The notes under the pieces were generated by a model. That model was given only the letters and a program-made list of their open reading frames with translations, made no database searches and was not told the origin of the DNA. From assembly GCA_958295735.1 (NCBI GenBank), contig OY282369.1:2890983-2954982 (forward strand): a stretch of DNA of 64,000 nt. Reading direction: 5' to 3'. The position numbers were made by a program, and so were the translations under genes. The stretch is from an uncultured Candidatus Cenarchaeum sp. (GTDB taxonomy: Archaea > Thermoproteota > Nitrososphaeria > Nitrososphaerales > Nitrosopumilaceae). Every line of letters begins with the position of its first letter. Within the stretch, counting starts at the first letter, position 1. This document shows positions 1 to 64,000 of this stretch, one piece after another.

Positions 1-4
1 GCAT

Positions 5-706
5 TTGGGCCCTGCCCCGGACGTGCGCGGCCGGATCTTCAGCCCCGCGCTCTCGCCTAACCGCATCTGGGGCGGCAAGCGGCCGCCCCCGAGCCGGATC
101 GGGGGCGGCAACCCGCCGCCGCTCAGCCGGTTCTTCGGGGGCTCGCGCGGCCGGATCCAGGGCGGCCCGCCGTCCCCGCGCGGCAAGGGATCCACGTCCG
201 CGATCGACCGGATCTTCGGCTCCGGCTCGCGCGGCCGCGGCCCGCCGTCCCCGCGCGGCAAGGGATCCACGTCCGCGATCGACCGGATCTTCGGCTCCGG
301 CTCGCGCGGCCGCGGCCCGCCGTCCCCGCGCGGCAAGGGATCCACGTCCGCGATCGACCGGATCTTCGGCTCCGGCTCGCGCGGCCGCGGCCCGCCGTCC
401 CCGCGCGGCAAGGGATCCACGTCCGCGATCGACCGGATCTTCGGCCCGCCGTCCCCGCGCGGCAAGGGATCCACGTCCGCGATCGACCGGATCTTCGGCC
501 CGCCGTCCCCGCGCGGCAAGGGATCCACGTCCGCGATCGACCGGATCTTCGGCCCGCCGTCCCCGCGCGGCCGGCGCTCGGGGGGCTCGTCCGGCGGCAT
601 CTGGGGCTCGGGGGGCTCGTCCGGCGGCATCTGGGGCTCGGGGGGCTCGTCCGGCGGCATCTGGGGCTCGGGGGGCTCGCGCAGCCGGATCGGGGGCGGC
701 TTTTGA
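5..706 (+). CDS. Low-complexity repeat ORF, doubtful gene
   Basis: A 233-codon frame ends in TGA at 704-706. Its product would be basic and built from repeats: four 25-residue units, then 18-residue units that share the core KGSTSAIDRIFG, then a 10-residue Gly/Ser unit (GSGGSSGGIW). The N-terminal part has related short motifs (RIWGGK, RFFGG). All repeat periods (75, 54, 30 bp) are multiples of three, which is compatible with coding, but the opposite strand is open too and stop codons are rare at this GC content. I recognise no family. The start may lie outside the window. Confidence 0.25.
   Translation: MGPAPDVRGRIFSPALSPNRIWGGKRPPPSRIGGGNPPPLSRFFGGSRGRIQGGPPSPRGKGSTSAIDRIFGSGSRGRGPPSPRGKGSTSAIDRIFGSGSRGRGPPSPRGKGSTSAIDRIFGSGSRGRGPPSPRGKGSTSAIDRIFGPPSPRGKGSTSAIDRIFGPPSPRGKGSTSAIDRIFGPPSPRGRRSGGSSGGIWGSGGSSGGIWGSGGSSGGIWGSGGSRSRIGGGF
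166..568. repeat. Tandem repeat, 75-bp then 54-bp units
   Basis: The marker CGGCAAGGGATCCACG recurs at 181, 256, 331 and 406 (75-bp period) and then at 460 and 514 (54-bp period). The 54-bp unit is the 75-bp unit without a 21-bp insert (TCCGGCTCGCGCGGCCGCGG plus one base). Units are almost identical, so amplification is recent. Confidence 0.85.
571..690. repeat. Tandem repeat, 30-bp unit
   Basis: GGGGGCTCGTCCGGCGGCAT followed by CTGGGGCTCG recurs at 581, 611 and 641 with a partial unit after. It directly follows the 75/54-bp array and stays in the same reading frame. Confidence 0.8.
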
Positions 707-905
707 GATGCGGGAGCAGCGCGGCGGGAGGGGCCTGCCGCGCCGCGCTGCCGCGGGCGCGGCGCCGACTGCGCCGTCCCGGAAGCGGCATTAACAAAAG
801 CCGGCGCGCGGCGCGGCCGCGGGGGCGCGAACCGGACTCGCGGCCGGGGGCGCCGGGCCCCGCGCCCGGCCGCGCGCTCGAATGGCCGGCGCGCGGCGCG
901 GCGGC

Positions 906-1241
906 ATGAAGCCGAAGCGGCGGCCCCGCGCGGCCGGGAAGGGGCGGGGGCCGGAGCGCGCGGTCCGGGATCCCGGCGGGGACGGCGCGGCCGGCCCGAT
1001 GGACGGCGCGCCGCGCGCGGCCGCTTGGATGGATGCCACGCTGGCCGACCGCGCGATCATGGAAAGGGTCGGCGAGATCTTTCAGGAGCCCGGCGGGCTC
1101 GGGCCGGAGGATGTCATCCGCAGGGTGGGCGCGCGCTTCGCGAAGATCGAGCGCGGCGACCCGGACGCGCTGTTCGGCCTGCGCGCCGGGGCCGAACTGG
1201 ACCGGTGGCAGCGGATGATCGAGCGCGGCGACCCGGGCTAG
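906..1241 (+). CDS. Hypothetical small protein
   Basis: The frame opens at ATG 906 and ends at TAG 1239-1241 (111 aa). The first 40 residues are basic and Gly/Pro-rich. From Met 1029 on the composition becomes protein-like: an amphipathic segment MDATLADRAIMERVGEIF, then GLGPEDVIRRVGARFAKIE and a tail in which 'IERGDP' occurs twice. A shorter product from 1029 (70 aa) is equally possible. No TATA box is obvious and I recognise no family. It lies just before a decayed transposase and could be a remnant. Confidence 0.3.
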   Translation: MKPKRRPRAAGKGRGPERAVRDPGGDGAAGPMDGAPRAAAWMDATLADRAIMERVGEIFQEPGGLGPEDVIRRVGARFAKIERGDPDALFGLRAGAELDRWQRMIERGDPG

Positions 1242-1306
1242 CCGCTCCAGCGCGTCCCGGGCGCGGGTTTCGGGCGCGGGCCCGCGCCGCCCGAAACTGC
1301 CGCGCG

Positions 1307-2561
1307 ATGCAAATATCCATACAGACAAGTTTTCAGATCCCGGCGACGGGGGCGCCAAACGGCCTGGACGCGCAGCAGATCGCCCGCCGCGCGGCGAAGT
1401 TCGTGGGAAAGTCGTTCGGGGATCTGGGCACAGGGGCGGGGAAGAGGCACGACGCGGCGCGCGGGCCGGCCGACTTCGCGCGCGCGACGGTGAAGGCGGG
1501 GCTCGAGAAATCCCCCATACAGGCCGCCGCGAGATCGATGCGGCGGGCGGCGGGGGCGGCCGCGTAGTAATGCGGGTCCGGCGCGAAGCCGGAGCGCATC
1601 CCGAACCCCGATCCCGCCAGGTCGTCCGTCCTCGCCGCGCGCGAGGGAAAAGCGGCCGGGTGCTGCAACAGAAAGCTGGGTAGCACCGTCCGGCGGCCGG
1701 CCGGTCCGGGATGAAGCCCGGCGCGGCGAAGGGCGCGATCGACACACCGACTACGGGTACCGCGGCGAGAAACTGGAGGAGCACGCGCGGGATTCCCGCC
1801 CGCGCGGGGGGGCGTCCGCGGCCCTCCCGCGCGCGCTGCCCCGCGGCATCGGCGAGGACGCGAACGTCGTGCTCAAGGTCAAGCGGTTCCCCCGCGGCTG
1901 CAAGCTGGAAGGCATCATGCTGTCGATACTGGCGGCCGCCGCCAGGGCCTGGGTGCTGCCGGAGCTGCTGCTGCCGGGCCGCGGGTTCTGCGACGCGGGC
2001 TGCATGCTGGCGGCCGGGCTGCAGGGGGACAGGTGGATCATGCCGATGCTCAAGAACGCGAGGGTCAAGCGCCTCACAAGGGAGCACGACGGGGGAAAGC
2101 TGCCGCGGGCCATGTAATACACGATGCTCGGCGACGGCGGCAGGAGCGTGACGTTCACCCTGCTCATGGTGAAAAAAGCCGCGAGCAGGGGGGAGGGGAA
2201 GGGGAAGGACGGCGACGGCGACGGCGACGCGGTGTCGAGGTACGTCGTGTTCGCCACCAACATGCGGGTCGAGGATGCCGACGCCGCGATCGAGTCGATC
2301 CCCGAGGAATACCGCAAGCGGCGGGGGACGGGGACGGGGATCAAGGCGGTCAAGGGCATCACGGGGATCGCGACCGGCAGCTCGATCGTCCTGCGGCTGG
2401 TTCTCTTCTCCGTGCCGCTCCTCGCGTACGACCCGTGGAGGATCGCCAGGTTCGCCATCGAGGCGGCGGATCGCGGCAGCGGGAGAAAGCTGACCGCGAG
2501 CATGTTCGTCGGGGGCGTCGTGGAAGCCCCGGGATCGTTCGTCGTGGACAGGGGCAAGTAG
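1307..2561 (+). pseudogene. Decayed DDE transposase (IS4-like), copy 1
   Basis: This is a degraded member of an archaeal DDE transposase family; the second copy lies at 7270-8487. The N-terminal piece (ATG 1307 to TAG 1565) matches the start of copy 2 (shared GTGxxKRxxAARGP). After a disordered stretch the frame through 1749-2561 gives YRGEKLEEHARDSRPRGG, then an LLxxRGFxDAxC block around the second catalytic Asp region, then IPEEYRKRRG, the Y-x-x-R type C-terminal motif. TAA at 2115-2117 interrupts it (AGA in copy 2). The C-terminal end YDPWRIARFA is intact. It is not functional as it stands. Confidence 0.7.
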
Positions 2562-3425
2562 CGCCGGGCGGCGCCCGGGGATCCGGAGCCCGCCAGGCCG
2601 CTAGGATTCGGGATGCGCCGGCCGCGCTCCCTCCCCGCCGGCCGCGCTCCCTCCCCACCGGCCGCGCTCCCTCCCCGCCGTCCCGCGCCTCGCCCCCGCT
2701 TGCCGCGGCGGCGAAGCCGGCAACCGCCGGGCGCGCCGGCCGGGGATTGCCGCGTGGCGTGCTTGTCTGCCGTGTTTGCCGCGGGCGGCGCGGGCCCGCG
2801 CCAAAAACCTGCACCTCGGACTTACTGGATCGGCGCGCGCGCGGGCGGGCGCGGGGGCTCGTCACCCCGGACGGCCGCGGCCCGCGCGGGGCGCTCGATC
2901 CCGGCGGGAAGCGCCGAATATGCCGGCCGCGCGGGCCGCGCAGCGGCGGGCGCGCGGCGGGCGCGGGCGGGGCGCATCCTGGCGCGCGCCCCCTGCCCGA
3001 GGGCCTGCCGCGCCCGCGCGGGGGCCCCGCGGCCGCGCGGCGGGGAGTCGACGCCGTCGCGGCCGCGCCGCGGGGGTGATGCGGGGGGGAGTGCCGGACC
3101 GGTGCGCGGGATCGGGCGGCGGGCGGCTGGAAAAGCTGGCGGCCGGGATCGGGAGGTTCGCGCCGGCGCCGCTCGCGTTCGCGGAATGCCCGGAGGCGGA
3201 GCCGGCCAACGACTCCCCGGGGCGCGCCTTGCGGTACGCCGTGTCGTTCCGCGGAGCAAGCGGGCGGATCAAGGGCGGCCCCGCGGCCGCGAGGCGCATG
3301 CCCGGCTTCGCGGCGCGCGTCCCGGCCCGGAGGGCGCGCGGCAGGGGCGCGGCCGCGGAAGCGGCGAAGCTGAACCAGGCGGCACCGCGCCCCCGAACCG
3401 CGCCCGCGCGCGGGGGGGGGGGCGC
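2562..3425. other. GC-rich stretch without a supported gene
   Basis: Open frames exist on both strands but none shows family features. The motif CAAAACCTGCACCT at about 2804 recurs at about 8798 downstream of transposase copy 2, so it probably marks the old right end of that element. Direct repeats of GGCCGCGCTCCCTCCCC occur at about 2621-2670. Confidence 0.5.
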
Positions 3426-3456
3426 TGACCTCACACAAGGGCCCGCGTAAAATATT
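3426..3456 (+). promoter_or_regulatory. TGACCT motif and TATA box of membrane protein copy 1
   Basis: TGACCT lies at 3426-3431 and the TATA-like TAAAATATT at 3448-3456, about 33 nt before ATG 3485. The GTG at 3467 is only about 15 nt from the box, too close for a normal archaeal start site, so 3485 is preferred. A second TGACCTCACAC lies at about 4053, after the gene. The same hexamer occurs at the DUF4143 and csb1 promoters. Confidence 0.55.
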
Positions 3457-3484
3457 CAAACACGTAGTGTCGTACACGGCCGGC

Positions 3485-4021
3485 ATGAGCGGGAGCGAAG
3501 CGCGCGGCGACGTGCTGGCGCGCGCGATGCGGGTACCGATGCGCGCGATGCGGGTACTGGTAAGCAGGCAGCGCATCCTGTACATGCTGATCATCGTAGT
3601 CGGATCCATCCAAGTTGTCGTGGGCGCCGGCATGTTCGCCCTAGGCGGCTCGGACTGGGGTTATATCGCGCAGGGCGGTGCGTTTATTTTGATCGGGGTC
3701 CTCGGCTGGGTGATGTCGCTGACCAACGAGGATATCGGGGCCGGAATCAGGAAATCCGTAGCGGACGAGGGTGCCAAGACGCGCGAGGCCAACGCGGCCG
3801 AGGGTGCCAAGACGCGCGAGGCCATCACCAACATGGCGGGCGAGTTGAAGGCCGACGGGGCCAAGACGCGCGACGTCATCGTGGGCGAGTCGGCCAAGAC
3901 GCGCGAGGTGCTGATCACCATCAACGACACGCTGGTCGCCATGGGCGATGCCATGAGGTCCAACTGGGCGGGAGGCGCGCCGCCGGGCGGCGCCGGCCCG
4001 CGCGCCCCGCCTCCCGGCTGA
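3485..4021 (+). CDS. Two-helix membrane protein with 11-residue repeat tail, copy 1
   Basis: The 178-residue product has a short basic N-terminus, two hydrophobic helices (about residues 31-55, LYMLIIVVGSIQVVVGAG, and 62-82, GGAFILIGVLGWVM), then a charged tail in which EGAKTREANA-type units recur with about 11-residue spacing (GAKTREAN, GAKTREAI, GAKTRDVI, SAKTREVL). Such hendecad spacing is typical of a right-handed coiled coil, so a membrane-anchored coiled coil is likely. It ends in a Pro/Gly/Ala linker. Copy 2 at 5469-5984 is nearly identical, and a diverged relative is encoded at 6649-7008 on the other strand. Family unknown to me. Confidence 0.7.
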   Translation: MSGSEARGDVLARAMRVPMRAMRVLVSRQRILYMLIIVVGSIQVVVGAGMFALGGSDWGYIAQGGAFILIGVLGWVMSLTNEDIGAGIRKSVADEGAKTREANAAEGAKTREAITNMAGELKADGAKTRDVIVGESAKTREVLITINDTLVAMGDAMRSNWAGGAPPGGAGPRAPPPG

Positions 4022-4199
4022 CCCCGCCCGCGCCGCAGCGCGCGGGGGGGCGCTGACCTCACACACGGGCCCGCGCCAGTCTATCTCACAATCACGCCCG
4101 AAACCCGATCCGGCCCAAGATAATGATCGCGAACGGTCGACTTTTGTTGACAACACGGGCCAAAAACCCGCCCGGCCATACCGCGGCGCGGCAGAATCC

Positions 4200-5423
4200 A
4201 TGCGCGTGGCGCGCGGCAGGCTGCTCGTCCCGCAGGGGGATCCGAACGGGGGCGAGGAGCTCGAGAAGGTGAACCGGAAGGAGGCCGGGGCCCCGTACCG
4301 GTACCCCGAGTCCCCGTTCCCGGCCCTGGCGGCCGTGAGGCGCATGGCCGGCGCGTCGCGCGGGGCCCCGGAGGGCCCGGCCCGGCAGGCGCCGGGCGAC
4401 GACTGCGCGCCGAGGCACGCCAGGACATGCGGGAGGATCAGCGGGACAAAGGCGGGCATCCGCGGGGGGACGGCCATCGCGCCGGGCGGCAAGCGCGCCG
4501 CGCGGACGGCCGCCGACTCGTCAGGCCCGCAGCGGAACGACCGCGGGGAGCGGATGACGGAGAAGCGGAAGCTGAAGCGCGGGTTCGCGGGGGCGCGCAT
4601 GCTGGCGGACGCGGACGCGCGGCGCGTCCTGGCGCTGGTGACCGACGAGAAGACCGGCGGCGCGCCCGCATTCGAGGCGCTCGTCACCGAGGCGGCCGCG
4701 GCCCCGGGCGGGGCGGCGGCGCGCGGGGAGGCGCGGGGCAAGGATGCGGAGGAGGAATCGGCGGGGGGGGGGCGGAATAGAAGGAAGGGGCGGCCGCGGC
4801 GATCGCGGCAGAGGCCGTGCGCTCCGCCCCCGGGGAGGCGGCCGCGGCGCGCGCGGTCGCCGCCGACGACGGCGGGACGGCCCGCGGGCGGGAGCCGGAG
4901 GCGTCGGTCTCCGCCGCCGCGGCCGCGGCGGCCGCGGAGTGGGCGGAGAAGGCAATCCACGCCGACGGCGCGTACGCGCCGCGCAAGAACGTCGCCCCGT
5001 GCAGTGAGCTCGGGATCGTCCCGTTCATCAAGATGAACAAGAGGGCCGCCACGGCCGGCAAGGGCGGGGGCGGCGGGCGGGGCGGGGCGGGAGCAGCCGG
5101 GCTTCGACACAAAGTACGTCTCGGACCTGACCGCCGCGGAAAAGGCGGCCGGCACGGGGGCGCGGAAGGCGGCCAGCAGGCACGGCCGGCGGCGGGCGGC
5201 CGAGATCGTCTTTTCTGCAGCCAAGCGCCTGTTCGGGAGCGGCGCGCGCGCCCTGGAGTGGAAGAACATAGTCCGGGAGGTCGGCCTCAAGGTGGCCCCC
5301 TACGACAGGCTGGTCGGCATGGCCTCGGGGGGGATCGGACAGGGGGACTCGGGGGAGGAATGGGGAAGGGGAGGGGGAAGGAGCGGAGCCCCGGCGCCGT
5401 CCAGGATAGTTATGAGATAAACT
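4200..5423 (+). pseudogene. Decayed IS5-type transposase between membrane protein copies
   Basis: Three frame segments together read as an IS5-family DDE transposase. 4200-4800 gives PYRYPESPFPALAAVRRMAG and then KRKLKRGFAGARMLADADAR with RRVLALVTDEKTGGAPAFEA, the first-Asp region. A shift near 4800 leads to AIHADGAYAPRKN (second Asp, typical DGAYxxRKN). Another shift near 5090 leads to EIVFSAAKRLFG and GLKVAPYDRLV, the Glu-bearing C-terminus. At least two frameshifts, so it is dead. It separates the two nearly identical membrane-protein genes. Confidence 0.65.
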
Positions 5424-5468
5424 AGCCCGCGTAAAATATTTAATTACGTAGTGTCGTACACGGTCGGC

Positions 5469-5984
5469 ATGAGCGGGAGCGAAGCGCGCGGCGACGTGCT
5501 GGCGCGCGCGATGCGGGTACCGATGCGCGCGATGCGGGTACTGGTAAGCAGGCAGCGCATCCTGTACATGCTGATCATCGTAGTCGGATCCATCCAAGTT
5601 GTCGTGGGCGCCGGCATGTTCGCCCTAGGCGGCTCGGACTGGGGTTATATCGCGCAGGGCGGTGCGTTTATTTTGATCGGGGTCCTCGGCTGGGTGATGT
5701 CGCTGACCAACGAGGATATCGGGGCCGGAATCAGGAAATCCGTAGCGGACGAGGGTGCCAAGACGCGCGAGGCCAACGCGGCCGAGGGTGCCAAGACGCG
5801 CGAGGCCAACGCGGCCGAGGGTGCCAAGACGCGCGACGTCATCGTGGGCGAGTCGGCCAAGACGCGCGAGGTGCTGATCACCATCAACGACACGCTGGTC
5901 GCCATGGGCGATGCCATGAGGCCCAACTGGGCGGGAGGCGCGCCGCCGGGCGGCGCAGGCCCGCGCGCCCCGCCTCCCGGCTGA
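5469..5984 (+). CDS. Two-helix membrane protein with 11-residue repeat tail, copy 2
   Basis: Almost identical to the gene at 3485-4021 from the TATA box (TAAAATATTT, 5432-5441) onward. ATG 5469 is about 32 nt from the box. The product (171 aa) has the same two hydrophobic helices and coiled-coil tail but a different arrangement of 11-residue units (GAKTREANAAE twice, then GAKTRDVI) and lacks the NMAGELKAD insert of copy 1. The region upstream of the box differs from copy 1 and has no TGACCT motif, so the two copies may be controlled differently. Confidence 0.7.
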   Translation: MSGSEARGDVLARAMRVPMRAMRVLVSRQRILYMLIIVVGSIQVVVGAGMFALGGSDWGYIAQGGAFILIGVLGWVMSLTNEDIGAGIRKSVADEGAKTREANAAEGAKTREANAAEGAKTRDVIVGESAKTREVLITINDTLVAMGDAMRPNWAGGAPPGGAGPRAPPPG

Positions 5985-6648
5985 CCCCGCCCGCGCCGCG
6001 GCTGCCCTGCCATTCCCCCGAACCGGCGCGGGCCGGCGGCTGCCGTGCCCTTGCAGGCCGCATCCGCGCCCCCGGCGCGGGGGCGACGGCCGATTCCATG
6101 CCCGCCCGCGCTGCGACTTCCAGGCCGCATCCGCGTCCCCGGCGCGGGGGCGCGCCGGAACGGGGCCCGCCGATGCGGTCGGGGCCCCGGGGCCCGGCGG
6201 GCCCCCCGGCTGCCCGCGGGGCCCGAACGCGCCCGGCGCGGGGGCGGCCTGCTTTCGGCCCCCCGCGGAAGGATGCGGTTCGGCCGCCGCCGCTCGCCCG
6301 CGGGCCCCGCGGCGCGGGCAGGCGCAAGGCGGGCCGCGGACCGGCGGGGACGGCCCCCGCGCGGCGCGCGGGCCCGCCGTGGCGGCCAGGGGCCGCGGCG
6401 GGCGGCGGGAGGGGGGAAGGCAAGCGCGCGGCCGTTCCCGGCGGCGCGCTCCCGCGCGGCCGGGCCCCGCGCGGCCGGGCCCCGCGCGGCCGTTCCCGGC
6501 GGCCGGCGCATCGCGGGCGGAAATCAGCGCGTGCGCGCCGCGGCCGGCCCGCCCGCGCCGGGATCCCCGGCCCAGACAGCGGCGGCGGCGGGCAGCGACA
6601 GCGCGGCGAGCAAGGCCCCGCGCACTACAGTCACCGCCCCGCTCGCGA
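5985..6648. other. Very GC-rich stretch, no gene seen
   Basis: The sequence is dominated by GCGCGGCC-type low complexity and short direct repeats (GCGCGGCCGGGCCCC three times near 6454-6490; GCGGGGGCG around imperfect copies of TTCCAGGCCGCATCCGCG near 6050-6140). No frame shows protein-like composition or a promoter. Confidence 0.5.
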
Positions 6649-7008
6649 TCATGGCAAAATCGCCTGGCCCGCTGTCGGCGACGAGGTACCGCCGACGGCC
6701 GCGGGCCCCGCGCCCGCGGCGCGCATCACCCGCAGACCCACCGCCAGATCCCCATCGGCCGCGGGAGCGCCGGCCGCGCCCGGATTACCGGTCCAGGCCG
6801 CAACGCCCCCGGCGGCCGGCGACATCGCGATGAGCGTGGCCCCGATCGCCACATACCCCGCCCCCTGCGCGATCATCCCAAGATCCTCGGGTCCGCCCGC
6901 AGCGAAACTGAATGCGCCGGCGGCCGCGGGCCCCGCGCCCGCGGCGCGCATCACCCACATGCCGGACGCCGCGGCCCCGTCCACGGTACCGGATCCCGTT
7001 TTGCGCAT
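6649..7008 (-). CDS. Diverged relative of the two-helix membrane protein
   Basis: The 119-residue product contains GAFSFAAGGPEDLGMIAQGA followed by GYVAIGATLIAMSP, which aligns with GAGMFALGGSDWGYIAQGG and AFILIGVLGWVMSL of the proteins at 3485 and 5469. It keeps the GGxxxxGxIAQG turn between two hydrophobic segments. The start of the domain (MRAAGAGPAA) is repeated near the C-terminus, where the frame ends. It lacks the coiled-coil tail. It may be a truncated or decaying paralogue. Confidence 0.45.
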   Translation of the reverse strand: MRKTGSGTVDGAAASGMWVMRAAGAGPAAAGAFSFAAGGPEDLGMIAQGAGYVAIGATLIAMSPAAGGVAAWTGNPGAAGAPAADGDLAVGLRVMRAAGAGPAAVGGTSSPTAGQAILP

Positions 7009-7269
7009 TTGAACATTCCACGCGCGCCGCGGCCCCGCGCCGCGCGGGAGCCGTGCCGCCCCGACTCCGGCGGCCGGCGGTTTTTCCAGGCCGCGCCAGC
7101 CGCGGGGCGGGCGTCGGGCTTCCCGGCCGGCAGGCGGATCAAGCGCGCGGCGGGGGAGCGCCGGACTTCCCGGCCGGCAGGCGGATCAAGCGCGCGGCGG
7201 GGGAGCGCCGGACCAGCAGATCCCAGGAGTAGATTTCGGGCGCGGCCCGGGCGCGGCCCGGGCGCTACT

Positions 7270-8487
7270 GTGCAAAGATCTACACAGTCAAGTATTCTGA
7301 TTTTCGCGACGGCGGGGCCAAACGGCACGCCCGCGCGCCGGCGGGGCGATCCCCGCGCGCCGAAGGCCGCGTGCAGGCCGTACAAGAGGCTGGGCATCGG
7401 GACGGGGAAGAGGCGCAACGCGGCGCGCGGGCCGCCCGGCTGCGCGCTCGCGGCGGCGAGGGCGGGGCCCGACAACACGACCGTCGAGTCCGCCGCGAAA
7501 AGGACGGGGCGCGGGAACGAGGCCGCCGGGGGCGGGCGCGGGCCCGGCGGGCGGAAGGCGAAGCGCGTCCCGCGCGCCGCGGACAAGGACGACGCGGTCA
7601 AGTTCTTCGGTGAGGAGCTGGAGCAAGCCGGGCAGGTCGCGATCCGGTCCGGGATGGCGAAAGGCACAGACGCGTGCGCCACAGACGCCACCGACAACTC
7701 GCACTGCGGCGAGGGCCTCGAGGAATACGCCGGGAAGCCCCTCCCGCGCGCGGGGACGCCCGCGTCCGTCTCGCACGTGCCGCTGCGCGGGATCGGCGAT
7801 GCCAACATCATGCTCGCGGCAAGGCAGTTTCCGGGCGGCGACAAGCTGGCCGGCTGCACGCGCAGCATGCTGGCGTCCGCCGCCAGGCACGGGGTGATGC
7901 CGACGCGCCTGCTGGCGGACCGCGGGTTCTTCGACGCGGACTGCGTGCCCTTGGCCGGGGAGGGGGGGCGCACCCGGATCACGCCGGCGCCCAAAAACGG
8001 GAGGATCAAGCGACTCATGCGGGAGCACCGCGAGGGAAGGCTGCCGCGGGCCTCGAGATACGCGATGCTCAACGCCGCCGGCAGGAGCGCGGCGTTCGCC
8101 CCGGCCATGCTGAAAAAAGCCGCAGTCGACGGCAGGGAGGGCGGCGGCGGCGGCGGCGCGGTGTCGAAGTACGCCGCGTTTGCCACCAACGCGCCGATCG
8201 GGGAAGCCGGGGAGGCGATCTAGTCGATACCCGAGGAGTGCCGCAAGCGGCGGGGGATCGAGACGGCGATCAGGGCGGCCGGGGGCAACACGGGAAAGAC
8301 GACCAGCAACTCGATCGCCCCGCGGCTGCTGCTCTTCCTCGCGCCGCTCCCCTCGTACGACCCGTGGAGGATTGCCAGGTTCGCCGATTCCACGTCGGGG
8401 CGCGGCGGCGAGAAGATCGCCACGGACCAGTTCGCGGGGCGCATCGCGGAAGCCCCGGGATCGTCCGTCGGCGATCGCGGAAAATAG
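7270..8487 (+). pseudogene. Decayed DDE transposase (IS4-like), copy 2, with in-frame TAG
   Basis: One frame from GTG 7270 runs to TAA... more exactly to TAG 8485-8487, broken only by a single TAG at 8221-8223. It encodes an archaeal DDE transposase: KRLGIGTGKRRNAARGPPG near the N-terminus, LLADRGFFDADC (second Asp), then SIPEECRKRRGIETAI and YDPWRIARFA. Copy 1 has GAG (Glu) where this copy has TAG, so a point nonsense mutation split the gene before its C-terminal motif. Otherwise the frame is remarkably intact, which suggests a recent loss. Confidence 0.65.
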
Positions 8488-9374
8488 CGCGCGGCGCGGG
8501 CGGCGCGCGGGACGCATCCGAATAATCGGCGCGGCTCCGGGACGGGACGGGCGGCCGCGGGCCCCGGCCACGGCTGCCGGCGGCGGGACCTGCCGGGCGC
8601 GCCGGGCCGCGCCCGTCCGCGTCCGGCGCCGTGGCGGCGGACGGGAGGGGCGCGGGCGCGCGCGAGAAAAAACGCGAATCCGGCCCGATCGGTCGGCGCG
8701 CGGGCCGGCTGCGGCCGTCGGGAGGCGCGGCGGGCAGCGGGACGGGGGGGAGGACGGGCGCGCGCAAGGTGCCGGGGCCGCGCAGGGGACGCGCTCAAAA
8801 CCTGCACCTAGGATCTACCGGGACGCAGGTACCGCCGGCGCGGAGCCTTCCAGCCTGCCGCGGGGGGACCGCCAGGCCCCGGGCGCTGCGCTCGCGCCCC
8901 CGCCGATGCCGCGGGGCAGCGCGGGCGGGAACCCCGCGCCCCCCCCCCACCCTCCCCGCGCGGGCGGGAACCCCGCGCGCGCCCCTCCGGGCCCCCGCCG
9001 CGGCGCCCGCGGCCGGCGGCGCCGGGCGCCCCCCCCCCCCGCCGCGTCGGGCCCCGTCCCGGACCGGCCGCCCGGGCGGCGCTGCCCGTCTTTTTGCCGC
9101 GGCGCCCGATCGCTTTCCTCGCCCGCGCCGCGGGCGGGCGGCCGGGCGGGATCGGGGCCCGGGATGCGCCCCGGCCTTGCGCCGGACCCGCATTCCCCCG
9201 CGGCCGCCTCCCCCGCCCGCCGCATCGATCCCGCGGCGGACTATGCGGGCGGGTTCCCGAGCCCCGCCCCCGCCGGCGCGCGCGCGGCCGCGCCCCGCGC
9301 GGGCTTGCGCCCGCCGCGATCCGGGCGCGGTTTCTGCCCGGACGCGGGCCCGCGCCGCGCCCCGCCCGAAAGCC
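8488..9374. other. GC-rich stretch without a supported gene
   Basis: It contains CAAAACCTGCACCT at about 8798 (shared with 2804, probable old IS end) and C- and G-homopolymer runs. Frames crossing it are open only because of base composition. Confidence 0.45.
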
Positions 9375-9402
9375 GCATATGGGGCGCCGCCGCCGGCGCG
9401 CG

Positions 9403-10821
9403 GTGGCGTACGAGTCGAGGCTGCCGGGGAACAACCCGTGGTGGGAGGATCCCGCCGCCATCGACGCGGACCCCGACATCGTAAAGTGGGAGGCGTCCCG
9501 TATACGGCGCGTGCCGCCGCTGCTGCGCAGGATGCGGCTCGGCTCCGCGCCGGACGGCACGGCGATCCACGTGCTGGGGGGGCCGAGGGGGGCGGGCAAG
9601 ACCACCCTGATGAAGCTGCAGGTGCGCGCCCTCCTGCGCGGGGGGACCGATCCCCGGAACGTCTTCTACTACGCGTTCGACGCGGACGGGGGGGAGGAGG
9701 GCCCGCTCTCCGCGGTGGAAGAGTACGCGGGCAACCGCGAGGAGATCTGGGGCGGGAAGGGCGAGAGGTACGCGTTCCTGGACGAGGTCACGTCCGCCCC
9801 GGAATGGCGGGAAGAACTGGAGGAGCTGGTGCGCGGGGCGGCGCTGTTCGGCTTCACCGTCGTGGCCTCCGGCTCGGGGCCGGCCGGGGCGCCGCGCGGC
9901 CAGGAGCTCTTCCCCGGCCTCATCGGGGGGCCGGGCGGCGCGCCCGACCATGTGGTGCGGCCCATGGGGTTCGCCCGGTTCGCGGCGCTGCGCGACGGGG
10001 AGGTCGGCGCGCGCGTGAAGGAGCTGCGCGGGAAGGCGGCGCGCCGCCTGCTGCTCGCCGGCGGGATCCCGGGGGAGGCGCGCGAGCTGCACGGCGCGTT
10101 CGGGGAGAGGCTGGACTCTTTGCTGGGGGAGTACCTGGAGGCGGGGGGGCTCCCGGGCATAGTCGACGGGTGGATCGCGGGCGGCAAGGCGCGGGCCGCC
10201 GCGCGCGCGGGCCTCCTGGAGGGGATAGCCGGGGACTGGGGGCGGAAGGGGGCCGCGGGGCTGCTCGCGCGGGCCGGCGGGGCCCTGGCGAGGCTCCGCG
10301 GCGCGGCCGTGTCGTGGAAGGAGCTGCGCAGGGAGGCCGGCCTGGAAAGGTGGACTGATGCGCGCGACTGCGCAGAATTCCTGGAGGGCGCGTCCGTGGC
10401 GCTCGGCGTGCGCCGGTACGGGAAGGGGACGGGGCACCCGATGCGGTCCGCGCCGGTGAGGTTCTTCTTCCGGGATCCCGCCTACGCGGGCGCGTTCGGC
10501 GCCGGGGACGTCCCGCCGGGGGCGGCCGTCGAGGGGGCCGTCGCCGGGCGCCTCGCGAGGGCGGGGCCGGGGCCCCAGGGCCGCGTCACGTACTGGGGCG
10601 GCGGCGGGGGCGGCGGGGCGGACCTGGTGCTGCGGGCCGGCAAGGGGCCGGGCGTCCCGTTCCGCGTGGCGTACGGCGGCGGCGGCGGCGGCGGCGGCGT
10701 GCCGGACGGATTCATGGGCGCGACGGGGGCGGAGCGGGGCGCGGTCATATCGAAGAACGAGATGGGGCAGCGGGCCGGCTGCTCGGTGGTCCCGGCGGCC
10801 GTGTTCCTCGCGCTGGCCTGA
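9403..10821 (+). CDS. AAA ATPase with DUF4143-type C-terminus, paralogue 1
   Basis: The 472-residue product begins MAYESRLPGNNPWW like its paralogues. Walker A is GPRGAGKTT (about residues 60-68) and Walker B is YAFLDE (about 123-128), followed by the helical and DUF4143-like part ending VVPAAVFLALA. I chose GTG 9403 because CATATG at 9376-9381 lies 27 nt upstream and the same CATATG-to-GTG spacing recurs in paralogue 2; ATG 9379 lies inside that box. The C-terminal nuclease-like motif is degenerate: GADLVLRAG then PFRVAYGG, with no E-x-K, and it is followed by a poly-Gly tract. The natural role of this family is poorly known. Confidence 0.75.
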   Translation: MAYESRLPGNNPWWEDPAAIDADPDIVKWEASRIRRVPPLLRRMRLGSAPDGTAIHVLGGPRGAGKTTLMKLQVRALLRGGTDPRNVFYYAFDADGGEEGPLSAVEEYAGNREEIWGGKGERYAFLDEVTSAPEWREELEELVRGAALFGFTVVASGSGPAGAPRGQELFPGLIGGPGGAPDHVVRPMGFARFAALRDGEVGARVKELRGKAARRLLLAGGIPGEARELHGAFGERLDSLLGEYLEAGGLPGIVDGWIAGGKARAAARAGLLEGIAGDWGRKGAAGLLARAGGALARLRGAAVSWKELRREAGLERWTDARDCAEFLEGASVALGVRRYGKGTGHPMRSAPVRFFFRDPAYAGAFGAGDVPPGAAVEGAVAGRLARAGPGPQGRVTYWGGGGGGGADLVLRAGKGPGVPFRVAYGGGGGGGGVPDGFMGATGAERGAVISKNEMGQRAGCSVVPAAVFLALA

Positions 10822-10936
10822 GGGCCGCCCCGCGGCCCGGGCTCCGGGCGCGGAAAGCGGCCGCGGGACCGGCGCCCCGCGCCCCGCGCCAGGCGGATCC
10901 TGAAAGCCACATATGGCGCGCGCCCCGGAGCGCGCG

Positions 10937-12487
10937 GTGGGCGGGGAAGAGCGCGCGGTGGGCGGGGAAGAGATGATGGAGGAGATCCGGGAGGAGCTCC
11001 GGGAGGAGATCGAGGATCTCGCGGAGTATCTCGAGGAGGAGGAGGAGGAAGACGAGGAGGAGCGCGAGGCGCGCGAGGCGCGCGAGGCGCGGATGCTCCG
11101 GGACAACCCGTGGTGGGAGCATCCGGCCGCCATAGACGCTGACCCGGACATCGTAAAGTGGGAGGCGTCCCGCGTGCGGCGCGAGCCGCCGCTGCTGGGC
11201 CGCATGCGGCTGGGCACCTGGCCGGCCGGCGCGGCGATCCTCGTGCTGGGGGGGCCGAGGGGGGCGGGCAAGACCACCCTGGTAAAGCTGCAGGTGCGGG
11301 CCCTCCTGCGCGGGGGGACCGATCCCCGGAACGTCTTCTACTGCGCGCTGGACGGGGGCGGGGGCGCGGGGGGGCTGATCCCCGCGCTGGCGGGGTACGC
11401 GCGCCTCCGCGAGGGGCGCCACGGCGGGAAGGGCAGGAGGTACGCGTTCCTGGACGAGGCCACGTCCGCCCCGGGATGGCGGGAAGATCTGGAGGCGCTG
11501 GCGGGCGGGATGCTGCCGCGCGGCTTCACCGTCGTGGCCGCCGGCTCGGGGCCGGCCGGGGCGTCGCGCGCCGCGGGGCGCCTCGCCGGCCGCGCCTGGA
11601 GGCGGGACGGCGCGTCCCGCTACGCGGTGCGGCCCATGGGGTTCGCCGAGTTCGCCGCGCTGCGCGACGGCGAGGTCGGCGCGCGCGTGGGGGAGCTGCG
11701 CGGGGATGCGGCGCGCGGGATGCTGCTCGCCGGCGGGATCCCGGAGGGGGCGCGCGGGCTGCGCGGCGCGTTCGGGGAGAGGCTGGACTCTTTGCTGGGG
11801 GAGTACCTGGAGGCGGGGGGGCTCCCGGGCATAGTCGACGGGTGGATCGCGGCCGGCTCGGTGCAAGCAGCCGCGCGCGCGGGCCTCCTGGAGGGGATGG
11901 CCGGGGACTGGGGGCGGGAGGGGGCCGCGGGGCTGCTCGCGCGGGCCGGCGGGGCCCTGGCGAGGCTGCGCGGCGCGGCCGTGTCGTGGAAGGAGCTGCG
12001 CAGGGAGGCCGGCCTGGAAAGGTGGTCTGATGCGCGCGACTGCGCCGAGTTCCTGGAGGGCGCGTCCGTGGCGCTCGGCGTGCGCCGGTACGGGAAGGGG
12101 ACGGGGCTCCCGCAGCAGTCCTCGCCGGTCAGGTTCTTCTTCCGGGATCCCGCGTACGCGGGCGCGTTCGGCGCCGGGGAGGTCCCGCCGGGGGCGGCGG
12201 TCGAGGGGGCCGTCGCCGAGTGCCTCGCGAGGGCGGCGCCGGGGCCCCGGGGTTGCGTCACGTACTGGGACGGCGGCGGGGGCGGCGGGGCGGACCTGGT
12301 GCTGCGCGCCGGCAAGGGGCCGGGCGTCCCGTTCCGCGTGGCGTACGGCGGCGGGGGCGGCGGCGTGCCGGACGGATTCATGGGCGCGACGGGGGCAGAG
12401 CGGGGCGCGGTCATATCGAAGAATGAGATGGGGCAGCGGGCCGGCTGCTCGGTGGTCCCGGCGGCCGTGTTCCTCGCGCTGGCCTGA
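10937..12487 (+). CDS. AAA ATPase with DUF4143-type C-terminus, paralogue 2
   Basis: Closely related to the preceding gene, with Walker A GPRGAGKTT and Walker B YAFLDE. It has a unique N-terminal insertion of about 45 residues, highly acidic (EEMMEEIREELREEIEDLAE, then a run of Glu/Asp), before the shared DNPWW segment. GTG 10937 lies 27 nt after CATATG (10910-10915), as in paralogue 1; ATG 10913 is the alternative. The C-terminal E-x-K is again missing (PFRVAYGG). 516 aa. The tandem arrangement and near-identical 3' halves indicate recent duplication. Confidence 0.72.
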   Translation: MGGEERAVGGEEMMEEIREELREEIEDLAEYLEEEEEEDEEEREAREAREARMLRDNPWWEHPAAIDADPDIVKWEASRVRREPPLLGRMRLGTWPAGAAILVLGGPRGAGKTTLVKLQVRALLRGGTDPRNVFYCALDGGGGAGGLIPALAGYARLREGRHGGKGRRYAFLDEATSAPGWREDLEALAGGMLPRGFTVVAAGSGPAGASRAAGRLAGRAWRRDGASRYAVRPMGFAEFAALRDGEVGARVGELRGDAARGMLLAGGIPEGARGLRGAFGERLDSLLGEYLEAGGLPGIVDGWIAAGSVQAAARAGLLEGMAGDWGREGAAGLLARAGGALARLRGAAVSWKELRREAGLERWSDARDCAEFLEGASVALGVRRYGKGTGLPQQSSPVRFFFRDPAYAGAFGAGEVPPGAAVEGAVAECLARAAPGPRGCVTYWDGGGGGGADLVLRAGKGPGVPFRVAYGGGGGGVPDGFMGATGAERGAVISKNEMGQRAGCSVVPAAVFLALA

Positions 12488-12714
12488 GGGCCGCCCGGCG
12501 GGCGGCCGGGTGCGGACGGAAGGCGGGGGGCACCGGCAGGGCGGGACGGCGGGGGCGGGGAGCTGCCGGATCGCCCGCAACCTTCCACCCCGCAGTGGCG
12601 GATGCGCGGGCCTCGGGGCCGGCGCGTCGCGGGCGCGGCGCGAATCGGATCCGCGCGCCGGCCGCGGCCGGCCGGCGCGCGCGCGGCGACCCAGCAACGT
12701 TGCCGGACGAGGGC

Positions 12715-13077
12715 GGCTTCGAGGCCGGTTCTGGATCGGTTTTAGGCGGCTTCGAGGCCGGTTCTGGATCGGTTTTAGGCGGCTTCGAGGCCGGTTCTGG
12801 ATCGGTTTTAGGCGGCTTCGAGGCCGGTTCTGGATCGGTTTTAGGCGGCTTCGAGGCCGGTTCTGGATCGGTTTTAGGCGGCTTCGAGGCCGGTTCTGGA
12901 TCGGTTTTAGGCGGCTTCGAGGCCGGTTCTGGATCGGTTTTAGGCGGCTTCGAGGCCGGTTCTGGATCGGTTTTAGGCGGCTTCGAGGCCGGTTCTGAAC
13001 TGCATTTAAAGAGCATTGGAGCGGGTTCTGAACTGCATTTAAAGAGCATTGGAGCGGGTTCTGAACTGCATTTAAAG
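12715..13077 (+). repeat. 33-bp tandem repeats ahead of ATPase paralogue 3
   Basis: Eight units of GGCTTCGAGGCCGGTT followed by CTGGATCGGTTTTAGGC run from 12715 to 12978. Three variant units follow (12979, 13012, 13045) that end in TGCATTTAAAG. The variants replace GGTTTTAGG with CATTTAAAG, a better archaeal TATA match, so the units nearest the gene look most promoter-like. The following degenerate unit merges into GAAATACGTACAAAAC, the likely promoter about 28 nt before GTG 13131. The array aligns with the 33-bp units at 15074-15225. Confidence 0.85.
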
Positions 13078-13130
13078 AGCTTGGGCACTATTTTTGAAAT
13101 ACGTACAAAACAGGTCACCAAACGGGTGCC

Positions 13131-14706
13131 GTGGCGTACGAGGCAAAACTGCTCCACAACAACCCGTGGTGGCGGGAGCCCCGCGCGGTGGACGAGAACG
13201 AAAAGATCGTCGAGCGGGAGGGGTCTGCCGTGCGGTATGATCCCCCGTTGCGCCGCGAGCTGCGGTACAACTTTGAGCCGGACAACACGGTAATCTACAC
13301 CCTGGGGGGGCCGAGGCAGGTCGGCAAGACCACCATGTTGATGCTGCAGGTGCGCGACCTCCTGGCGGGGGGCGCCGATCTTTGGAACGTGTTCTATTAT
13401 TCGTTCGACGACGCAGGGGACGGATCCGAGGCGATCGGCGCCATCGAAGTATACGTGCTTCTCAACAAAAAATACGGGGACGGGGGGGGGCACGCACGCA
13501 CATGTTCCTGGACGAGATCACGTCTGTCGAGGAATGGCGGAGGGGGATGAAGCGGCTGGTGGACGCGGGGATGCTGCCCAACTGCACCGTCGTGGCGGCG
13601 GGCTCGGGGGCGCCCGGCACAGCGCGCGCCGCGGAGCGGCTTCCGGGCCGCCGCGGCCGGGTCGAGGGCGCGCACGACCACGTGCTGCTGCCGATGAGGT
13701 TCGCCGAGTTCGCGGCGCTGCGCGACGGCGAGTTCGGCGCGTTCGCGCGGGGGCTGCGGGAGCGGGGGACGGCGGAGGAGGTGCGCGCGCAGCTGCCCCG
13801 CGGCGAGATCCCCGAGGAGGCCCGCGATATTGACCGCGCCGGCCTGGGCAGGCTGGACGCGATCCTGCGGGAGTACCTGCTGGTGGGCGGGATTCTCCGG
13901 ATCGTCGACAAGAGGATCAGGGACAACTTCATCCCGAAAGTCGCGTACGCGGCGCAACTGGAAAGCATCGCGGGGGACTGGGGGCGGAAGGGGGCCGAAA
14001 GGCCGCTTTCGAGGGCCGGCGGGGCCCTGGTGTCGCGTCTCGGTTCCGGGACCACCTAGAACGGCCTGCGCAGGGACGCCGAGTTCAGCAGCTGGACGTC
14101 GGCGCGCGACTGCGCGACGTTCCTCGAGGACACGTCGATCATAACCGTCGTGCGCCGGTACGGGAAGAAGGGGGCGCCGCGGATCCTGAAGGAGAAAAAG
14201 ATCTACTTCCGGGATCCCTTCTACGCGCACGTGTTCAACTCGTGGACGGACGGCACGAGGGACCCGTTCGAGTTGTCCGAGATGCTCCTGGCCGACGATG
14301 CCGGGATCGGGGCGGTGGTGGAGGGGGCGGTGGCCAGTCACCTCGCGCGGGCCGCGCTCGAGATCGCCGCCAACAAGCAGATGTTCGACTACGCGAACCA
14401 CGTCATGTACTGGAAGGACGGCAAGGGCCGGGAGGCGGACTTTGTGCCGCGCGCGGGGGATCGGGGCATCCCCGTGGAGGTGAAGTACAGGAACAGCGTC
14501 AGGCACGGCGAGCTCGGCGGGCTCGCCAGCTTTTTGGACTCGGAGGGGGCGGGGCGGGGCGGGGCGGGGCGGGGCGGGGCGGGGCGGGGCGGGGCGGGGC
14601 GGGGCGGGGCGGGGCGGGGCGGGGCGTGGTCATATCAAGGGGCGAGATCGAGCGGCTGAGGGACTACTCGGCGGTCCCGGCCGCCGTGTTCCTCGCGCTG
14701 ATCTGA
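13131..14706 (+). pseudogene. AAA/DUF4143 ATPase paralogue 3, broken at three sites
   Basis: Read across frames it is a full homologue of the gene at 15250 (MAYEAKLLHNNPWW, Walker A GPRQVGKTT, Walker B MFLDE, C-terminal EADFVPRAG and PVEVKYRNS with intact E-x-K). Three lesions interrupt it. A run of nine G at 13482-13490 shifts the frame (ten or seven G would restore it). TAG at 14057-14059 replaces the TGG of paralogue 4. Sixteen GGGGC units at 14546-14625 shift the last 27 codons (a multiple of three units restores them). The rest is well conserved, so inactivation is recent. Confidence 0.75.
14546..14625 (+). repeat. (GGGGC)16 pentanucleotide tract
   Basis: Sixteen perfect GGGGC units lie inside the 3' end of the broken ATPase paralogue 3. 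In frame they would encode a Gly/Ala/Arg linker; the paralogue at 15250 has a short GTERG there. Tracts of this kind change length by slippage. Confidence 0.9.
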
Positions 14707-14802
14707 CTGCCGCGCCGGCAAAAGGCGCCCGGCCGCGCCCGTAATCCTCGCCCGGGACGCCCCGCACGGCGGAGTGCGGCGTCGGCAACTCCCGCTCCGC
14801 AG

Positions 14803-14901
14803 GCGCGAACGCAGATCGGCGAGGCAGTTTTCGCGCCCGAGGCTGGCGGGTGCGTGACCTCGCACGCGGCGGGTTCGGGATCGCTTTTAAACGGCGTTCG
14901 G
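14803..14901 (+). promoter_or_regulatory. Upstream element with TGACCT palindrome and one 33-bp promoter-like unit
   Basis: GCGAACGCAGAT, then GGCAGTTTTCGCGCCC, then the palindrome GTGCG-TGACCT-CGCAC (14850-14865), then GGGTTCGGGATCGC with TTTTAAAC at about 14885. The same order of blocks precedes csb1 (44500-44591) and, more loosely, cas3 (39361-39445). A reverse-strand relative lies at 14936-14967, and further TGACCT copies lie at 14912 (reverse), 14989 and 15060. Confidence 0.5.
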
Positions 14902-15073
14902 GCAGGGTGTGAGGTCAGCACCCCCCCAGTCACAGGCATGAAAACGCCTTCGCTGATCCAGATTCACGCCTGCAGAGCGGGGGGGTGTTGACCTCTACTG
15001 GCGCAGGTAGCCGATCGGCACGTCCGGCCCGCCCCCGAGCCTGCAGAGCGGGGGGGTGTTGACCTCGTACCGG
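14902..15073. other. Spacer region with two GGGGGGGTGTTGACCT repeats
   Basis: CTGCAGAGCGGGGGGGTGTT followed by GACCTC occurs twice (about 14970 and 15041). An inverted copy of the CAGAT/GGCGTTTTC element lies at 14936-14967. No gene is seen. Confidence 0.5.
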
Positions 15074-15225
15074 GCGGGTTCGGGATCGCTTTTAAACGGC
15101 GTTCGGGCGGGTTCGGGATCGCTTTTAAACGGCGTTCGGGTGGGTTCGGGATCGCTTTTAAACGGCGTTCGGGCGGGTTCGGGATCGCTTTTAAACGGCG
15201 TTCGGGCGGGTTCTGAAATATATAT
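15074..15225 (+). repeat. 33-bp promoter-like tandem repeats ahead of ATPase paralogue 4
   Basis: Four units of GCGGGTTCGGGATCGC followed by TTTTAAACGGCGTTCGG start at 15074, 15107, 15140 and 15173. The fifth unit (15206) keeps GCGGGTTC and then becomes TGAAATATATATAAAAC, a strong TATA box in exactly the position of TTTTAAAC in the other units, about 30 nt before TTG 15250. The working promoter is therefore the last member of a duplicated promoter-like unit. Confidence 0.8.
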
Positions 15226-15249
15226 AAAACAAACAGCTACACGCGGGCA

Positions 15250-16758
15250 TTGGCGTACGAGACGGATCTGCTCCGGGACAACCCGTGGTGGCAGGATCGC
15301 CGCGCCATCGACGGGGACGCGGAGATCGCCGGGTGGGAAAGGTCTGCCGTGCGGTATGATCCCCCGCTGCGCCGCTCCATGCGGTACGATTTTGAGCCGG
15401 ACAACACGGTAATCTACACCCTGAGGGGGCCGAGGCAGGTGGGCAAGACCACCATGATAAAGCTGCAGATACGCGACTTTCTCGGCAGGGGAGTCGATCC
15501 CTGGAACGTGTTCTACTATTCGTTCGACCGGACGGGCGGCACGTCCGGGATGATCGATGCCATACTCGGGTACACGCGCCTCAAAAAAAAGTTCGGCGAC
15601 GGGGAGGGCAGGACGTACGTGTTCCTGGACGAGATCACGTCGGTGGAGGAATGGCAGAAGGGGATAAAGTGGATAATGGACAAGAGAATGCTGCCCAACT
15701 GCACCGTGGTGGCGACCGGCTCGAGGGCCCAGGGCATAGTGCGCGCCGCGGAGCGGCTTCCGGGCCGCCGCGGCCGGGTCGAGGGCGCGTACGACCACGT
15801 GCTGCTGCCGATGAGGTTCGCCGAGTTCGCGGCGCTGCGCGACGGCGAGATCGGCGCGTTCGTGCGGGGGCTGCGGGAGCGGGGGACGGCGGCGGAGGTG
15901 CGCGCGCGGCTGCTCCGCGGCGAGATCCCCGAGGAGGCCGACGCGCTCAACCTCGCCGGCATGGGCAGCCTGGACGCGCTCCTGCGGGAGTACCTGCTCG
16001 TCGGGGGAATTCCCGAGATCGTCGGCGAAAGGGCCAGGGCCAACTTCATCCCGAAAAGCGCGTACTCGACCAGGCTGGCAAGCGTCGCCGGGGACTGGGG
16101 GGCGAAGAATGCCGAACGGCTGCTCGCGCAGGCCGGCAGGGCCCTGGTGTCGCGCCTCGGCTCCGGGACCACCTGGAACGGCCTGCGCGTGGAGGCCGAC
16201 TTTACGAGTTTGTCGGCCGCGCGCGACTGCGCCGCATTCCTCGAGGACATGTCGATCATAACCGTCGTGCACCGGTACGGGAAGAACGGGGCACCGCGGA
16301 TCCAGAAGGAGAAAAAGATCTACTTCCAGGATCCATTCTACGCGCACGTGTTCAACGTCTGGGCGGATGCCAGGGAGGACCCGTTCGCGGCATCCGAGAG
16401 GTTCTTGGGCGACGATGCCAGGATCGGGGCGATGGTGGAGGGGGCGGTGGCCAGCCACCTCGTACAGGCGGCGTTCGAGATCGTCGCCAACAAGCAGATG
16501 TTCGACTACGCGAACCACGTCATGTACTGGAGGGACGACAGGGGCAGGGAGGCGGACTTTGTGCTGCGCGCGGGGGAGCAGGACGTCCCCGTGGAGGTGA
16601 AGTACAGGAACAGCGTCAGGCACGGCGAGCTCGGCGGGCTGGCCGGCTTCCTGGACTCCGCGGGGACGGAGCGGGGCGTGGTGCTCTCCAAGCGCGAGAT
16701 CGAGCGGCGGAGGGACTACTCGGTGGTCCCGGCCGCCGTGTTCCTCGCGCTGATCTGA
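15250..16758 (+). CDS. AAA ATPase with DUF4143-type C-terminus, paralogue 4 (intact)
   Basis: The 502-residue product has Walker A GPRQVGKTT (60-68), Walker B YVFLDE (123-128), a central helical part and a C-terminal PD-(D/E)xK-like signature: E434-x-D436 (EADFVLRAG) and E449-x-K451 (PVEVKYRNS). It ends VVPAAVFLALI. TTG 15250 is chosen because it matches the MAYE start of the paralogues and lies about 30 nt after a TATA box, which fits a leaderless mRNA. It is the only paralogue with a complete frame and an intact E-x-K. DUF4143 ATPases are common in archaea; their role is unclear. Confidence 0.82.
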   Translation: MAYETDLLRDNPWWQDRRAIDGDAEIAGWERSAVRYDPPLRRSMRYDFEPDNTVIYTLRGPRQVGKTTMIKLQIRDFLGRGVDPWNVFYYSFDRTGGTSGMIDAILGYTRLKKKFGDGEGRTYVFLDEITSVEEWQKGIKWIMDKRMLPNCTVVATGSRAQGIVRAAERLPGRRGRVEGAYDHVLLPMRFAEFAALRDGEIGAFVRGLRERGTAAEVRARLLRGEIPEEADALNLAGMGSLDALLREYLLVGGIPEIVGERARANFIPKSAYSTRLASVAGDWGAKNAERLLAQAGRALVSRLGSGTTWNGLRVEADFTSLSAARDCAAFLEDMSIITVVHRYGKNGAPRIQKEKKIYFQDPFYAHVFNVWADAREDPFAASERFLGDDARIGAMVEGAVASHLVQAAFEIVANKQMFDYANHVMYWRDDRGREADFVLRAGEQDVPVEVKYRNSVRHGELGGLAGFLDSAGTERGVVLSKREIERRRDYSVVPAAVFLALI

Positions 16759-17267
16759 CCGCCGCCCCGGCGGAAGGCGCCGCCGCGGGGCCCCGGCCGG
16801 CGCCGCGCCGCGCGGGATCGCCCGCGGCCGGCCGCTCCCGGGGCGGCCGGCGGGCAGTCCGGTCCGGCCCGCGGGAACGCGGGGGGTCGCCGGCGCGCGG
16901 CCGCGCCGGGTTCCCCGGGGGCGCGCGGATCGCGGCCGCCGCGCGCCGGCGCGGGGAGGGCGGGGCCCCGCGGCTCCGGGAGGAAAAAAGATCCGCTTCC
17001 GGTCCCCCCGCGCGCGCGTCCGGCGCCGCGGGCGATCCGTTCCCGGCGCCAGCGGGGTTCCCGGGCGGCGGTTCCCGGATCGGGGACGCCGCCGGCCGCC
17101 CCGCGCGGGCCGCGCCGCGGGCGGGGACGGCTTTGCCCGCGGGGGAGCGGGGCATCCCCGCCGGGGAGTACGGGAGCGGCGCCGGGCCCGGCGGGCCGGC
17201 CGGCCCCGGGGCCCGGGGGGAGGGGGCGCCCGCGGAGGGCGGGATCGGGCCGCGGTCCCGGCCGCCG
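16759..17267. other. GC-rich intergenic stretch
   Basis: It lies between two convergent genes. No promoter or protein-like frame is seen. GC-rich inverted repeats are plentiful, but I cannot single out one terminator. Confidence 0.5.
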
Positions 17268-18374
17268 TCAGGCCCCCGCCGCGAGCCCGCGCGCCGCGCC
17301 GGCGAGCTGCCGGGCCATCGTCGCCGCCGTGAAGTTCTCTTCGACGAACCGCCTCCCCTCGGCCCCCATCCGCCGCCTCATCTTTTCGTCGCCCGCGAGC
17401 GCCCCGACGTGCTCCGCCCACCGCGCGTGGTCGCCCCTGTCTGCCAGCAGCCCCGTCTTCCCCTCGACGACCGCCTCCGGCGCGCCCCCCACGCGCGTGG
17501 CGACCACCGGCCGGCGCGCCGCCTGCGCCTCCAGCACCGCGGTGGGCAGCATGTCCAGCCCGCTGGCCAGGCCGTACACGTCCACGGACGACATGAACCT
17601 CGCGACGCCCCGGGGGTCCAGGTTCCCCAGCCATTCGAAGTTGGCGTGCCCCGACAGGCGGGGCAGGATAGCGCCGCGGTGCGGCCCGTCGCCGGCCCAG
17701 TAGAAGGTCACGTGCGGCAGCGCCTCCATGACGCGGGGGAGGACGAGCATCTCGGCGGCCTTTTCGAGTATGTTCGCGTTCTGCACGAACCCGATGCACG
17801 GGTGCTTCAGGTCCATCTCCCCTCCGCTGTCCCAGGCATCCGGATCGATCCCCTGGCGCACGACCGCGGTGGGCTTTTGCGGGAGCCTGGCCCGCACTAT
17901 GCCGTCCAGGTGCCTCGAGACGGGCATCACGAGGCTCGCCCGCCGGAAGCACTCGCCGGCGGCCTTTTTCCTGAGCGACGCCGCGAGCCTCCTGTGTATC
18001 TTCCAGGGCGGGGCGAGCGCGGCCGCGCCCTCCTCCTCCCTCCAGCAGTCCCCCCTCAGGTACGCCAGCAGCGGGATCCCGCCCGCGGCGGCGGCCGCCG
18101 GCCCGAAGTGCCCCTGCAGGTCGGTCACCACGCAGTCGGGCTCGAACCCGCCGACGATCTCCCTGAGCCTCCCCGCGCCGACCCACTCCCGCCGCCCCGC
18201 GCCGGCCCCCGGCCGCGAGGCCCGCCGGCCGAGCGAGATCGCCAGCTCGCGGGCGCCGGCCTCCAGCGCGCCCACCGCCTTGAACTCCACGCCCAGCCTC
18301 GACAGCTCTTCGGCGAACTTTCCGGACATCTTGGCGAACGCGGGGTGCTCGAACCCGTGGGCCAGTATCCTCAG
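17268..18374 (-). CDS. Glycosyltransferase, GT-B fold, family 4-like
   Basis: The product would transfer a sugar from a nucleotide-sugar donor, at the cytoplasmic face of the membrane or in the cytosol. C-terminal Rossmann features are clear: GFVQNANILEKAAEMLVLP, FYWAGDGPHRGAILP, FEWLGNL, then PTAVLEAQAARRPVVATRVG and GAPEAVVEGKTGLL with the E-x7-E-type region of GT4 enzymes. The first ATG (18329) is too late: the 15 codons before it read LRILAHGFEHPAFAK, the expected first strand, so I start at CTG 18374. No ATG, GTG or TTG lies between 18329 and the ATG at 18563, which is in frame but followed by TAG at 18522-18524. Confidence 0.75.
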   Translation of the reverse strand: MRILAHGFEHPAFAKMSGKFAEELSRLGVEFKAVGALEAGARELAISLGRRASRPGAGAGRREWVGAGRLREIVGGFEPDCVVTDLQGHFGPAAAAAGGIPLLAYLRGDCWREEEGAAALAPPWKIHRRLAASLRKKAAGECFRRASLVMPVSRHLDGIVRARLPQKPTAVVRQGIDPDAWDSGGEMDLKHPCIGFVQNANILEKAAEMLVLPRVMEALPHVTFYWAGDGPHRGAILPRLSGHANFEWLGNLDPRGVARFMSSVDVYGLASGLDMLPTAVLEAQAARRPVVATRVGGAPEAVVEGKTGLLADRGDHARWAEHVGALAGDEKMRRRMGAEGRRFVEENFTAATMARQLAGAARGLAAGA

Positions 18375-18560
18375 GATGTCGCGCCCCCGCGCCCGCTCCG
18401 GCCGGGACCCCGGCGGCCCGGCCGGCGCCGCCCCGGATCGGGTCCCGCGCGGGATCGGCGCCGCGGGGAACGCCTCCGGGAAGCGGGGCGGGCGGCGCTC
18501 GCGGGAGAGCGTGAGAGAGAACTAGAGAGAACTAGAGAGAACTAGAGAGACGATCGCCGT

Positions 18561-18592
18561 CATCCGGGGGGGCTTTCCTTCCTGCTTATATG
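18561..18592 (-). promoter_or_regulatory. TATA box and leaderless ATG ahead of the glycosyltransferase
   Basis: On the minus strand CATATAAG is centred near 18588, and 25 nt downstream lies ATG 18563, in frame with the glycosyltransferase. After 13 codons TAG (18522-18524) ends this frame inside three 10-bp AGTTCTCTCT repeats. The ATG is either a short upstream ORF or the original start of a damaged gene. Confidence 0.5.
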
Positions 18593-18612
18593 AGCGTTCG
18601 GCGCGGGGCGGC

Positions 18613-18704
18613 GTGCAGACTTACGTCCAAACCGGAACCACGCCTAGCAACGGCAAGCCACCTCATGATCTCACGCCCAGATCACGATGGACGTAAGTCT
18701 ACAC
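18613..18704. mobile_element. 92-bp element with 16-bp inverted ends, copy 1
   Basis: The left end GTGCAGACTTACGTCC and the right end GGACGTAAGTCTACAC are inverted repeats with one mismatch. Both sides carry GGGGCGGC (18605-18612 and 18705-18712), an 8-bp direct repeat as expected for IS66-type insertion. The interior has no ORF and resembles copy 2 at 23532 throughout. It is probably a non-autonomous (MITE-like) element mobilised by the neighbouring IS66-type transposase, whose ends match. Confidence 0.75.
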
Positions 18705-18712
18705 GGGGCGGC

Positions 18713-20941
18713 GTGTGGACTCACGTCCACTTGCCGGCCGCGCCCAAAAGCTGCCACCGGCCGGCGCCGCGGGGCCCGCCCCCGCCAAGCCGGCGCCGCG
18801 GGGCCCGCCCCCGCCAAGCCGGCGCGGCATCGCGCCCGATCCGGGGCCGGGACGGGCCCCGCCCGGGGCCGGGACGGAATCAGGGGCGGATGCTGCCGCC
18901 CGCGCTGCCCCGGCGCGCGCGCGGGGCGGCATCGCGCGGGCCGCTGCCGGCGGTCAGGCGGCTGCCACCGCCGGGGCCCGCGGCGGCCCGGTGGCGGGAT
19001 GCGCGAACATGTCCCATTCCGGGTCGGCGCGGAGGGCCTTCAGCGCGGCCGACGGCGAGATTCCCAGGCGCCTGCACGTCTGGAACACGGTGCACGTTAT
19101 GGAGAGTCGGCGCATGCCGGCCGCGCTCCTCAGCTGGCGGCGATGCCTCTTTTCCCTGGCCGGCCCCTCGTGTATGGCCTGCTCGACGCGGTTGTTGTGG
19201 CAGGGCATGCCGGGATGCCTCAGGAACGCGAACATGCAGGGCGGCGCGCTGGCGAGGGCGGTGCGCATCGCGTGCTTCTCGCCGTACCCTCCCGCGATCT
19301 CCAGCACCTGCCTCTCCAGCTCCCGGATGGCGGCTTCGCCCGCCGTGTCGATGCGGGAGATCCTCCGGTACATGGCGCGGAGCCGCAGGTACAGCAGCAG
19401 GTGCAGCTCCCCGAGCTTCCCGCCCGCGGAGCGGATCGCGAAGCTCTCGGCGCGCCGCAGCAGGTGGATGAGGCAGATCTGCCTCGCGCCTGTCCCGTTG
19501 TACCCCGAGCACCCGTCGGTCACCATCGGCTTGCCCTTCGCCTCGGGGAAGTACATGTCCAGAACGGCCGCCGCCCTGCTGCCCAGGAACCCCACGCGCA
19601 CCGCATCCCCGCAGCAGACCAGCCACGCGTACCCCCGCTTTCCGAATACGTTGAAGGGGGTCTCGTCGGCCTGCCCCCACCCGTCGCTGTCCCGTATGTG
19701 ATCCGCGACGCGCCGGTCTCCCGGCTCCAGCAGGTCGGCGGCGGCCTCGTGGGCGTTGATGACGGTGGTCGGCGCGAACTTGCACCCGTACAGCTCCTCC
19801 ACGAGCTCGGCGACGGACGCGTACGACGGGGCTTTCGCGATGCAGGCGACCGCGGACCAGAGCAGCTCGATTCCCATGTGCGTGCCCGGAATAGACTCCG
19901 ACTTTGCCGTGCTGATCCTGCAGCACCTCGCGCACCAGGCCCGCCCGGCCGAGATGCAGGAGACCCTGATCTTCCCGTCGGCGCCCAGCTCGACGTACAG
20001 CTTGTTGCGGGGCCGCTCCGCGTGCAGATGCTCGGCCAGCCCGCAGCACTCGCACGCGGAAAGGCGGGCGTAGCGCGTCTCCTCCGACTTGCGCGAGTGC
20101 GACACCCCCTTGTGCCCGACGGGCGGGCCCATCTTCTTCCTCGGCTTGCGATCGCTGTCGTGCGCGCCGTGCTCCCTGCGGAACTTGGCCCTGTCGGCGT
20201 TGTACCTTTCCGCATCGGGCTTGTTGTAGCTGTCGCACGAGTTGATCCGCTTCTCGGCCTTTTTCAGCTTCGCGGCCAGCTCGCCGCACCCCGCGCAGGC
20301 GGCGCCCTTCTCCGCCCCGGCCGGCTCGGGGGCGGCGGTGCTCCTCTCCGCCACGGCCGCATCGCGGCCGCCGCCTCCGCCCCGCGCCGCCGCCGCGTTC
20401 TCCGCCTTGTTGCCCAGCGCCGCCGCCAACTCGGCCCTGAGGCGGTCGATTTCGCCCTGACGCCTGTCAAGTTCCAGCTTGTTCTCGGCGCAGCCGGCGT
20501 GCTGCGCCTCCACGACCCTGGGGCGGTCGATTTCACTATGCGTTTCGGCCGACTCCTGCCGCCTGTCCTCAACGTATTCCGCGTGCTTTGCCTCCAGGGC
20601 AGTCATGCGGCGGGTCACCGCCACCAGCTCCCTCCGCACCAGCACCGTTTGAGTCGGGCATGTCTAGTGTTACGCGCGTGCGGGCCTCAAGCGCGCGTGC
20701 TGACAACCGTCGACAAGATGGCGAAACAACGTTGACCCGCAGCGCGCCCCGCGGCCCTCCGACAGGACGGAATGCCCGCCTTCCGGCGACATGATGCGGT
20801 TCGACCGGTACGCCCGCCGCCGGCGCCCCTCCGGCAGGACGGAATGCCCGCCTTTAGGCAGCCCCGCGCCTGCCGGCGCACCGCTCGCTTGCGAGGCGGC
20901 CCCCCGTCAGGCGCGGCTGGGCAATGGACGCAAGTCTACGC
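18713..20941 (-). mobile_element. IS66-type insertion sequence
   Basis: The left end GTGTGGACTCACGTCC (18713) and the right end GGACGCAAGTCTACGC (20926-20941) are imperfect inverted repeats and match the ends of the two 92-bp elements. One transposase gene on the minus strand fills most of it. No clean target duplication is seen: the left flank GGGGCGGC is shared with the abutting 92-bp element, and the right flank is different. Confidence 0.65.
18954..20645 (-). CDS. IS66-family transposase
   Basis: The 563-residue product has a coiled-coil N-terminus, a Zn-binding-like CxxC region (CAGCGELAAKL; CECCGLAEH; WCARCC) and the DDE domain: D in GWGQADETPFNVFG, D in MVTDGCSGYNG, and E in NNRVEQAIHEG, the hallmark of IS66. 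The IS66 C-terminal region follows (SITCTVFQTCRRLGISP). GTG 20645 is the first start in frame; ATG 20606 is an alternative. No accessory TnpA/TnpB genes are seen. The frame is intact, so the element may be active. Confidence 0.85.
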   Translation of the reverse strand: MLVRRELVAVTRRMTALEAKHAEYVEDRRQESAETHSEIDRPRVVEAQHAGCAENKLELDRRQGEIDRLRAELAAALGNKAENAAAARGGGGGRDAAVAERSTAAPEPAGAEKGAACAGCGELAAKLKKAEKRINSCDSYNKPDAERYNADRAKFRREHGAHDSDRKPRKKMGPPVGHKGVSHSRKSEETRYARLSACECCGLAEHLHAERPRNKLYVELGADGKIRVSCISAGRAWCARCCRISTAKSESIPGTHMGIELLWSAVACIAKAPSYASVAELVEELYGCKFAPTTVINAHEAAADLLEPGDRRVADHIRDSDGWGQADETPFNVFGKRGYAWLVCCGDAVRVGFLGSRAAAVLDMYFPEAKGKPMVTDGCSGYNGTGARQICLIHLLRRAESFAIRSAGGKLGELHLLLYLRLRAMYRRISRIDTAGEAAIRELERQVLEIAGGYGEKHAMRTALASAPPCMFAFLRHPGMPCHNNRVEQAIHEGPAREKRHRRQLRSAAGMRRLSITCTVFQTCRRLGISPSAALKALRADPEWDMFAHPATGPPRAPAVAAA

Positions 20942-20957
20942 ACTATACAAAAGCAAA
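20646..20957. other. Between IS66 transposase and deaminase: paired direct repeats
   Basis: CAGGACGGAATGCCCGCCTT occurs at about 20765 and again at about 20836. The IS right end lies at 20926-20941. No ORF here is convincing. Confidence 0.45.
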
Positions 20958-20993
20958 CAATTATACCGTCCCTCGCCGATCGCCGGCATCTTG
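20958..20993 (+). promoter_or_regulatory. TATA box of the deaminase gene
   Basis: CAATTATACC is centred near 20963, about 28 nt before TTG 20991. A second TATA-like box, ACTATACAAAAG, lies just outside the IS end at 20942-20953 and could serve an upstream transcript. Confidence 0.5.
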
Positions 20994-22460
20994 GCTGGCG
21001 AACACAGGCCGGAACTAGTCATCTGCGTGATCGGCGCGCTGGGGACGGACATGGACTGCGTCTGCGACGCGATCGCCAAGGCGCTGGCCCGGGTCAAGTA
21101 CAGCTCGGAAATCATCGATCTCGGCGCCGTGCTGTCGGAGGTCACGGGCCTGGGGGCGCCCGCGAGGGAAGGCGCCGAGCACGACAGGATCTCGTCCAGG
21201 ATGGATCGCGGCAACGAGCTGGAAAGGAGAGTGTGGCCCGGCGCCGCCGCGGTCTTGGCGGTGGCCAGGATGCTGCGGTCGCGCAGGAACATCACGGGAT
21301 CCGTGGCGGAGCCGGCCGCCGGCCACGCCTACGTGCTAAAGTCGGTCACGCGCATCAGCGAGATCAATGCGCTGCGCGTAATATTCGGCGGGCAGCTCCT
21401 GATCGTCTCCGCGTACTCGCCGAGGGACGCGAGGATAAGGGAGCTGGAGAAAAAGGTGGGGGACGGCGCCGAGCGCCTCATAGACAGGGACCACCGCGAG
21501 GAGGGCGGCGCCGGGCAGCTGGTGGGGATCGCGTACCGCGTGGCGGACTGCTTCGTGACTGCGTCGGATCCGGCCTCCGTCCGGCCCATGGTCGACCGGC
21601 TCGTCGGGCTGGTGTTCGGCAACCCCTTCATCACCCCGACCGCGGAGGAGGCGGGCATGTCCCACGCGTTCACCAGCTCCTTCCAGTCCTCGTCCATGTC
21701 CCGGCAGGTGGGGGCGGCCGTGCGGGACGCCAACGGCGACCTGGTCGCCTTCGGCTTCAACGAGGTGCCAAAGGCGGGGGGCGGGGCGTACGCGGAGGGG
21801 GACGAGAACGACAGGCGCGAGTTCAGGATCGGGCACGACTCGAACCAGAAGGAGCGCGAGGGAATGCTCGCGGACGCGCTCACGCTGATCGGGAGGGCCG
21901 GCCTGCTCACGGCGGAATGCGAGGGCCTGAGCGGCGAGGAGATCGCGGCCGCGGCGCGCCGATCCGCCGATCTGTCGGGGATGAAGATCATGGACGTGAC
22001 CGAGTACAGCAGGGAGATGCACGCCGAGATGGACGCCATCGTGGGCGCCGCCAGGCGCGGCGCGTCCGTGAGGGGCGGCATCATGTACTGCACCACGTTC
22101 CCCTGCCACGTCTGCGCGAAGCTCATCGTGGCCGCCGGCATGCGGCTACTAGTCTTCGTCGAGACGTACGAGAAGAGCCACGCCGGGGAGATGTTCGCCG
22201 ACTCGATCAGCGTGGGAAGCCCGCAGGAGGGCAAGGTGCACTTCAAGCCGTTAGACGGCATCTCGCCCAGGCGCCACGCCGACCTCTTCGCCATGGGCAG
22301 GCGCAAGGACGCGTCCGGCAGGAAGGCGGAATGGAATGCCGCCGAGGCCGCCCCGAGGCTGCTCCCCTACGGGGAGTCCCTGAAGAAGGCGGATGCGGCC
22401 GTGGACCTCCTGCTCAAAACAATGGCCGAAAACGGCCTCTCGCTGAACCATGCCGAATGA
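20991..22460 (+). CDS. AvcD-like antiviral dCTP/dCMP deaminase
   Basis: The 489-residue product has an N-terminal nucleotide-kinase-like domain (starting LVICVIGALGTDMDCVCDAI) and a C-terminal cytidine/deoxycytidylate deaminase domain. The zinc and proton-shuttle motifs are complete: H-A-E near residue 344 (EMHAEMDAIVGAARRG) and PCHVC with Cys near 372 and 375. This two-domain layout is that of AvcD-type anti-phage deaminases, which deplete dC nucleotides during infection. TTG 20991 is chosen because a TATA box lies 28 nt upstream and it gives the expected N-terminus; the frame is open upstream without homology-like content. It overlaps the next small gene by 11 nt. Confidence 0.82.
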   Translation: MAGEHRPELVICVIGALGTDMDCVCDAIAKALARVKYSSEIIDLGAVLSEVTGLGAPAREGAEHDRISSRMDRGNELERRVWPGAAAVLAVARMLRSRRNITGSVAEPAAGHAYVLKSVTRISEINALRVIFGGQLLIVSAYSPRDARIRELEKKVGDGAERLIDRDHREEGGAGQLVGIAYRVADCFVTASDPASVRPMVDRLVGLVFGNPFITPTAEEAGMSHAFTSSFQSSSMSRQVGAAVRDANGDLVAFGFNEVPKAGGGAYAEGDENDRREFRIGHDSNQKEREGMLADALTLIGRAGLLTAECEGLSGEEIAAAARRSADLSGMKIMDVTEYSREMHAEMDAIVGAARRGASVRGGIMYCTTFPCHVCAKLIVAAGMRLLVFVETYEKSHAGEMFADSISVGSPQEGKVHFKPLDGISPRRHADLFAMGRRKDASGRKAEWNAAEAAPRLLPYGESLKKADAAVDLLLKTMAENGLSLNHAE

Positions 22461-22650
22461 GAAGGCTTATACCGAAGCCCTGCCAGCCCGTACCGTGGAA
22501 GAAAAACTCAAGAAGGGCTGGCTGAGGGAAGAGGTGGAACTGTCGCAAAAGCGCTACGCAAAGATGCCCCAGTGGGAAAAGGACATGTACGCTGCCCAGT
22601 TTGATCACGCGCGAGAGCTGGCAGAGTCAAGCAGGGGCGCGTTCGGCTGA
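22450..22650 (+). CDS. Small protein coupled to the deaminase
   Basis: The 66-residue charged, probably helical product (KAYTEALPARTVEEKLKKGW, then SQKRYAKMPQWEKDMYAAQF) starts at ATG 22450, inside the last codons of the deaminase gene, so the two are probably translationally coupled. A paralogue of the same length lies 500 bp downstream (23153-23356). I do not recognise the family. Its position suggests a partner or modulator of the deaminase, which is inference. Confidence 0.65.
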   Translation: MPNEKAYTEALPARTVEEKLKKGWLREEVELSQKRYAKMPQWEKDMYAAQFDHARELAESSRGAFG

Positions 22651-23152
22651 CCGTCGGGAAAAAAGACCCGCGCAATTCCCGGCCGGGGCGAGAGTAAGCC
22701 GCCAGGCGCACCGCTTCCCGGCCGCGGATTCCCGGAGGCGGGGCGGCGCCGGGCGGGATCGCGGCGCGCTTCGGATCCCGGCGGAATGTCCCGGCGGGCC
22801 GGCCGCGGCCGCGCGCGGGATCCAACTGCGGGACCTGCCGCGCGGGGACCGGCGCGGGCGATCGCCGGCGGGCGGCGCCGGGGGATCGAGGCGGGCCGGC
22901 CGCGCGGCCTCGCCCCGCGCCGGCAGGGCCGCGGCGGCCGGCGGAGCGCGGCCTGATCGCGGGCCCTCCGGGTGATGCATCGCCGGCCGGCAAGCCGGCT
23001 TTGCCGCGCCGACTGCGCGGGCGGGCGCAGGGACGCGTCCGGCGGGCGGACCGAGATGCCGCCGGGGTTGCCCTGACGCGCGGACTGCCCGGATGGGGAG
23101 GATGCGGCCGCGGGCGGGCGGCCCGCCCAAAGCTGCGGCCTCCAGACGGACG
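22651..23152. other. GC-rich stretch without a supported gene
   Basis: It separates the two small paralogues. Frames are open on both strands but show only composition-driven Arg/Pro/Gly/Ala sequence. Confidence 0.45.
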
Positions 23153-23356
23153 ATGCGGGGCGAGAATGCGCACGCCAAGGCCCTGCCAGCCCGCACCATG
23201 GAAGAAAAACCCGTGAAGGGCCGGCTGAAGGAAGAGGCGGAAACTGCGGCAAGGCGCTGCGAAGAGATGCCCCGGCGGAAAAAGTACCCGCTTCCCCCGG
23301 CCGGCGCCCGCACGCCAGGCGGCGGGCCCCAGAAGGCCCGCGGGATCGCGGTCTGA
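23153..23356 (+). CDS. Paralogue of the deaminase-coupled small protein
   Basis: 67 codons from ATG 23153. The first 45 residues align with the protein at 22450 (AKALPARTMEEKPVKGRLKE versus TEALPARTVEEKLKKGWLRE, then a CEEMPRRKK / YAKMPQWEK match), also at the DNA level (CCCTGCCAGCCCG is shared). The C-terminal third has diverged to Pro/Gly-rich sequence. No deaminase copy precedes it and no TATA box is clear, so it may be a decaying duplicate. Confidence 0.45.
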   Translation: MRGENAHAKALPARTMEEKPVKGRLKEEAETAARRCEEMPRRKKYPLPPAGARTPGGGPQKARGIAV

Positions 23357-23531
23357 GCGGCTTTTCCCGCGGCGGGCCCCCCGCCCCCGCGGCCCCTTGG
23401 GGCGCGGATCCTCCGCGCGCTTGCCCCCGCGCGGGCCGCTTTCCGGGCGCGATTCCCCGCCCCCGCTTCCGCCCCCGCCGCCGCGGCGGGGGCCCCGAGG
23501 CCGTTCCGGGACGGCGCGGGCCCGGGCCCCC

Positions 23532-23623
23532 GTGTAGACTTACGTCCAAACCGAAACCACGCCTAGCGGCAACAAACCACCCCCCGATCTCACGCCTGGA
23601 TCACAACGGACGTAAGTCTACAC
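23532..23623. mobile_element. 92-bp element with 16-bp inverted ends, copy 2
   Basis: GTGTAGACTTACGTCC and GGACGTAAGTCTACAC are perfect inverted ends. Length and interior match the copy at 18613 (AACCACGCCTAGC; GATCTCACGCC; GATCACRAYGG). The right flank is GGGGCGGC, as for copy 1, but the left flank is different, so no target duplication is visible. Confidence 0.72.
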
Positions 23624-24000
23624 GGGGCGGCGCCGGGGGTTCCGGCGGCGGGAGCCCCGCCCGCCCCGCGCATCCCGAAAGCCGCGCGAAAAGCGCCGCC
23701 CGGGCGGGGGGCATGGCGGCGGGCGGGGGGCTTCGGGCGCGACGGGGGGGGGGGAGAGCGCGGCGGCTGCCCGGCAGTCCCGGCTGCCGCCTTCCCCGCG
23801 CGGGTCGCGCCGCCCCGCCGGAATGCGCCCCCCGTGCGGCCCTCCCGCGCGGCGCGATCCGGGAGGCGCGGATCCGCGGGAGCGGGACCGCCCCCTTCCC
23901 GCCCCGCGCGGGCCTGCGCCCGGGCCGGGACCGCGCCCGGCAGCGGCGGGCCGGCCCCGCCCCCGGCGCGCCTATATTGGGGCGCGCGCGCCGGGGTCGC

Positions 24001-24816
24001 GTGCGGCTCTCCGTTGCCATCCCTGACTCGTGCCTCGCCGACGAGTCGACTCGGGAGGGCAAGTCCCGCAAGATCTCGCAGGCGGCGCGGGCCTGCGCCA
24101 CGGCCGGGGCGGAGCGCGTTATAGTGTACAAGGACGGGGGCCCCGAGGCCGACAGGCGCCTGATGGTCGCGGTGCTGCGATACATGGAGGCGCCGCCGTT
24201 CCTGCGCAAGAAACTGTTCAGGGTGACCGGCGAGCTCGGGAGCGCGGGGGTGCTCGCGCCGCTGAACATACCGAGCCACGCGGCGCCGGCCGATCCCCGG
24301 AAGATAAGGGAGGGGGACGTCAGGGAGGGCGTCGTCGCGAGGGGGCGCGGGCCGGGGGGGCGCGGGGCGGCCGACATAGGGACGGGCAGGGCCGTGCCGT
24401 ATGTAGGGGGCGGGAGGCCGGGGGAGCGCGTCACGCTGCGGATGTCCGGGAGGCATCCGGGGCTGTCCGGGACGGCGATCCGGCGGGAGGATGCCGGGGC
24501 GTACTGGGGGTACGAGGCGAAGGGGAAGGGGACGCTCGCCTCGCTGCTGTCCGGGTGGGAAGGCAGGGCGCTGCTCACGTCGAGGAAGGGCAGGCGGGCC
24601 TCCGCCGCCGACCTGCGCTGGTGCGCCGGGCACGGCGGGGAGCTGCTGGTGGCCTTCGGCTCCACGGACAGGGGCATCCACGACATATTGGGCCCGGCCG
24701 TCAGGGGCCTGCAGGACTGCCGGATACTCAACTTCTACCCCGGCCAGGCCACGGAGACGGTCCGGCTGGAGGAGGCGATGCACGGGGTGCTGTGCGCCGT
24801 GCGGTCCGGGCCGTAG
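24001..24816 (+). CDS. SPOUT RNA methyltransferase, DUF171/C9orf114-like
   Basis: Predicted S-adenosylmethionine-dependent RNA methyltransferase of the trefoil-knot (SPOUT) superfamily, 271 aa. It opens with RLSVAIPDSCLADESTREGK and continues QAARACATAGAERVIVYKDG, LRYMEAPPFLRKKLF and AGVLAPLNIPSH, a pattern typical of this family. The C-terminal knot region is LLVAFGSTDRGIHDIL and LNFYPGQATETVRLEEAM. GTG 24001 lies 26 nt after CCTATATTGG, which fits a leaderless mRNA. In many archaea this gene directly precedes rpl3; here 5 kb of other DNA separates them. Confidence 0.82.
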   Translation: MRLSVAIPDSCLADESTREGKSRKISQAARACATAGAERVIVYKDGGPEADRRLMVAVLRYMEAPPFLRKKLFRVTGELGSAGVLAPLNIPSHAAPADPRKIREGDVREGVVARGRGPGGRGAADIGTGRAVPYVGGGRPGERVTLRMSGRHPGLSGTAIRREDAGAYWGYEAKGKGTLASLLSGWEGRALLTSRKGRRASAADLRWCAGHGGELLVAFGSTDRGIHDILGPAVRGLQDCRILNFYPGQATETVRLEEAMHGVLCAVRSGP

Positions 24817-25434
24817 GGGGGAGGGCGCGACGGCGGCGGCCGGCGGAGCCGCGCGTCCCGCCGCCGGAAGCGCGCGGGCGGCGCCGGGGGACGTGGGACG
24901 CCCGCGGGCGGCGCCGGGGATATATTCCCGGTGACGCGCGGCTAGAGCCGGTCGATCAGGGCGCCCGCGATGCGCCTTTCCGCGATCCGCCGCGACGCGC
25001 GGCGCGCGCCGGGCCGCGCCGCCGATGCGGATGCGGAGAGTCTGGGAGCGGGGGGGAGCGCCGCGGTCCGCGTTCGCGCGGCTGGTGGCCGGATCCGCGC
25101 CGGAGATCGTCGGGACGGGCGCGGGCGGGCGGGGCCGTTGCCGCCGGCGCGCGGCCCGGCGCGTTTTCAAATTCCGGCGCGCGCCGGGCCCGCGCCCTTT
25201 CCCGGCAGCCCCCGCCTCCCGCCGCGGCCCCTCCGGGCAGGCCCGGCGGCCGCGCCCGGTTCCGGAAACGGCCCGCGCGCGATCCCCTGCCCGGCGGGCC
25301 CGTGCCCGCCGCCCCGGGGATCCGGCTGCCCGGCCGCGCGGGCGCGGGGGCCGCGCCCCGCCGGAACGGGCCGCCGCGCCGCCCCGGCGCGCCCGGGCCG
25401 CGGGACGGGCCCGGCGCCGGATGCCCGCGCCGCG
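24817..25434. other. Intergenic stretch with an orphan TATA-like box
   Basis: GGATATATTCCC at about 24917 resembles a promoter, but no credible gene follows on either strand. On the minus strand a short frame ending at 24942 reads RIAERRIAGALIDRL, possibly the tail of a lost gene. Confidence 0.4.
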
Positions 25435-26514
25435 TCAGCCGCCGGGGGGCCGCTCCAGCCGCTGCCTGCGCCACTTGGCCGCGAGGGGCCCGTACAGGCC
25501 GGTGCCGCTGCCGATCTCGCCGAACGCCAGGGCCAGGTTGGCCAGGCCCGCTACCGTGTTGAACGCGCGGCGGAACCGCTCCGGGGTCCAGTCGAACGGC
25601 GCGCGGAGTATCCTGTGCTTCCTCAGCCGCCGCGGCGCGCGCCCGATCGCCGGCCCCGGGCCGCCGGGCCCCCCGCCCGCGGCCGCCGCCGGCGTCCCCC
25701 CGGGATCCGCCGCGCCCGGGAACGTTTCGGCCACCCAGTCCAGCACGGCGGCGGCGCTCCGGCGGCCGGGAAGCGCCCCGCCGGCGTGCAGCACCATCCC
25801 CTCCGGGCTGACCGCCGCCGCCACGCCCGAGCGGCTCATCCCCACGTTGCCGGAAAGGCGGCCGATCCGCCCCGCGGCCCGCCCGCGGAGCTCCTGGATC
25901 CAGTCCTCCGGCTGCGTGTCGTCGTACCCGGGCCGCGCGAGGGGCATCCGGGCCCGGACCACCCGCAGCTCGCCCCCGCCGCCGCCGGCGAACCTCCCGC
26001 GCTCCCCGTCCGTCCCGCACGCGGCCACCTCGGCGGAGATCCTGTCGGGCGTGGGCAGGATGTCCTCCAGCACGGGCCCGCACGCGCGGAGGTACCCGCG
26101 GACGTCGACCGCGTCCGTCACGAACTGGGTGGCCAGCTGCCACCGCGCCCCGCCGGACCTGCAGCGTATGAGCACGAGCAGCAGGGCCTGCGCGCTCTCG
26201 AGCGCGTGCCTGCTGCCGGGATCCGGCGCGCCCGCGCCGCCGCCGGCGAACAGCGGGGCCATCTTCCTCCGCCCGATCTCCTCGCCGAACAGGGTCAGCA
26301 GGTAGCCGAACTGCCCCGTCGTCAGCCCGGTGCACGACTTTAGGAGCCTCGGGTCGCGCATGGAGGCGTCCATAACCTCCAGCATGCGCAAGGCGAGGGG
26401 ATCGCCGCCCGCGCGCCTTTCCCAGGCGGCCGACCTCCGGAGCGCCGGCCCGTCCTCCGGCCGCCCGCTCCCTTCCCGGAGCCCGGCCGGCCCCCGCCCG
26501 CCCTGGTCCTGCAT
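25435..26514 (-). CDS. Transposase-derived protein without catalytic residues
   Basis: The 359-residue product is related to the IS5-like transposases at 48927 and 61795 (LLKSCTGLTTGQFGYLLTLF; LEDILPTPDRISAEVAACGT; RKHRILRAPFDWTPERFRRA; TGLYGPLAAKWRRQRLERPP). The catalytic positions are gone: the DGTRxPxxRPS block reads VVRARMPLARPG, the GDxGFQG block is missing, and the HTH DQSTVCRY reads DAVDVRGY. The frame nevertheless is unbroken, and ATG 26514 lies about 25 nt after a TATA-like GTAAATTC. This may be a domesticated protein or a decaying copy that stays open because of GC content. Confidence 0.6.
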   Translation of the reverse strand: MQDQGGRGPAGLREGSGRPEDGPALRRSAAWERRAGGDPLALRMLEVMDASMRDPRLLKSCTGLTTGQFGYLLTLFGEEIGRRKMAPLFAGGGAGAPDPGSRHALESAQALLLVLIRCRSGGARWQLATQFVTDAVDVRGYLRACGPVLEDILPTPDRISAEVAACGTDGERGRFAGGGGGELRVVRARMPLARPGYDDTQPEDWIQELRGRAAGRIGRLSGNVGMSRSGVAAAVSPEGMVLHAGGALPGRRSAAAVLDWVAETFPGAADPGGTPAAAAGGGPGGPGPAIGRAPRRLRKHRILRAPFDWTPERFRRAFNTVAGLANLALAFGEIGSGTGLYGPLAAKWRRQRLERPPGG

Positions 26515-26639
26515 GCCGCGCCCCCGCGCGCCGCGAATTTACCCGTTTCGCGGGCCCGGCTGCCGGCCGGCCGGCGGGCCGCCCCCCGGGGAAGGCCCCG
26601 GGACGAAGGGATAAATCGCCCGCCGCCGCGCCGTTGCGG

Positions 26640-26792
26640 TTGGCTGGCGGCGGATCCGGGAGGGGCGGCGGGAGGGCGTTCCTGCTGCTGGCCATCGGCA
26701 TGGGGGCTGCCGGGATCGCGGTGGGCGGCATGACGGCGTGGAACGCGCTGGCGGGGGCCGGCATCGTGCCGGGCGGCGCCGTCCTCCCGTAG
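26640..26792 (+). CDS. Small single-helix membrane protein
   Basis: TTG 26640 starts a 50-codon frame with one hydrophobic helix (AFLLLAIGMGAAGIAVGGMT) after a Gly/Arg-rich N-terminus. GGATAAATCG (centre about 26612) lies 28 nt upstream, the spacing seen at other leaderless genes here. TTG 26634 is an in-frame alternative. Family unknown. Confidence 0.4.
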   Translation: MAGGGSGRGGGRAFLLLAIGMGAAGIAVGGMTAWNALAGAGIVPGGAVLP

Positions 26793-27081
26793 GCGGGCCC
26801 GCCGCCGAATCCGGATCGGCGGGGGCGCCCCCGCGCCGCGCCGGCTTTCCGCCGCGATCCCGGAGCGGAATCGGGAGGCCCGCCGCCCGGAGCGGCTTCC
26901 GTCCGGACCCGGGCGCGGCGCCGCTGGCTCAAAACCTTATATGCCGACCGGCCGCGCGGACCGCATGGGCGCGCGGGGATCCGGCGGGGCGCGGGGGGGC
27001 GCGGGGGCCGCCCCGGAGGGCGCGGGGGGCCCCGGCGGGATGCGGCCCGGCGCGGCCGGCGGATCCGGGTAGGGGCGGCCG

Positions 27082-29440
27082 ATGGCCGGCGCCGAAAGCA
27101 GGCAGGCGGCGATGCCGGACGTCATAAACCACGCGATCCCGCCCCACAGGCATTCCGCGATGTACCTCATGCACAAGTACTGGGCGCGGAAGCCGTCCAA
27201 CGTGGTCAGCGAGCACATACGGGCGCACACGCGGGAGGGCGACACCGTGCTGGATCCCTTCAGCGGGAGCGGCGTGACCGTCCTGGAGGCGGTGAAACTG
27301 AAGCGGAGGGCCGTCGGGGTCGATGCCTACCCCTTTCCCATATTCCTCACGAGGGCGACCGCGGCGAGGGTCGGCGCGGGGGAGATGGCCGCGGAGATGG
27401 CCAGGCTCGAAAAAGCCGTCAAGGGGAAGATCTCGAAATACTACGAGACCAACTGCGCAAAATGCAGGAAGCTGACGCCCGCCATACAGTACGAGGTGGA
27501 CGGCGACGAGATCACCGGCAGGAAGTACCGGTGCGGCAGCTGCGGCCACGGGGAGACGTCGAGGATCGCGCCGGGCGACGCGAGGCGGCTGAACGCGGCC
27601 GGCAGGAAAAGGATGCCCTACTGGGTCCCGAAGACGAGGCTCATGCGCAACTCCAGGATCAACGTCACGCGCGACATGGGCGTCGCGGACCTGTTCAGCC
27701 GCAGGAACCTGGCTGCCCTGTCCGTCCTGTTCGACGCGATAAAAAAGGTACGGGACGAGCGCGTGCGCCTGGTTTTCAGGCTCGCGTTCAGCACGACGCT
27801 GGTCCAGGGCTCCAAGCTGATGGCCCGCACCGAGGGCTCCGGGCCCAGCTGGAAGCTCCGGGGGTTCTGGATCCCCCCGAAGCGGTATGAACTCAACGTG
27901 TGGCACTATTTCTGCAACGCGTACGGCAAGGTGATGGGGGGGAAAGAGGAGTCGAACAGGCTCGTGGGGAACGCCAGGCACCTGTCCCTCCACCTGGGCA
28001 GCGCCACGCACATGCCGTTTCCTGGAAGATGCGAGCGTCGACTACGTCTTCACCGACCCCCCGTACGGGGACAGCGTCCCGTACCTGGAACTGAACCGCA
28101 TCTGGTCGGCATGGCTGGACGAGGAGCCGCTGTTCGACAACGAGGTCGTGATAACCGACAGCAAGGACAGGAGGCAAAAGCGGTCCGAAAAAGAATACGA
28201 GAAGTCCATACGGCTCGCGTACAAGGAGATTTACCGCGTCCTCAAGCCGGAAAAATGCCTCACGGTAACATTCCACAACACCGACGTAAAACTGTACAAC
28301 CTGATGATCAGGGCGGCCGCCGCGGCGGGGTTCGACCTGGAAAAATCGGTGTACCAGCCCCCGTCCTCGGTCTCGGTCAAGGCGCAGATGGCGCCGTACG
28401 GGAGCGCGATCGGCGACTACTACATACGGTTCAGGAAGCCGAAGTCGGAAAACAGCGGCGGCGCGAGCATCGCGGACGCCGGGGCCTACGAGAACATAGT
28501 GGTGGATGCGGTCGAAAAACTGCTCTCGGAAAGGGGCGAGCCCACGGCGAGCACGCACATCCTGAACAGCTATTCGGACATATGCGAGTGCGTCAAGGAG
28601 CAGGGCTGCCCGTTCGCCCTGGACGTCTCGATATCGGACATCATCAACAGGCACTTGGGCGACGAGTTCGTCCTGGTCAAGAAGGACGGCGAGGAGATGC
28701 TGTGGCTCAACCCCAGGACGCACAACTTCATAGATCGGGTGCCGCTGTCGGACCGCGTGGAAAAGTGCATCATCAACGAGCTGAACAGGCACGAGGAGGT
28801 CGCGTACGACGATCTGCTCCGGGCCGTGTACCTGACGTTCCCGAACGCCCTGACCCCCACGGCGTACTCGATCAAGGACGTCCTGAGGAACTACGGCGAG
28901 AAGACGAGGGGGAAAAAGTGGAGGCTGCAGCCCGGCGTGAGGCAGCTCGGCTCCTCGCACGACAGTTACGTGCGGAAGCTCTGCGAGCTGGGCGCGAAAT
29001 ACGGGTTCGAGGCGTACGGCGACGTCGACGGGCACCGCTCGGACATACGGCGGCTGGCGAGCGAGGACAAGAGGCTGAAGAGGATCAGGGAGATCGACGT
29101 GATCTGGTATGAGCGCAACACCATCAAGTACGTCTTCGAAGTCGAGAACAGCACCGGGATAACCGAGGCGATCGTCAGGGCCTCGAACATAGGGTACCGC
29201 CGCAAGGTCAAGAAGATCATCCTGGTCTCCGCATCCCGCGAGGAACTGCTGGCGCGGAAGACCAGGGAGCCGATGCTGGAAAAGTCGCTCGCGGAAGATC
29301 CGTGGCTGTTCGTCCGGTATGATGCCTTTGACTCGTTCTACGACAAGGAACGCAGGCGGTCGAAATCCCCGAAGGACGTCGAGGCGCTGCACAGGCCGCC
29401 GGGAACCGGGCCCGAGCAGAAAGACATGACCGAGTATACT
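27082..29440 (+). pseudogene. Frameshifted DNA methyltransferase with nuclease-like C-terminus
   Basis: Predicted amino-methylating DNA methyltransferase (N4-C/N6-A class). HRHSAMYLMHKYWARKP and DPFSGSGVTVLEA (SAM-binding motif I) lie in frame 1, with a CAKC...CGSC zinc ribbon; DYVFTDPPYGDSVPYLELN (catalytic DPPY) lies in another frame. One extra G at about 28024 explains the break: without it the joint reads MPFPEDASVDYVFTDPPY. Downstream are helical domains and IKYVFEVENSTGITEAI, a nuclease-like E-x-E pattern, suggesting a methylase-endonuclease fusion. Homology ends near 29430, but the frame stays open to 30253, so the true end is unclear. A TATA box at 26940 serves ATG 26965, in frame but closed by TAG at 27070. 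Confidence 0.68.
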
Positions 29441-29904
29441 AGGCGCGCGGGCCCCCGCCCGCCGCGATCCGGCCGCGGTTTCGGCCCGGGCGCGGGTCCG
29501 CGCTGCCGGGGCCGCGGGGCGGTTGCCGCGGGCCGAAGGCGCGCGCCTTCCGGGGGGCCGGCGCCGGGATCCCGCGCGGTCCGGGGCGGCCCGCGGCGCG
29601 GGCGGGGGCAGCCGCGCGCTCCCGCTGGATTCGGCCGCCGGGGCCGCGGGCCGGCCGCGCGCCGCCGCCGGGGGCGGCGACGACTCTTGCGGGATTCGGC
29701 CGCCGGGGCCGCGGGCCGGGCGGCGGCAGGGGCCGCGGGGGCGCGCCAGGCGCGCGGCCGCCCCGTCCCCCCCCCCCCGCCTCGCGGGGGCGAAGGCCCT
29801 CGACCCCGGGGCCGGGCGCGCGGCCGCCCCGTCCCCCCCGCCGCGGCCGGCGGATCCCCGAAAAGGGCGGCGCCGCGGGAGCGCCTTCCCCGCTGCCCGG
29901 ACCG
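29441..29904. other. GC-rich stretch ahead of the ribosomal operon
   Basis: Low-complexity sequence with repeated GGATTCGGCCGCCGGGGCCG blocks. No gene is supported. Confidence 0.45.
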
Positions 29905-29999
29905 GCGCAGCGCGGGCCATACGGGCGCAGCGCGGGCCATACGGGCGCAGCGCGGGCCATACGGGCGCAGCGCGGGCCATACGGGCGCAGCGCGGGCCG
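29905..29999. repeat. 20-bp tandem repeat upstream of rpl3
   Basis: GCGCAGCGCGGGCCATACGG is repeated about 4.75 times and ends 17 bp before the rpl3 TATA box. Confidence 0.9.
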
Positions 30000-30015
30000 G
30001 CGCGCCGGATGTATT

Positions 30016-30077
30016 CATATATATTAAAACGGATCCGGCTCCGGCGGATGGAAGCGGCCGCCGGGACGTGCGCATGA
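30016..30077 (+). promoter_or_regulatory. rpl3 operon promoter and nine-codon leader ORF
   Basis: CATATATATTAAAAC (centre about 30021) is the strongest TATA box of the region. Twenty-seven nt later lies ATG 30048, which opens a nine-codon ORF (MEAAAGTCA) ending in TGA 30075-30077, one base before the rpl3 ATG at 30079. A leaderless mRNA would therefore start with this mini-ORF, which may deliver ribosomes to rpl3 by termination-reinitiation. Confidence 0.55.
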
Positions 30078-30078
30078 G

Positions 30079-31149
30079 ATGGGGCACAGGAAGCACAGCC
30101 AGCCCCGCAGGGGGAGCCTGGCGTACTCTCCCAGGGGGCGCGCGAAAAGCATGGAGGCGCGCATACGGTGGCCGGCCCGGGACGAGGGGGGCGCCCCGAG
30201 GCTGCTGGCCCACGCCGGCTTCAAGGCCGGCTGCGTCCAGCTGGTTACCATAGACGACAGGGAGCACACGCCGAACGCCGGGAAGCAGCTGGTGGTGCTG
30301 GGGACCGTCCTGGCCACGCCGCCGGCGTTCGTGCTGGGCGCGAGGGGGTATTCCGCGGGGCACGGCGGCAGGAGGGCCTCGTTCGACGTGCGCGCGGAGG
30401 ACGTGCCCAAGGAGATATCAAAGTACGCGGACGCCCGCGGCAGCAGGCGGGGCGCCGCGGACGCGGCCGCCGGCGAGGCGGCGGCCAGGGAGGCGGCGCC
30501 GGGCCTGGCCGAAAAGGCCTCCGAGCTGCGCGCCGTCCTGGCAATATCGCCGCGGGCGGCCGGGCTGGAGCAGAAGAGGCCGTACGTCTTCGAGTCGGCA
30601 GTGGCCGGCGGGGGCAGCCGCGCGGAGAGGTACGAGTATTTGGCGGGAATTCTCGGAAAGTACGTCAAGATCGGCCAGGTCTTCGGCGAGGGGGCCGGCG
30701 TCGACGCGGCGGCCATAACGAAGGGCAAGGGCTGGCAGGGGGTCATACAGAGGATGGGGGCCAAGAGGAAGCAGCACAAGTCGAGGAAGACCGTCCGGGA
30801 ACTGGGCTCGCTCGGGCCCATATCGCCCCAGTACGTAATGTACACGGTGCCGCGGGCCGGGCAGATGGGCTTCCACCAGAGGACCGAATACAACAAGAGG
30901 GTGATGGTGGTCGGGGAGGCCGGGGAAGGGCGGCCGGGGAAGGGCGGCCCGCGCGCCCGCGGCCCGGCGGCCCCCGCGGAGGGCGTGAACCCGCCGGGCG
31001 GCTTCAAGCACTTCGGCCTGGTGGGGGGCGACTATATGATACTGAAGGGGTCAGTGCCCGGGACGTACCGCCGGCTGGTAAAGCTGCGCCGCGCCGCGCG
31101 GAACGCGGCGCCCCCGTCCAAGCCGAGCGTGCTGGAGGTCGTCGCGTGA
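30079..31149 (+). CDS. rpl3: Ribosomal protein uL3
   Basis: Large-subunit protein near the peptidyl transferase centre; first gene of the operon. 356 aa with archaeal signatures MGHRKHSQPRRGSLAYSPRG at the N-terminus, KGWQGVIQRMG, and the central-loop region RAGQMGFHQRTEYNKRV. The central stretch AADAAAGEAAAREAAPG is a low-complexity insertion. Its stop TGA overlaps the GTG of the L4 gene. Confidence 0.95.
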   Translation: MGHRKHSQPRRGSLAYSPRGRAKSMEARIRWPARDEGGAPRLLAHAGFKAGCVQLVTIDDREHTPNAGKQLVVLGTVLATPPAFVLGARGYSAGHGGRRASFDVRAEDVPKEISKYADARGSRRGAADAAAGEAAAREAAPGLAEKASELRAVLAISPRAAGLEQKRPYVFESAVAGGGSRAERYEYLAGILGKYVKIGQVFGEGAGVDAAAITKGKGWQGVIQRMGAKRKQHKSRKTVRELGSLGPISPQYVMYTVPRAGQMGFHQRTEYNKRVMVVGEAGEGRPGKGGPRARGPAAPAEGVNPPGGFKHFGLVGGDYMILKGSVPGTYRRLVKLRRAARNAAPPSKPSVLEVVA

Positions 31150-32000
31150 TACGCGAGGGCGGCAGGCTCCTGTCCGCGCCCGTCATGGGCGTGTCGGCCG
31201 ACGGGGCCGTGGCGGAGGCGCGCGGGGAGCGGGCCGAGCTGCCGGCGGCGTTCGCCGAGCCGCACAGGGCGGACGTCATACGCAAGGCCCATACGATACT
31301 CGCCACGCACGGCTTCCAGCCGAAGGGGACGCACCCGACGGCCGGCATGGACGTGTCGGCGGACTCGCTGGACCCGCCCACGGGCCACGGCAGGGCCAGG
31401 GTGGCCAGGATAAGGGGCTCGGGGGCCGGCGGGCGCGGCGGCCAGGGCGGCGAGGTGGCATCGACGCGCGGCGGCAGGCAGGCCCACCCGCCGACGGCCG
31501 CGAAGCGCGTGCGGAAGAGGCTGAACAGGAAGGAGGGCAGGCTCGCGCTGCGCTCGGCCGTGGCCGCCACGGCCGACGGGGCCCTCGTGAAGGCGAGGGG
31601 CCACGCGGCGGGCGGGGCCGAGCTGCCCGCGGTCGCCGCGGACGGGGCGGAGCTCATAACCAAGACGTCGGCGCTGCGCGCGGCCATCGGGCGCATGGGG
31701 CTGGCCGGCGACGTGGAGAGGCTCGCGGGGCGCCGCGCGCGCAGCGGAAAGCCGGCCCTCAGGGGGCGCTCGAAAAAGGAGGGAAAGAGCATCCTGTTCG
31801 TCGTGTCCCGCAGGGGGACGCCGCTGGAGAGGGCCGCCGGGTCCGTGCCCGGAGTGGACGTGAGGGCCGCCTCGGACGTGGGCGTGCTGGACCTGGCGCC
31901 GGGCGGCGTGCCGGGCCGGCTCGCCGTGTATACGGTGTCGGCGCTGCGGGAGCTCGGCGGGAGGCCGGGAATGGCGGGCGGCGCCAGGGGAGCCATATAA
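31146..32000 (+). CDS. rpl4: Ribosomal protein uL4
   Basis: 284 aa. GTG 31146 overlaps the rpl3 stop (GTGA). Archaeal L4 features are present: KPHRADVIRKA-like AEPHRADVIRKAHTILATHG, the extended loop SGAGGRGGQGGEVASTRGGR and AKRVRKRLNRKEGRLALRSA, and the C-terminal GVLDLAPGG. The stop TAA overlaps the ATG of L23 (TAATG). Confidence 0.93.
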   Translation: MIREGGRLLSAPVMGVSADGAVAEARGERAELPAAFAEPHRADVIRKAHTILATHGFQPKGTHPTAGMDVSADSLDPPTGHGRARVARIRGSGAGGRGGQGGEVASTRGGRQAHPPTAAKRVRKRLNRKEGRLALRSAVAATADGALVKARGHAAGGAELPAVAADGAELITKTSALRAAIGRMGLAGDVERLAGRRARSGKPALRGRSKKEGKSILFVVSRRGTPLERAAGSVPGVDVRAASDVGVLDLAPGGVPGRLAVYTVSALRELGGRPGMAGGARGAI

Positions 32001-32266
32001 TGGACGCCGGCGAGGCCTCGCGGGTAGTGCTGAAACCGCACGTCACGGAAAAGACCTTCTCGAAGGTCGACTCGGAGAGCAAGGTCTGCTTCATAGTGGC
32101 CAGGGCCGCCGGGAAGAGGGAGATAGCCGAGGCCGTGGAAGTGCTGTACGGGAAGAAGGCGGTCCGCGTGAACACGGCCCGCACCATATACGGGAAGAAG
32201 GCCTTCGTGAGGTTCGAGAGCCCGTCGAAGGCCAAGGATCTCGCGACGGAAATAGGAATGCTATAA
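32000..32266 (+). CDS. rpl23: Ribosomal protein uL23
   Basis: 88 aa, the usual archaeal length; sits at the tunnel exit. VVLKPHVTEKTFSKVDSESK at the N-terminus and EVLYGKKAVRVNTARTIYGK in the rRNA-binding part are typical. It starts at the ATG that overlaps the rpl4 stop. Confidence 0.93.
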   Translation: MDAGEASRVVLKPHVTEKTFSKVDSESKVCFIVARAAGKREIAEAVEVLYGKKAVRVNTARTIYGKKAFVRFESPSKAKDLATEIGML

Positions 32267-32267
32267 T

Positions 32268-32318
32268 ATGGCATCCAGCCCCGCGCCGCTCATGCACGGA
32301 GACGGCCTGCAATGGTGA
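32268..32318 (+). CDS. 16-codon ORF in the usual place of rpl2
   Basis: ATG 32268 to TGA 32318 encodes [16 protein letters not shown]. It overlaps the S19 start by 7 nt and begins two bases after the L23 stop, so it could couple translation between the two. It shows no similarity to L2. It may just be chance. Confidence 0.25.
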   Translation: MASSPAPLMHGDGLQW

Positions 32319-32716
32319 AGGCCTTTGATTACAGGGGCGTGCCGCTTTCAAAGCTGGAGGGCATGCCCGTCGGCAAGCTGTTCGGGATGCTCAACGCGAG
32401 GCAGCGGCGCTCGCTGACGCGGGGCATAACGGACGGCAAGCGCAAGCTCATGGACGAGATAAAGCGGGCGAAAGCGGGAAAGGCGCCGGACGGGGCCGCG
32501 CCGATAAGGACGCACGTGCGCGACCTGGTGGTGCTGCCGTCGATGGTCGGCGTGACGGTGGCCGTGTACTCGGGGAAGGCGTACCAGCCGGTAGAGATCG
32601 CGCCGGAGATGATAGGGCACTATATAGGCGAGTACGCGCTGACCAGCAAGCGCGTCTCGCACGGCGCGCCGGGCGTGGGGGCATCCAGGTCGAGCCTGTA
32701 CGTGCCGCTGAAGTGA
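32312..32716 (+). CDS. rps19: Ribosomal protein uS19
   Basis: 134 aa small-subunit head protein. [19 protein letters not shown] and [12 protein letters not shown] are the archaeal N-terminus; [20 protein letters not shown] and [20 protein letters not shown] form the conserved core. Its stop overlaps the L22 start (TGATG). The gene follows L23 directly, without L2 in between. Confidence 0.94.
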
Positions 32717-33180
32717 TGGGCATGGGCGGGTACGGCTACGCTTTCCAGGGGTACGATCCCACCCGCCACGTGAGGGCGTCCGCCAGGGAGAGGCGCATAT
32801 CGCACAAGCACGCGCGGGAGCTGGCGCGGGCCGTGCGCGGGATGCGGCTCGAGGCGGCGACCGACTATCTGGGGGCCGTGGTGCGCGGCGAGAGGGCCGT
32901 GCCGTTCGGCAGGTTCAAGGGGCAGGTCGGGCACAGGTCGGATCCGGGAGTGATGGCCGGGAGGTACCCGCAGAAGGCCGCCGCCGAGTTCCTCAAGCTG
33001 CTGGAGAATTTGGAGTCGAACGCGGAGTACAGGGGCATGGACGTGGAGAGGTTGCGCTTGGTGGGGGCGGCCGCCCACAAGGGCGTGTCGGTGAAGAGGT
33101 TCATCCCGAGGGCGCAGGGGCGGGCGACCCCCAAGAACAACGTGCTCACCCACGTGGAGATCGTGGCGAGGGAGGCCTAG
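32716..33180 (+). CDS. rpl22: Ribosomal protein uL22
   Basis: 154 aa. ATG 32716 overlaps the S19 stop; GTG 32713 is an in-frame alternative. [17 protein letters not shown] and [14 protein letters not shown] are typical, with the tunnel-lining hairpin [20 protein letters not shown]. Stop TAG, showing that TAG is a normal terminator here. Confidence 0.93.
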
Positions 33181-33182
33181 GA

Positions 33183-34217
33183 ATGTCGGCCATGAAGAGC
33201 GTCGTGCGGGACAACTACGACATGATGCTGCTGAAGGACTACCTGAAGGAGCAGATAAAGGACTCGGGGTTCGCGAAGGCCGAGGTCTCCAAGACGCCGG
33301 TGGGGACGAGGGTCTCGCTGCACGTCACGCGGCCGGGCATAGTGATAGGCAGGAACGGCGTGGGGATAAGGGCGCTCACGGAGAGGCTGGGGACGGACTT
33401 TGGGCTGAAGAACCCGCAGGTTACCGTCATAGAGGTGGAAAAGCCCGAGCTCTCGCCCGGGGTGATGTGCAACAGGATGGCCTCGCACATGGAGAGGGGG
33501 ACGGCATTCCGCCGCGCCACAATGTGGACCATACAGCAGATAATGGAGGGCGGGGCCATGGGGGTGCAGATAACCGTCTCGGGCAAGCTGAGGGGCGACA
33601 GGTCGGCGTTCGAAAAGCACACGGCGGGGATACTGCCGAGGGCCGGCCACCACGCGGACGTCATCGTGTCGGACGACGTGGCGCACGTGAAGACGGCGAT
33701 GGGCCTGGTGGGGATACGCATACGGATAGCCATGAAGGACAGGTACGTGCCCGAGTTCGAGCTGAGGGACAAGGGCAAGGCCGCCGCTGCGGCGGCGCCC
33801 GCGCCGCGCCCGGGGCCCGACCTCAAGGAGATGACCGAAAAGGCGCCGGCTCCCGCCGCGGTGCCGGTGTCCCTGTCCGCGGCGCCGCGCCCCGAGCCCG
33901 ACCTCAAGGAGATGACCGAGCGGACGGCGGGGGAATCTTCCGCGGAGGCTGCGGCCGAGGCGGCTCCCCCGGCGGATGCTGCGGCGGAAGCGGCCGCCCC
34001 CGAGGCTCCGGCGGGGGAATCTCCCGCGGAGGCTGCGGCCGAGGCGGCTCCCCCGGCGGAAGCGGCCGCCCCCGAGGCTCCGGCGGGGGAATCTCCCGCG
34101 GGGGCTACGGCCGGGGCGGCTCCCCCGGCGGATGCCACGGCGGAAGCGGCCGCCCCCGATGCGCCGGCCAAGGAAGCGGGGGCGGGAGATGCCGAAGACG
34201 GCGGGGGGGCGCGGTGA
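33183..34217 (+). CDS. rps3: Ribosomal protein uS3 with long acidic Ala-rich tail
   Basis: 344 aa, about 120 longer than a typical archaeal S3. The KH domain ([20 protein letters not shown], GxxG as GRNG) and the C-terminal S3 domain ([39 protein letters not shown]) are intact up to about residue 195. The tail contains PDLKEMTE twice and then 16- to 21-residue units of the type [18 protein letters not shown]. It overlaps the L29 start (TGATG). Confidence 0.94.
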
Positions 34218-34423
34218 TGGCGAGGATCAGCATGAAGACGGTCGGCGCCTTCAACGAGGGCGACCTCAGGGACAGGCTCCAGCAGGCGAGGGCCGACCTG
34301 GCGAAGATGAGGATGGAGGCCGCCAAGGGGACGCTCAGGAAGAAGAGCGGCAAGATAAGGCCGCTCCGCCGCGACATCGCGAGGATGATGACGCGGATGA
34401 ACGAAAAGGGGTGGAAGGCGTGA
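34217..34423 (+). CDS. rpl29: Ribosomal protein uL29
   Basis: 68 aa, two-helix protein at the tunnel exit. LRDRLQQARADLAKMRMEAA and RPLRRDIARMMTRMNEKG are characteristic. The start overlaps the S3 stop, and the stop overlaps the GTG of the next gene. Confidence 0.9.
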   Translation: MARISMKTVGAFNEGDLRDRLQQARADLAKMRMEAAKGTLRKKSGKIRPLRRDIARMMTRMNEKGWKA

Positions 34424-34704
34424 GGACGCCCGGCAACATCGCGATGCACGAGCTCGTGGGCGCCAGGGTCTCGGTGGCCGCCGCCCCCGACCGCGGGATC
34501 GTCGGCGCCGCCGGCGCCGTGGCGTTCGAGACGAAGAACATGCTGGAGATCGAGGGGGGGGGAAGAAGGCCCCGCATGCTGATCCCGAAGGCCGGGGCGG
34601 TGCTGGACGTCTCGTGGGGCGGCCCCGGGGCCGGAAGCGCCAGGATCCGCGGCGACTCCATAGCGAAAAGGCCGCAGGACAGGCCGGGGAGGGCCAGGGC
34701 GTGA
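34420..34704 (+). CDS. rnp1: RNase P protein component 1 (Rpp29/Pop4)
   Basis: 94 aa subunit of archaeal RNase P, which matures tRNA 5' ends. NIAMHELVGARVSVAAAPDR, FETKNMLEIEGGG, LIPKAGAVLDVSW and DSIAKRPQDRPGR follow the Sm-like Rpp29 pattern. GTG 34420 overlaps the L29 stop. Its place between L29 and S17 is the usual one in archaea. Confidence 0.88.
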   Translation: MRTPGNIAMHELVGARVSVAAAPDRGIVGAAGAVAFETKNMLEIEGGGRRPRMLIPKAGAVLDVSWGGPGAGSARIRGDSIAKRPQDRPGRARA

Positions 34705-35063
34705 GCGCGGGGGACGGCGCGCCGCCAGGGAAGCCCCGCGGCGGCATCGGCCTCCCGGTGGGGGATCCGCCGCGGGACGCCGAGCCGGGCGAGAGGAACA
34801 ACCCGTTCAACGGGACTTTGGCGGTGCGGGGCAAGCTGTTCGAGGGGACGGTGGTCAGCACGAAGGCCAGGAGGACCGTGGTGGTCGAAAAGGAGTCGCC
34901 CGTGTACTTTTCGAAGTTCAAGAGGTACGCCCGCGGCCGGAGCAGCATACACGCGCACGTGCCGTCCAACCTTGACGTGCGCGAGGGCAGCCGCGTCTTG
35001 GCCGCCGAGTGCAGGCCCCTCGCAAAGTCCGTCTCGTTCGTCGTCGTCGAGGTGCGCGGGTGA
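34701..35063 (+). CDS. rps17: Ribosomal protein uS17
   Basis: 120 aa. GTG 34701 overlaps the Rpp29 stop. A Pro/Gly-rich N-terminus leads to IGLPVGDPP, then FEGTVVSTKARRTVVVEKES and FKRYARGRSSIHAHVPSNLD, the OB-fold of S17. Its stop overlaps the L14 start (TGATG). Confidence 0.92.
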   Translation: MSAGDGAPPGKPRGGIGLPVGDPPRDAEPGERNNPFNGTLAVRGKLFEGTVVSTKARRTVVVEKESPVYFSKFKRYARGRSSIHAHVPSNLDVREGSRVLAAECRPLAKSVSFVVVEVRG

Positions 35064-35497
35064 TGTCGCAGGGCAGGAGCCGCGGCAAGGCGAAAGGCGT
35101 TGAGGAGTTCCGCCCGTACGTGACGAGGGCCCTGCCGGTGGGGGCGCGGATAACCTGCGCCGACAACAGCGGGGCCAAGGTGCTGGAGATCGTCATGGTG
35201 CAGAAGACCAAGACGCGCGTCTCGCGCCTGCCGGCCGCCGCCGTCGGCGACTTTGTGAACGTGGTGGTGAAAAAGGGGCCGGCCGAGCTGCGCAAGCAGG
35301 TGCACGGCGCGGTGATCGTGAGGCAAAAGTACCCCGTGCGGAGGCTGAACGGGACGAGGGTCTCGTTCGAGGACAACGCGGCCGTCCTGACGACCCCCGA
35401 GGGCGAGATGAAGGGGACCGACATAAAGGGCCCGGTGGCCGCCGAGGCCTCCGAAAAGTGGCCGAGGCTGGCGAACCTGGCCTCGATGGTGGTGTAG
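35063..35497 (+). CDS. rpl14: Ribosomal protein uL14
   Basis: 144 aa. [20 protein letters not shown] near the N-terminus is the L14 signature, followed by [32 protein letters not shown] and [20 protein letters not shown]. It ends in TAG, four bases before the L24 start. Confidence 0.94.
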
Positions 35498-35501
35498 CGG
35501 T

Positions 35502-36317
35502 ATGAAGCCGACGAAGATGCGCAACAGGCAGATATTCAAGGCCTCCCAGCACTACAGGAGCAGGCAGGTCGGCAGCCCCCTGTCGCGCCAGCTGAGGGAC
35601 AAGTACGGCAGGCGCAGCATCAGGGTGAGGACCGGGGACACGGCGAAGGTGGCCTGCGGCGAGTACGTGGGGATAGAAGGCAAGGTGGCCAGCGTAGACG
35701 TGGCGGCCGGGCGCGTGGCCATAGAGGGGATAAAGGGCGAGAAGGGCAAGGGGGACAGGTTCGACGTGATGATCCACGCATCCAAGGTGGTGGTCACCGG
35801 CCTGAACGCCTCCGACAAGAAGAGGATGGCAAAGCTGGGCGCCCCGCACGAGGCGACGAGTGCAGAGGAGGCCGGCGGGGAGGAGGGCTCCGGCCTCGGC
35901 GTCACGAGCCTGCCGTTCAGGCCAAAGCCCGCGGAGGACGAACAGGGAGCCGGAGCGGAACTGGGCGCCACCGACCTGCCGCTCAGGCCAAAGCCCGCGG
36001 AGGACGAACAGGGGGCCGGAGCGGAACTGGGCGCCACCGACCTGCCGCTCAGGCCAAAGCCCGATGATGACGGCAGCGGAGACGAGGAGCAGGGCGACGA
36101 AAAGGCGGCCGGCGGCGAGGCGGCAGCCGAGGGCGAAAAGGCGGCCGGCGGCGAGGCGGCAGCCGAGGGCGAAAAGGCGGCCGGCGGCGAGGAGCGCGGC
36201 GGCGAGGCGGCAGCCGAGGGCGAAAAGGCGGCCGGCGGCGAGGCGGCAGCCGAGGGCGAAAAGGCGGCCGGCGGCGAGCCGGCAGAGGGCGAAAAGGAGG
36301 GCGACCGCGCACGGTAA
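35502..36317 (+). CDS. rpl24: Ribosomal protein uL24 with long repetitive acidic tail
   Basis: 271 aa, roughly twice the usual archaeal length. The L24/KOW core is residues 1-115 ([40 protein letters not shown]). The tail has three copies of a unit ending in LPxRPKP (two with [20 protein letters not shown]) and then five [10 protein letters not shown]-type units of about 12 residues. At the DNA level these are near-perfect tandem repeats. Confidence 0.92.
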
Positions 36318-37036
36318 GCATAGCCGGCAGCAAAAAGCTAAAGCGGCAGATGGCGCCCCTGTTCTGGGGGATCACGCGCAAGGACAAGAGGTTCGTCGTC
36401 ACCGTCAGGCCCGGGGCGCACCCGAAGGGCGCATCCATACCGACGGCCGTGTTCCTCAGGGACACCCTCGGGCTGGTAAAGACCATGAGGGAGGCAAAGG
36501 CGTCGATATACGCCGGCCACGTCGCGGTGGACGGGGTGAAGCGCAGGTCGCTCCACCACGGGGTGGGGCTGATGGACGTGGTGGAGCTCGAGGGCCTGGA
36601 CGCCGTGTACAGGATGCTGCCGTCCGGCGGGACGATCCTCAAGCCCGTCGGGATAGGCGACGGGAAAAAGGACAGGAAGATCTGCAAGGTGACCGGCAAG
36701 ACCACCATCAAGGGCGGGAAGACGCAGCTCGGCTTCCACGACGGCCGCTCCGCGATAACCGATGCGGACGCGAGGGTCGGCGACTCGTGCCTGATCAGGG
36801 TGCCGGGGCAGGAGATACTCGAGGTGATAAAACTGGAGGCGGGGGCGCAGGCCCTGGTCACGGGGGGGACCAACGCGGGGCAGTCGGGGACCGTGGCGGA
36901 GATCAAAAAAGGGACGTTCGTCCTGGACAAGATGGCCACCATAAGGCTGGCCGAGGGCGACAGGGAGATAGAGATACCCGGCAGCATCGTGATGGCGGTG
37001 GGGCGGGCCGACGGGCCCGTCATACAGATAAAATAG
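36311..37036 (+). CDS. rps4e: Ribosomal protein eS4 with no ordinary start codon
   Basis: Archaeal/eukaryotic small-subunit protein. [20 protein letters not shown], then [20 protein letters not shown] (S4 domain) and a KOW-like [16 protein letters not shown] are clear. The first ATG (36350) would remove conserved residues: the codons before it read [12 protein letters not shown], the expected N-terminus, which normally follows an initiator Met. The codon in that place is ACG 36311; GTA 36314 and ATA 36320 are other possibilities. So the gene either uses a non-canonical start, begins at 36350 as a shortened protein, or carries a T-to-C change. Confidence 0.9.
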
Positions 37037-37741
37037 GTGCGGGCGGTGGCGGCGACGATGCAGGAAGCGGTGGACGGCAAGGAGGCCGCCGAACTGGCGG
37101 AGGCGCCGCCCGCGACGGATGCCCCCGCCGATGCCGCGGAACGGGCCGGGGCGGCGGATGCCCCCGAGGGCGGCGGGATCAAGGTCTATCCGGTGCCCGG
37201 CGCGTATCCCGTCCCCGAGGGCGGCGGCGCGGAGGCCGGCCCGATGAGGCAGATACGGCTGGAAAAGATAGTGCTCAACATGGGCGTGGGCAGGTCGGGC
37301 GACGCGATCGAGGCCGCGAAGCGCGCCCTGGCCCACATAACGGGGAAAAAGCCGTGCGCCCGCGGGGCCCGGGAGACGCAGAGGGACTTCGGGGTGAGGA
37401 AGGGGGAGCCCATCGGGGCCATGGTGACGGTGCGCGGGAGCGATGCGGCCGGCCTCGCGGGGCGGCTCTTCGAGGCGAAGGGGAACCAGGTGGCGGGCAG
37501 GGCCTTCGACGACTTTGGAAACTTTTCGTTCGGGATAGGCGAGCACATCGACATACCGGGGGTAAAGTACGACCCGGGAATAGGCATACTCGGGCTCGAC
37601 GTGGCCGTGGCCCTGGCCAGGCCGGGGTACGGCATACGCAAGAGGAGCAAGCACAAGGCGAGGGTCGGGAGGCGCCACAGGATAACGGCCGCCGAGGCGA
37701 GGGACTTCGTCTCGGTGAAGTTCGGGGTGGCGATCGCGTGA
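37037..37741 (+). CDS. rpl5: Ribosomal protein uL5 with N-terminal extension
   Basis: 234 aa; the conserved protein begins at about residue 69 (MRQIRLEKIVLNMGVGRSGD). AKGNQVAGRAFDDFGNFSFG and HIDIPGVKYDPGIGILGLDV are typical. The extension is acidic and Ala/Pro/Gly-rich. GTG 37037 follows the S4e stop TAG directly; the internal ATG at 37241 would give a normal-length protein. The stop overlaps the S14 start. Confidence 0.92.
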   Translation: MRAVAATMQEAVDGKEAAELAEAPPATDAPADAAERAGAADAPEGGGIKVYPVPGAYPVPEGGGAEAGPMRQIRLEKIVLNMGVGRSGDAIEAAKRALAHITGKKPCARGARETQRDFGVRKGEPIGAMVTVRGSDAAGLAGRLFEAKGNQVAGRAFDDFGNFSFGIGEHIDIPGVKYDPGIGILGLDVAVALARPGYGIRKRSKHKARVGRRHRITAAEARDFVSVKFGVAIA

Positions 37742-37920
37742 TGGCCAAGGACAGGTCGTACGAGTTCACGGGCAGGAAAAAGCACGAGTTCGGGCGCGGC
37801 TCGCGGTGGTGCAAGAGGTGCGGCGACTATACCGCCGTGATACAAAAGTACGATCTAATGATATGCAGGCGGTGCTTCCGCGAGGTGGCCGGATCCATGG
37901 GGTTCAGGAAGCTGCGGTGA
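37741..37920 (+). CDS. rps14: Ribosomal protein uS14, zinc-binding type
   Basis: 59 aa with the two CxxC pairs of the zinc form: WCKRCGDYTAV and MICRRCFREVAGSMGFRKLR. ATG 37741 overlaps the L5 stop (TGATG). Confidence 0.93.
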   Translation: MAKDRSYEFTGRKKHEFGRGSRWCKRCGDYTAVIQKYDLMICRRCFREVAGSMGFRKLR

Positions 37921-37924
37921 CGAG

Positions 37925-38317
37925 ATGCCCGCCACAAACGTCCTCGCGAACCTGTTCGTGACGCTGTACAACACGGAGGCGCGGCGCCGCTCGGAGTGCC
38001 TGGTGCACCCGACGTCCGGGCTCGGGGCCCGCGTGCTGGAGGCGCTGCGGGGGGCCGGGTACATCGCGGGGTTCGAGCGGGTGGACGACAGGAGGGGCGG
38101 CAAGTTCCAGGTGAAACTGTCAGCGAGTATAACGAAATGCGGGGCCATATCGCCGCGCTTCAAGGTGCGGAAGGACGAGTACGCGTTCTGGGAGCAGCAG
38201 TACCTGCCATCGTACGACCGCGGCATGCTGCTGGTGACGACGAACAGGGGCGTCATGTCGCACCACGAGGCGCTCCGGCTCGGGATAGGGGGGTTCCTGA
38301 TAGGGTATGTCTACTAG
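37925..38317 (+). CDS. rps8: Ribosomal protein uS8
   Basis: 130 aa. NVLANLFVTLYNTEARRRSE at the N-terminus and the C-terminal LLVTTNRGVMSHHEALRLGI (rRNA-binding) are typical. Its 3' end overlaps the L6 start by 11 nt. Confidence 0.94.
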   Translation: MPATNVLANLFVTLYNTEARRRSECLVHPTSGLGARVLEALRGAGYIAGFERVDDRRGGKFQVKLSASITKCGAISPRFKVRKDEYAFWEQQYLPSYDRGMLLVTTNRGVMSHHEALRLGIGGFLIGYVY

Positions 38318-38873
38318 GGAGGACGAGGCCCGCGTGCTGGAGGCGCCCGAGGGGGTGAAGATCTCGCTGCGGAAGAGGATGCTCAGCGTGACCGGCAGGC
38401 TCGGCACCACGCACAAGAGCTTCCGCAAGATACCGGTGGAGCTGGAGGTGCCCGAGGGCGGCCGGGCGGTGAGGGCCAGGGCGGCCGGCGCGCGGAAGAA
38501 GGACCGCTCCATACTGAACACGTCCTGCTCCATAATACGGAACCTCATGGAGGGCGTGCAGGACGGGTACACGGTGAAGATGAAGGTCGTGTACGCGCAC
38601 TTTCCCATAACGGTCAAGGTGGACGGGCGTACGGTGCTGGTGGAGAACTTCCAGGGGGAGAGGGCCGCCCGGCGGGCCAGGATAGTCGGGAAGGACACTA
38701 CGGTGAAGCCGGCGGGCGAGGACGTGCTGGTGACGGGGCCCGTGCTGACGGACGTCACGCAGACGGCGGCCAACATACAGCAGAACACGCGGGTCAAGAA
38801 CAAGGACCACCGCGTGTTCCTGGACGGGATATACGCGTACGAGAAGGGCCGGGGGATAGACGCGGGAGCGTAG
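38307..38873 (+). CDS. rpl6: Ribosomal protein uL6
   Basis: 188 aa. VKISLRKRMLSVTGRLGTTH near the N-terminus, the YAHFPITVKVDGRTVLVENF segment, and VLVTGPVLTDVTQTAANIQQ with NKDHRVFLDGIYAYEKGRG at the C-terminus fit archaeal L6. ATG 38307 lies inside the S8 3' end. Confidence 0.94.
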   Translation: MSTREDEARVLEAPEGVKISLRKRMLSVTGRLGTTHKSFRKIPVELEVPEGGRAVRARAAGARKKDRSILNTSCSIIRNLMEGVQDGYTVKMKVVYAHFPITVKVDGRTVLVENFQGERAARRARIVGKDTTVKPAGEDVLVTGPVLTDVTQTAANIQQNTRVKNKDHRVFLDGIYAYEKGRGIDAGA

Positions 38874-38878
38874 CGGCC

Positions 38879-39166
38879 GTGGCGCTGGATCCGAAGTTCC
38901 GCGAGGAGACGGAGGGGCTGGTCGAGTCGACGCTGGAGCTGTACGGCAAGGCGGAGTCCTCCGAGAGGATAAGCAGCGTGTGGGGCGTGAAGAGGGAGGG
39001 CGACTTTCTGTGCGGCTTTTTCGTGGGGGAGATAGTGGGCTCGGCGCTCTCGGCGTTCCAGGCGTTCCACGGGAGGGAGCCCACGGGGGAGGAGCACGAG
39101 GAGATAGTCGGGATAGTGGAGAGGCGGGCGCGCAGGATACGGGAGCTGTTCGCGAGGTTCAACTGA
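38879..39166 (+). CDS. Conserved-looking small protein ending the ribosomal operon
   Basis: 95 aa from GTG 38879, five bases after the L6 stop. It is helical and charged (FREETEGLVESTLELYGKAE; SSVWGVKREGDFLCGFFVGE; HGREPTGEEHEEIVGIVERR) without membrane segments. I recall similar proteins after L6 in thaumarchaea but cannot name a function. The tight spacing indicates co-translation with the ribosomal genes. Confidence 0.75.
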   Translation: MALDPKFREETEGLVESTLELYGKAESSERISSVWGVKREGDFLCGFFVGEIVGSALSAFQAFHGREPTGEEHEEIVGIVERRARRIRELFARFN

Positions 39167-39360
39167 GCGGGGCCGGGGAGGGCGCCCTCCTCGCCCCCGC
39201 ACGCCGGCTTGACCCCGTTCGTGACGGACGGAGGCGGGCGCGGCCTGCCGCGTAGCAGTGCGCCCGCACCCCGCGCGGCTAGGCGTTCTTCACGCCCAAA
39301 ACCGCGGCCGAGGGGCGAGTCAAGCGATGCGGCGCGTGGGACGAGCTGCACGTCCCCGGG
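39167..39360. other. Intergenic region after the ribosomal operon
   Basis: GGAGGGCGCCCTCC at about 39177 is a perfect palindrome 10 bp after the last stop codon and may help termination. No gene is seen before the cas promoter. Confidence 0.4.
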
Positions 39361-39466
39361 CGCGAATCCAGACCGCGGGGGCGTTTTCGCGCGGGCGGGC
39401 GGCGGGTGCGGGCCCCCACACGCACGCACCAAAGAAGTTAAATCATGTTTGGTTCGCCAGACGACA
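39361..39466 (+). promoter_or_regulatory. cas3 promoter with upstream element shared with csb1
   Basis: CGCGAATCCAGA and GGGCGTTTTCGCGCG match the blocks upstream of csb1 and of the DUF4143 promoter region. GGTGCG and CGCACC flank the position taken by the TGACCT palindrome in the other two, but TGACCT itself is absent. AAGTTAAATC (centre about 39440) lies 27 nt before GTG 39467. Confidence 0.5.
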
Positions 39467-41923
39467 GTGGATTACGCCAATTTTGGGGAGTTTTTCAAGA
39501 AAGCGACGGGCTACGACCCATACCCGTACCAGTCGGAGCTGGCCGGCCGCGACCACATTCCGGACATACTAAACCTCCCCACGGGATCCGGCAAGACGGA
39601 CGCGGCAGTGCTTGCGATATACCTGTGGGGCCGCGTGCGCCCGCAGAAGAGAAAGGTTCCGCGCAGGCTGGTCTACTGCCTTCCGACCCGCGTCCTGGTG
39701 GAGCAGATCGTCGGCAAGATCGAGGGATGGACCAGGAATCTGGAGATCGCAGAAAGGTTCCGCGTCATTCCCATGCTGGGCGGCCACGAACCAGACAGGG
39801 AGTACAGGCTGCATCCAGAAAATGAGGCAATCCTGGTCGGGACACAAGACATGCTACTGTCCAGGGCGCTCAACAGGGGGTACGCCATGAACATATACCT
39901 GTGGCCCGTAGAGTTCGGGTTGCTGAACAACGACTGCTTTTGGGTGGTGGACGAGGTGCAACTGATGGGAAACGGCCTTGCCGCTACGGCGCAACTGGAG
40001 GCGTTCAGGAAGAAACTAGGGACGTACGGGATCCACAAGACGATGTGGATGTCCGCCACGGCAAACACGGACTGGCTAGATACGCCGGACTTTGATCACT
40101 GCGAGTGCATCGTCGCATCGAGCACGAACGGCGCCGACTCCGGCAGCCGGAGCAACAAAAGGCTCGATGCAAGGAACAACGCGCGCAAGGAACTCTCCTA
40201 CTTGGAACTTGCCGTGGAGAAGGACAAGTACAGCGGCAAAGACGCGGATGCGATCCTGAGCAAGCACGTGGACGGGACATTGACCCTGGTCATGGTGAAC
40301 ACCGTGAAGAGGGCCCAGTCCCTGTTCAAGGCGATACAAAAAACCGAAAAGGACGCGTTGTTGGTGCATTCGCGGTTCAGAAGGCGCGAAAGGAACAAGA
40401 TCAATACCGAGATCAAGCGCATCTCCGGCGACGCGCCTGGAAACATGATCGTGGTAGCCACGCAGGCGGTGGAGGCGGGAGTCGACATGTCTGCCAGGAC
40501 CCTGATAACGGAGATCGCCCCATGGCCGAGCATGATCCAAAGGTTCGGCAGGTGCAACAGGCGCGGCGAGCACGAACGGGCGGACATCCACGTGATCAGG
40601 CTGAACCAAAACGCGCACGCCCCGTACGAGACGGGCGACATCAGAATATCGGAGGAAAGGCTAGATGCCCGCGTTGGCCAGTCGGTGTCCCCCGGCTCCC
40701 TCGGCGGCCAGACCGACGACAAGAACGAGTACGATGCGGTGCTGCGGAGGCAGGATCTGGTCGACCTGTTCGACACCGTTCCAGATCTGTCTGGAAACCA
40801 TACTGACGTCTCTGGATTCATCAGGTCGCTAGAGACAACAAAAGACGTAAGCGTGCTGTGGCGCGAATGGGACGCGAGCGGCCCTCCCCCGGATCACCGA
40901 ACCCGAAGCGACGAGATATGCAATGTGCCCATATACGATGTCGAAAAGTTCGCAAAGAGCAACAACAAGGTGTGGGTGCGCGACCACATATCGGGAGAAT
41001 GGGTACAGAAAACCTCCCCCCTCTACCCCGGCCAGGAGGTCATGATACGGTGCAAAGACGGCGGATACAGCAAGGAGATCGGGTTCGATCTCTCGTCGCA
41101 CGACAGTGTAGAACAGGTAGAAAGACATGCTAACGACGACGACGCGGGAACGGATGGCAACATTGACGCCGATGCCGGCGGCGATGCGAACGACACGCAT
41201 GATGCGGATCACCAGTCGCAGTCCTCCGACTGGGTCACCCTCGCCGATCACACGTTTGCCGTGACGGAAGAGATGAAGAAAATCATCAGCGAGGTAGGAA
41301 CGGTGCAAGACAAAGAGGAAGTCCTGTCGCTGGCTGCAAAGTACCACGACCTAGGCAAGGCGCACAGCGTGTTCCAGCAAACGCTGTTGAAAGCTGCCGG
41401 CAAGGACACACCGAAGGGTGAGATCTGGGCAAAATGTCCGCGCAAAAACAGGCACGAACGTCCCAACTTTCGGCACGAGATCGTGAGTGCGATCGCATTC
41501 CGCAAGCTGAACCTGGACCTGGACAGGCCTACCGTCGATCTGGCGTCTTACCTCATAGCATCACACCACGGAAAAGTTCGCATGGCCATACGATCCCTTC
41601 CCAAGAAACGCAGAAACTCGTACGTAAACCCCGATGACGACTATGTGCAGGGACTCCCAACACGCGGTCACGAAATCCTGAAGATATTTTTGTCGCCAAA
41701 GCACGGATCAAAGGTGAGCAAAAACAAAATGAGCGTGGAGGGAATAGCGGATACCGTGAAAGTTGATGCGTCCATGGCCAAGATCGGGCAAGCGGGCGAC
41801 GGATCATGGTTGCAGGCCTCCACAGGGTTGCTGGAGGCCTACGGACCGCTCAGGCTAGCCTACTTGGAAGCGCTCCTTCGCGCTGCCGACATCAGAGCAA
41901 GCAGGGAGGGGAAAGCGGACTGA
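39467..41923 (+). CDS. cas3: CRISPR helicase-nuclease Cas3 (type I-G layout)
   Basis: 818 aa. It unwinds and degrades target DNA recruited by Cascade. The helicase comes first: motif I LPTGSGKT (GSGKT 40-44), motif II DEVQ (162-165), motif III SATAN (196), motif VI QRFGRCNRRGE. The HD nuclease follows at the C-terminus: YHDLGKAH (H627-D628), H near 670, HH near 700, D near 808. This helicase-HD order is typical of types I-G and I-D-like systems rather than the usual HD-helicase order. An acidic insertion (DDDAGTDGNIDADAGGDAND) lies between the domains. GTG 39467 is chosen for its TATA spacing. The TGA overlaps the likely CTG start of the next gene. Confidence 0.92.
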   Translation: MDYANFGEFFKKATGYDPYPYQSELAGRDHIPDILNLPTGSGKTDAAVLAIYLWGRVRPQKRKVPRRLVYCLPTRVLVEQIVGKIEGWTRNLEIAERFRVIPMLGGHEPDREYRLHPENEAILVGTQDMLLSRALNRGYAMNIYLWPVEFGLLNNDCFWVVDEVQLMGNGLAATAQLEAFRKKLGTYGIHKTMWMSATANTDWLDTPDFDHCECIVASSTNGADSGSRSNKRLDARNNARKELSYLELAVEKDKYSGKDADAILSKHVDGTLTLVMVNTVKRAQSLFKAIQKTEKDALLVHSRFRRRERNKINTEIKRISGDAPGNMIVVATQAVEAGVDMSARTLITEIAPWPSMIQRFGRCNRRGEHERADIHVIRLNQNAHAPYETGDIRISEERLDARVGQSVSPGSLGGQTDDKNEYDAVLRRQDLVDLFDTVPDLSGNHTDVSGFIRSLETTKDVSVLWREWDASGPPPDHRTRSDEICNVPIYDVEKFAKSNNKVWVRDHISGEWVQKTSPLYPGQEVMIRCKDGGYSKEIGFDLSSHDSVEQVERHANDDDAGTDGNIDADAGGDANDTHDADHQSQSSDWVTLADHTFAVTEEMKKIISEVGTVQDKEEVLSLAAKYHDLGKAHSVFQQTLLKAAGKDTPKGEIWAKCPRKNRHERPNFRHEIVSAIAFRKLNLDLDRPTVDLASYLIASHHGKVRMAIRSLPKKRRNSYVNPDDDYVQGLPTRGHEILKIFLSPKHGSKVSKNKMSVEGIADTVKVDASMAKIGQAGDGSWLQASTGLLEAYGPLRLAYLEALLRAADIRASREGKAD

Positions 41924-44313
41924 ACGACATAGCAATTGACGGGTGCTCCCCGGGCTCTCTCCTGCTCAGTCTGAAGGCGCTCGGCCTGTTCCGCATACTG
42001 GCGGAGCAGGAAGACGAGGGAGTGAGATCGAGGTGGGAGAACGACAAGTTCGTGATCAGTACTAGGCTGGACAGAGACGAGATTGTAAAATTCTTCCACG
42101 AGAAGTACGTTCCGACCCCGCTGATATCGCCGTGGAACGGCGGCAGCGGATTCATGGATCCGGACGTATCGGACATAGAAAGGATAGAAGAGTCGGGCGA
42201 AGAAAGGATGCGCGGATATGCAGAAGTTATAGCCAAGGCGAAGGGCATCTTGGGAGACGTCGTTCCCGAATACCGCAGTATTGCCGAATGCCAGCGCGAG
42301 TTCAGGCAGCCGGGCGGGAGCAAGGGAGCCAAGGCAAAGGGCATCAAGGATCGCATCAAAGATGTGAAGAAAGCCGTAGGGAGCAACAAGGAGATCGTGA
42401 TGAGGCGGTTGCGCAATGAGATGCCAGATTCGCTGGTTCCCTGGTTCGACGCAGCGTTCGTCACGGGCACGGAGCGTATCAGCTTCGGCACTGTGTTGGG
42501 CACGGGAGCGAACGACGGAAACTTTGAGATCACCGACAACTTTGCGCACTATGTGTGCATGTGTATCTTGGAGGAGAAGGAGAGAGACTGGAGCAAGAAT
42601 GCGCTACGCGGATCGCTGTTCGACACGGGCGCCGGAATGCGGGATGTGAGCAACGCGTTTTTCCATCCGGGAGGCTACCTCGGCCCCAACGCATCAAGTA
42701 CGCCAGGATTCAAGACCGGCAACCTGACAAACCCGTGGGACTTTATCTTGGGGATGGAGGGAACGCTGTTTTTCGCGGGAAGCGTGTCACGCCGAACCAG
42801 TTCGAGAAGGGCGGCGTTTCCGTTCACAGTGATCTCTACGCATGCAGGATACGGGACAGCCACGTCGGAGAATGCCAGGGGCGAGATCTGGATGCCGCTC
42901 TGGGACAGCCCGGCATCGTACAGAGAGATGAGGTACGTATTCAGGGAAGGCAGGGCACAGCTGGGCACAACGCAGTCGACGATCGGAGTGGAGTTCGTAA
43001 GAGCCTTGGCAAGCTTGGGCACTGAGAGGGGGCTGTCGGGATTCCAGCGGTTCGCCATACTTGAGAGGAAGGGACTCGCGTACGTGGCCAGCGACGCGGG
43101 AAGGATCCGCCCGGATCCGTCAAATGCCGTAAACGTGAACCTCCTTGCAGAACTAGATCCGTGGCTAGACAGGATAAGAAGCGGCGAGATGCCAAACAGG
43201 GTCAAGGCACTGCTGAGCAAAATTGATGGCGCCACGATCAGGTACTGCACAAGCCGCAACGCCGCCCATCTGCAGGACGTCCTGATCGCTGCAAGCGAGA
43301 TCGAATACGCGGTATCGCTCTCGCGGATGGCCGAAGACATCAGGCCCATGCCGGAAATCTCGCAGGAGTGGATAGACGCGTGCCACGACGGGAGCGTCGA
43401 ATTCAGGCTGGCCGCCGCGCTCGCTACCATGACTGATCGGGAGGACAGATTTCGGAGGCCGGAAGCAAAAGTCCGAACAGATCGGGCTGGCGCCCTTCCG
43501 CCAAATACTCCGCCCGACAGGGCCCCTCCCGAAGGGGAACAGCGCGCCCGCGGTCCCGGGGTGCGTGGAATCTACCCGATCCGGCACAACATGATGCCCG
43601 TCAAGGCGGCCAAGTCAGGAACGGAGTGGGCTCCCCGCAGTCCCAAGTTTTTGTGGAACGGTAACGACCCGATTAAGAGCATGATCAAGGTGCTGGAACG
43701 CCGTTGCCTGGACGCCCGCATGGCCAACGTGCCGCTGGCGCTGAAATCTCCGTTGCCCGCGTCCATCACCGACGTGCTGCAGTTCATAGAGGACGGGGAT
43801 CGGCTTGATCTTGGAAAGATCGGGAGGCTGGCGCAGGCCATGTCCGCGGTAGAAAAGGTGCGCTCAAAGGATGTAAAATACCACAACAGCAACGTGTTGG
43901 GGGAGATTCCCAGCCATGTCCCAGAGCAGTACATCTGCATCAAGACAAACTTTCCGCCACACTGGTACAAGGAATACGGCGCAATAAGGCGCAGATCGGC
44001 GCACGAAGGCAAAGCAGGACCCAAAGTCGGGGAGGGCGATGACCAGGACAGCATGAAGTTCGAGCCTAGCATGTTGCATCTCTTGAAGGCTGGAAGAATC
44101 GAGGCAGCCGCAGATATTGCTAGGCGCCGCCTGCGCATAACTGGAATCAACCTGGCTACGTATGCAGGCGGCACGGCCTCCGGCGGCGACGCGCACATGA
44201 ATGCAAGACAGCGGAGCCGGTTTGCGGCATCGATGCTTTTCCCCGTGCGGTATTCCGACCTCGGCAAGGTTGTGGACAGGATAAGGTTGCGCAGTGACGA
44301 GGACTACGAGTAG
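41920..44313 (+). CDS. csx17: Csx17, Cas8-type large subunit of type I-G Cascade
   Basis: 797 aa; the large subunit that should recognise the PAM. IAIDGCSPGSLLLSLKALGL followed by FRILAEQ is the typical Csx17 N-terminus. The frame has no ATG, GTG or TTG near it; CTG 41920 stands where the initiator Met belongs and overlaps the cas3 stop (CTGA), mirroring the GTGA overlaps elsewhere. ATG 41806 would add 38 residues from within cas3 and is unlikely. Other blocks: DNFAHYVCMCILEEKERDWS, NPWDFILGMEGTLFFAGSVS, FPFTVISTHAGYGTATSENA. Confidence 0.85.
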   Translation: MNDIAIDGCSPGSLLLSLKALGLFRILAEQEDEGVRSRWENDKFVISTRLDRDEIVKFFHEKYVPTPLISPWNGGSGFMDPDVSDIERIEESGEERMRGYAEVIAKAKGILGDVVPEYRSIAECQREFRQPGGSKGAKAKGIKDRIKDVKKAVGSNKEIVMRRLRNEMPDSLVPWFDAAFVTGTERISFGTVLGTGANDGNFEITDNFAHYVCMCILEEKERDWSKNALRGSLFDTGAGMRDVSNAFFHPGGYLGPNASSTPGFKTGNLTNPWDFILGMEGTLFFAGSVSRRTSSRRAAFPFTVISTHAGYGTATSENARGEIWMPLWDSPASYREMRYVFREGRAQLGTTQSTIGVEFVRALASLGTERGLSGFQRFAILERKGLAYVASDAGRIRPDPSNAVNVNLLAELDPWLDRIRSGEMPNRVKALLSKIDGATIRYCTSRNAAHLQDVLIAASEIEYAVSLSRMAEDIRPMPEISQEWIDACHDGSVEFRLAAALATMTDREDRFRRPEAKVRTDRAGALPPNTPPDRAPPEGEQRARGPGVRGIYPIRHNMMPVKAAKSGTEWAPRSPKFLWNGNDPIKSMIKVLERRCLDARMANVPLALKSPLPASITDVLQFIEDGDRLDLGKIGRLAQAMSAVEKVRSKDVKYHNSNVLGEIPSHVPEQYICIKTNFPPHWYKEYGAIRRRSAHEGKAGPKVGEGDDQDSMKFEPSMLHLLKAGRIEAAADIARRRLRITGINLATYAGGTASGGDAHMNARQRSRFAASMLFPVRYSDLGKVVDRIRLRSDEDYE

Positions 44314-44384
44314 GCAGTAGCAGAGTCTGATGGCGAGCAGTGCGGGAGCTCGCACGGCCGTGCCCACGAATTGACAAGGTTGCG

Positions 44385-44490
44385 CCGCCCTCCCCTCCCC
44401 CCCCCCCCGCTAGCCACCCAGCCCAGGGTCAGCCGCCGCCCTCCCCTCCCCCCCCCCCGCTAGCCACCCAGCCCAGGGTCAGCCGCCGCC
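44385..44490 (+). repeat. 50-bp direct duplication upstream of csb1
   Basis: CCGCCCTCCCCTCC, a C-run, then CGCTAGCCACCCAGCCCAGG and GTCAG occur twice with a 50-bp period. No ORF lies in it. Confidence 0.8.
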
Positions 44491-44499
44491 CACCACCAC

Positions 44500-44613
44500 G
44501 CGCGAACCCAGATAAACGAGGGCGTTTTCACACCCGCACCCTGCAGGTACGTGACCTCGTACGCACGCACTCCGATCTTAAAGATTTATTAACAACCCAA
44601 ATTGCTCAACCGC
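44500..44613 (+). promoter_or_regulatory. csb1 promoter with TGACCT palindrome
   Basis: CGCGAACCCAGAT, GAGGGCGTTTTCACACCC, then the palindrome GTACG-TGACCT-CGTAC (44547-44562), then TATA AGATTTATTAAC (centre about 44587), 27 nt before ATG 44614. The palindrome arms differ from those at 14850 by paired changes (GTGCG/CGCAC), as expected for a selected operator. csb1 and csb2 thus have their own promoter, separate from cas3-csx17. Confidence 0.6.
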
Positions 44614-45564
44614 ATGCTTGATGATGCGGAAAGGTTGCTCATTGAAGTCGAGCTAAAACCAAAGCAGGGCTCCAGATTCCAGCCGACGGGGTTCCCCGAT
44701 CTCGGCGCCGCCGAGTTTCAGGTTCAGGGTGAGACAAACACCATCTTGGTAGAGTCGGCCCAATCCATGGCCAACCGGCTCGAAGCGGTCTGCATGAAGA
44801 ATGATGCGGACGTAGTTGACGAGCTGGAAGGCATACCAATGATCAAAGTGGTTGATGCAGACGGCAATCCGCTGACGAACTCCGTCACAGAAGCACACAG
44901 GATAAACTCCCACTACATAATGGAAGGAGGATCGGACGAAGTCAAAGAACGCTTCAAGGGCGCCCTTGAAAAAGGCGACAGATGGGACACAGGCATACAG
45001 AGCGTGGCGCGGGTGCTGTTCGAGATTGACGTGTGCTCGCTGTTGCATGGGTTTTGGATTTCCAAAAAGGACGTAGCTGGCGGCCGCGTAAGGCTCCGGC
45101 GCGCCATTTCCTCGTTCATTGAAGCCAAAAATGCCAGCAGTGCGATAAGCGGTGGCGTAAAACTCGATCATGTAAACCCCGGCAAAGACGAGGACGCGGG
45201 CGGCGCCAAAGAGGGACAGGGAAACATCCCGTACCCACGCGTTGAGTATACTGCCGGCTCGATCACCGCGTACTTTAACGTAGACCTGCAGCAGATACGC
45301 AGCTACGGCTTGGAAAAGAAGGAGACTGATTTTCTCGTAAACCTCGCACTGTGGAAGATTCGGAGATTCCTAGAGTCGGGACTACGCCTTCGCACCGCGT
45401 GCGACCTCATGGCGAGCGAGGAACTTCGGGTAGTTTCGCCGGCCGGTTTTGAGTTGCCCAGCATGAAAGATCTTGATCGCGATGTGGAAAAATCCGTAGC
45501 CGCGTGCAAGCAGTCTTGGAAACCGCTCGGAGAGATAAAGTATACTAAAAAGAAAGGAGCATAA
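44614..45564 (+). CDS. csb1: Csb1, Cas7-type backbone subunit (type I-G)
   Basis: 316 aa. Signature blocks are LIEVELKPKQGSRFQPTGFP near the N-terminus, LVESAQSMANRLEAVC, SHYIMEGG, and SVARVLFEIDVCSLLHGFWI with RLRRAISSFIEAKN. It should line the crRNA in Cascade. ATG 44614 lies 27 nt from the TATA box; TTG 44602 is the only in-frame alternative. Seven nt separate it from csb2. Confidence 0.9.
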   Translation: MLDDAERLLIEVELKPKQGSRFQPTGFPDLGAAEFQVQGETNTILVESAQSMANRLEAVCMKNDADVVDELEGIPMIKVVDADGNPLTNSVTEAHRINSHYIMEGGSDEVKERFKGALEKGDRWDTGIQSVARVLFEIDVCSLLHGFWISKKDVAGGRVRLRRAISSFIEAKNASSAISGGVKLDHVNPGKDEDAGGAKEGQGNIPYPRVEYTAGSITAYFNVDLQQIRSYGLEKKETDFLVNLALWKIRRFLESGLRLRTACDLMASEELRVVSPAGFELPSMKDLDRDVEKSVAACKQSWKPLGEIKYTKKKGA

Positions 45565-45571
45565 CAGATAC

Positions 45572-47029
45572 ATGTTTTCCCTGTCACTCAGGTTCGTGGC
45601 AGGCCGTTACCATGCCACCAAATGGGGGAAGAACGTAAACGAGGGAGTCGTGGATTGGCCCCCATCGCCGTGGAGACTGTTGCGTGCCATGATCTCGGCG
45701 TGGAAAACAGACCCAAACGGCCCCGCAGAATCCGATGTTTGGCCAATTTTGAGCACGCTTGCAGATAACCCAGTCCGGTTTTACCTTCCGGCGGCCACGC
45801 AGGCGCATACCAGACACTACATGCCCGCCGGCGGCACAAGCACCACCAAGATAATTGACTCGTTCGTGGCCTTAGGGCCGGAGAACCGCGTAATCGTCAC
45901 TTGGAACGACGTCACGCTGGACGAGAGCCAGGAAAAAACACTGGACGGCATACTTGCTCGCATAGGATACCTCGGAAGGGCGGAATCGTGGTGCGAGGTA
46001 CGAAGAATCGATCATCAGGGCACCCACAACTGCGATCCTCTCAACGGCATCGTGCCAGGCAACAAGAGCATAACCGACGTACTCGTCCCGACAAAAGGTA
46101 TAACGTTGGAGGAACTGTGCGTCACTACGGAAGATCTGCATCGGCGGCAGATCATATTCCCCCCGGGCACCGCGAACGCGAGCTATCTGCGCCAGTCCGA
46201 CTGTTTTGATGCGAAACCGAACATAACCGTGCGCGCCCATCCCGAAGTCACCGTTATGCGGTATGCCGTAGTGGGAAACGTGAGGCCAAAGATCACGGAA
46301 TCGGTGTCCGTGGGAGACTTCATCAGGCGTGTTGCGATGTCCAAGTACGGCCGCAGGAACGGCGGAGGTGCCTCCAAGGCCATCTCGGGAAAGGACGGCA
46401 GAGGCGGCTACCTAAAGTCCGGAAACACGCATGCGTTTTTCATTCCCACGGACGAGGACGGCGACAACGTGCTGGATCACATGACCGTCACGTTTGCGAA
46501 GCCCATGGAAGAGGCGGATTTTTACGCGTTGGCGGCCATGGAAGACATACGATATCCCGGTAAATGGTTCGGCTTGGCGTTCCAGCGGCGCGGCAAGGCC
46601 GACGACTTCAAGGATGTTCCGATACTGCAGAGTGCGAAAAAGTGGGAATCGGCCACCCCGTTAGCTCTTAACCGGCATCCGAAGGGTAGGTTTCGCGACT
46701 GGTCGTCAGCAGAAGCCATAGAAGAAGCAAAAACGCAAATCCGACGCGAAGTAGGTGCCAGGTACGGAGAGACGGCAACGATCAAAAGCCTTGGAGTGAA
46801 AGGCGGCAAGTCGAAGATGCGGTGTGGAGTGATGCCAATACAGTTCAAGCGCTGGAGAAAAGACGGAATTCCGGGATTCGGGGCGTATGACGTATCAATA
46901 GAGTTCGAGTCGGCTGTGCGAGGTCCGCTAGCACTCGGCCATGCTGCGCATTTCGGCTTGGGTTTGTTTGTTCCATCACGATCGCGTGGCATGCCGCCGC
47001 CGAAAAAATTGACGAGTGCCGCAACCTGA
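45572..47029 (+). CDS. csb2: Csb2, Cas5-Cas6 fusion (type I-G)
   Basis: 485 aa. SLSLRFVAGRYHATKWGKNV and VDWPPSPWRLLRAMISAWKT are the Cas5-like N-terminus of Csb2. The C-terminal RAMP domain ends with GHAAHFGLGLFVP, the glycine-rich loop of Cas6-like crRNA endonucleases, with His residues that could be catalytic. It should cut the repeat transcript and cap the crRNA 5' end. Its last codons and stop lie inside a degenerate CRISPR repeat (47008-47043). Confidence 0.9.
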   Translation: MFSLSLRFVAGRYHATKWGKNVNEGVVDWPPSPWRLLRAMISAWKTDPNGPAESDVWPILSTLADNPVRFYLPAATQAHTRHYMPAGGTSTTKIIDSFVALGPENRVIVTWNDVTLDESQEKTLDGILARIGYLGRAESWCEVRRIDHQGTHNCDPLNGIVPGNKSITDVLVPTKGITLEELCVTTEDLHRRQIIFPPGTANASYLRQSDCFDAKPNITVRAHPEVTVMRYAVVGNVRPKITESVSVGDFIRRVAMSKYGRRNGGGASKAISGKDGRGGYLKSGNTHAFFIPTDEDGDNVLDHMTVTFAKPMEEADFYALAAMEDIRYPGKWFGLAFQRRGKADDFKDVPILQSAKKWESATPLALNRHPKGRFRDWSSAEAIEEAKTQIRREVGARYGETATIKSLGVKGGKSKMRCGVMPIQFKRWRKDGIPGFGAYDVSIEFESAVRGPLALGHAAHFGLGLFVPSRSRGMPPPKKLTSAAT

Positions 47030-47109
47030 TCGTTGCGGAAAGTGGCCTTAACAAACCATACGGCGCACTCAGCGTGCTTCAAAGGCTGCAACATGCGAGT
47101 TGCGGAAAA
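47008..47109 (-). CRISPR. Two degenerate repeats at the cas-proximal end
   Basis: 47008-47043 keeps the repeat's stem CCGCAAC/GTTGCGG and AAAG tail, but its loop is CTGATC and its first 12 bases are unrelated; it includes the csb2 stop codon. A 32-bp spacer follows, then 47076-47109 (GCTTCAAAGGCTGCAACATG, then CGAGTTGCGGAAAAG), a repeat with several changes. Degenerate repeats normally mark the trailer end. Confidence 0.75.
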
Positions 47110-47112
47110 GCG

Positions 47113-48583
47113 AAGGAGATCGCGAAGATGAAGAAGAACGCGGGGGGGAGCGAGATCGGGCGGCTGAAGGAGGAGATCGAAAAGCAGCGCAAGGAGATCG
47201 GGCGGCTGATGGAGCAGGCGTGCGGGAAAGCGCACGGCGGCAGCCCGTGCCCGTACGGGGAGGACGTCAAGCGGCTGGGGGAGGAACTCGCGCAGGCCAG
47301 GAAGACCAACTCCACCCTCTCGGCCAGGAACCTCAGGATAAGGCCCAACGCGCGGGGCAAGAAGGGCGCCGCGGCCAAGAAGGGCGACGGCAAGGAAGAC
47401 GCGGCTCCCCGCAGGCGCGCCCCGAGGGCGCGCGCGGAGCCCGACAGGATAGTCCGCGTGGAAGAGGACGAGTGCCGGGTGTGCGGCATCGAGCTGTCCG
47501 GCCCCGTCGGCACGTGCCCGCACACGGTGGAAAAGAGGAGGATCGTCAGCGAGATCGTGAGGTACGACAAGTTCATCAAGTACTGCTCCCCGTGCGGGAC
47601 GACGCGGACGCCGGCCACTCCCGGGGCGCTGCCGGGCAGCGGGTTCGACGTCCCCATAACGATGATGGCGGTCTGCCTCAGGATGACGGGCATGTCGCAC
47701 CGCAACATACGGCTGGCATTCCGCACGACGCTGGGGCTCGACATCGCGCTGGGGACGATAGTGAAGATGGTGAACCGCGTGGCCGCGGCGTTCTGGCCGC
47801 TGTACGTGGGAATGCTGAAGGAGCTGCGCAAGGCCTCGCTGATCAGCGCGGACGAGACGCCGTGGAGGGTCGACGGCCGGTCCGCGTGGCCGTGGGCGTT
47901 CGTCAGCGGCACGGCCGCCGCGTACGCGATCAGGGACACGCGCGGCGCGTCCGTCCCCGAGGCCATGCTGGAGGGATTCGAGGGCATCCTGTCGAGCGAC
48001 TCGCTGGGCTCGTACAACGGTTCCGGGGGCTCGCACCAAAAGTGCCGCTTGCACTGCCCGCGCGAGATCCGCGAGACCCTGGAGTACAAGGAGCCGGGCG
48101 GCGAGTTCAAGCGCTTCGCGCGCACGCTCAAGAAGATGCTGCTCGACTCCCGCGATGCGGCCAAGCTCCGCGGGAAGGGGCGCAGGAAGCTCGCGGTGGG
48201 CAGGCTCCTCGCCGGGGCGGGCCGGCTGATCTCCCGCGGGTACGCGGAGCCCGACTGCCGTAGGTTCGTCAAGAGGCTGCGCCGCGAGAGGGACCGCCCG
48301 TTCACGTTCGCGGTGGCCGGCATCCCGTACCACAACAACGCCGCGGAGCGGGCCGTGCGGCCCGGCGTGATCGCGCGGAAGATCAGCAGCGGGAGCCGCT
48401 CGTGGAAGGGCGCCGAATCCCAGTCGATCCTGATGAGCGTGAAGGAGGCGTGCAGGAGGCGTGCAGGCTGCGCGGGGTGGACTTCTACGAGTTCGGCATC
48501 GAGTACCTGAGCGGGGGGACGAGGGCGCTTCCGGTGGCCAAGGCCGCCGATGCGGGGAAAACCGCTTCGAAATCGTGAGCTCG
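47113..48583 (+). mobile_element. IS66-type insertion at a repeat/spacer junction
   Basis: TGCGGAAAAGCG occurs at 47101-47112 and at 48584-48595. This 12-bp direct repeat covers the end of the degenerate CRISPR repeat and the first spacer bases. IS66-type elements usually duplicate 8 bp, so the exact ends are uncertain by a few bases. Removing the insert leaves a 33-bp spacer (48594-48626) before the next repeat, a normal length. I see no clear terminal inverted repeats. Confidence 0.6.
47128..48578 (+). pseudogene. IS66-family transposase with C-terminal frameshift
   Basis: An IS66 transposase distinct from the one at 18954. Zn-type cysteines lie in DECRVCGIEL and KYCSPCGTT; the DDE residues are in LISADETPWRVDG, ILSSDSLGSYNGSG and YHNNAAERAVRPG. 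Near 48450 an 11-bp tandem duplication (AGGAGGCGTGC twice) shifts the frame, giving a premature stop at 48510. Without it the C-terminus would read CRLRGVDFYEFGIEYLSGG and end at 48578. All catalytic residues precede the break, so activity is not excluded. The start is ATG 47128; the upstream GTG at 47074 would read through a CRISPR repeat. Confidence 0.75.
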
Positions 48584-48626
48584 TGCGGAAAAGCGGATAC
48601 GCCATCTGCCCGGAGACCATCAAGGC

Positions 48627-48848
48627 GCTTCAGTGGGGCCGCAACATGAGGGTTGCGGAAAGCATGACGGGCATCGCCCTGTTGAACACTATCCCCGCCA
48701 CTGGATCCATCACCACCGCGTGTTGCGGAAAGCATGACGGGCATCGCCCTGTTGAACGCTGTAGCTGCCGCTGGGCATTATTCAGCCTCGCGCGTTGCGG
48801 AAAGCATGACGGGCATCGCCCTGTTGAACGCGGTTGTCTGGCTTTAAT
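48627..48848 (-). CRISPR. Short array segment with an off-register duplicated repeat block
   Basis: A near-consensus repeat (48627-48662, two A-to-G changes) is followed by a 36-bp block made of its last 11 bases (GTTGCGGAAAG) and 25 bases of the next spacer (CATGACGGGCATC, then GCCCTGTTGAAC). This block recurs exactly at 48652, 48722 and 48794, separated by segments of 34 and 36 bp. After the last copy come 11 bp and then GCTTTAAT (48841-48848), the start of the repeat that continues at 50306 beyond an inserted IS. Confidence 0.8.
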
Positions 48849-50305
48849 GGGGGTAATGCAGAATTCACCATATTGTCGACACAAGCTCACACGATAGGTT
48901 AAAGCCCCCGCCCGCGATGCCATGGCATGCCGAACTCGGCCAAGCAGGAGTTGGCGATACTCCGGAACGAGAACAAGCGGCTGGAGGAAGAGCTGGAGCG
49001 CGAGAGGGCGCTCTGGCCGTCGCCCTCCACCGCGGGCAGGCTCGCGCGGAACTGCCCCCAGCTCATGCACGCGCTCGCGATGCTGGACACCGTCCTGGCC
49101 AGCGACAAGCTCCTGAAGGCCTGCACCGGGATGACGCGGAAGCATTTCGACTACCTGCTGCCCCTGTTCACCGAGGAGATCGAGCGCAGGAAAAAGACCC
49201 CGCTGTTCAGGGACGGCGGCCCGGGCGCGTCGGATCCCGGCAACATGTGCAGTCTCGAGCGCAGGCACGCCCTGCTCCTCGTCATCATGCGCTGCAAGAC
49301 CGGCGCGACGCAGGGGCATCTGTCCGTCCAGTTCGGGGTGGACCAGAGCACCGTCTGCAGGTACGTCAAGGCGTGCATGCCGATCCTGGAAGCGATCCTT
49401 CCCACGCCGGACAAGTACTCCAAGGAGATAGCCGCGTGCAAGACGGACGAGGAGCGCGTGAAGTTCCTTACCGACGGCTGCAAGGGCAGGGGCAAGGACA
49501 AGGGCAAGATGCTGCTGGACGGGACCCGGACGCCCCGCGCGCGGCCTTCCGACGGGGAAGAGCAGAAGGACTTCTACACCCGCAAGAACAAGATGCACTG
49601 CCTCAACACGGTGGCGGGCGCCAGCCCGACGGGGATGCTGCTGTACGCCAGCGAGACGCTCCCCGGCAGCCGGCACGACATCGTCATGGTGGGCGGGCTG
49701 GGCAAGGTGTTCCCGAGCATGGCGGACCCCCGCACGCCCGAGAAGGAGAGGATAACGGTCGTCGGGGACGCGGGGTTCCAGGGATTGGGGACGCGCCTTC
49801 CCGGGATAATCCCGGTGACCCCGCACAAGAGGAAGCCGGGGAAGGATCTCACCGCGGCCCGGAAGGAAGCGAACAGGAAGCTCAGCAGGATAAGGTCGCT
49901 GATCGAGCGCATCTTCGAGAGGATGAAGAGGTACAAGATACTCCGCGTGCCGTTCGAGGGGACCCCGGAGCAGTTCCACCATGTATTCAACACCGTGGGG
50001 GGCCTGGTCAACCTGGTCCGGGCGTTCGACGAGATCTCCAGCGGCGCCGGCCTGCACGGGTCCCTGGCAACCAAGTGGCGCGGGCAGCGGCTGAAGCGGC
50101 CCCCGCGCCGCTGACGCAGCGCGGGACTTCCGGCGCCGGGAATTCCCGCGGCCAGGGTAGCATCGCGTTTTATTCCGGGGCACTTTGCAGTGCTGCGAGC
50201 CCGCGCGCCCCGGATCGGCAAATTGCGCGGTTGTTCACCGCGCCGCGCGAATACGCGCCGCGCAAAGCGTGTCATTTGTCACTCGTGAAAATACGCATTA
50301 TCTCC
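48849..50305 (+). mobile_element. IS5-like element inserted in a CRISPR repeat
   Basis: The ends GGGGGTAATGCAGAAT (left) and AATACGCATTATCTCC (right) are imperfect inverted repeats. AAT is present on both sides (48846-48848, 50306-50308), a 3-bp target duplication inside the repeat (GCTTxAAT^GGGG). Length 1457 bp. A related element sits at 61536-63040 at the same repeat position. Confidence 0.75.
48927..50114 (+). CDS. IS5-like DDE transposase (DDE_Tnp_4 type)
   Basis: 395 aa. An N-terminal coiled coil is followed by an HTH (QFGVDQSTVCRYVKACMP) and the DDE domain: D in MLLDGTRTPRARPS, then TLPGSRHDIVM, D in VVGDAGFQGLGTRLPG, and E in LIERIFERMKRYKILRVPF. ATG 48927 lies 26 nt after GGTTAAAG. 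The related element at 61536 has the same promoter block (ACAAGCTCACAC, then GGTTAA), so the first residues MPNS are conserved. All motifs are intact. Confidence 0.85.
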   Translation: MPNSAKQELAILRNENKRLEEELERERALWPSPSTAGRLARNCPQLMHALAMLDTVLASDKLLKACTGMTRKHFDYLLPLFTEEIERRKKTPLFRDGGPGASDPGNMCSLERRHALLLVIMRCKTGATQGHLSVQFGVDQSTVCRYVKACMPILEAILPTPDKYSKEIAACKTDEERVKFLTDGCKGRGKDKGKMLLDGTRTPRARPSDGEEQKDFYTRKNKMHCLNTVAGASPTGMLLYASETLPGSRHDIVMVGGLGKVFPSMADPRTPEKERITVVGDAGFQGLGTRLPGIIPVTPHKRKPGKDLTAARKEANRKLSRIRSLIERIFERMKRYKILRVPFEGTPEQFHHVFNTVGGLVNLVRAFDEISSGAGLHGSLATKWRGQRLKRPPRR

Positions 50306-53300
50306 AATGGGGCCGCAACATGAGAGTTGCGGAAAGAAACTCCGAGACCATACTTGTTGGACGGGGGAGGTCGCTTCAATGGGGCCGCAACATGAGAGTT
50401 GCGGAAAGCCCGAACTCCAGGCGGAGGAGGCGGACAGCTCCAGGGCTTCAATGGGGCCGCAACATGAGAGTTGCGGAAAGCCGACACGTGGAATTCGATT
50501 GGGACGGCGGCAGGTTCGCTTCAATGGGGCCGCAACATGAGAGTTGCGGAAAGGCTTCGTCGAATCGCCTGGCGTCGATCAGGTTGTCGCTTCAATGGGG
50601 CCGCAACATGAGAGTTGCGGAAAGCGGGATGGTGCGCTACTGTCCGGACTGCCGCTCGGACGCTTCAATGGGGCCGCAACATGAGAGTTGCGGAAAGGTT
50701 CTGCGCCCTCGTCTGGTTGGCGTGCGCCCGCGGGCTTCAATGGGGCCGCAACATGAGAGTTGCGGAAAGATTCAAGAGTTAGGCGAACATGCGGGCCTGA
50801 ACGCTAGCTTCAATGGGGCCGCAACATGAGAGTTGCGGAAAGGTAGCCGCGCGCCTTGTCGACATAATCACCGTACTTGCTTCAATGGGGCCGCAACATG
50901 AGAGTTGCGGAAAGGCTGAGGAAGTTGCGGTTCCGGAGGAGGAGGTTAAGGCTTCAATGGGGCCGCAACATGAGAGTTGCGGAAAGACTCTGGAACGCCG
51001 GCCGGGAAAGGATGGGCGCGGGCTTCAATGGGGCCGCAACATGAGAGTTGCGGAAAGACGTACGCCCAGAGCAGTTCCTCGGGGTCCGTTTGCTTCAATG
51101 GGGCCGCAACATGAGAGTTGCGGAAAGCCCGAAAAATGCTGAGGGCCCTGCCGGGCTGCGGGGCTTCAATGGGGCCGCAACATGAGAGTTGCGGAAAGCC
51201 GACGTTATGCCTTCCCCGCCCGGAACCACCGCGCTTCAATGGGGCCGCAACATGAGAGTTGCGGAAAGCACGGCCGCCCTCGTCGAGATAAAAGCGTCCG
51301 GGAGCTTCAATGGGGCCGCAACATGAGAGTTGCGGAAAGACGACCTGGATGCCGTGGTGGAACGGCAGGAAGCGCTTCAATGGGGCCGCAACATGAGAGT
51401 TGCGGAAAGAAGGCGCCAGATCGCTGAAACTACGCGGGCCCTCCGCTTCAATGGGGCCGCAACATGAGAGTTGCGGAAAGTGAGAGCGCCGGAGGCGTTC
51501 GCGTCGAGGTCGGCCGCTTCAATGGGGCCGCAACATGAGAGTTGCGGAAAGACGGCATGACCGGCCTCCAAACATGCGATGTCGTGCTTCAATGGGGCCG
51601 CAACATGAGAGTTGCGGAAAGTCAAAGTGGCAGTTGGGGCAGCTGGCCAGGTCGGTGCTTCAATGGGGCCGCAACATGAGAGTTGCGGAAAGCAAAATAG
51701 ACACTATGACAAAAAAAGAACTGCAGGCTTCAATGGGGCCGCAACATGAGAGTTGCGGAAAGCCTCGCGCTTCGATTCGTTCCTCACGAAGCTCGAGCTT
51801 CAATGGGGCCGCAACATGAGAGTTGCGGAAAGGAGTGGACGCTCTCGCGGGTGAGCGTGAGCGAGTAGCTTCAATGGGGCCGCAACATGAGAGTTGCGGA
51901 AAGGCGTGCTGATCGATCGGGAAATCGACGGCGAGCTCGCTTCAATGGGGCCGCAACATGAGAGTTGCGGAAAGGCGAACTGGCGCGGCTCCGGCGGAAG
52001 GCGCGCGTGCTTCAATGGGGCCGCAACATGAGAGTTGCGGAAAGTCGCGCTCGCGGACGGTCGACAATTGGCAGCCCGAGCTTCAATGGGGCCGCAACAT
52101 GAGAGTTGCGGAAAGGCGTGTCCCTCGGTCGGCCGGGTGCGGTGACACGAGCTTCAATGGGGCCGCAACATGAGAGTTGCGGAAAGTACGACGACGTGGC
52201 CGATCGGGACTTTGATCAGACCGCTTCAATGGGGCCGCAACATGAGAGTTGCGGAAAGCCCGCCGGGCGCCATAATGAAAGACGTGGCCAGAGCTTCAAT
52301 GGGGCCGCAACATGAGAGTTGCGGAAAGTGCGCCGCCCTCTCTGGGTTCCATCCGGGGCCGCGTGGCTTCAATGGGGCCGCAACATGAGAGTTGCGGAAA
52401 GCCGCCTCGATGATCGGCTTGGGGACGGCGATCTGGCTTCAATGGGGCCGCAACATGAGAGTTGCGGAAAGATGCTGGAGCACGAGGCGGTCTCCATAGA
52501 GGAGGCCGCTTCAATGGGGCCGCAACATGAGAGTTGCGGAAAGCGCTGCGCGCGCAGCACAAGATAGACCAGGCGACCGCTTCAATGGGGCCGCAACATG
52601 AGAGTTGCGGAAAGCGGGCGGGGCGCCGCCCGACCCGAACGTAGAATGAATGCTTCAATGGGGCCGCAACATGAGAGTTGCGGAAAGAGGGGCGCTATGC
52701 AGTCATAGGCATGCGCGTGCAGGGCTTCAATGGGGCCGCAACATGAGAGTTGCGGAAAGATCGCCGACCACGTGCACGCCGGAGATGAGGCGCGGCTTCA
52801 ATGGGGCCGCAACATGAGAGTTGCGGAAAGTGTTCATACCTTACCCCCCCGCACATGGGGGTAATGCTTCAATGGGGCCGCAACATGAGAGTTGCGGAAA
52901 GTGGCCCACCCCGTCCGCGTTTCCGCGTCCAGCCAGCTTCAATGGGGCCGCAACATGAGAGTTGCGGAAAGTCTGTGCTCATGCTTTAGGGTACCATTCA
53001 TGGGGGGCTTCAATGGGGCCGCAACATGAGAGTTGCGGAAAGGAGATTTCCGAAATGATGGACGACACCGCGGCGAGCTTCAATGGGGCCGCAACATGAG
53101 AGTTGCGGAAAGCTGAGGGCCCGCGCCGAGGGCAGGGGAACCGCCGTGCTTCAATGGGGCCGCAACATGAGAGTTGCGGAAAGTTTCAGGATCTGGCGCC
53201 TTATTCGGTCTATCCAATGCTTCAATGGGGCCGCAACATGAGAGTTGCGGAAAGCCTGACATATACCGCCTCGGGAAAGAGGGGCTGGAAGCTTCAATGG

Positions 53301-55201
53301 GGCCGCAACATGAGAGTTGCGGAAAGTGTATATATGCACTATGTTTAGGCCTCAAATCTCAAAGCTTCAATGGGGCCGCAACATGAGAGTTGCGGAAAGC
53401 AGGTTCGACACGCGCAACCCAAACCCCTTCTCGGAGCTTCAATGGGGCCGCAACATGAGAGTTGCGGAAAGACGAGGCGGTGGAGGAAATGAAGCGGATC
53501 GGGGATGCTTCAATGGGGCCGCAACATGAGAGTTGCGGAAAGACGAGGAGGCGGAAATTAAAAAGGCGCAGGCGGAGGAGCTTCAATGGGGCCGCAACAT
53601 GAGAGTTGCGGAAAGTTCGTGCGGAACCACGGTACAGATAGCCGCAACGACGCTTCAATGGGGCCGCAACATGAGAGTTGCGGAAAGTATCACCTACACG
53701 AAAGGAACCGCCATCTCCTGCGCCGCTTCAATGGGGCCGCAACATGAGAGTTGCGGAAAGTCGTAGACGGGCCCGGCGGCCTGCCGCCCAAAAAGCTTCA
53801 ATGGGGCCGCAACATGAGAGTTGCGGAAAGCGGGGCGGGCGGAACGACGCCACGCTCGAATACGTGCTTCAATGGGGCCGCAACATGAGAGTTGCGGAAA
53901 GTCTTCCTCCTCGTCTCCCTCTGCAACGAAGTCTACCGGCTTCAATGGGGCCGCAACATGAGAGTTGCGGAAAGACACTCTGCTGATCTTGCGCAGTTCC
54001 GGCGAATCGCTTCAATGGGGCCGCAACATGAGAGTTGCGGAAAGTATTAAAGCGGGAATCCTTGAATGGTCTGACGTGGCTTCAATGGGGCCGCAACATG
54101 AGAGTTGCGGAAAGTCGTCCAGTTCGTCCAGCAGATGATCGGGAGGATGCTTCAATGGGGCCGCAACATGAGAGTTGCGGAAAGCGCGTACGATCTAGGT
54201 CTGGACGATCTTGAAACGAGCTTCAATGGGGCCGCAACATGAGAGTTGCGGAAAGTCACGGTCGGTACCCGAATCCCCCCCGACCAGTGTGCTTCAATGG
54301 GGCCGCAACATGAGAGTTGCGGAAAGCGGCCGGCATGGAATCGGCGGGCGCCGCCGCGGTAGCTTCAATGGGGCCGCAACATGAGAGTTGCGGAAAGATT
54401 TGGCCCGACGTCCACTGGAACGCAGTCGCGGCGCTTCAATGGGGCCGCAACATGAGAGTTGCGGAAAGGAGCGCGATGTCCGGCAGACCATCGGCCGGCA
54501 CCGGCTTCAATGGGGCCGCAACATGAGAGTTGCGGAAAGGCGGAGGACGGCCGCGTACCCCTGGGTGTCGGCCGAGCTTCAATGGGGCCGCAACATGAGA
54601 GTTGCGGAAAGCGGGTCATCGAGCTCGCCAAGAACTCCACGGGCAAGCTTCAATGGGGCCGCAACATGAGAGTTGCGGAAAGTCGGCGGTGACCACGCAG
54701 CGAAGCTTCTTTTGCCCCGCTTCAATGGGGCCGCAACATGAGAGTTGCGGAAAGCCCAACTGGGTAGCCAACTCCACTATCAGGTTGCCGCTTCAATGGG
54801 GCCGCAACATGAGAGTTGCGGAAAGCGGAGGTCGCGATGGCGCGCGTGCAGGACACGGTGGGCTTCAATGGGGCCGCAACATGAGAGTTGCGGAAAGCGT
54901 CACCAAGGGCACCCACCTCAAGGTGCACGCTTGGCTTCAATGGGGCCGCAACATGAGAGTTGCGGAAAGTCATCACGGCGGGCTTGCCGACGAACGATCC
55001 CATGCTTCAATGGGGCCGCAACATGAGAGTTGCGGAAAGCCGGAACGTTGACTGGTACCGCGGCCTCCCCAGCGCGCTTCAATGGGGCCGCAACATGAGA
55101 GTTGCGGAAAGTGATCGAGCGCGGAACTAATTTGGGGTTAACGGACGCTTCAATGGGGCCGCAACATGAGAGTTGCGGAAAGGCCTGGAGTATGGTAAGT
55201 A
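50306..55201 (-). CRISPR. Type I-G CRISPR array, segment 1 (69 repeats)
   Basis: The repeat is 36 bp: GCTTCAATGGGG, stem CCGCAAC, loop ATGAGA, stem GTTGCGG, AAAG. I count 69 repeats, with start-to-start distances of 70-73 bp, i.e. spacers of 34-37 bp; the first repeat lost its 5' bases to the IS. Repeats are essentially identical. Read on the minus strand the repeat ends ATTGAAGC, resembling the ATTGAAAC-type 5' handle of many crRNAs, so I assign the minus strand with the leader to the right, outside the window. Spacers show no obvious shared sequence. Confidence 0.95.
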
Positions 55202-56501
55202 TAGCCACGGAAATAAGTAACTGAGCTGGTCTTCGGCGGCGGAATAAGTAATTGAGCTAGTCTGGGGGCTGATTCGGGCCGTTTTTCGCGGGTGCCTCGC
55301 CCCTAGTCGCGAGGGATCAAATTGCGCAATAATTAGGAAAAAACGCCCGGCCGATCCGGAACGTTCATTTAGATTGTTTTCGAGGGCACGGCATGCTGAC
55401 CCGCGCGGAGCTCATGCACGCCCTCGCGACGGAAAAGGATCCCCGCAAGAGGACGAGGATCCACGGAATCTGCAGGATCGTGATCGAGAAGGAAAGCTAC
55501 AGGGAAGTCGCGAGGATCATGTACAAGTCGTACAACACGATCAGGGCGTGGCACGAGCGCTACCTGCGGGAAGGGCTCAAGGGCCTTAGCGATCGCCCCC
55601 GCCCCGGCCGCCCGCCCAAGATAACAAACCGGAAGCTCACCGAATTCATGGAAGAGGGGGACACGCTGTCCAGGTTCCCGAAGCTGCTCGCGGAGAAGGT
55701 GAAGGAGAAGACCGGCATCGCGTACAGCGAGGGGGCGGTGCGCCGCAAGCTGCGCGACGGCGGCTATTCCCCCAAGGTCCCCGAGCCGGTGCACGCCAGG
55801 AGGGAGTCGGTCGAAAACGTAGCAAAGTGGCAAAAATGGCTGAAACATTGGCTCCAAAAGGCGGAAAACGACGGATTTCTGCCGTTCGTGGTGGACGAGA
55901 GCAGCCTGCTGCACGACTACCAGCCCAGGCGGAGCTTGTGGACGCTGGTCGGGAAGCGGGCCTACGAGTGGTACACGGGGAACCACACGCGCAGGATGAT
56001 CTTCGGGGCGCTGTCCATGAACGGCGACCAGGTGTTCATGAACGCGCAGAGGTTCGACACGGAGACGACGATCAAGTTCTTCAGGCGCGTGACGGCACGG
56101 CACGGCCCGGCGGCGCTGCTCGTGGACAGGGCGACGCCGCACCGATCGATCGGCACGAACGAGTTCGTAAAGGACAACGAGGGACTCGTGCGCATCGGGT
56201 ACTTCCCCACCGGGTGGCCCGAACTCAACCCGGTCGAATCCTGCTGGAACACGCTCAAGCGGCAGCCGCACGCGCACCAGGTCTACCCGACGGTGGACGC
56301 GAGGATCGCGAAGTCGATGGAATACCTGAGGACGCACCGGTTCCACCTGGACGTCACGCGGTTTCTGTTCAGGGAGCCCGTCGCGAAGATCATCTGACGG
56401 CGCCGCGCGCGGTCGGGCCCCGCGCGTGCCGGCGCGCCGCGTCCGCAAAAACAACCCGAATGAACGCCCGCGATTAGCTCAGTTACTTATTTACGCGGCT
56501 A
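55202..56501 (+). mobile_element. IS630-type element inserted in a spacer
   Basis: Inverted ends of about 26 bp (TAGCCRCGKAAATAAG, then TAACTGAGCT) are flanked by TA on both sides (55200-55201, 56502-56503), the TA duplication of IS630/mariner-type elements. Removing the element restores a spacer of exactly 34 bp. A second, imperfect copy of the inner end (GGAATAAGTAATTGAGCT) lies at about 55240. Confidence 0.85.
55393..56397 (+). CDS. IS630-family transposase
   Basis: 334 aa. N-terminal winged HTH (YREVARIMYKSYNTIRAWHE; LSDRPRPGRPPKIT), then the DDE domain: D in FVVDESSLLHDY, D in ALLVDRATPHRS, E in WPELNPVESCWNTLKRQ, the IS630 signature. ATG 55393 lies about 24 nt after a TATA-like CATTTAGA. 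The gene is intact. Confidence 0.9.
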   Translation: MLTRAELMHALATEKDPRKRTRIHGICRIVIEKESYREVARIMYKSYNTIRAWHERYLREGLKGLSDRPRPGRPPKITNRKLTEFMEEGDTLSRFPKLLAEKVKEKTGIAYSEGAVRRKLRDGGYSPKVPEPVHARRESVENVAKWQKWLKHWLQKAENDGFLPFVVDESSLLHDYQPRRSLWTLVGKRAYEWYTGNHTRRMIFGALSMNGDQVFMNAQRFDTETTIKFFRRVTARHGPAALLVDRATPHRSIGTNEFVKDNEGLVRIGYFPTGWPELNPVESCWNTLKRQPHAHQVYPTVDARIAKSMEYLRTHRFHLDVTRFLFREPVAKII

Positions 56502-59500
56502 TATGATCCCGAGTGATGGCTTCAATGGGGCCGCAACATGAGAGTTGCGGAAAGTAATCGCCGGCGCGCGGCTGCCACGCGCCCCAGTCGCTTCAATGGG
56601 GCCGCAACATGAGAGTTGCGGAAAGAAAACCAGCGCTTCGGGGATGGGGGCGTTCATCATGCTTCAATGGGGCCGCAACATGAGAGTTGCGGAAAGAAGG
56701 TAAAGGCGTTCAGGGGATATTTCAAGACGTTGGCTTCAATGGGGCCGCAACATGAGAGTTGCGGAAAGCCGACCACGGCAACGGCACGCGAGAGTGGACG
56801 TGGCTTCAATGGGGCCGCAACATGAGAGTTGCGGAAAGCAAGTGTTCTTTTGCGTCCAATCGGCGACCGACTGGCTTCAATGGGGCCGCAACATGAGAGT
56901 TGCGGAAAGGAGGGCGAGGCTAAGGTGGTGGAGTTTCTTACGGATCGGCTTCAATGGGGCCGCAACATGAGAGTTGCGGAAAGTCGCGCCCGACACGTTA
57001 TCGCCAGTAGAGGATGAACGGCTTCAATGGGGCCGCAACATGAGAGTTGCGGAAAGCCGCATGGCGTTCGAGCTCTGCGAATGGGAGCGCATGCTTCAAT
57101 GGGGCCGCAACATGAGAGTTGCGGAAAGAGGAACGCGCCGCGGCGCAGGCCGCGAACGCGGCCGCTTCAATGGGGCCGCAACATGAGAGTTGCGGAAAGT
57201 CGAGGATCTGGCCGACATGCGCGAGCAGAAAGAGGGCTTCAATGGGGCCGCAACATGAGAGTTGCGGAAAGCCAGCCGCAGGTAGCGGCCGGTGACCACC
57301 GGGTTCGCTTCAATGGGGCCGCAACATGAGAGTTGCGGAAAGAAAGGCACCGGCCCAAACTCGATTTGGATGAGCGGGCTTCAATGGGGCCGCAACATGA
57401 GAGTTGCGGAAAGTCGGGGATGGGGGCGGCGGGGGCCGTCCACTCCCACGAGCTTCAATGGGGCCGCAACATGAGAGTTGCGGAAAGCCGCACGTCCCGC
57501 AGCACGGCCAGCGGCCGACGGGGCTTCAATGGGGCCGCAACATGAGAGTTGCGGAAAGGTGGCCGTGATGGTGGACGTGGTTCGGATCGACCGGCTTCAA
57601 TGGGGCCGCAACATGAGAGTTGCGGAAAGATGCATCCGTATGATGCCGGCGTCACCGTTATCGAGGCTTCAATGGGGCCGCAACATGAGAGTTGCGGAAA
57701 GCATTATTACCGCGTTGGCCGTCTGCTCCGAGCCCTTGCTTCAATGGGGCCGCAACATGAGAGTTGCGGAAAGTCTTCTGGACCCCCTCGTCGGGAGCGA
57801 ACGACATGATGCTTCAATGGGGCCGCAACATGAGAGTTGCGGAAAGCTGTTCTGATTCACGCTCCGGATGCATGGCTATCCTGGTGCTTCAATGGGGCCG
57901 CAACATGAGAGTTGCGGAAAGTGATGAGCGGGGAGAAGGTCATGCAGCAGATAGAGCTTCAATGGGGCCGCAACATGAGAGTTGCGGAAAGTGCTTTCCG
58001 CTTCCACGAACATAACGGGACAGATCGCTTCAATGGGGCCGCAACATGAGAGTTGCGGAAAGACGGCCAGAGTCACTAGCGAGTACCTGAAACAGAAAGC
58101 TTCAATGGGGCCGCAACATGAGAGTTGCGGAAAGCCCATTTTATCCCTCGATACAAAAAGTGTGTGATATGGCTTCAATGGGGCCGCAACATGAGAGTTG
58201 CGGAAAGCATACGATTGCAAGAACCTATCCCCCCCGCCTTCAGCTTCAATGGGGCCGCAACATGAGAGTTGCGGAAAGATATCTACTCACGTGTTCTTTA
58301 CTGAGCACGTGCAGCTTCAATGGGGCCGCAACATGAGAGTTGCGGAAAGACATCCTTTTGTGTACCGACGAATGCAGCCTTTCAGCTTCAATGGGGCCGC
58401 AACATGAGAGTTGCGGAAAGATAAAGACAACGCAGCCTAGTCGGGGCGCTAGGTCGCTTCAATGGGGCCGCAACATGAGAGTTGCGGAAAGCCATCAACT
58501 TCCCTATCGCCTGCCAGGTGTCGAGGCTTCAATGGGGCCGCAACATGAGAGTTGCGGAAAGACAGCAACCTCGTGGTGAAGGACGGCAGGGAGTACAGCT
58601 TCAATGGGGCCGCAACATGAGAGTTGCGGAAAGTCGTACGCCTCGTCCATCCAACGCTTAAGCGCGCCGCTTCAATGGGGCCGCAACATGAGAGTTGCGG
58701 AAAGGCGCAGCTGCCGATGCAACGCAGGCCGTTCAATTGCTTCAATGGGGCCGCAACATGAGAGTTGCGGAAAGCATCTGCCGATCGGTAGAGGCATTGG
58801 ACGATATTGCTTCAATGGGGCCGCAACATGAGAGTTGCGGAAAGCAACACGCGGAAAGAGCGAACAACCATATCGATATTTGGCTTCAATGGGGCCGCAA
58901 CATGAGAGTTGCGGAAAGCGCGGTACAGCAGATCAACGACCGCGCCGCGTACGAGCTTCAATGGGGCCGCAACATGAGAGTTGCGGAAAGTGCAAGGAGC
59001 TACAGTACCAGATTCGGTAGAGCCTGCTTCAATGGGGCCGCAACATGAGAGTTGCGGAAAGCATTCATGCGGCTATCTTCCTGCTCTACAATTATGGCTT
59101 CAATGGGGCCGCAACATGAGAGTTGCGGAAAGCGAACTGGAACCAATCGTGTCTCCCGCGCCGGAAGGGCTTCAATGGGGCCGCAACATGAGAGTTGCGG
59201 AAAGCCTGGCGCCGCAAGTATTGCGACCGCCTCGCGTGGCTTCAATGGGGCCGCAACATGAGAGTTGCGGAAAGTACTTTGTTCCTCGGGACCTCGGCGG
59301 CCGGCACCGCGCTTCAATGGGGCCGCAACATGAGAGTTGCGGAAAGCGCCAGCAGCTCACGACGTACACCGAGGACGCGACGGCTTCAATGGGGCCGCAA
59401 CATGAGAGTTGCGGAAAGATATGTGGAACGAGGTGAAGGGACGCGTTGATTAAGCTTCAATGGGGCCGCAACATGAGAGTTGCGGAAAGTCTTAAGTTGC

Positions 59501-61535
59501 AAGCCTCTGGACAAATCCACGCCGCTTCAATGGGGCCGCAACATGAGAGTTGCGGAAAGCGAGTCACGTGGTACTTGAAAGACCCGGAGGAACTGCTTCA
59601 ATGGGGCCGCAACATGAGAGTTGCGGAAAGCGCCCCATGCCGTCTTTCGAGATGTCGATCTGGACGCTTCAATGGGGCCGCAACATGAGAGTTGCGGAAA
59701 GCGACCTGCTCAAGGAGGAGGTTTTCCAGGATTCGCTGCTTCAATGGGGCCGCAACATGAGAGTTGCGGAAAGCATGTCGGAAACGATGCACCACCCGCA
59801 CCCTGCACCGCTTCAATGGGGCCGCAACATGAGAGTTGCGGAAAGCCGACGGGGACCCGCATAACGGCCCTGTGCTATTAGCTTCAATGGGGCCGCAACA
59901 TGAGAGTTGCGGAAAGTACTAGGGGTAACTAATGACAAAATCAATAGTGGCGCTTCAATGGGGCCGCAACATGAGAGTTGCGGAAAGGCGTGCACGACGA
60001 CCGGCGCGGCAAGAAGCAGACCGGCTTCAATGGGGCCGCAACATGAGAGTTGCGGAAAGTCGAGGCCCCCAACGCGATCACCAACGCGCGCGTGCTTCAA
60101 TGGGGCCGCAACATGAGAGTTGCGGAAAGTCGTATCCCAGTTCGAGGGCGGGTGCTGGGGCGAAGCTTCAATGGGGCCGCAACATGAGAGTTGCGGAAAG
60201 CGAGCAGCAGTCCGAGAACCAGAAAAAGTACCGCGCGCTTCAATGGGGCCGCAACATGAGAGTTGCGGAAAGTCAAGCTCTTTTTCGCGCTTATCCCAAT
60301 CTATGGGCTTCAATGGGGCCGCAACATGAGAGTTGCGGAAAGTGCACGGGCGCGCTCTCTTTGATGCTCCGCCCAGCACGCTTCAATGGGGCCGCAACAT
60401 GAGAGTTGCGGAAAGTTGTCCTCGCTGTCGTATATGGTGATTCGGAAAGGGCTTCAATGGGGCCGCAACATGAGAGTTGCGGAAAGTGGTAGTTCAGAAG
60501 GTAGTGGCCGAACAAATCGCGCTTCAATGGGGCCGCAACATGAGAGTTGCGGAAAGGCAATCGAACATGAAAGCGTAGATAGTTCCGGCCCCGCTTCAAT
60601 GGGGCCGCAACATGAGAGTTGCGGAAAGGCGTGCGCCGCGTACCGGCCGGAGGAGGCGAAGGCCGCTTCAATGGGGCCGCAACATGAGAGTTGCGGAAAG
60701 CGTTCTTGCCGCGCACCACGCCGATCACCTCGAATCGCTTCAATGGGGCCGCAACATGAGAGTTGCGGAAAGGGAGCCGGAATATTACGATTACTTCGTT
60801 CCGGAATTAAGCTTCAATGGGGCCGCAACATGAGAGTTGCGGAAAGCCCTTGTGAGAAACCTCGGCTGAAAGGGAAGCAAAATGCTTCAATGGGGCCGCA
60901 ACATGAGAGTTGCGGAAAGCGCAATATCGTGCTTCCCGCATTCATGCAAGAACACGCTTCAATGGGGCCGCAACATGAGAGTTGCGGAAAGTGCCCTCGC
61001 CCGCAATATCCACGCCCATAGAATAAGGCTTCAATGGGGCCGCAACATGAGAGTTGCGGAAAGAAGCAAAATCACGACAAATATCCGCGATCCGTAGAGC
61101 GCTTCAATGGGGCCGCAACATGAGAGTTGCGGAAAGAAGAACAGGTATTCGCGAGCATGGTTAACGCCTTGGCTTCAATGGGGCCGCAACATGAGAGTTG
61201 CGGAAAGCTTTTGTCCTCTCCTGAAGCGCAGCGGATCCTAGCGGCTTCAATGGGGCCGCAACATGAGAGTTGCGGAAAGTTGTCAAAAGCGGAACAACAA
61301 AAGATCTACAACCGCTTCAATGGGGCCGCAACATGAGAGTTGCGGAAAGACGGGCGCCGGCACCGCCGCCGCCACCGGCGACAAGCTTCAATGGGGCCGC
61401 AACATGAGAGTTGCGGAAAGCAGTTCCGCAAGATCAGGTGCGGGTGGGTGGCGTTGCTTCAATGGGGCCGCAACATGAGAGTTGCGGAAAGTCCCTGGAG
61501 GGAGGCCAGGGCCGTGTCGATGTGCCTGCTTCAAT
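56502..61535 (-). CRISPR. Type I-G CRISPR array, segment 2 (71 repeats)
   Basis: Same 36-bp repeat, 71 copies from 56519 to 61528; the last is cut after GCTTCAAT by the next IS. Start-to-start distances are 68-75 bp. The segment begins with the right part (TGATCCCGAGTGATG) of the spacer split by the IS630 element. Confidence 0.95.
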
Positions 61536-61605
61536 AGAGTTAATGCGTTTGGCTCGTTGCGGCGACTGCCCGCCCCGCGCGGCCCGAATGTCGCGCCCTT
61601 GGAGA

Positions 61606-61722
61606 ATAACAGCGCAATCTGCCGGCCCGGGACGCGCGGACTTGGAATAACAGCGCAATCTGCCGGCCCGGGACGCGCGGACTTGGAATAACAGCGCAAT
61701 CTGCCGGCCCGGGACGCGCGGG
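61606..61722. repeat. 41-bp tandem repeat inside the IS
   Basis: ATAACAGCGCAATCTGCCGG followed by CCCGGGACGCGCGGACTTGGA recurs at 61606, 61647 and 61688 (about 2.8 copies), downstream of the transposase stop. A single related block occurs at the same place in the element at 48849 (GCCCGCGCGCCCCGGATCGG). Confidence 0.85.
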
Positions 61723-61794
61723 CTCGCAGCATCGCAGGATGCCCCGGAATCTGTGCTGTGCGGCGGTTTCGCGCGGCGGGAATCCCGCGCCGCG

Positions 61795-62964
61795 TCAGCG
61801 GCACGGGGGCCGCTTCCGCCGCTCCTCGCGCCACCTGGCCATCATGGATCCGTACAGGCCGGTGCCGGCGGCTATCTCCTTGAACAGCAGGACGAAGTTG
61901 CGCAGGCCCGCCACTATGTTGAATATTCGGTTGAAGTGCTCCGGGGTCCCCCTGAACGGCCTGCGGAGTATCTGGTTGTTCTTCATGTCCGCGTAGGTGT
62001 TCTCGATCTTGTACCTCTTCTTGCTGACGTTCGCGTTCCACTCCTTTTGCGCGGCGGTCAGCTCTTTCTTCGCGGTCCTTTTTACCGGGTTCACGGGGAC
62101 GATTCCGGGAAGGCGCTTCTCGGATCCCTGGAACCCCGAGTCCCCGATCAGCCTTATCCTCTCCTTCTCGGGCGTGTCCGGATCCGCCATGCTCGGGAAC
62201 GTCTCTGCCAGCCCCTCCAGCATCACGATGTCGTTCCTGCTGCCGGGAAGCGTCTTGCTCATGTGCACGGTCACCGTCCTCCGGTTGGTGACCGTCAGCG
62301 TGTTCGTGCAGTGCGTCTTGTTCTTGCGGGTATAGTATTCCCTCTGCTCCGCCTCGTCGGAAGGCCGCACGTGGGGCACCCGCGTGCCGTCGACCGTCAG
62401 GTCGCCGCCCTTCTTGCCGGGCATGAACTTCTTGCGCTCCTCGTCGGTCTCGCAGGCCGCTATCTCCTTGGAGATGTTCTTGGGCGTGGGCAGCACCTCC
62501 TCCATCACCCGCTCGTTCAGCTCCAGGTGCCTGCAGACGGTGCTCTGATCCACCCCGAACAGGCCGGCAAGCTGATCCTGCGACGGGTCGGCCTTGATGC
62601 GTATCAGGAAGAGGTACACGGTGTGCTCGTAATCCAGCTTGCACCTGTTGCCCCGGGCCGACGCGGTGCTCGCGCAGTTCCTGAACAGCGGGGTCTTGTT
62701 CATGCGCTCGATCGCCTCTATATAGTCGGCCACCACGAGCTTGATCTCCTCCGGCGCCAGCCCGGTCCAGCACTTCGACTGCACGGGGTCGTTCATGATG
62801 CGGTGCAGCCACTCGGCCGAGTGCATGAGCGCGGGATCGCCGCGCTGGAGCCTCTTTTCGGCGGCTGGCGACTTCCAGAGCGCCCTCTCGCCCTCCCGCT
62901 CCGCCTTCAGCCGCTTTATCTCGTTCTTGGCCATGGCGAGCTGCCGCTTGAGCGAGTTTGGCAT
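61795..62964 (-). CDS. IS5-like DDE transposase (DDE_Tnp_4 type)
   Basis: 389 aa, homologous along its length to the protein at 48927. HTH in LFGVDQSTVCRHLELN; D in LTVDGTRVPHVRPS; TLPGSRNDIVML; D in LIGDSGFQGSEKRLPG; E in IENTYADMKNNQILRRPF. ATG 62964 (MPNS) is preferred over ATG 62982 because it matches the homologue and lies about 28 nt after GGTTAAGG. All motifs are intact. Confidence 0.85.
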   Translation of the reverse strand: MPNSLKRQLAMAKNEIKRLKAEREGERALWKSPAAEKRLQRGDPALMHSAEWLHRIMNDPVQSKCWTGLAPEEIKLVVADYIEAIERMNKTPLFRNCASTASARGNRCKLDYEHTVYLFLIRIKADPSQDQLAGLFGVDQSTVCRHLELNERVMEEVLPTPKNISKEIAACETDEERKKFMPGKKGGDLTVDGTRVPHVRPSDEAEQREYYTRKNKTHCTNTLTVTNRRTVTVHMSKTLPGSRNDIVMLEGLAETFPSMADPDTPEKERIRLIGDSGFQGSEKRLPGIVPVNPVKRTAKKELTAAQKEWNANVSKKRYKIENTYADMKNNQILRRPFRGTPEHFNRIFNIVAGLRNFVLLFKEIAAGTGLYGSMMARWREERRKRPPCR

Positions 62965-63040
62965 GCCATACTGTCGCGCCATGGCTCCTTAACCCGTGGT
63001 GTGAGCTTGTTTTGGCATTTGGTCAATAAACATAAACTCT

Positions 63041-64000
63041 AATGGGGCCGCAACATGAGAGTTGCGGAAAGTAGAGGCCTCCTCCTTTACCGAGGGGCGG
63101 GCGAAGGCTTCAATGGGGCCGCAACATGAGAGTTGCGGAAAGTGCTTCTTGCGCTCCCGCTTGGCGGCCTGCTGCCGGCTTCAATGGGGCCGCAACATGA
63201 GAGTTGCGGAAAGCCCTTTCCGCCCGTATTACGGGAGGAGGAGGGGGGCGCTTCAATGGGGCCGCAACATGAGAGTTGCGGAAAGCGCTGCGCGCCGCTC
63301 ACCAGACCGATCGCGATCATGCTTCAATGGGGCCGCAACATGAGAGTTGCGGAAAGCTATCCAAGAACTAGAACGGCGCGGCGTGGATCCGGCTTCAATG
63401 GGGCCGCAACATGAGAGTTGCGGAAAGATGGTCCGCTAGGCAGTGTGTGGATTCACTCATTGCTTCAATGGGGCCGCAACATGAGAGTTGCGGAAAGCGC
63501 CTACTATGCCAGGATGAAGGTGGAACAACCCGCTTCAATGGGGCCGCAACATGAGAGTTGCGGAAAGCAGAACCATGATAAGAAATAAAGTCGGGGCGTA
63601 AAGCTTCAATGGGGCCGCAACATGAGAGTTGCGGAAAGTTCGACGGGGAGGTCGAGGAGGATGTCGCAGAATGCTTCAATGGGGCCGCAACATGAGAGTT
63701 GCGGAAAGTGGAACGGCGAGGCCTCGGCGATCGCGGGGTTCGCCGAGCTTCAATGGGGCCGCAACATGAGAGTTGCGGAAAGCCTGCCCTTCCGCGTCAC
63801 CGTATATGATTCCGAGGAGCTTCAATGGGGCCGCAACATGAGAGTTGCGGAAAGCGCAAGTGCGTCTTCATGCAGCGCCCCCAGGAGCCCTGGCTTCAAT
63901 GGGGCCGCAACATGAGAGTTGCGGAAAGCGGGAGCGCGGCGTTCAGGTGGCCGCCGCCCAGCGCGCTTCAATGGGGCCGCAACATGAGAGTTGCGGAAAG
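63041..64000 (-). CRISPR. Type I-G CRISPR array, segment 3, running off the window
   Basis: After the remainder of the IS-split repeat there are 13 more identical 36-bp repeats (63107 to 63965); the last ends on the final base of the window, so the array continues. No leader is visible. Confidence 0.95.

Follow-up and report, generated by a model that had tools for sequence, protein, structure and literature searches.

Non-canonical spacer integration as the very probable origin of a displaced repeat-spacer block in an archaeal type I-G CRISPR array

The question raised by this locus is how a 36-bp unit that straddles the border between a CRISPR repeat and its spacer came to stand three times in a row at the spacing of ordinary repeats. 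The locus lies in the window, that is, the whole 64,000-nucleotide stretch of DNA analysed, and window positions are used for the features of Table 1. In our view the block is, with high probability, the product of two successive non-canonical spacer integrations by the host's own type I-G Cas4-Cas1/Cas2, within a promiscuous integration that extends over the genome.

The displaced block and its surroundings

The displaced unit, R' (GTTGCGGAAAGCATGACGGGCATCGCCCTGTTGAAC), is present in three exact copies whose starts are 70 and 72 bp apart, and it has no other occurrence in the genome. It is composed of the last 11 bp of a variant repeat, R0, and the first 25 bp of the spacer belonging to that repeat. 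The longest stretch shared by the three copies measures exactly 36 bp, the copies being preceded by G, T and C and followed by A, G and G respectively, and the segments that separate them, N1 and N2, are of 34 and 36 bp. The third copy is followed by 11 bp, GCGGTTGTCTG, after which GCTTTAAT opens the next repeat. The original spacer, S0, thus measures 25 + 11 = 36 bp, and the distance from 48627 to 48841 is 214 bp, or three periods. If both inserts and two copies of R' are deleted, an ordinary period is restored: R0 followed by a 36-bp spacer and then the next repeat. The original prediction, which had described a 36-bp block of 11 bp of repeat and 25 bp of spacer occurring three times around 34- and 36-bp segments, was reproduced exactly in coordinates and lengths, and the spacing that it equated with the array period agrees with the period of 71.56 bp found for the array. 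A chance origin of three exact 36-mers at the array period, with discrete inserts between them, is excluded. The three copies of R' carry no mutations in 108 bp, compared with 3 in 72 bp for the flanking repeats R0 and R4, a weak difference (p ~0.06) which hints that the integrations took place after the spacer had grown old.

Table 1. Features of the displaced block and of its surroundings (window positions unless stated otherwise)
Feature	Position	Strand	Remarks
Ectopic scar candidate	14968..15066	n/a	28-bp exact direct repeat, offset 71
Ectopic scar candidate	20751..20854	n/a	32-bp direct repeat (2 mismatches), offset 72
Type I-G effector genes cas3g, cas8g/csx17, cas7g/csb1, csb2	39209..47029	+	NCBIfam profiles
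Variant repeat R0, older neighbour of block	48627..48662	-	Differs at 2 positions from the 528 identical repeats; last 11 bp = start of R'
R' copy 1, the displaced unit; 36 bp, 11 from the repeat and 25 from the spacer	48652..48687	+	+ orientation of action probable
Insert N1, 34 bp	48688..48721	+	Copy of host ureC (32/34); TTT PAM on its left in ureC
R' copy 2	48722..48757	+	
Insert N2, 36 bp	48758..48793	+	Source searched for, not found
R' copy 3	48794..48829	+	
Last 11 bp of original spacer S0	48830..48840	-	25 + 11 = 36 bp
First 8 bp of next repeat (GCTTTAAT), broken by IS5-like element	48841..48848	-	Repeat resumes at AATGGGG near 50306
IS5-like element, DDE_Tnp_4 transposase, ORF 48927-50114	48849..50305	+	AAT target duplication; in repeat adjoining block
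Main array	50301..64000, on to genome 2981980	-	Leader, cas2, cas4-cas1 at far end

The array as a whole comprises 533 matched repeats, 528 of which are identical, and its other 525 spacers are 33-39 bp long with a mode of 35. The host genome is a single contig of 3.17 Mb, in which archaeal-type ribosomal protein genes together with ureC suggest an ammonia-oxidising archaeon. The cas genes are those of type I-G, with the effector genes to the left of the array and cas2 and a cas4-cas1 fusion to its right on the minus strand (NCBIfam matches TIGR02621, TIGR04113, TIGR02570, TIGR02165, NF049935 and TIGR01573). On the minus strand the repeat ends in ATTGAAGC, as it does in a relative whose leader adjoins cas2 and in ~100 other arrays. 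This ending and the leader beside cas2/cas4-1 indicate that transcription of the array proceeds on the minus strand and that spacers enter at the right, so that the block stands at the oldest, or trailer, end, offset from R0 by 25 bp leader-ward relative to transcription. Degenerate repeats are found near the block at 47007 and 47074, and the two repeats that adjoin it, R0 and the next one, are 2 and 1 bp away from the consensus. A second, related IS5-like element (~61535 to 63039) interrupts another repeat at this very AAT, which establishes AAT as the target duplication, and the CRISPR repeat looks like a preferred target of these elements. An IS630-family transposase lies within an array spacer (window 55183-56518), an IS66-family transposase between the degenerate trailer repeats (window 47074-48510), and the array contains two copies of a run of 14 consecutive spacers (genome ~2955268-2956237 and 2960989-2961958).

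The insert N1 matches the host's own ureC along its whole 34 bp with two mismatches and with no homology past the borders, and on this match it is best described as a captured discrete piece of host-type DNA. The original prediction had named inserts matching host DNA in the manner of ordinary recombination as evidence against it; what was found is a homology to ureC that stops at the borders of N1. On the plus strand the flank in ureC is TTT, and TTG in a relative, the minus-strand flanks being CGA and CCA; the PAM side of N1 is thus the plus strand, opposite to the orientation of the array. The PAMs obtained from overlapping array spacers are TTT, TTC, TTG and TCC, or TTN in three of four pairs, with TTA in a gapped fifth pair judged by eye, and they correspond to the TTN reported for type I-G (PMC9638904). 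The protospacer check suggested with the original prediction therefore gave a source with a PAM of the TTN class for N1, and no match for N2. The 20-bp cores of N1, N2 and R' had no match in IMG/VR, nor did two 8-kb stretches of the array match phage or one of these two match 14 relatives. The two inserts are more alike than most spacer pairs by two global scorings (0.1-0.6% of array pairs are as alike), while 26% of array pairs are as alike in a local scoring.

Direct repeats at the array period across the chromosome

A chromosomal match to the CRISPR repeat at 110117 led to structures of the same kind outside the array. Here 36 bp are duplicated exactly on either side of a 37-bp insert (110117-110225), whose first 17 bp are the end of the CRISPR repeat and whose other 20 bp are absent from the present array. 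Non-tandem direct repeats were therefore scored by offset in stretches of the genome after tandem-like repeats had been filtered out. The sample amounts to 1.10 Mb, ~35% of the genome; some of the second batch was selected close to known scars, and the density estimate is based on the first, roughly even batch (52 in 0.86 Mb). In that first 0.86 Mb there is a single sharp peak of offsets, at 70-73. The full 1.10 Mb contains 67 direct-repeat pairs at offsets of 69-75, compared with ~0.9 per offset elsewhere, and these fall into 64 unrelated families with a modal duplication of 36 bp and a modal insert of 34-37 bp. Coding periodicity cannot favour the offsets 70, 71, 73 and 74, which are not multiples of 3, and at these 44 pairs were seen where 1.0 was expected. 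The mean scar offset is 71.33, close to the 71.56 of the array. Extrapolation from the first sample gives a number of the order of 150-200 scars for the whole 3.2-Mb genome.

Seven inserts, N1 among them, have a full-length chromosomal copy that ends at, or within 1-2 bases of, the borders of the insert. TTN is found beside the source, on the plus side, for three of the seven including N1, which is suggestive only. Matches of inserts at 3050886, 1292514 and 404122 were not counted as sources, being copies of a larger dispersed element, and one further candidate source was left uncounted as too weak a match. Blocks with three copies and two inserts, like that of R', are also present at 2989807 and 2052209. 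Scar-like structures were also seen within multi-copy dispersed GC-rich elements, at 404122, 1290843 and 1205568, at 1292514 with 1253836, and at 3050886 with 2327981.

The ectopic targets have a GC content of 82%, as against 69.5% for the genome and 67% for the inserts. Hairpins in them are not enriched over GC-matched DNA. Their resemblance to the native leader and repeat ends appears weak, with a mean score of 10.68 (n=31) against 9.31 for GC-matched DNA (z ~4.2) under a scoring chosen post hoc. A crude ORF mask covers 89% of all sequence in this GC-rich DNA, so that coding and intergenic placement are not separable.

Other genomes were compared in the same manner. In 400 kb of a genome of the same genus that lacks this cas4-1, no pair at these offsets has a duplication longer than 24 bp; the GC content of that genome is 57% as against 69%. 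In 160 kb of a Nitrosopumilus sp. with an I-G-type array there are just two repeat pairs at offsets of 40-130; both have an offset of 73, which lies within that organism's own array period, and one of the duplications is exactly 36 bp. In 243 kb of a planctomycete with an I-G array, KatS3mg102, three scars lie immediately upstream of a cas2-like gene, and two further candidates were seen. The three (stretch positions 2500-3027) are different ~36-bp duplications side by side, with inserts of 38-39 bp and with similar right ends (TCGTTCTGCACC, TCGTTCTGCGCC and CGTCTCTTGCGC). In both of these hosts the scar offsets track the host's own array period. The original prediction had also suggested looking for border-crossing blocks in other I-G-type arrays, a search that came back empty: no second such block is present in 103 further arrays whose repeats end in the same way (~2,400 repeats), most reports being artefacts of locus edges. 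A scan of named genomes for Cas4-1 found nothing.

Origin of the block and choice of the displaced site

We infer the agent and the order of events to be as follows. Cas4-Cas1/Cas2 would have taken a 36-bp stretch across an old repeat/spacer border for the first repeat, and a ~35-bp prespacer joined at both ends of the displaced stretch would have led to its duplication. The same neo-repeat would then have been used a second time, giving three copies of R' and two inserts. Two integrations are favoured because the duplication has the length of the repeat, the inserts have the length of spacers and N1 is a discrete piece of ureC, and the original claim that the adaptation complex twice duplicated a displaced site gains support from the same facts. 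The block thus combines the marks of a neo-CRISPR: a repeat-length duplication, a spacer-length insert, a discrete fragment from elsewhere and a native-like target. The stem of R' is 4 bp, compared with 7 bp in the native repeat, and its processing into crRNA seems doubtful.

Why this register was chosen may be explained if the displaced stretch was read in the inverted orientation as a pseudo leader-repeat, a reading that we regard as moderately supported and somewhat to be preferred. Windows were scored against the leader end and both repeat ends, with a scoring picked after the site had been seen. In the plus orientation R' comes first after the two true repeats among ~290 unit windows in three of four scoring schemes, and in the fullest scheme it is among the 17 best of all 80,642 array windows, 9 of these 17 being at this same register. 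The score of the displaced site is 16 when inverted, against a mean of 9.31 for GC-matched DNA, and no other target site matches the native ends as well. On the plus strand, GAGG/GTTGCGGAAAG...CCCTGTTGAAC mimics the leader sequence GAGG/CTTTCCGCAAC...CCCCATTGAAGC, where the slash marks the junction. The internal repeat junction CATGAGA/GTTGCGGAAAG, on the other strand, in turn mimics GGGAGG/CTTTCCGCAAC at the leader junction. An A-to-G change in R0 creates GAGG right before the displaced junction and improves the match to the leader, and the spacer S0 contributes GTTGAAC at the right distance. In two other scars the motif orientation and the PAM side are without clear agreement. The statement in the original prediction that sequence identity of the repeat is not required holds insofar as a differing sequence was used, although sequence would still matter somewhat if, as is probable, the site was recognised as an inverted imitation of the leader and repeat ends.

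A different possibility, and the one proposed originally, is that the array's own ruler slipped, in the normal orientation, while the spacer was still leader-proximal. The exact conservation of the array period speaks for it, as does the imperfect fidelity of I-G Cas4/1 in vitro, the Methanosarcina barkeri enzyme having chosen the correct site in 80-90% of events on the leader side and 60-70% on the spacer side (PMC10504553). However, the displaced site is poorly native-like in the array orientation, where it scores 7 instead of 16 and in one scheme ranks 147 of 290, and the PAM side of N1 favours the inverted orientation. Ectopic scars are moreover present where no array exists, and the unmutated state of R' relative to R0 and R4 points, weakly, the same way. 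We therefore consider a length measured from a slipping point unlikely, if still deserving of serious thought, and with a poor match in the array orientation and the same signature widespread outside the array this part of the original prediction is the less favoured one. An integrase of another kind (casposase-like, an orphan Cas1 or an unknown short-fragment integrase) might instead have made the scars both in the array and elsewhere, as could be argued from the very high GC content and weak repeat-likeness of the ectopic targets and from the location of some scars within dispersed repeated elements. This seems improbable in a genome where a single Cas1 was found at E <= 1e-20, as the duplications and inserts have the repeat and spacer lengths of this very array, the other hosts follow their own periods and one insert carries CRISPR repeat sequence.

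The genome is rich in tandem repeats, and the duplicated run of 14 spacers shows that the array itself has undergone duplication, so that ordinary recombination, replication slippage or tandem duplication has to be weighed. A tandem duplication would copy the intervening DNA, yet the inserts differ from each other, are of spacer length and derive in some cases from distant genes, and the peak survives the tandem filter and stands at offsets not divisible by 3. We find such an origin very hard to credit. Least credible of all is that the block consists of four normal repeats whose two middle members have degenerated in their first 25 bp. The degenerate repeats beside the block at the trailer end and a length of three periods would suit this reading, but it needs three adjacent spacers identical over their first 25 bp, and each of the two middle repeats would have to lose 25 of its 36 bp but keep the other 11 unchanged, while the adjoining repeats are nearly at consensus. 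Two non-canonical integrations by Cas4-Cas1/Cas2 hence remain our explanation of the block.

Relation to known systems and meaning

Cas1-Cas2 of E. coli is known to integrate spacers off target, in a non-canonical manner (Nivala, Shipman and Church 2018, Nat Microbiol 3:310, as cited in PMC11788318 and PMC9456107), and the original remark that no case of such a displacement had been described is to that extent overtaken. As far as those citing accounts describe them, the type I-E neo-CRISPRs of E. coli resemble the scars reported here in that prespacers enter outside the array, a repeat-length target is duplicated and the sites resemble the native locus. They arose upon overexpression, whereas the present ones belong to type I-G and occur by the dozen in one natural genome and in several hosts, and one lies within an array, where a repeat-spacer chimera was made and used twice. 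A few putative natural cases, in Yersinia pestis and Sulfolobus islandicus, were reportedly noted in the E. coli study as well. In type II-A systems, ectopic acquisition takes place at a downstream repeat once the leader anchor is lost. It is similar in that integration occurs away from the first repeat, but there whole repeats are used in register, while here a repeat-spacer chimera was duplicated.

The nearest biochemical parallel concerns the I-G system of M. barkeri, which shares the Cas4-Cas1 fusion with Cas2, a 36-bp-type repeat ending in ATTGAAGC and the TTN PAM (PMC10504553, PMC9638904), and in which the PAM end is joined at the spacer side (PMC10504553). The infidelity reported for it was seen in vitro only, and neither genome-wide scars nor reused displaced repeats are described (PMC10504553). 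In the literature searched, the extent of the scarring in natural genomes, its association with type I-G, the repeated use of a neo-repeat and the repeat-spacer chimera within an array appear new.

Taken at this strength, the observations concern natural genomes and not an overexpression strain: a CRISPR integrase uses, and then reuses, a sequence unlike its repeat, and Cas4-Cas1/Cas2 appears to integrate at many places other than its proper site. The location of the ureC-derived spacer outside a proper repeat may explain the persistence of this self-derived sequence, which, should the orientation reading hold, would also run opposite to the transcription of the array. The genomic signature, direct repeats at an offset of repeat plus spacer, lets ectopic integration be counted in any genome, and the cost of adaptation to the host becomes testable. 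It is likely that promiscuity is natural to type I-G adaptation complexes, that in some hosts they place ~35-bp pieces of host-derived and other DNA chromosome-wide with 36-bp duplications, and that they would thereby act as a general mutator and as a source of reusable repeat units, which suggests a route to new arrays with new repeats.
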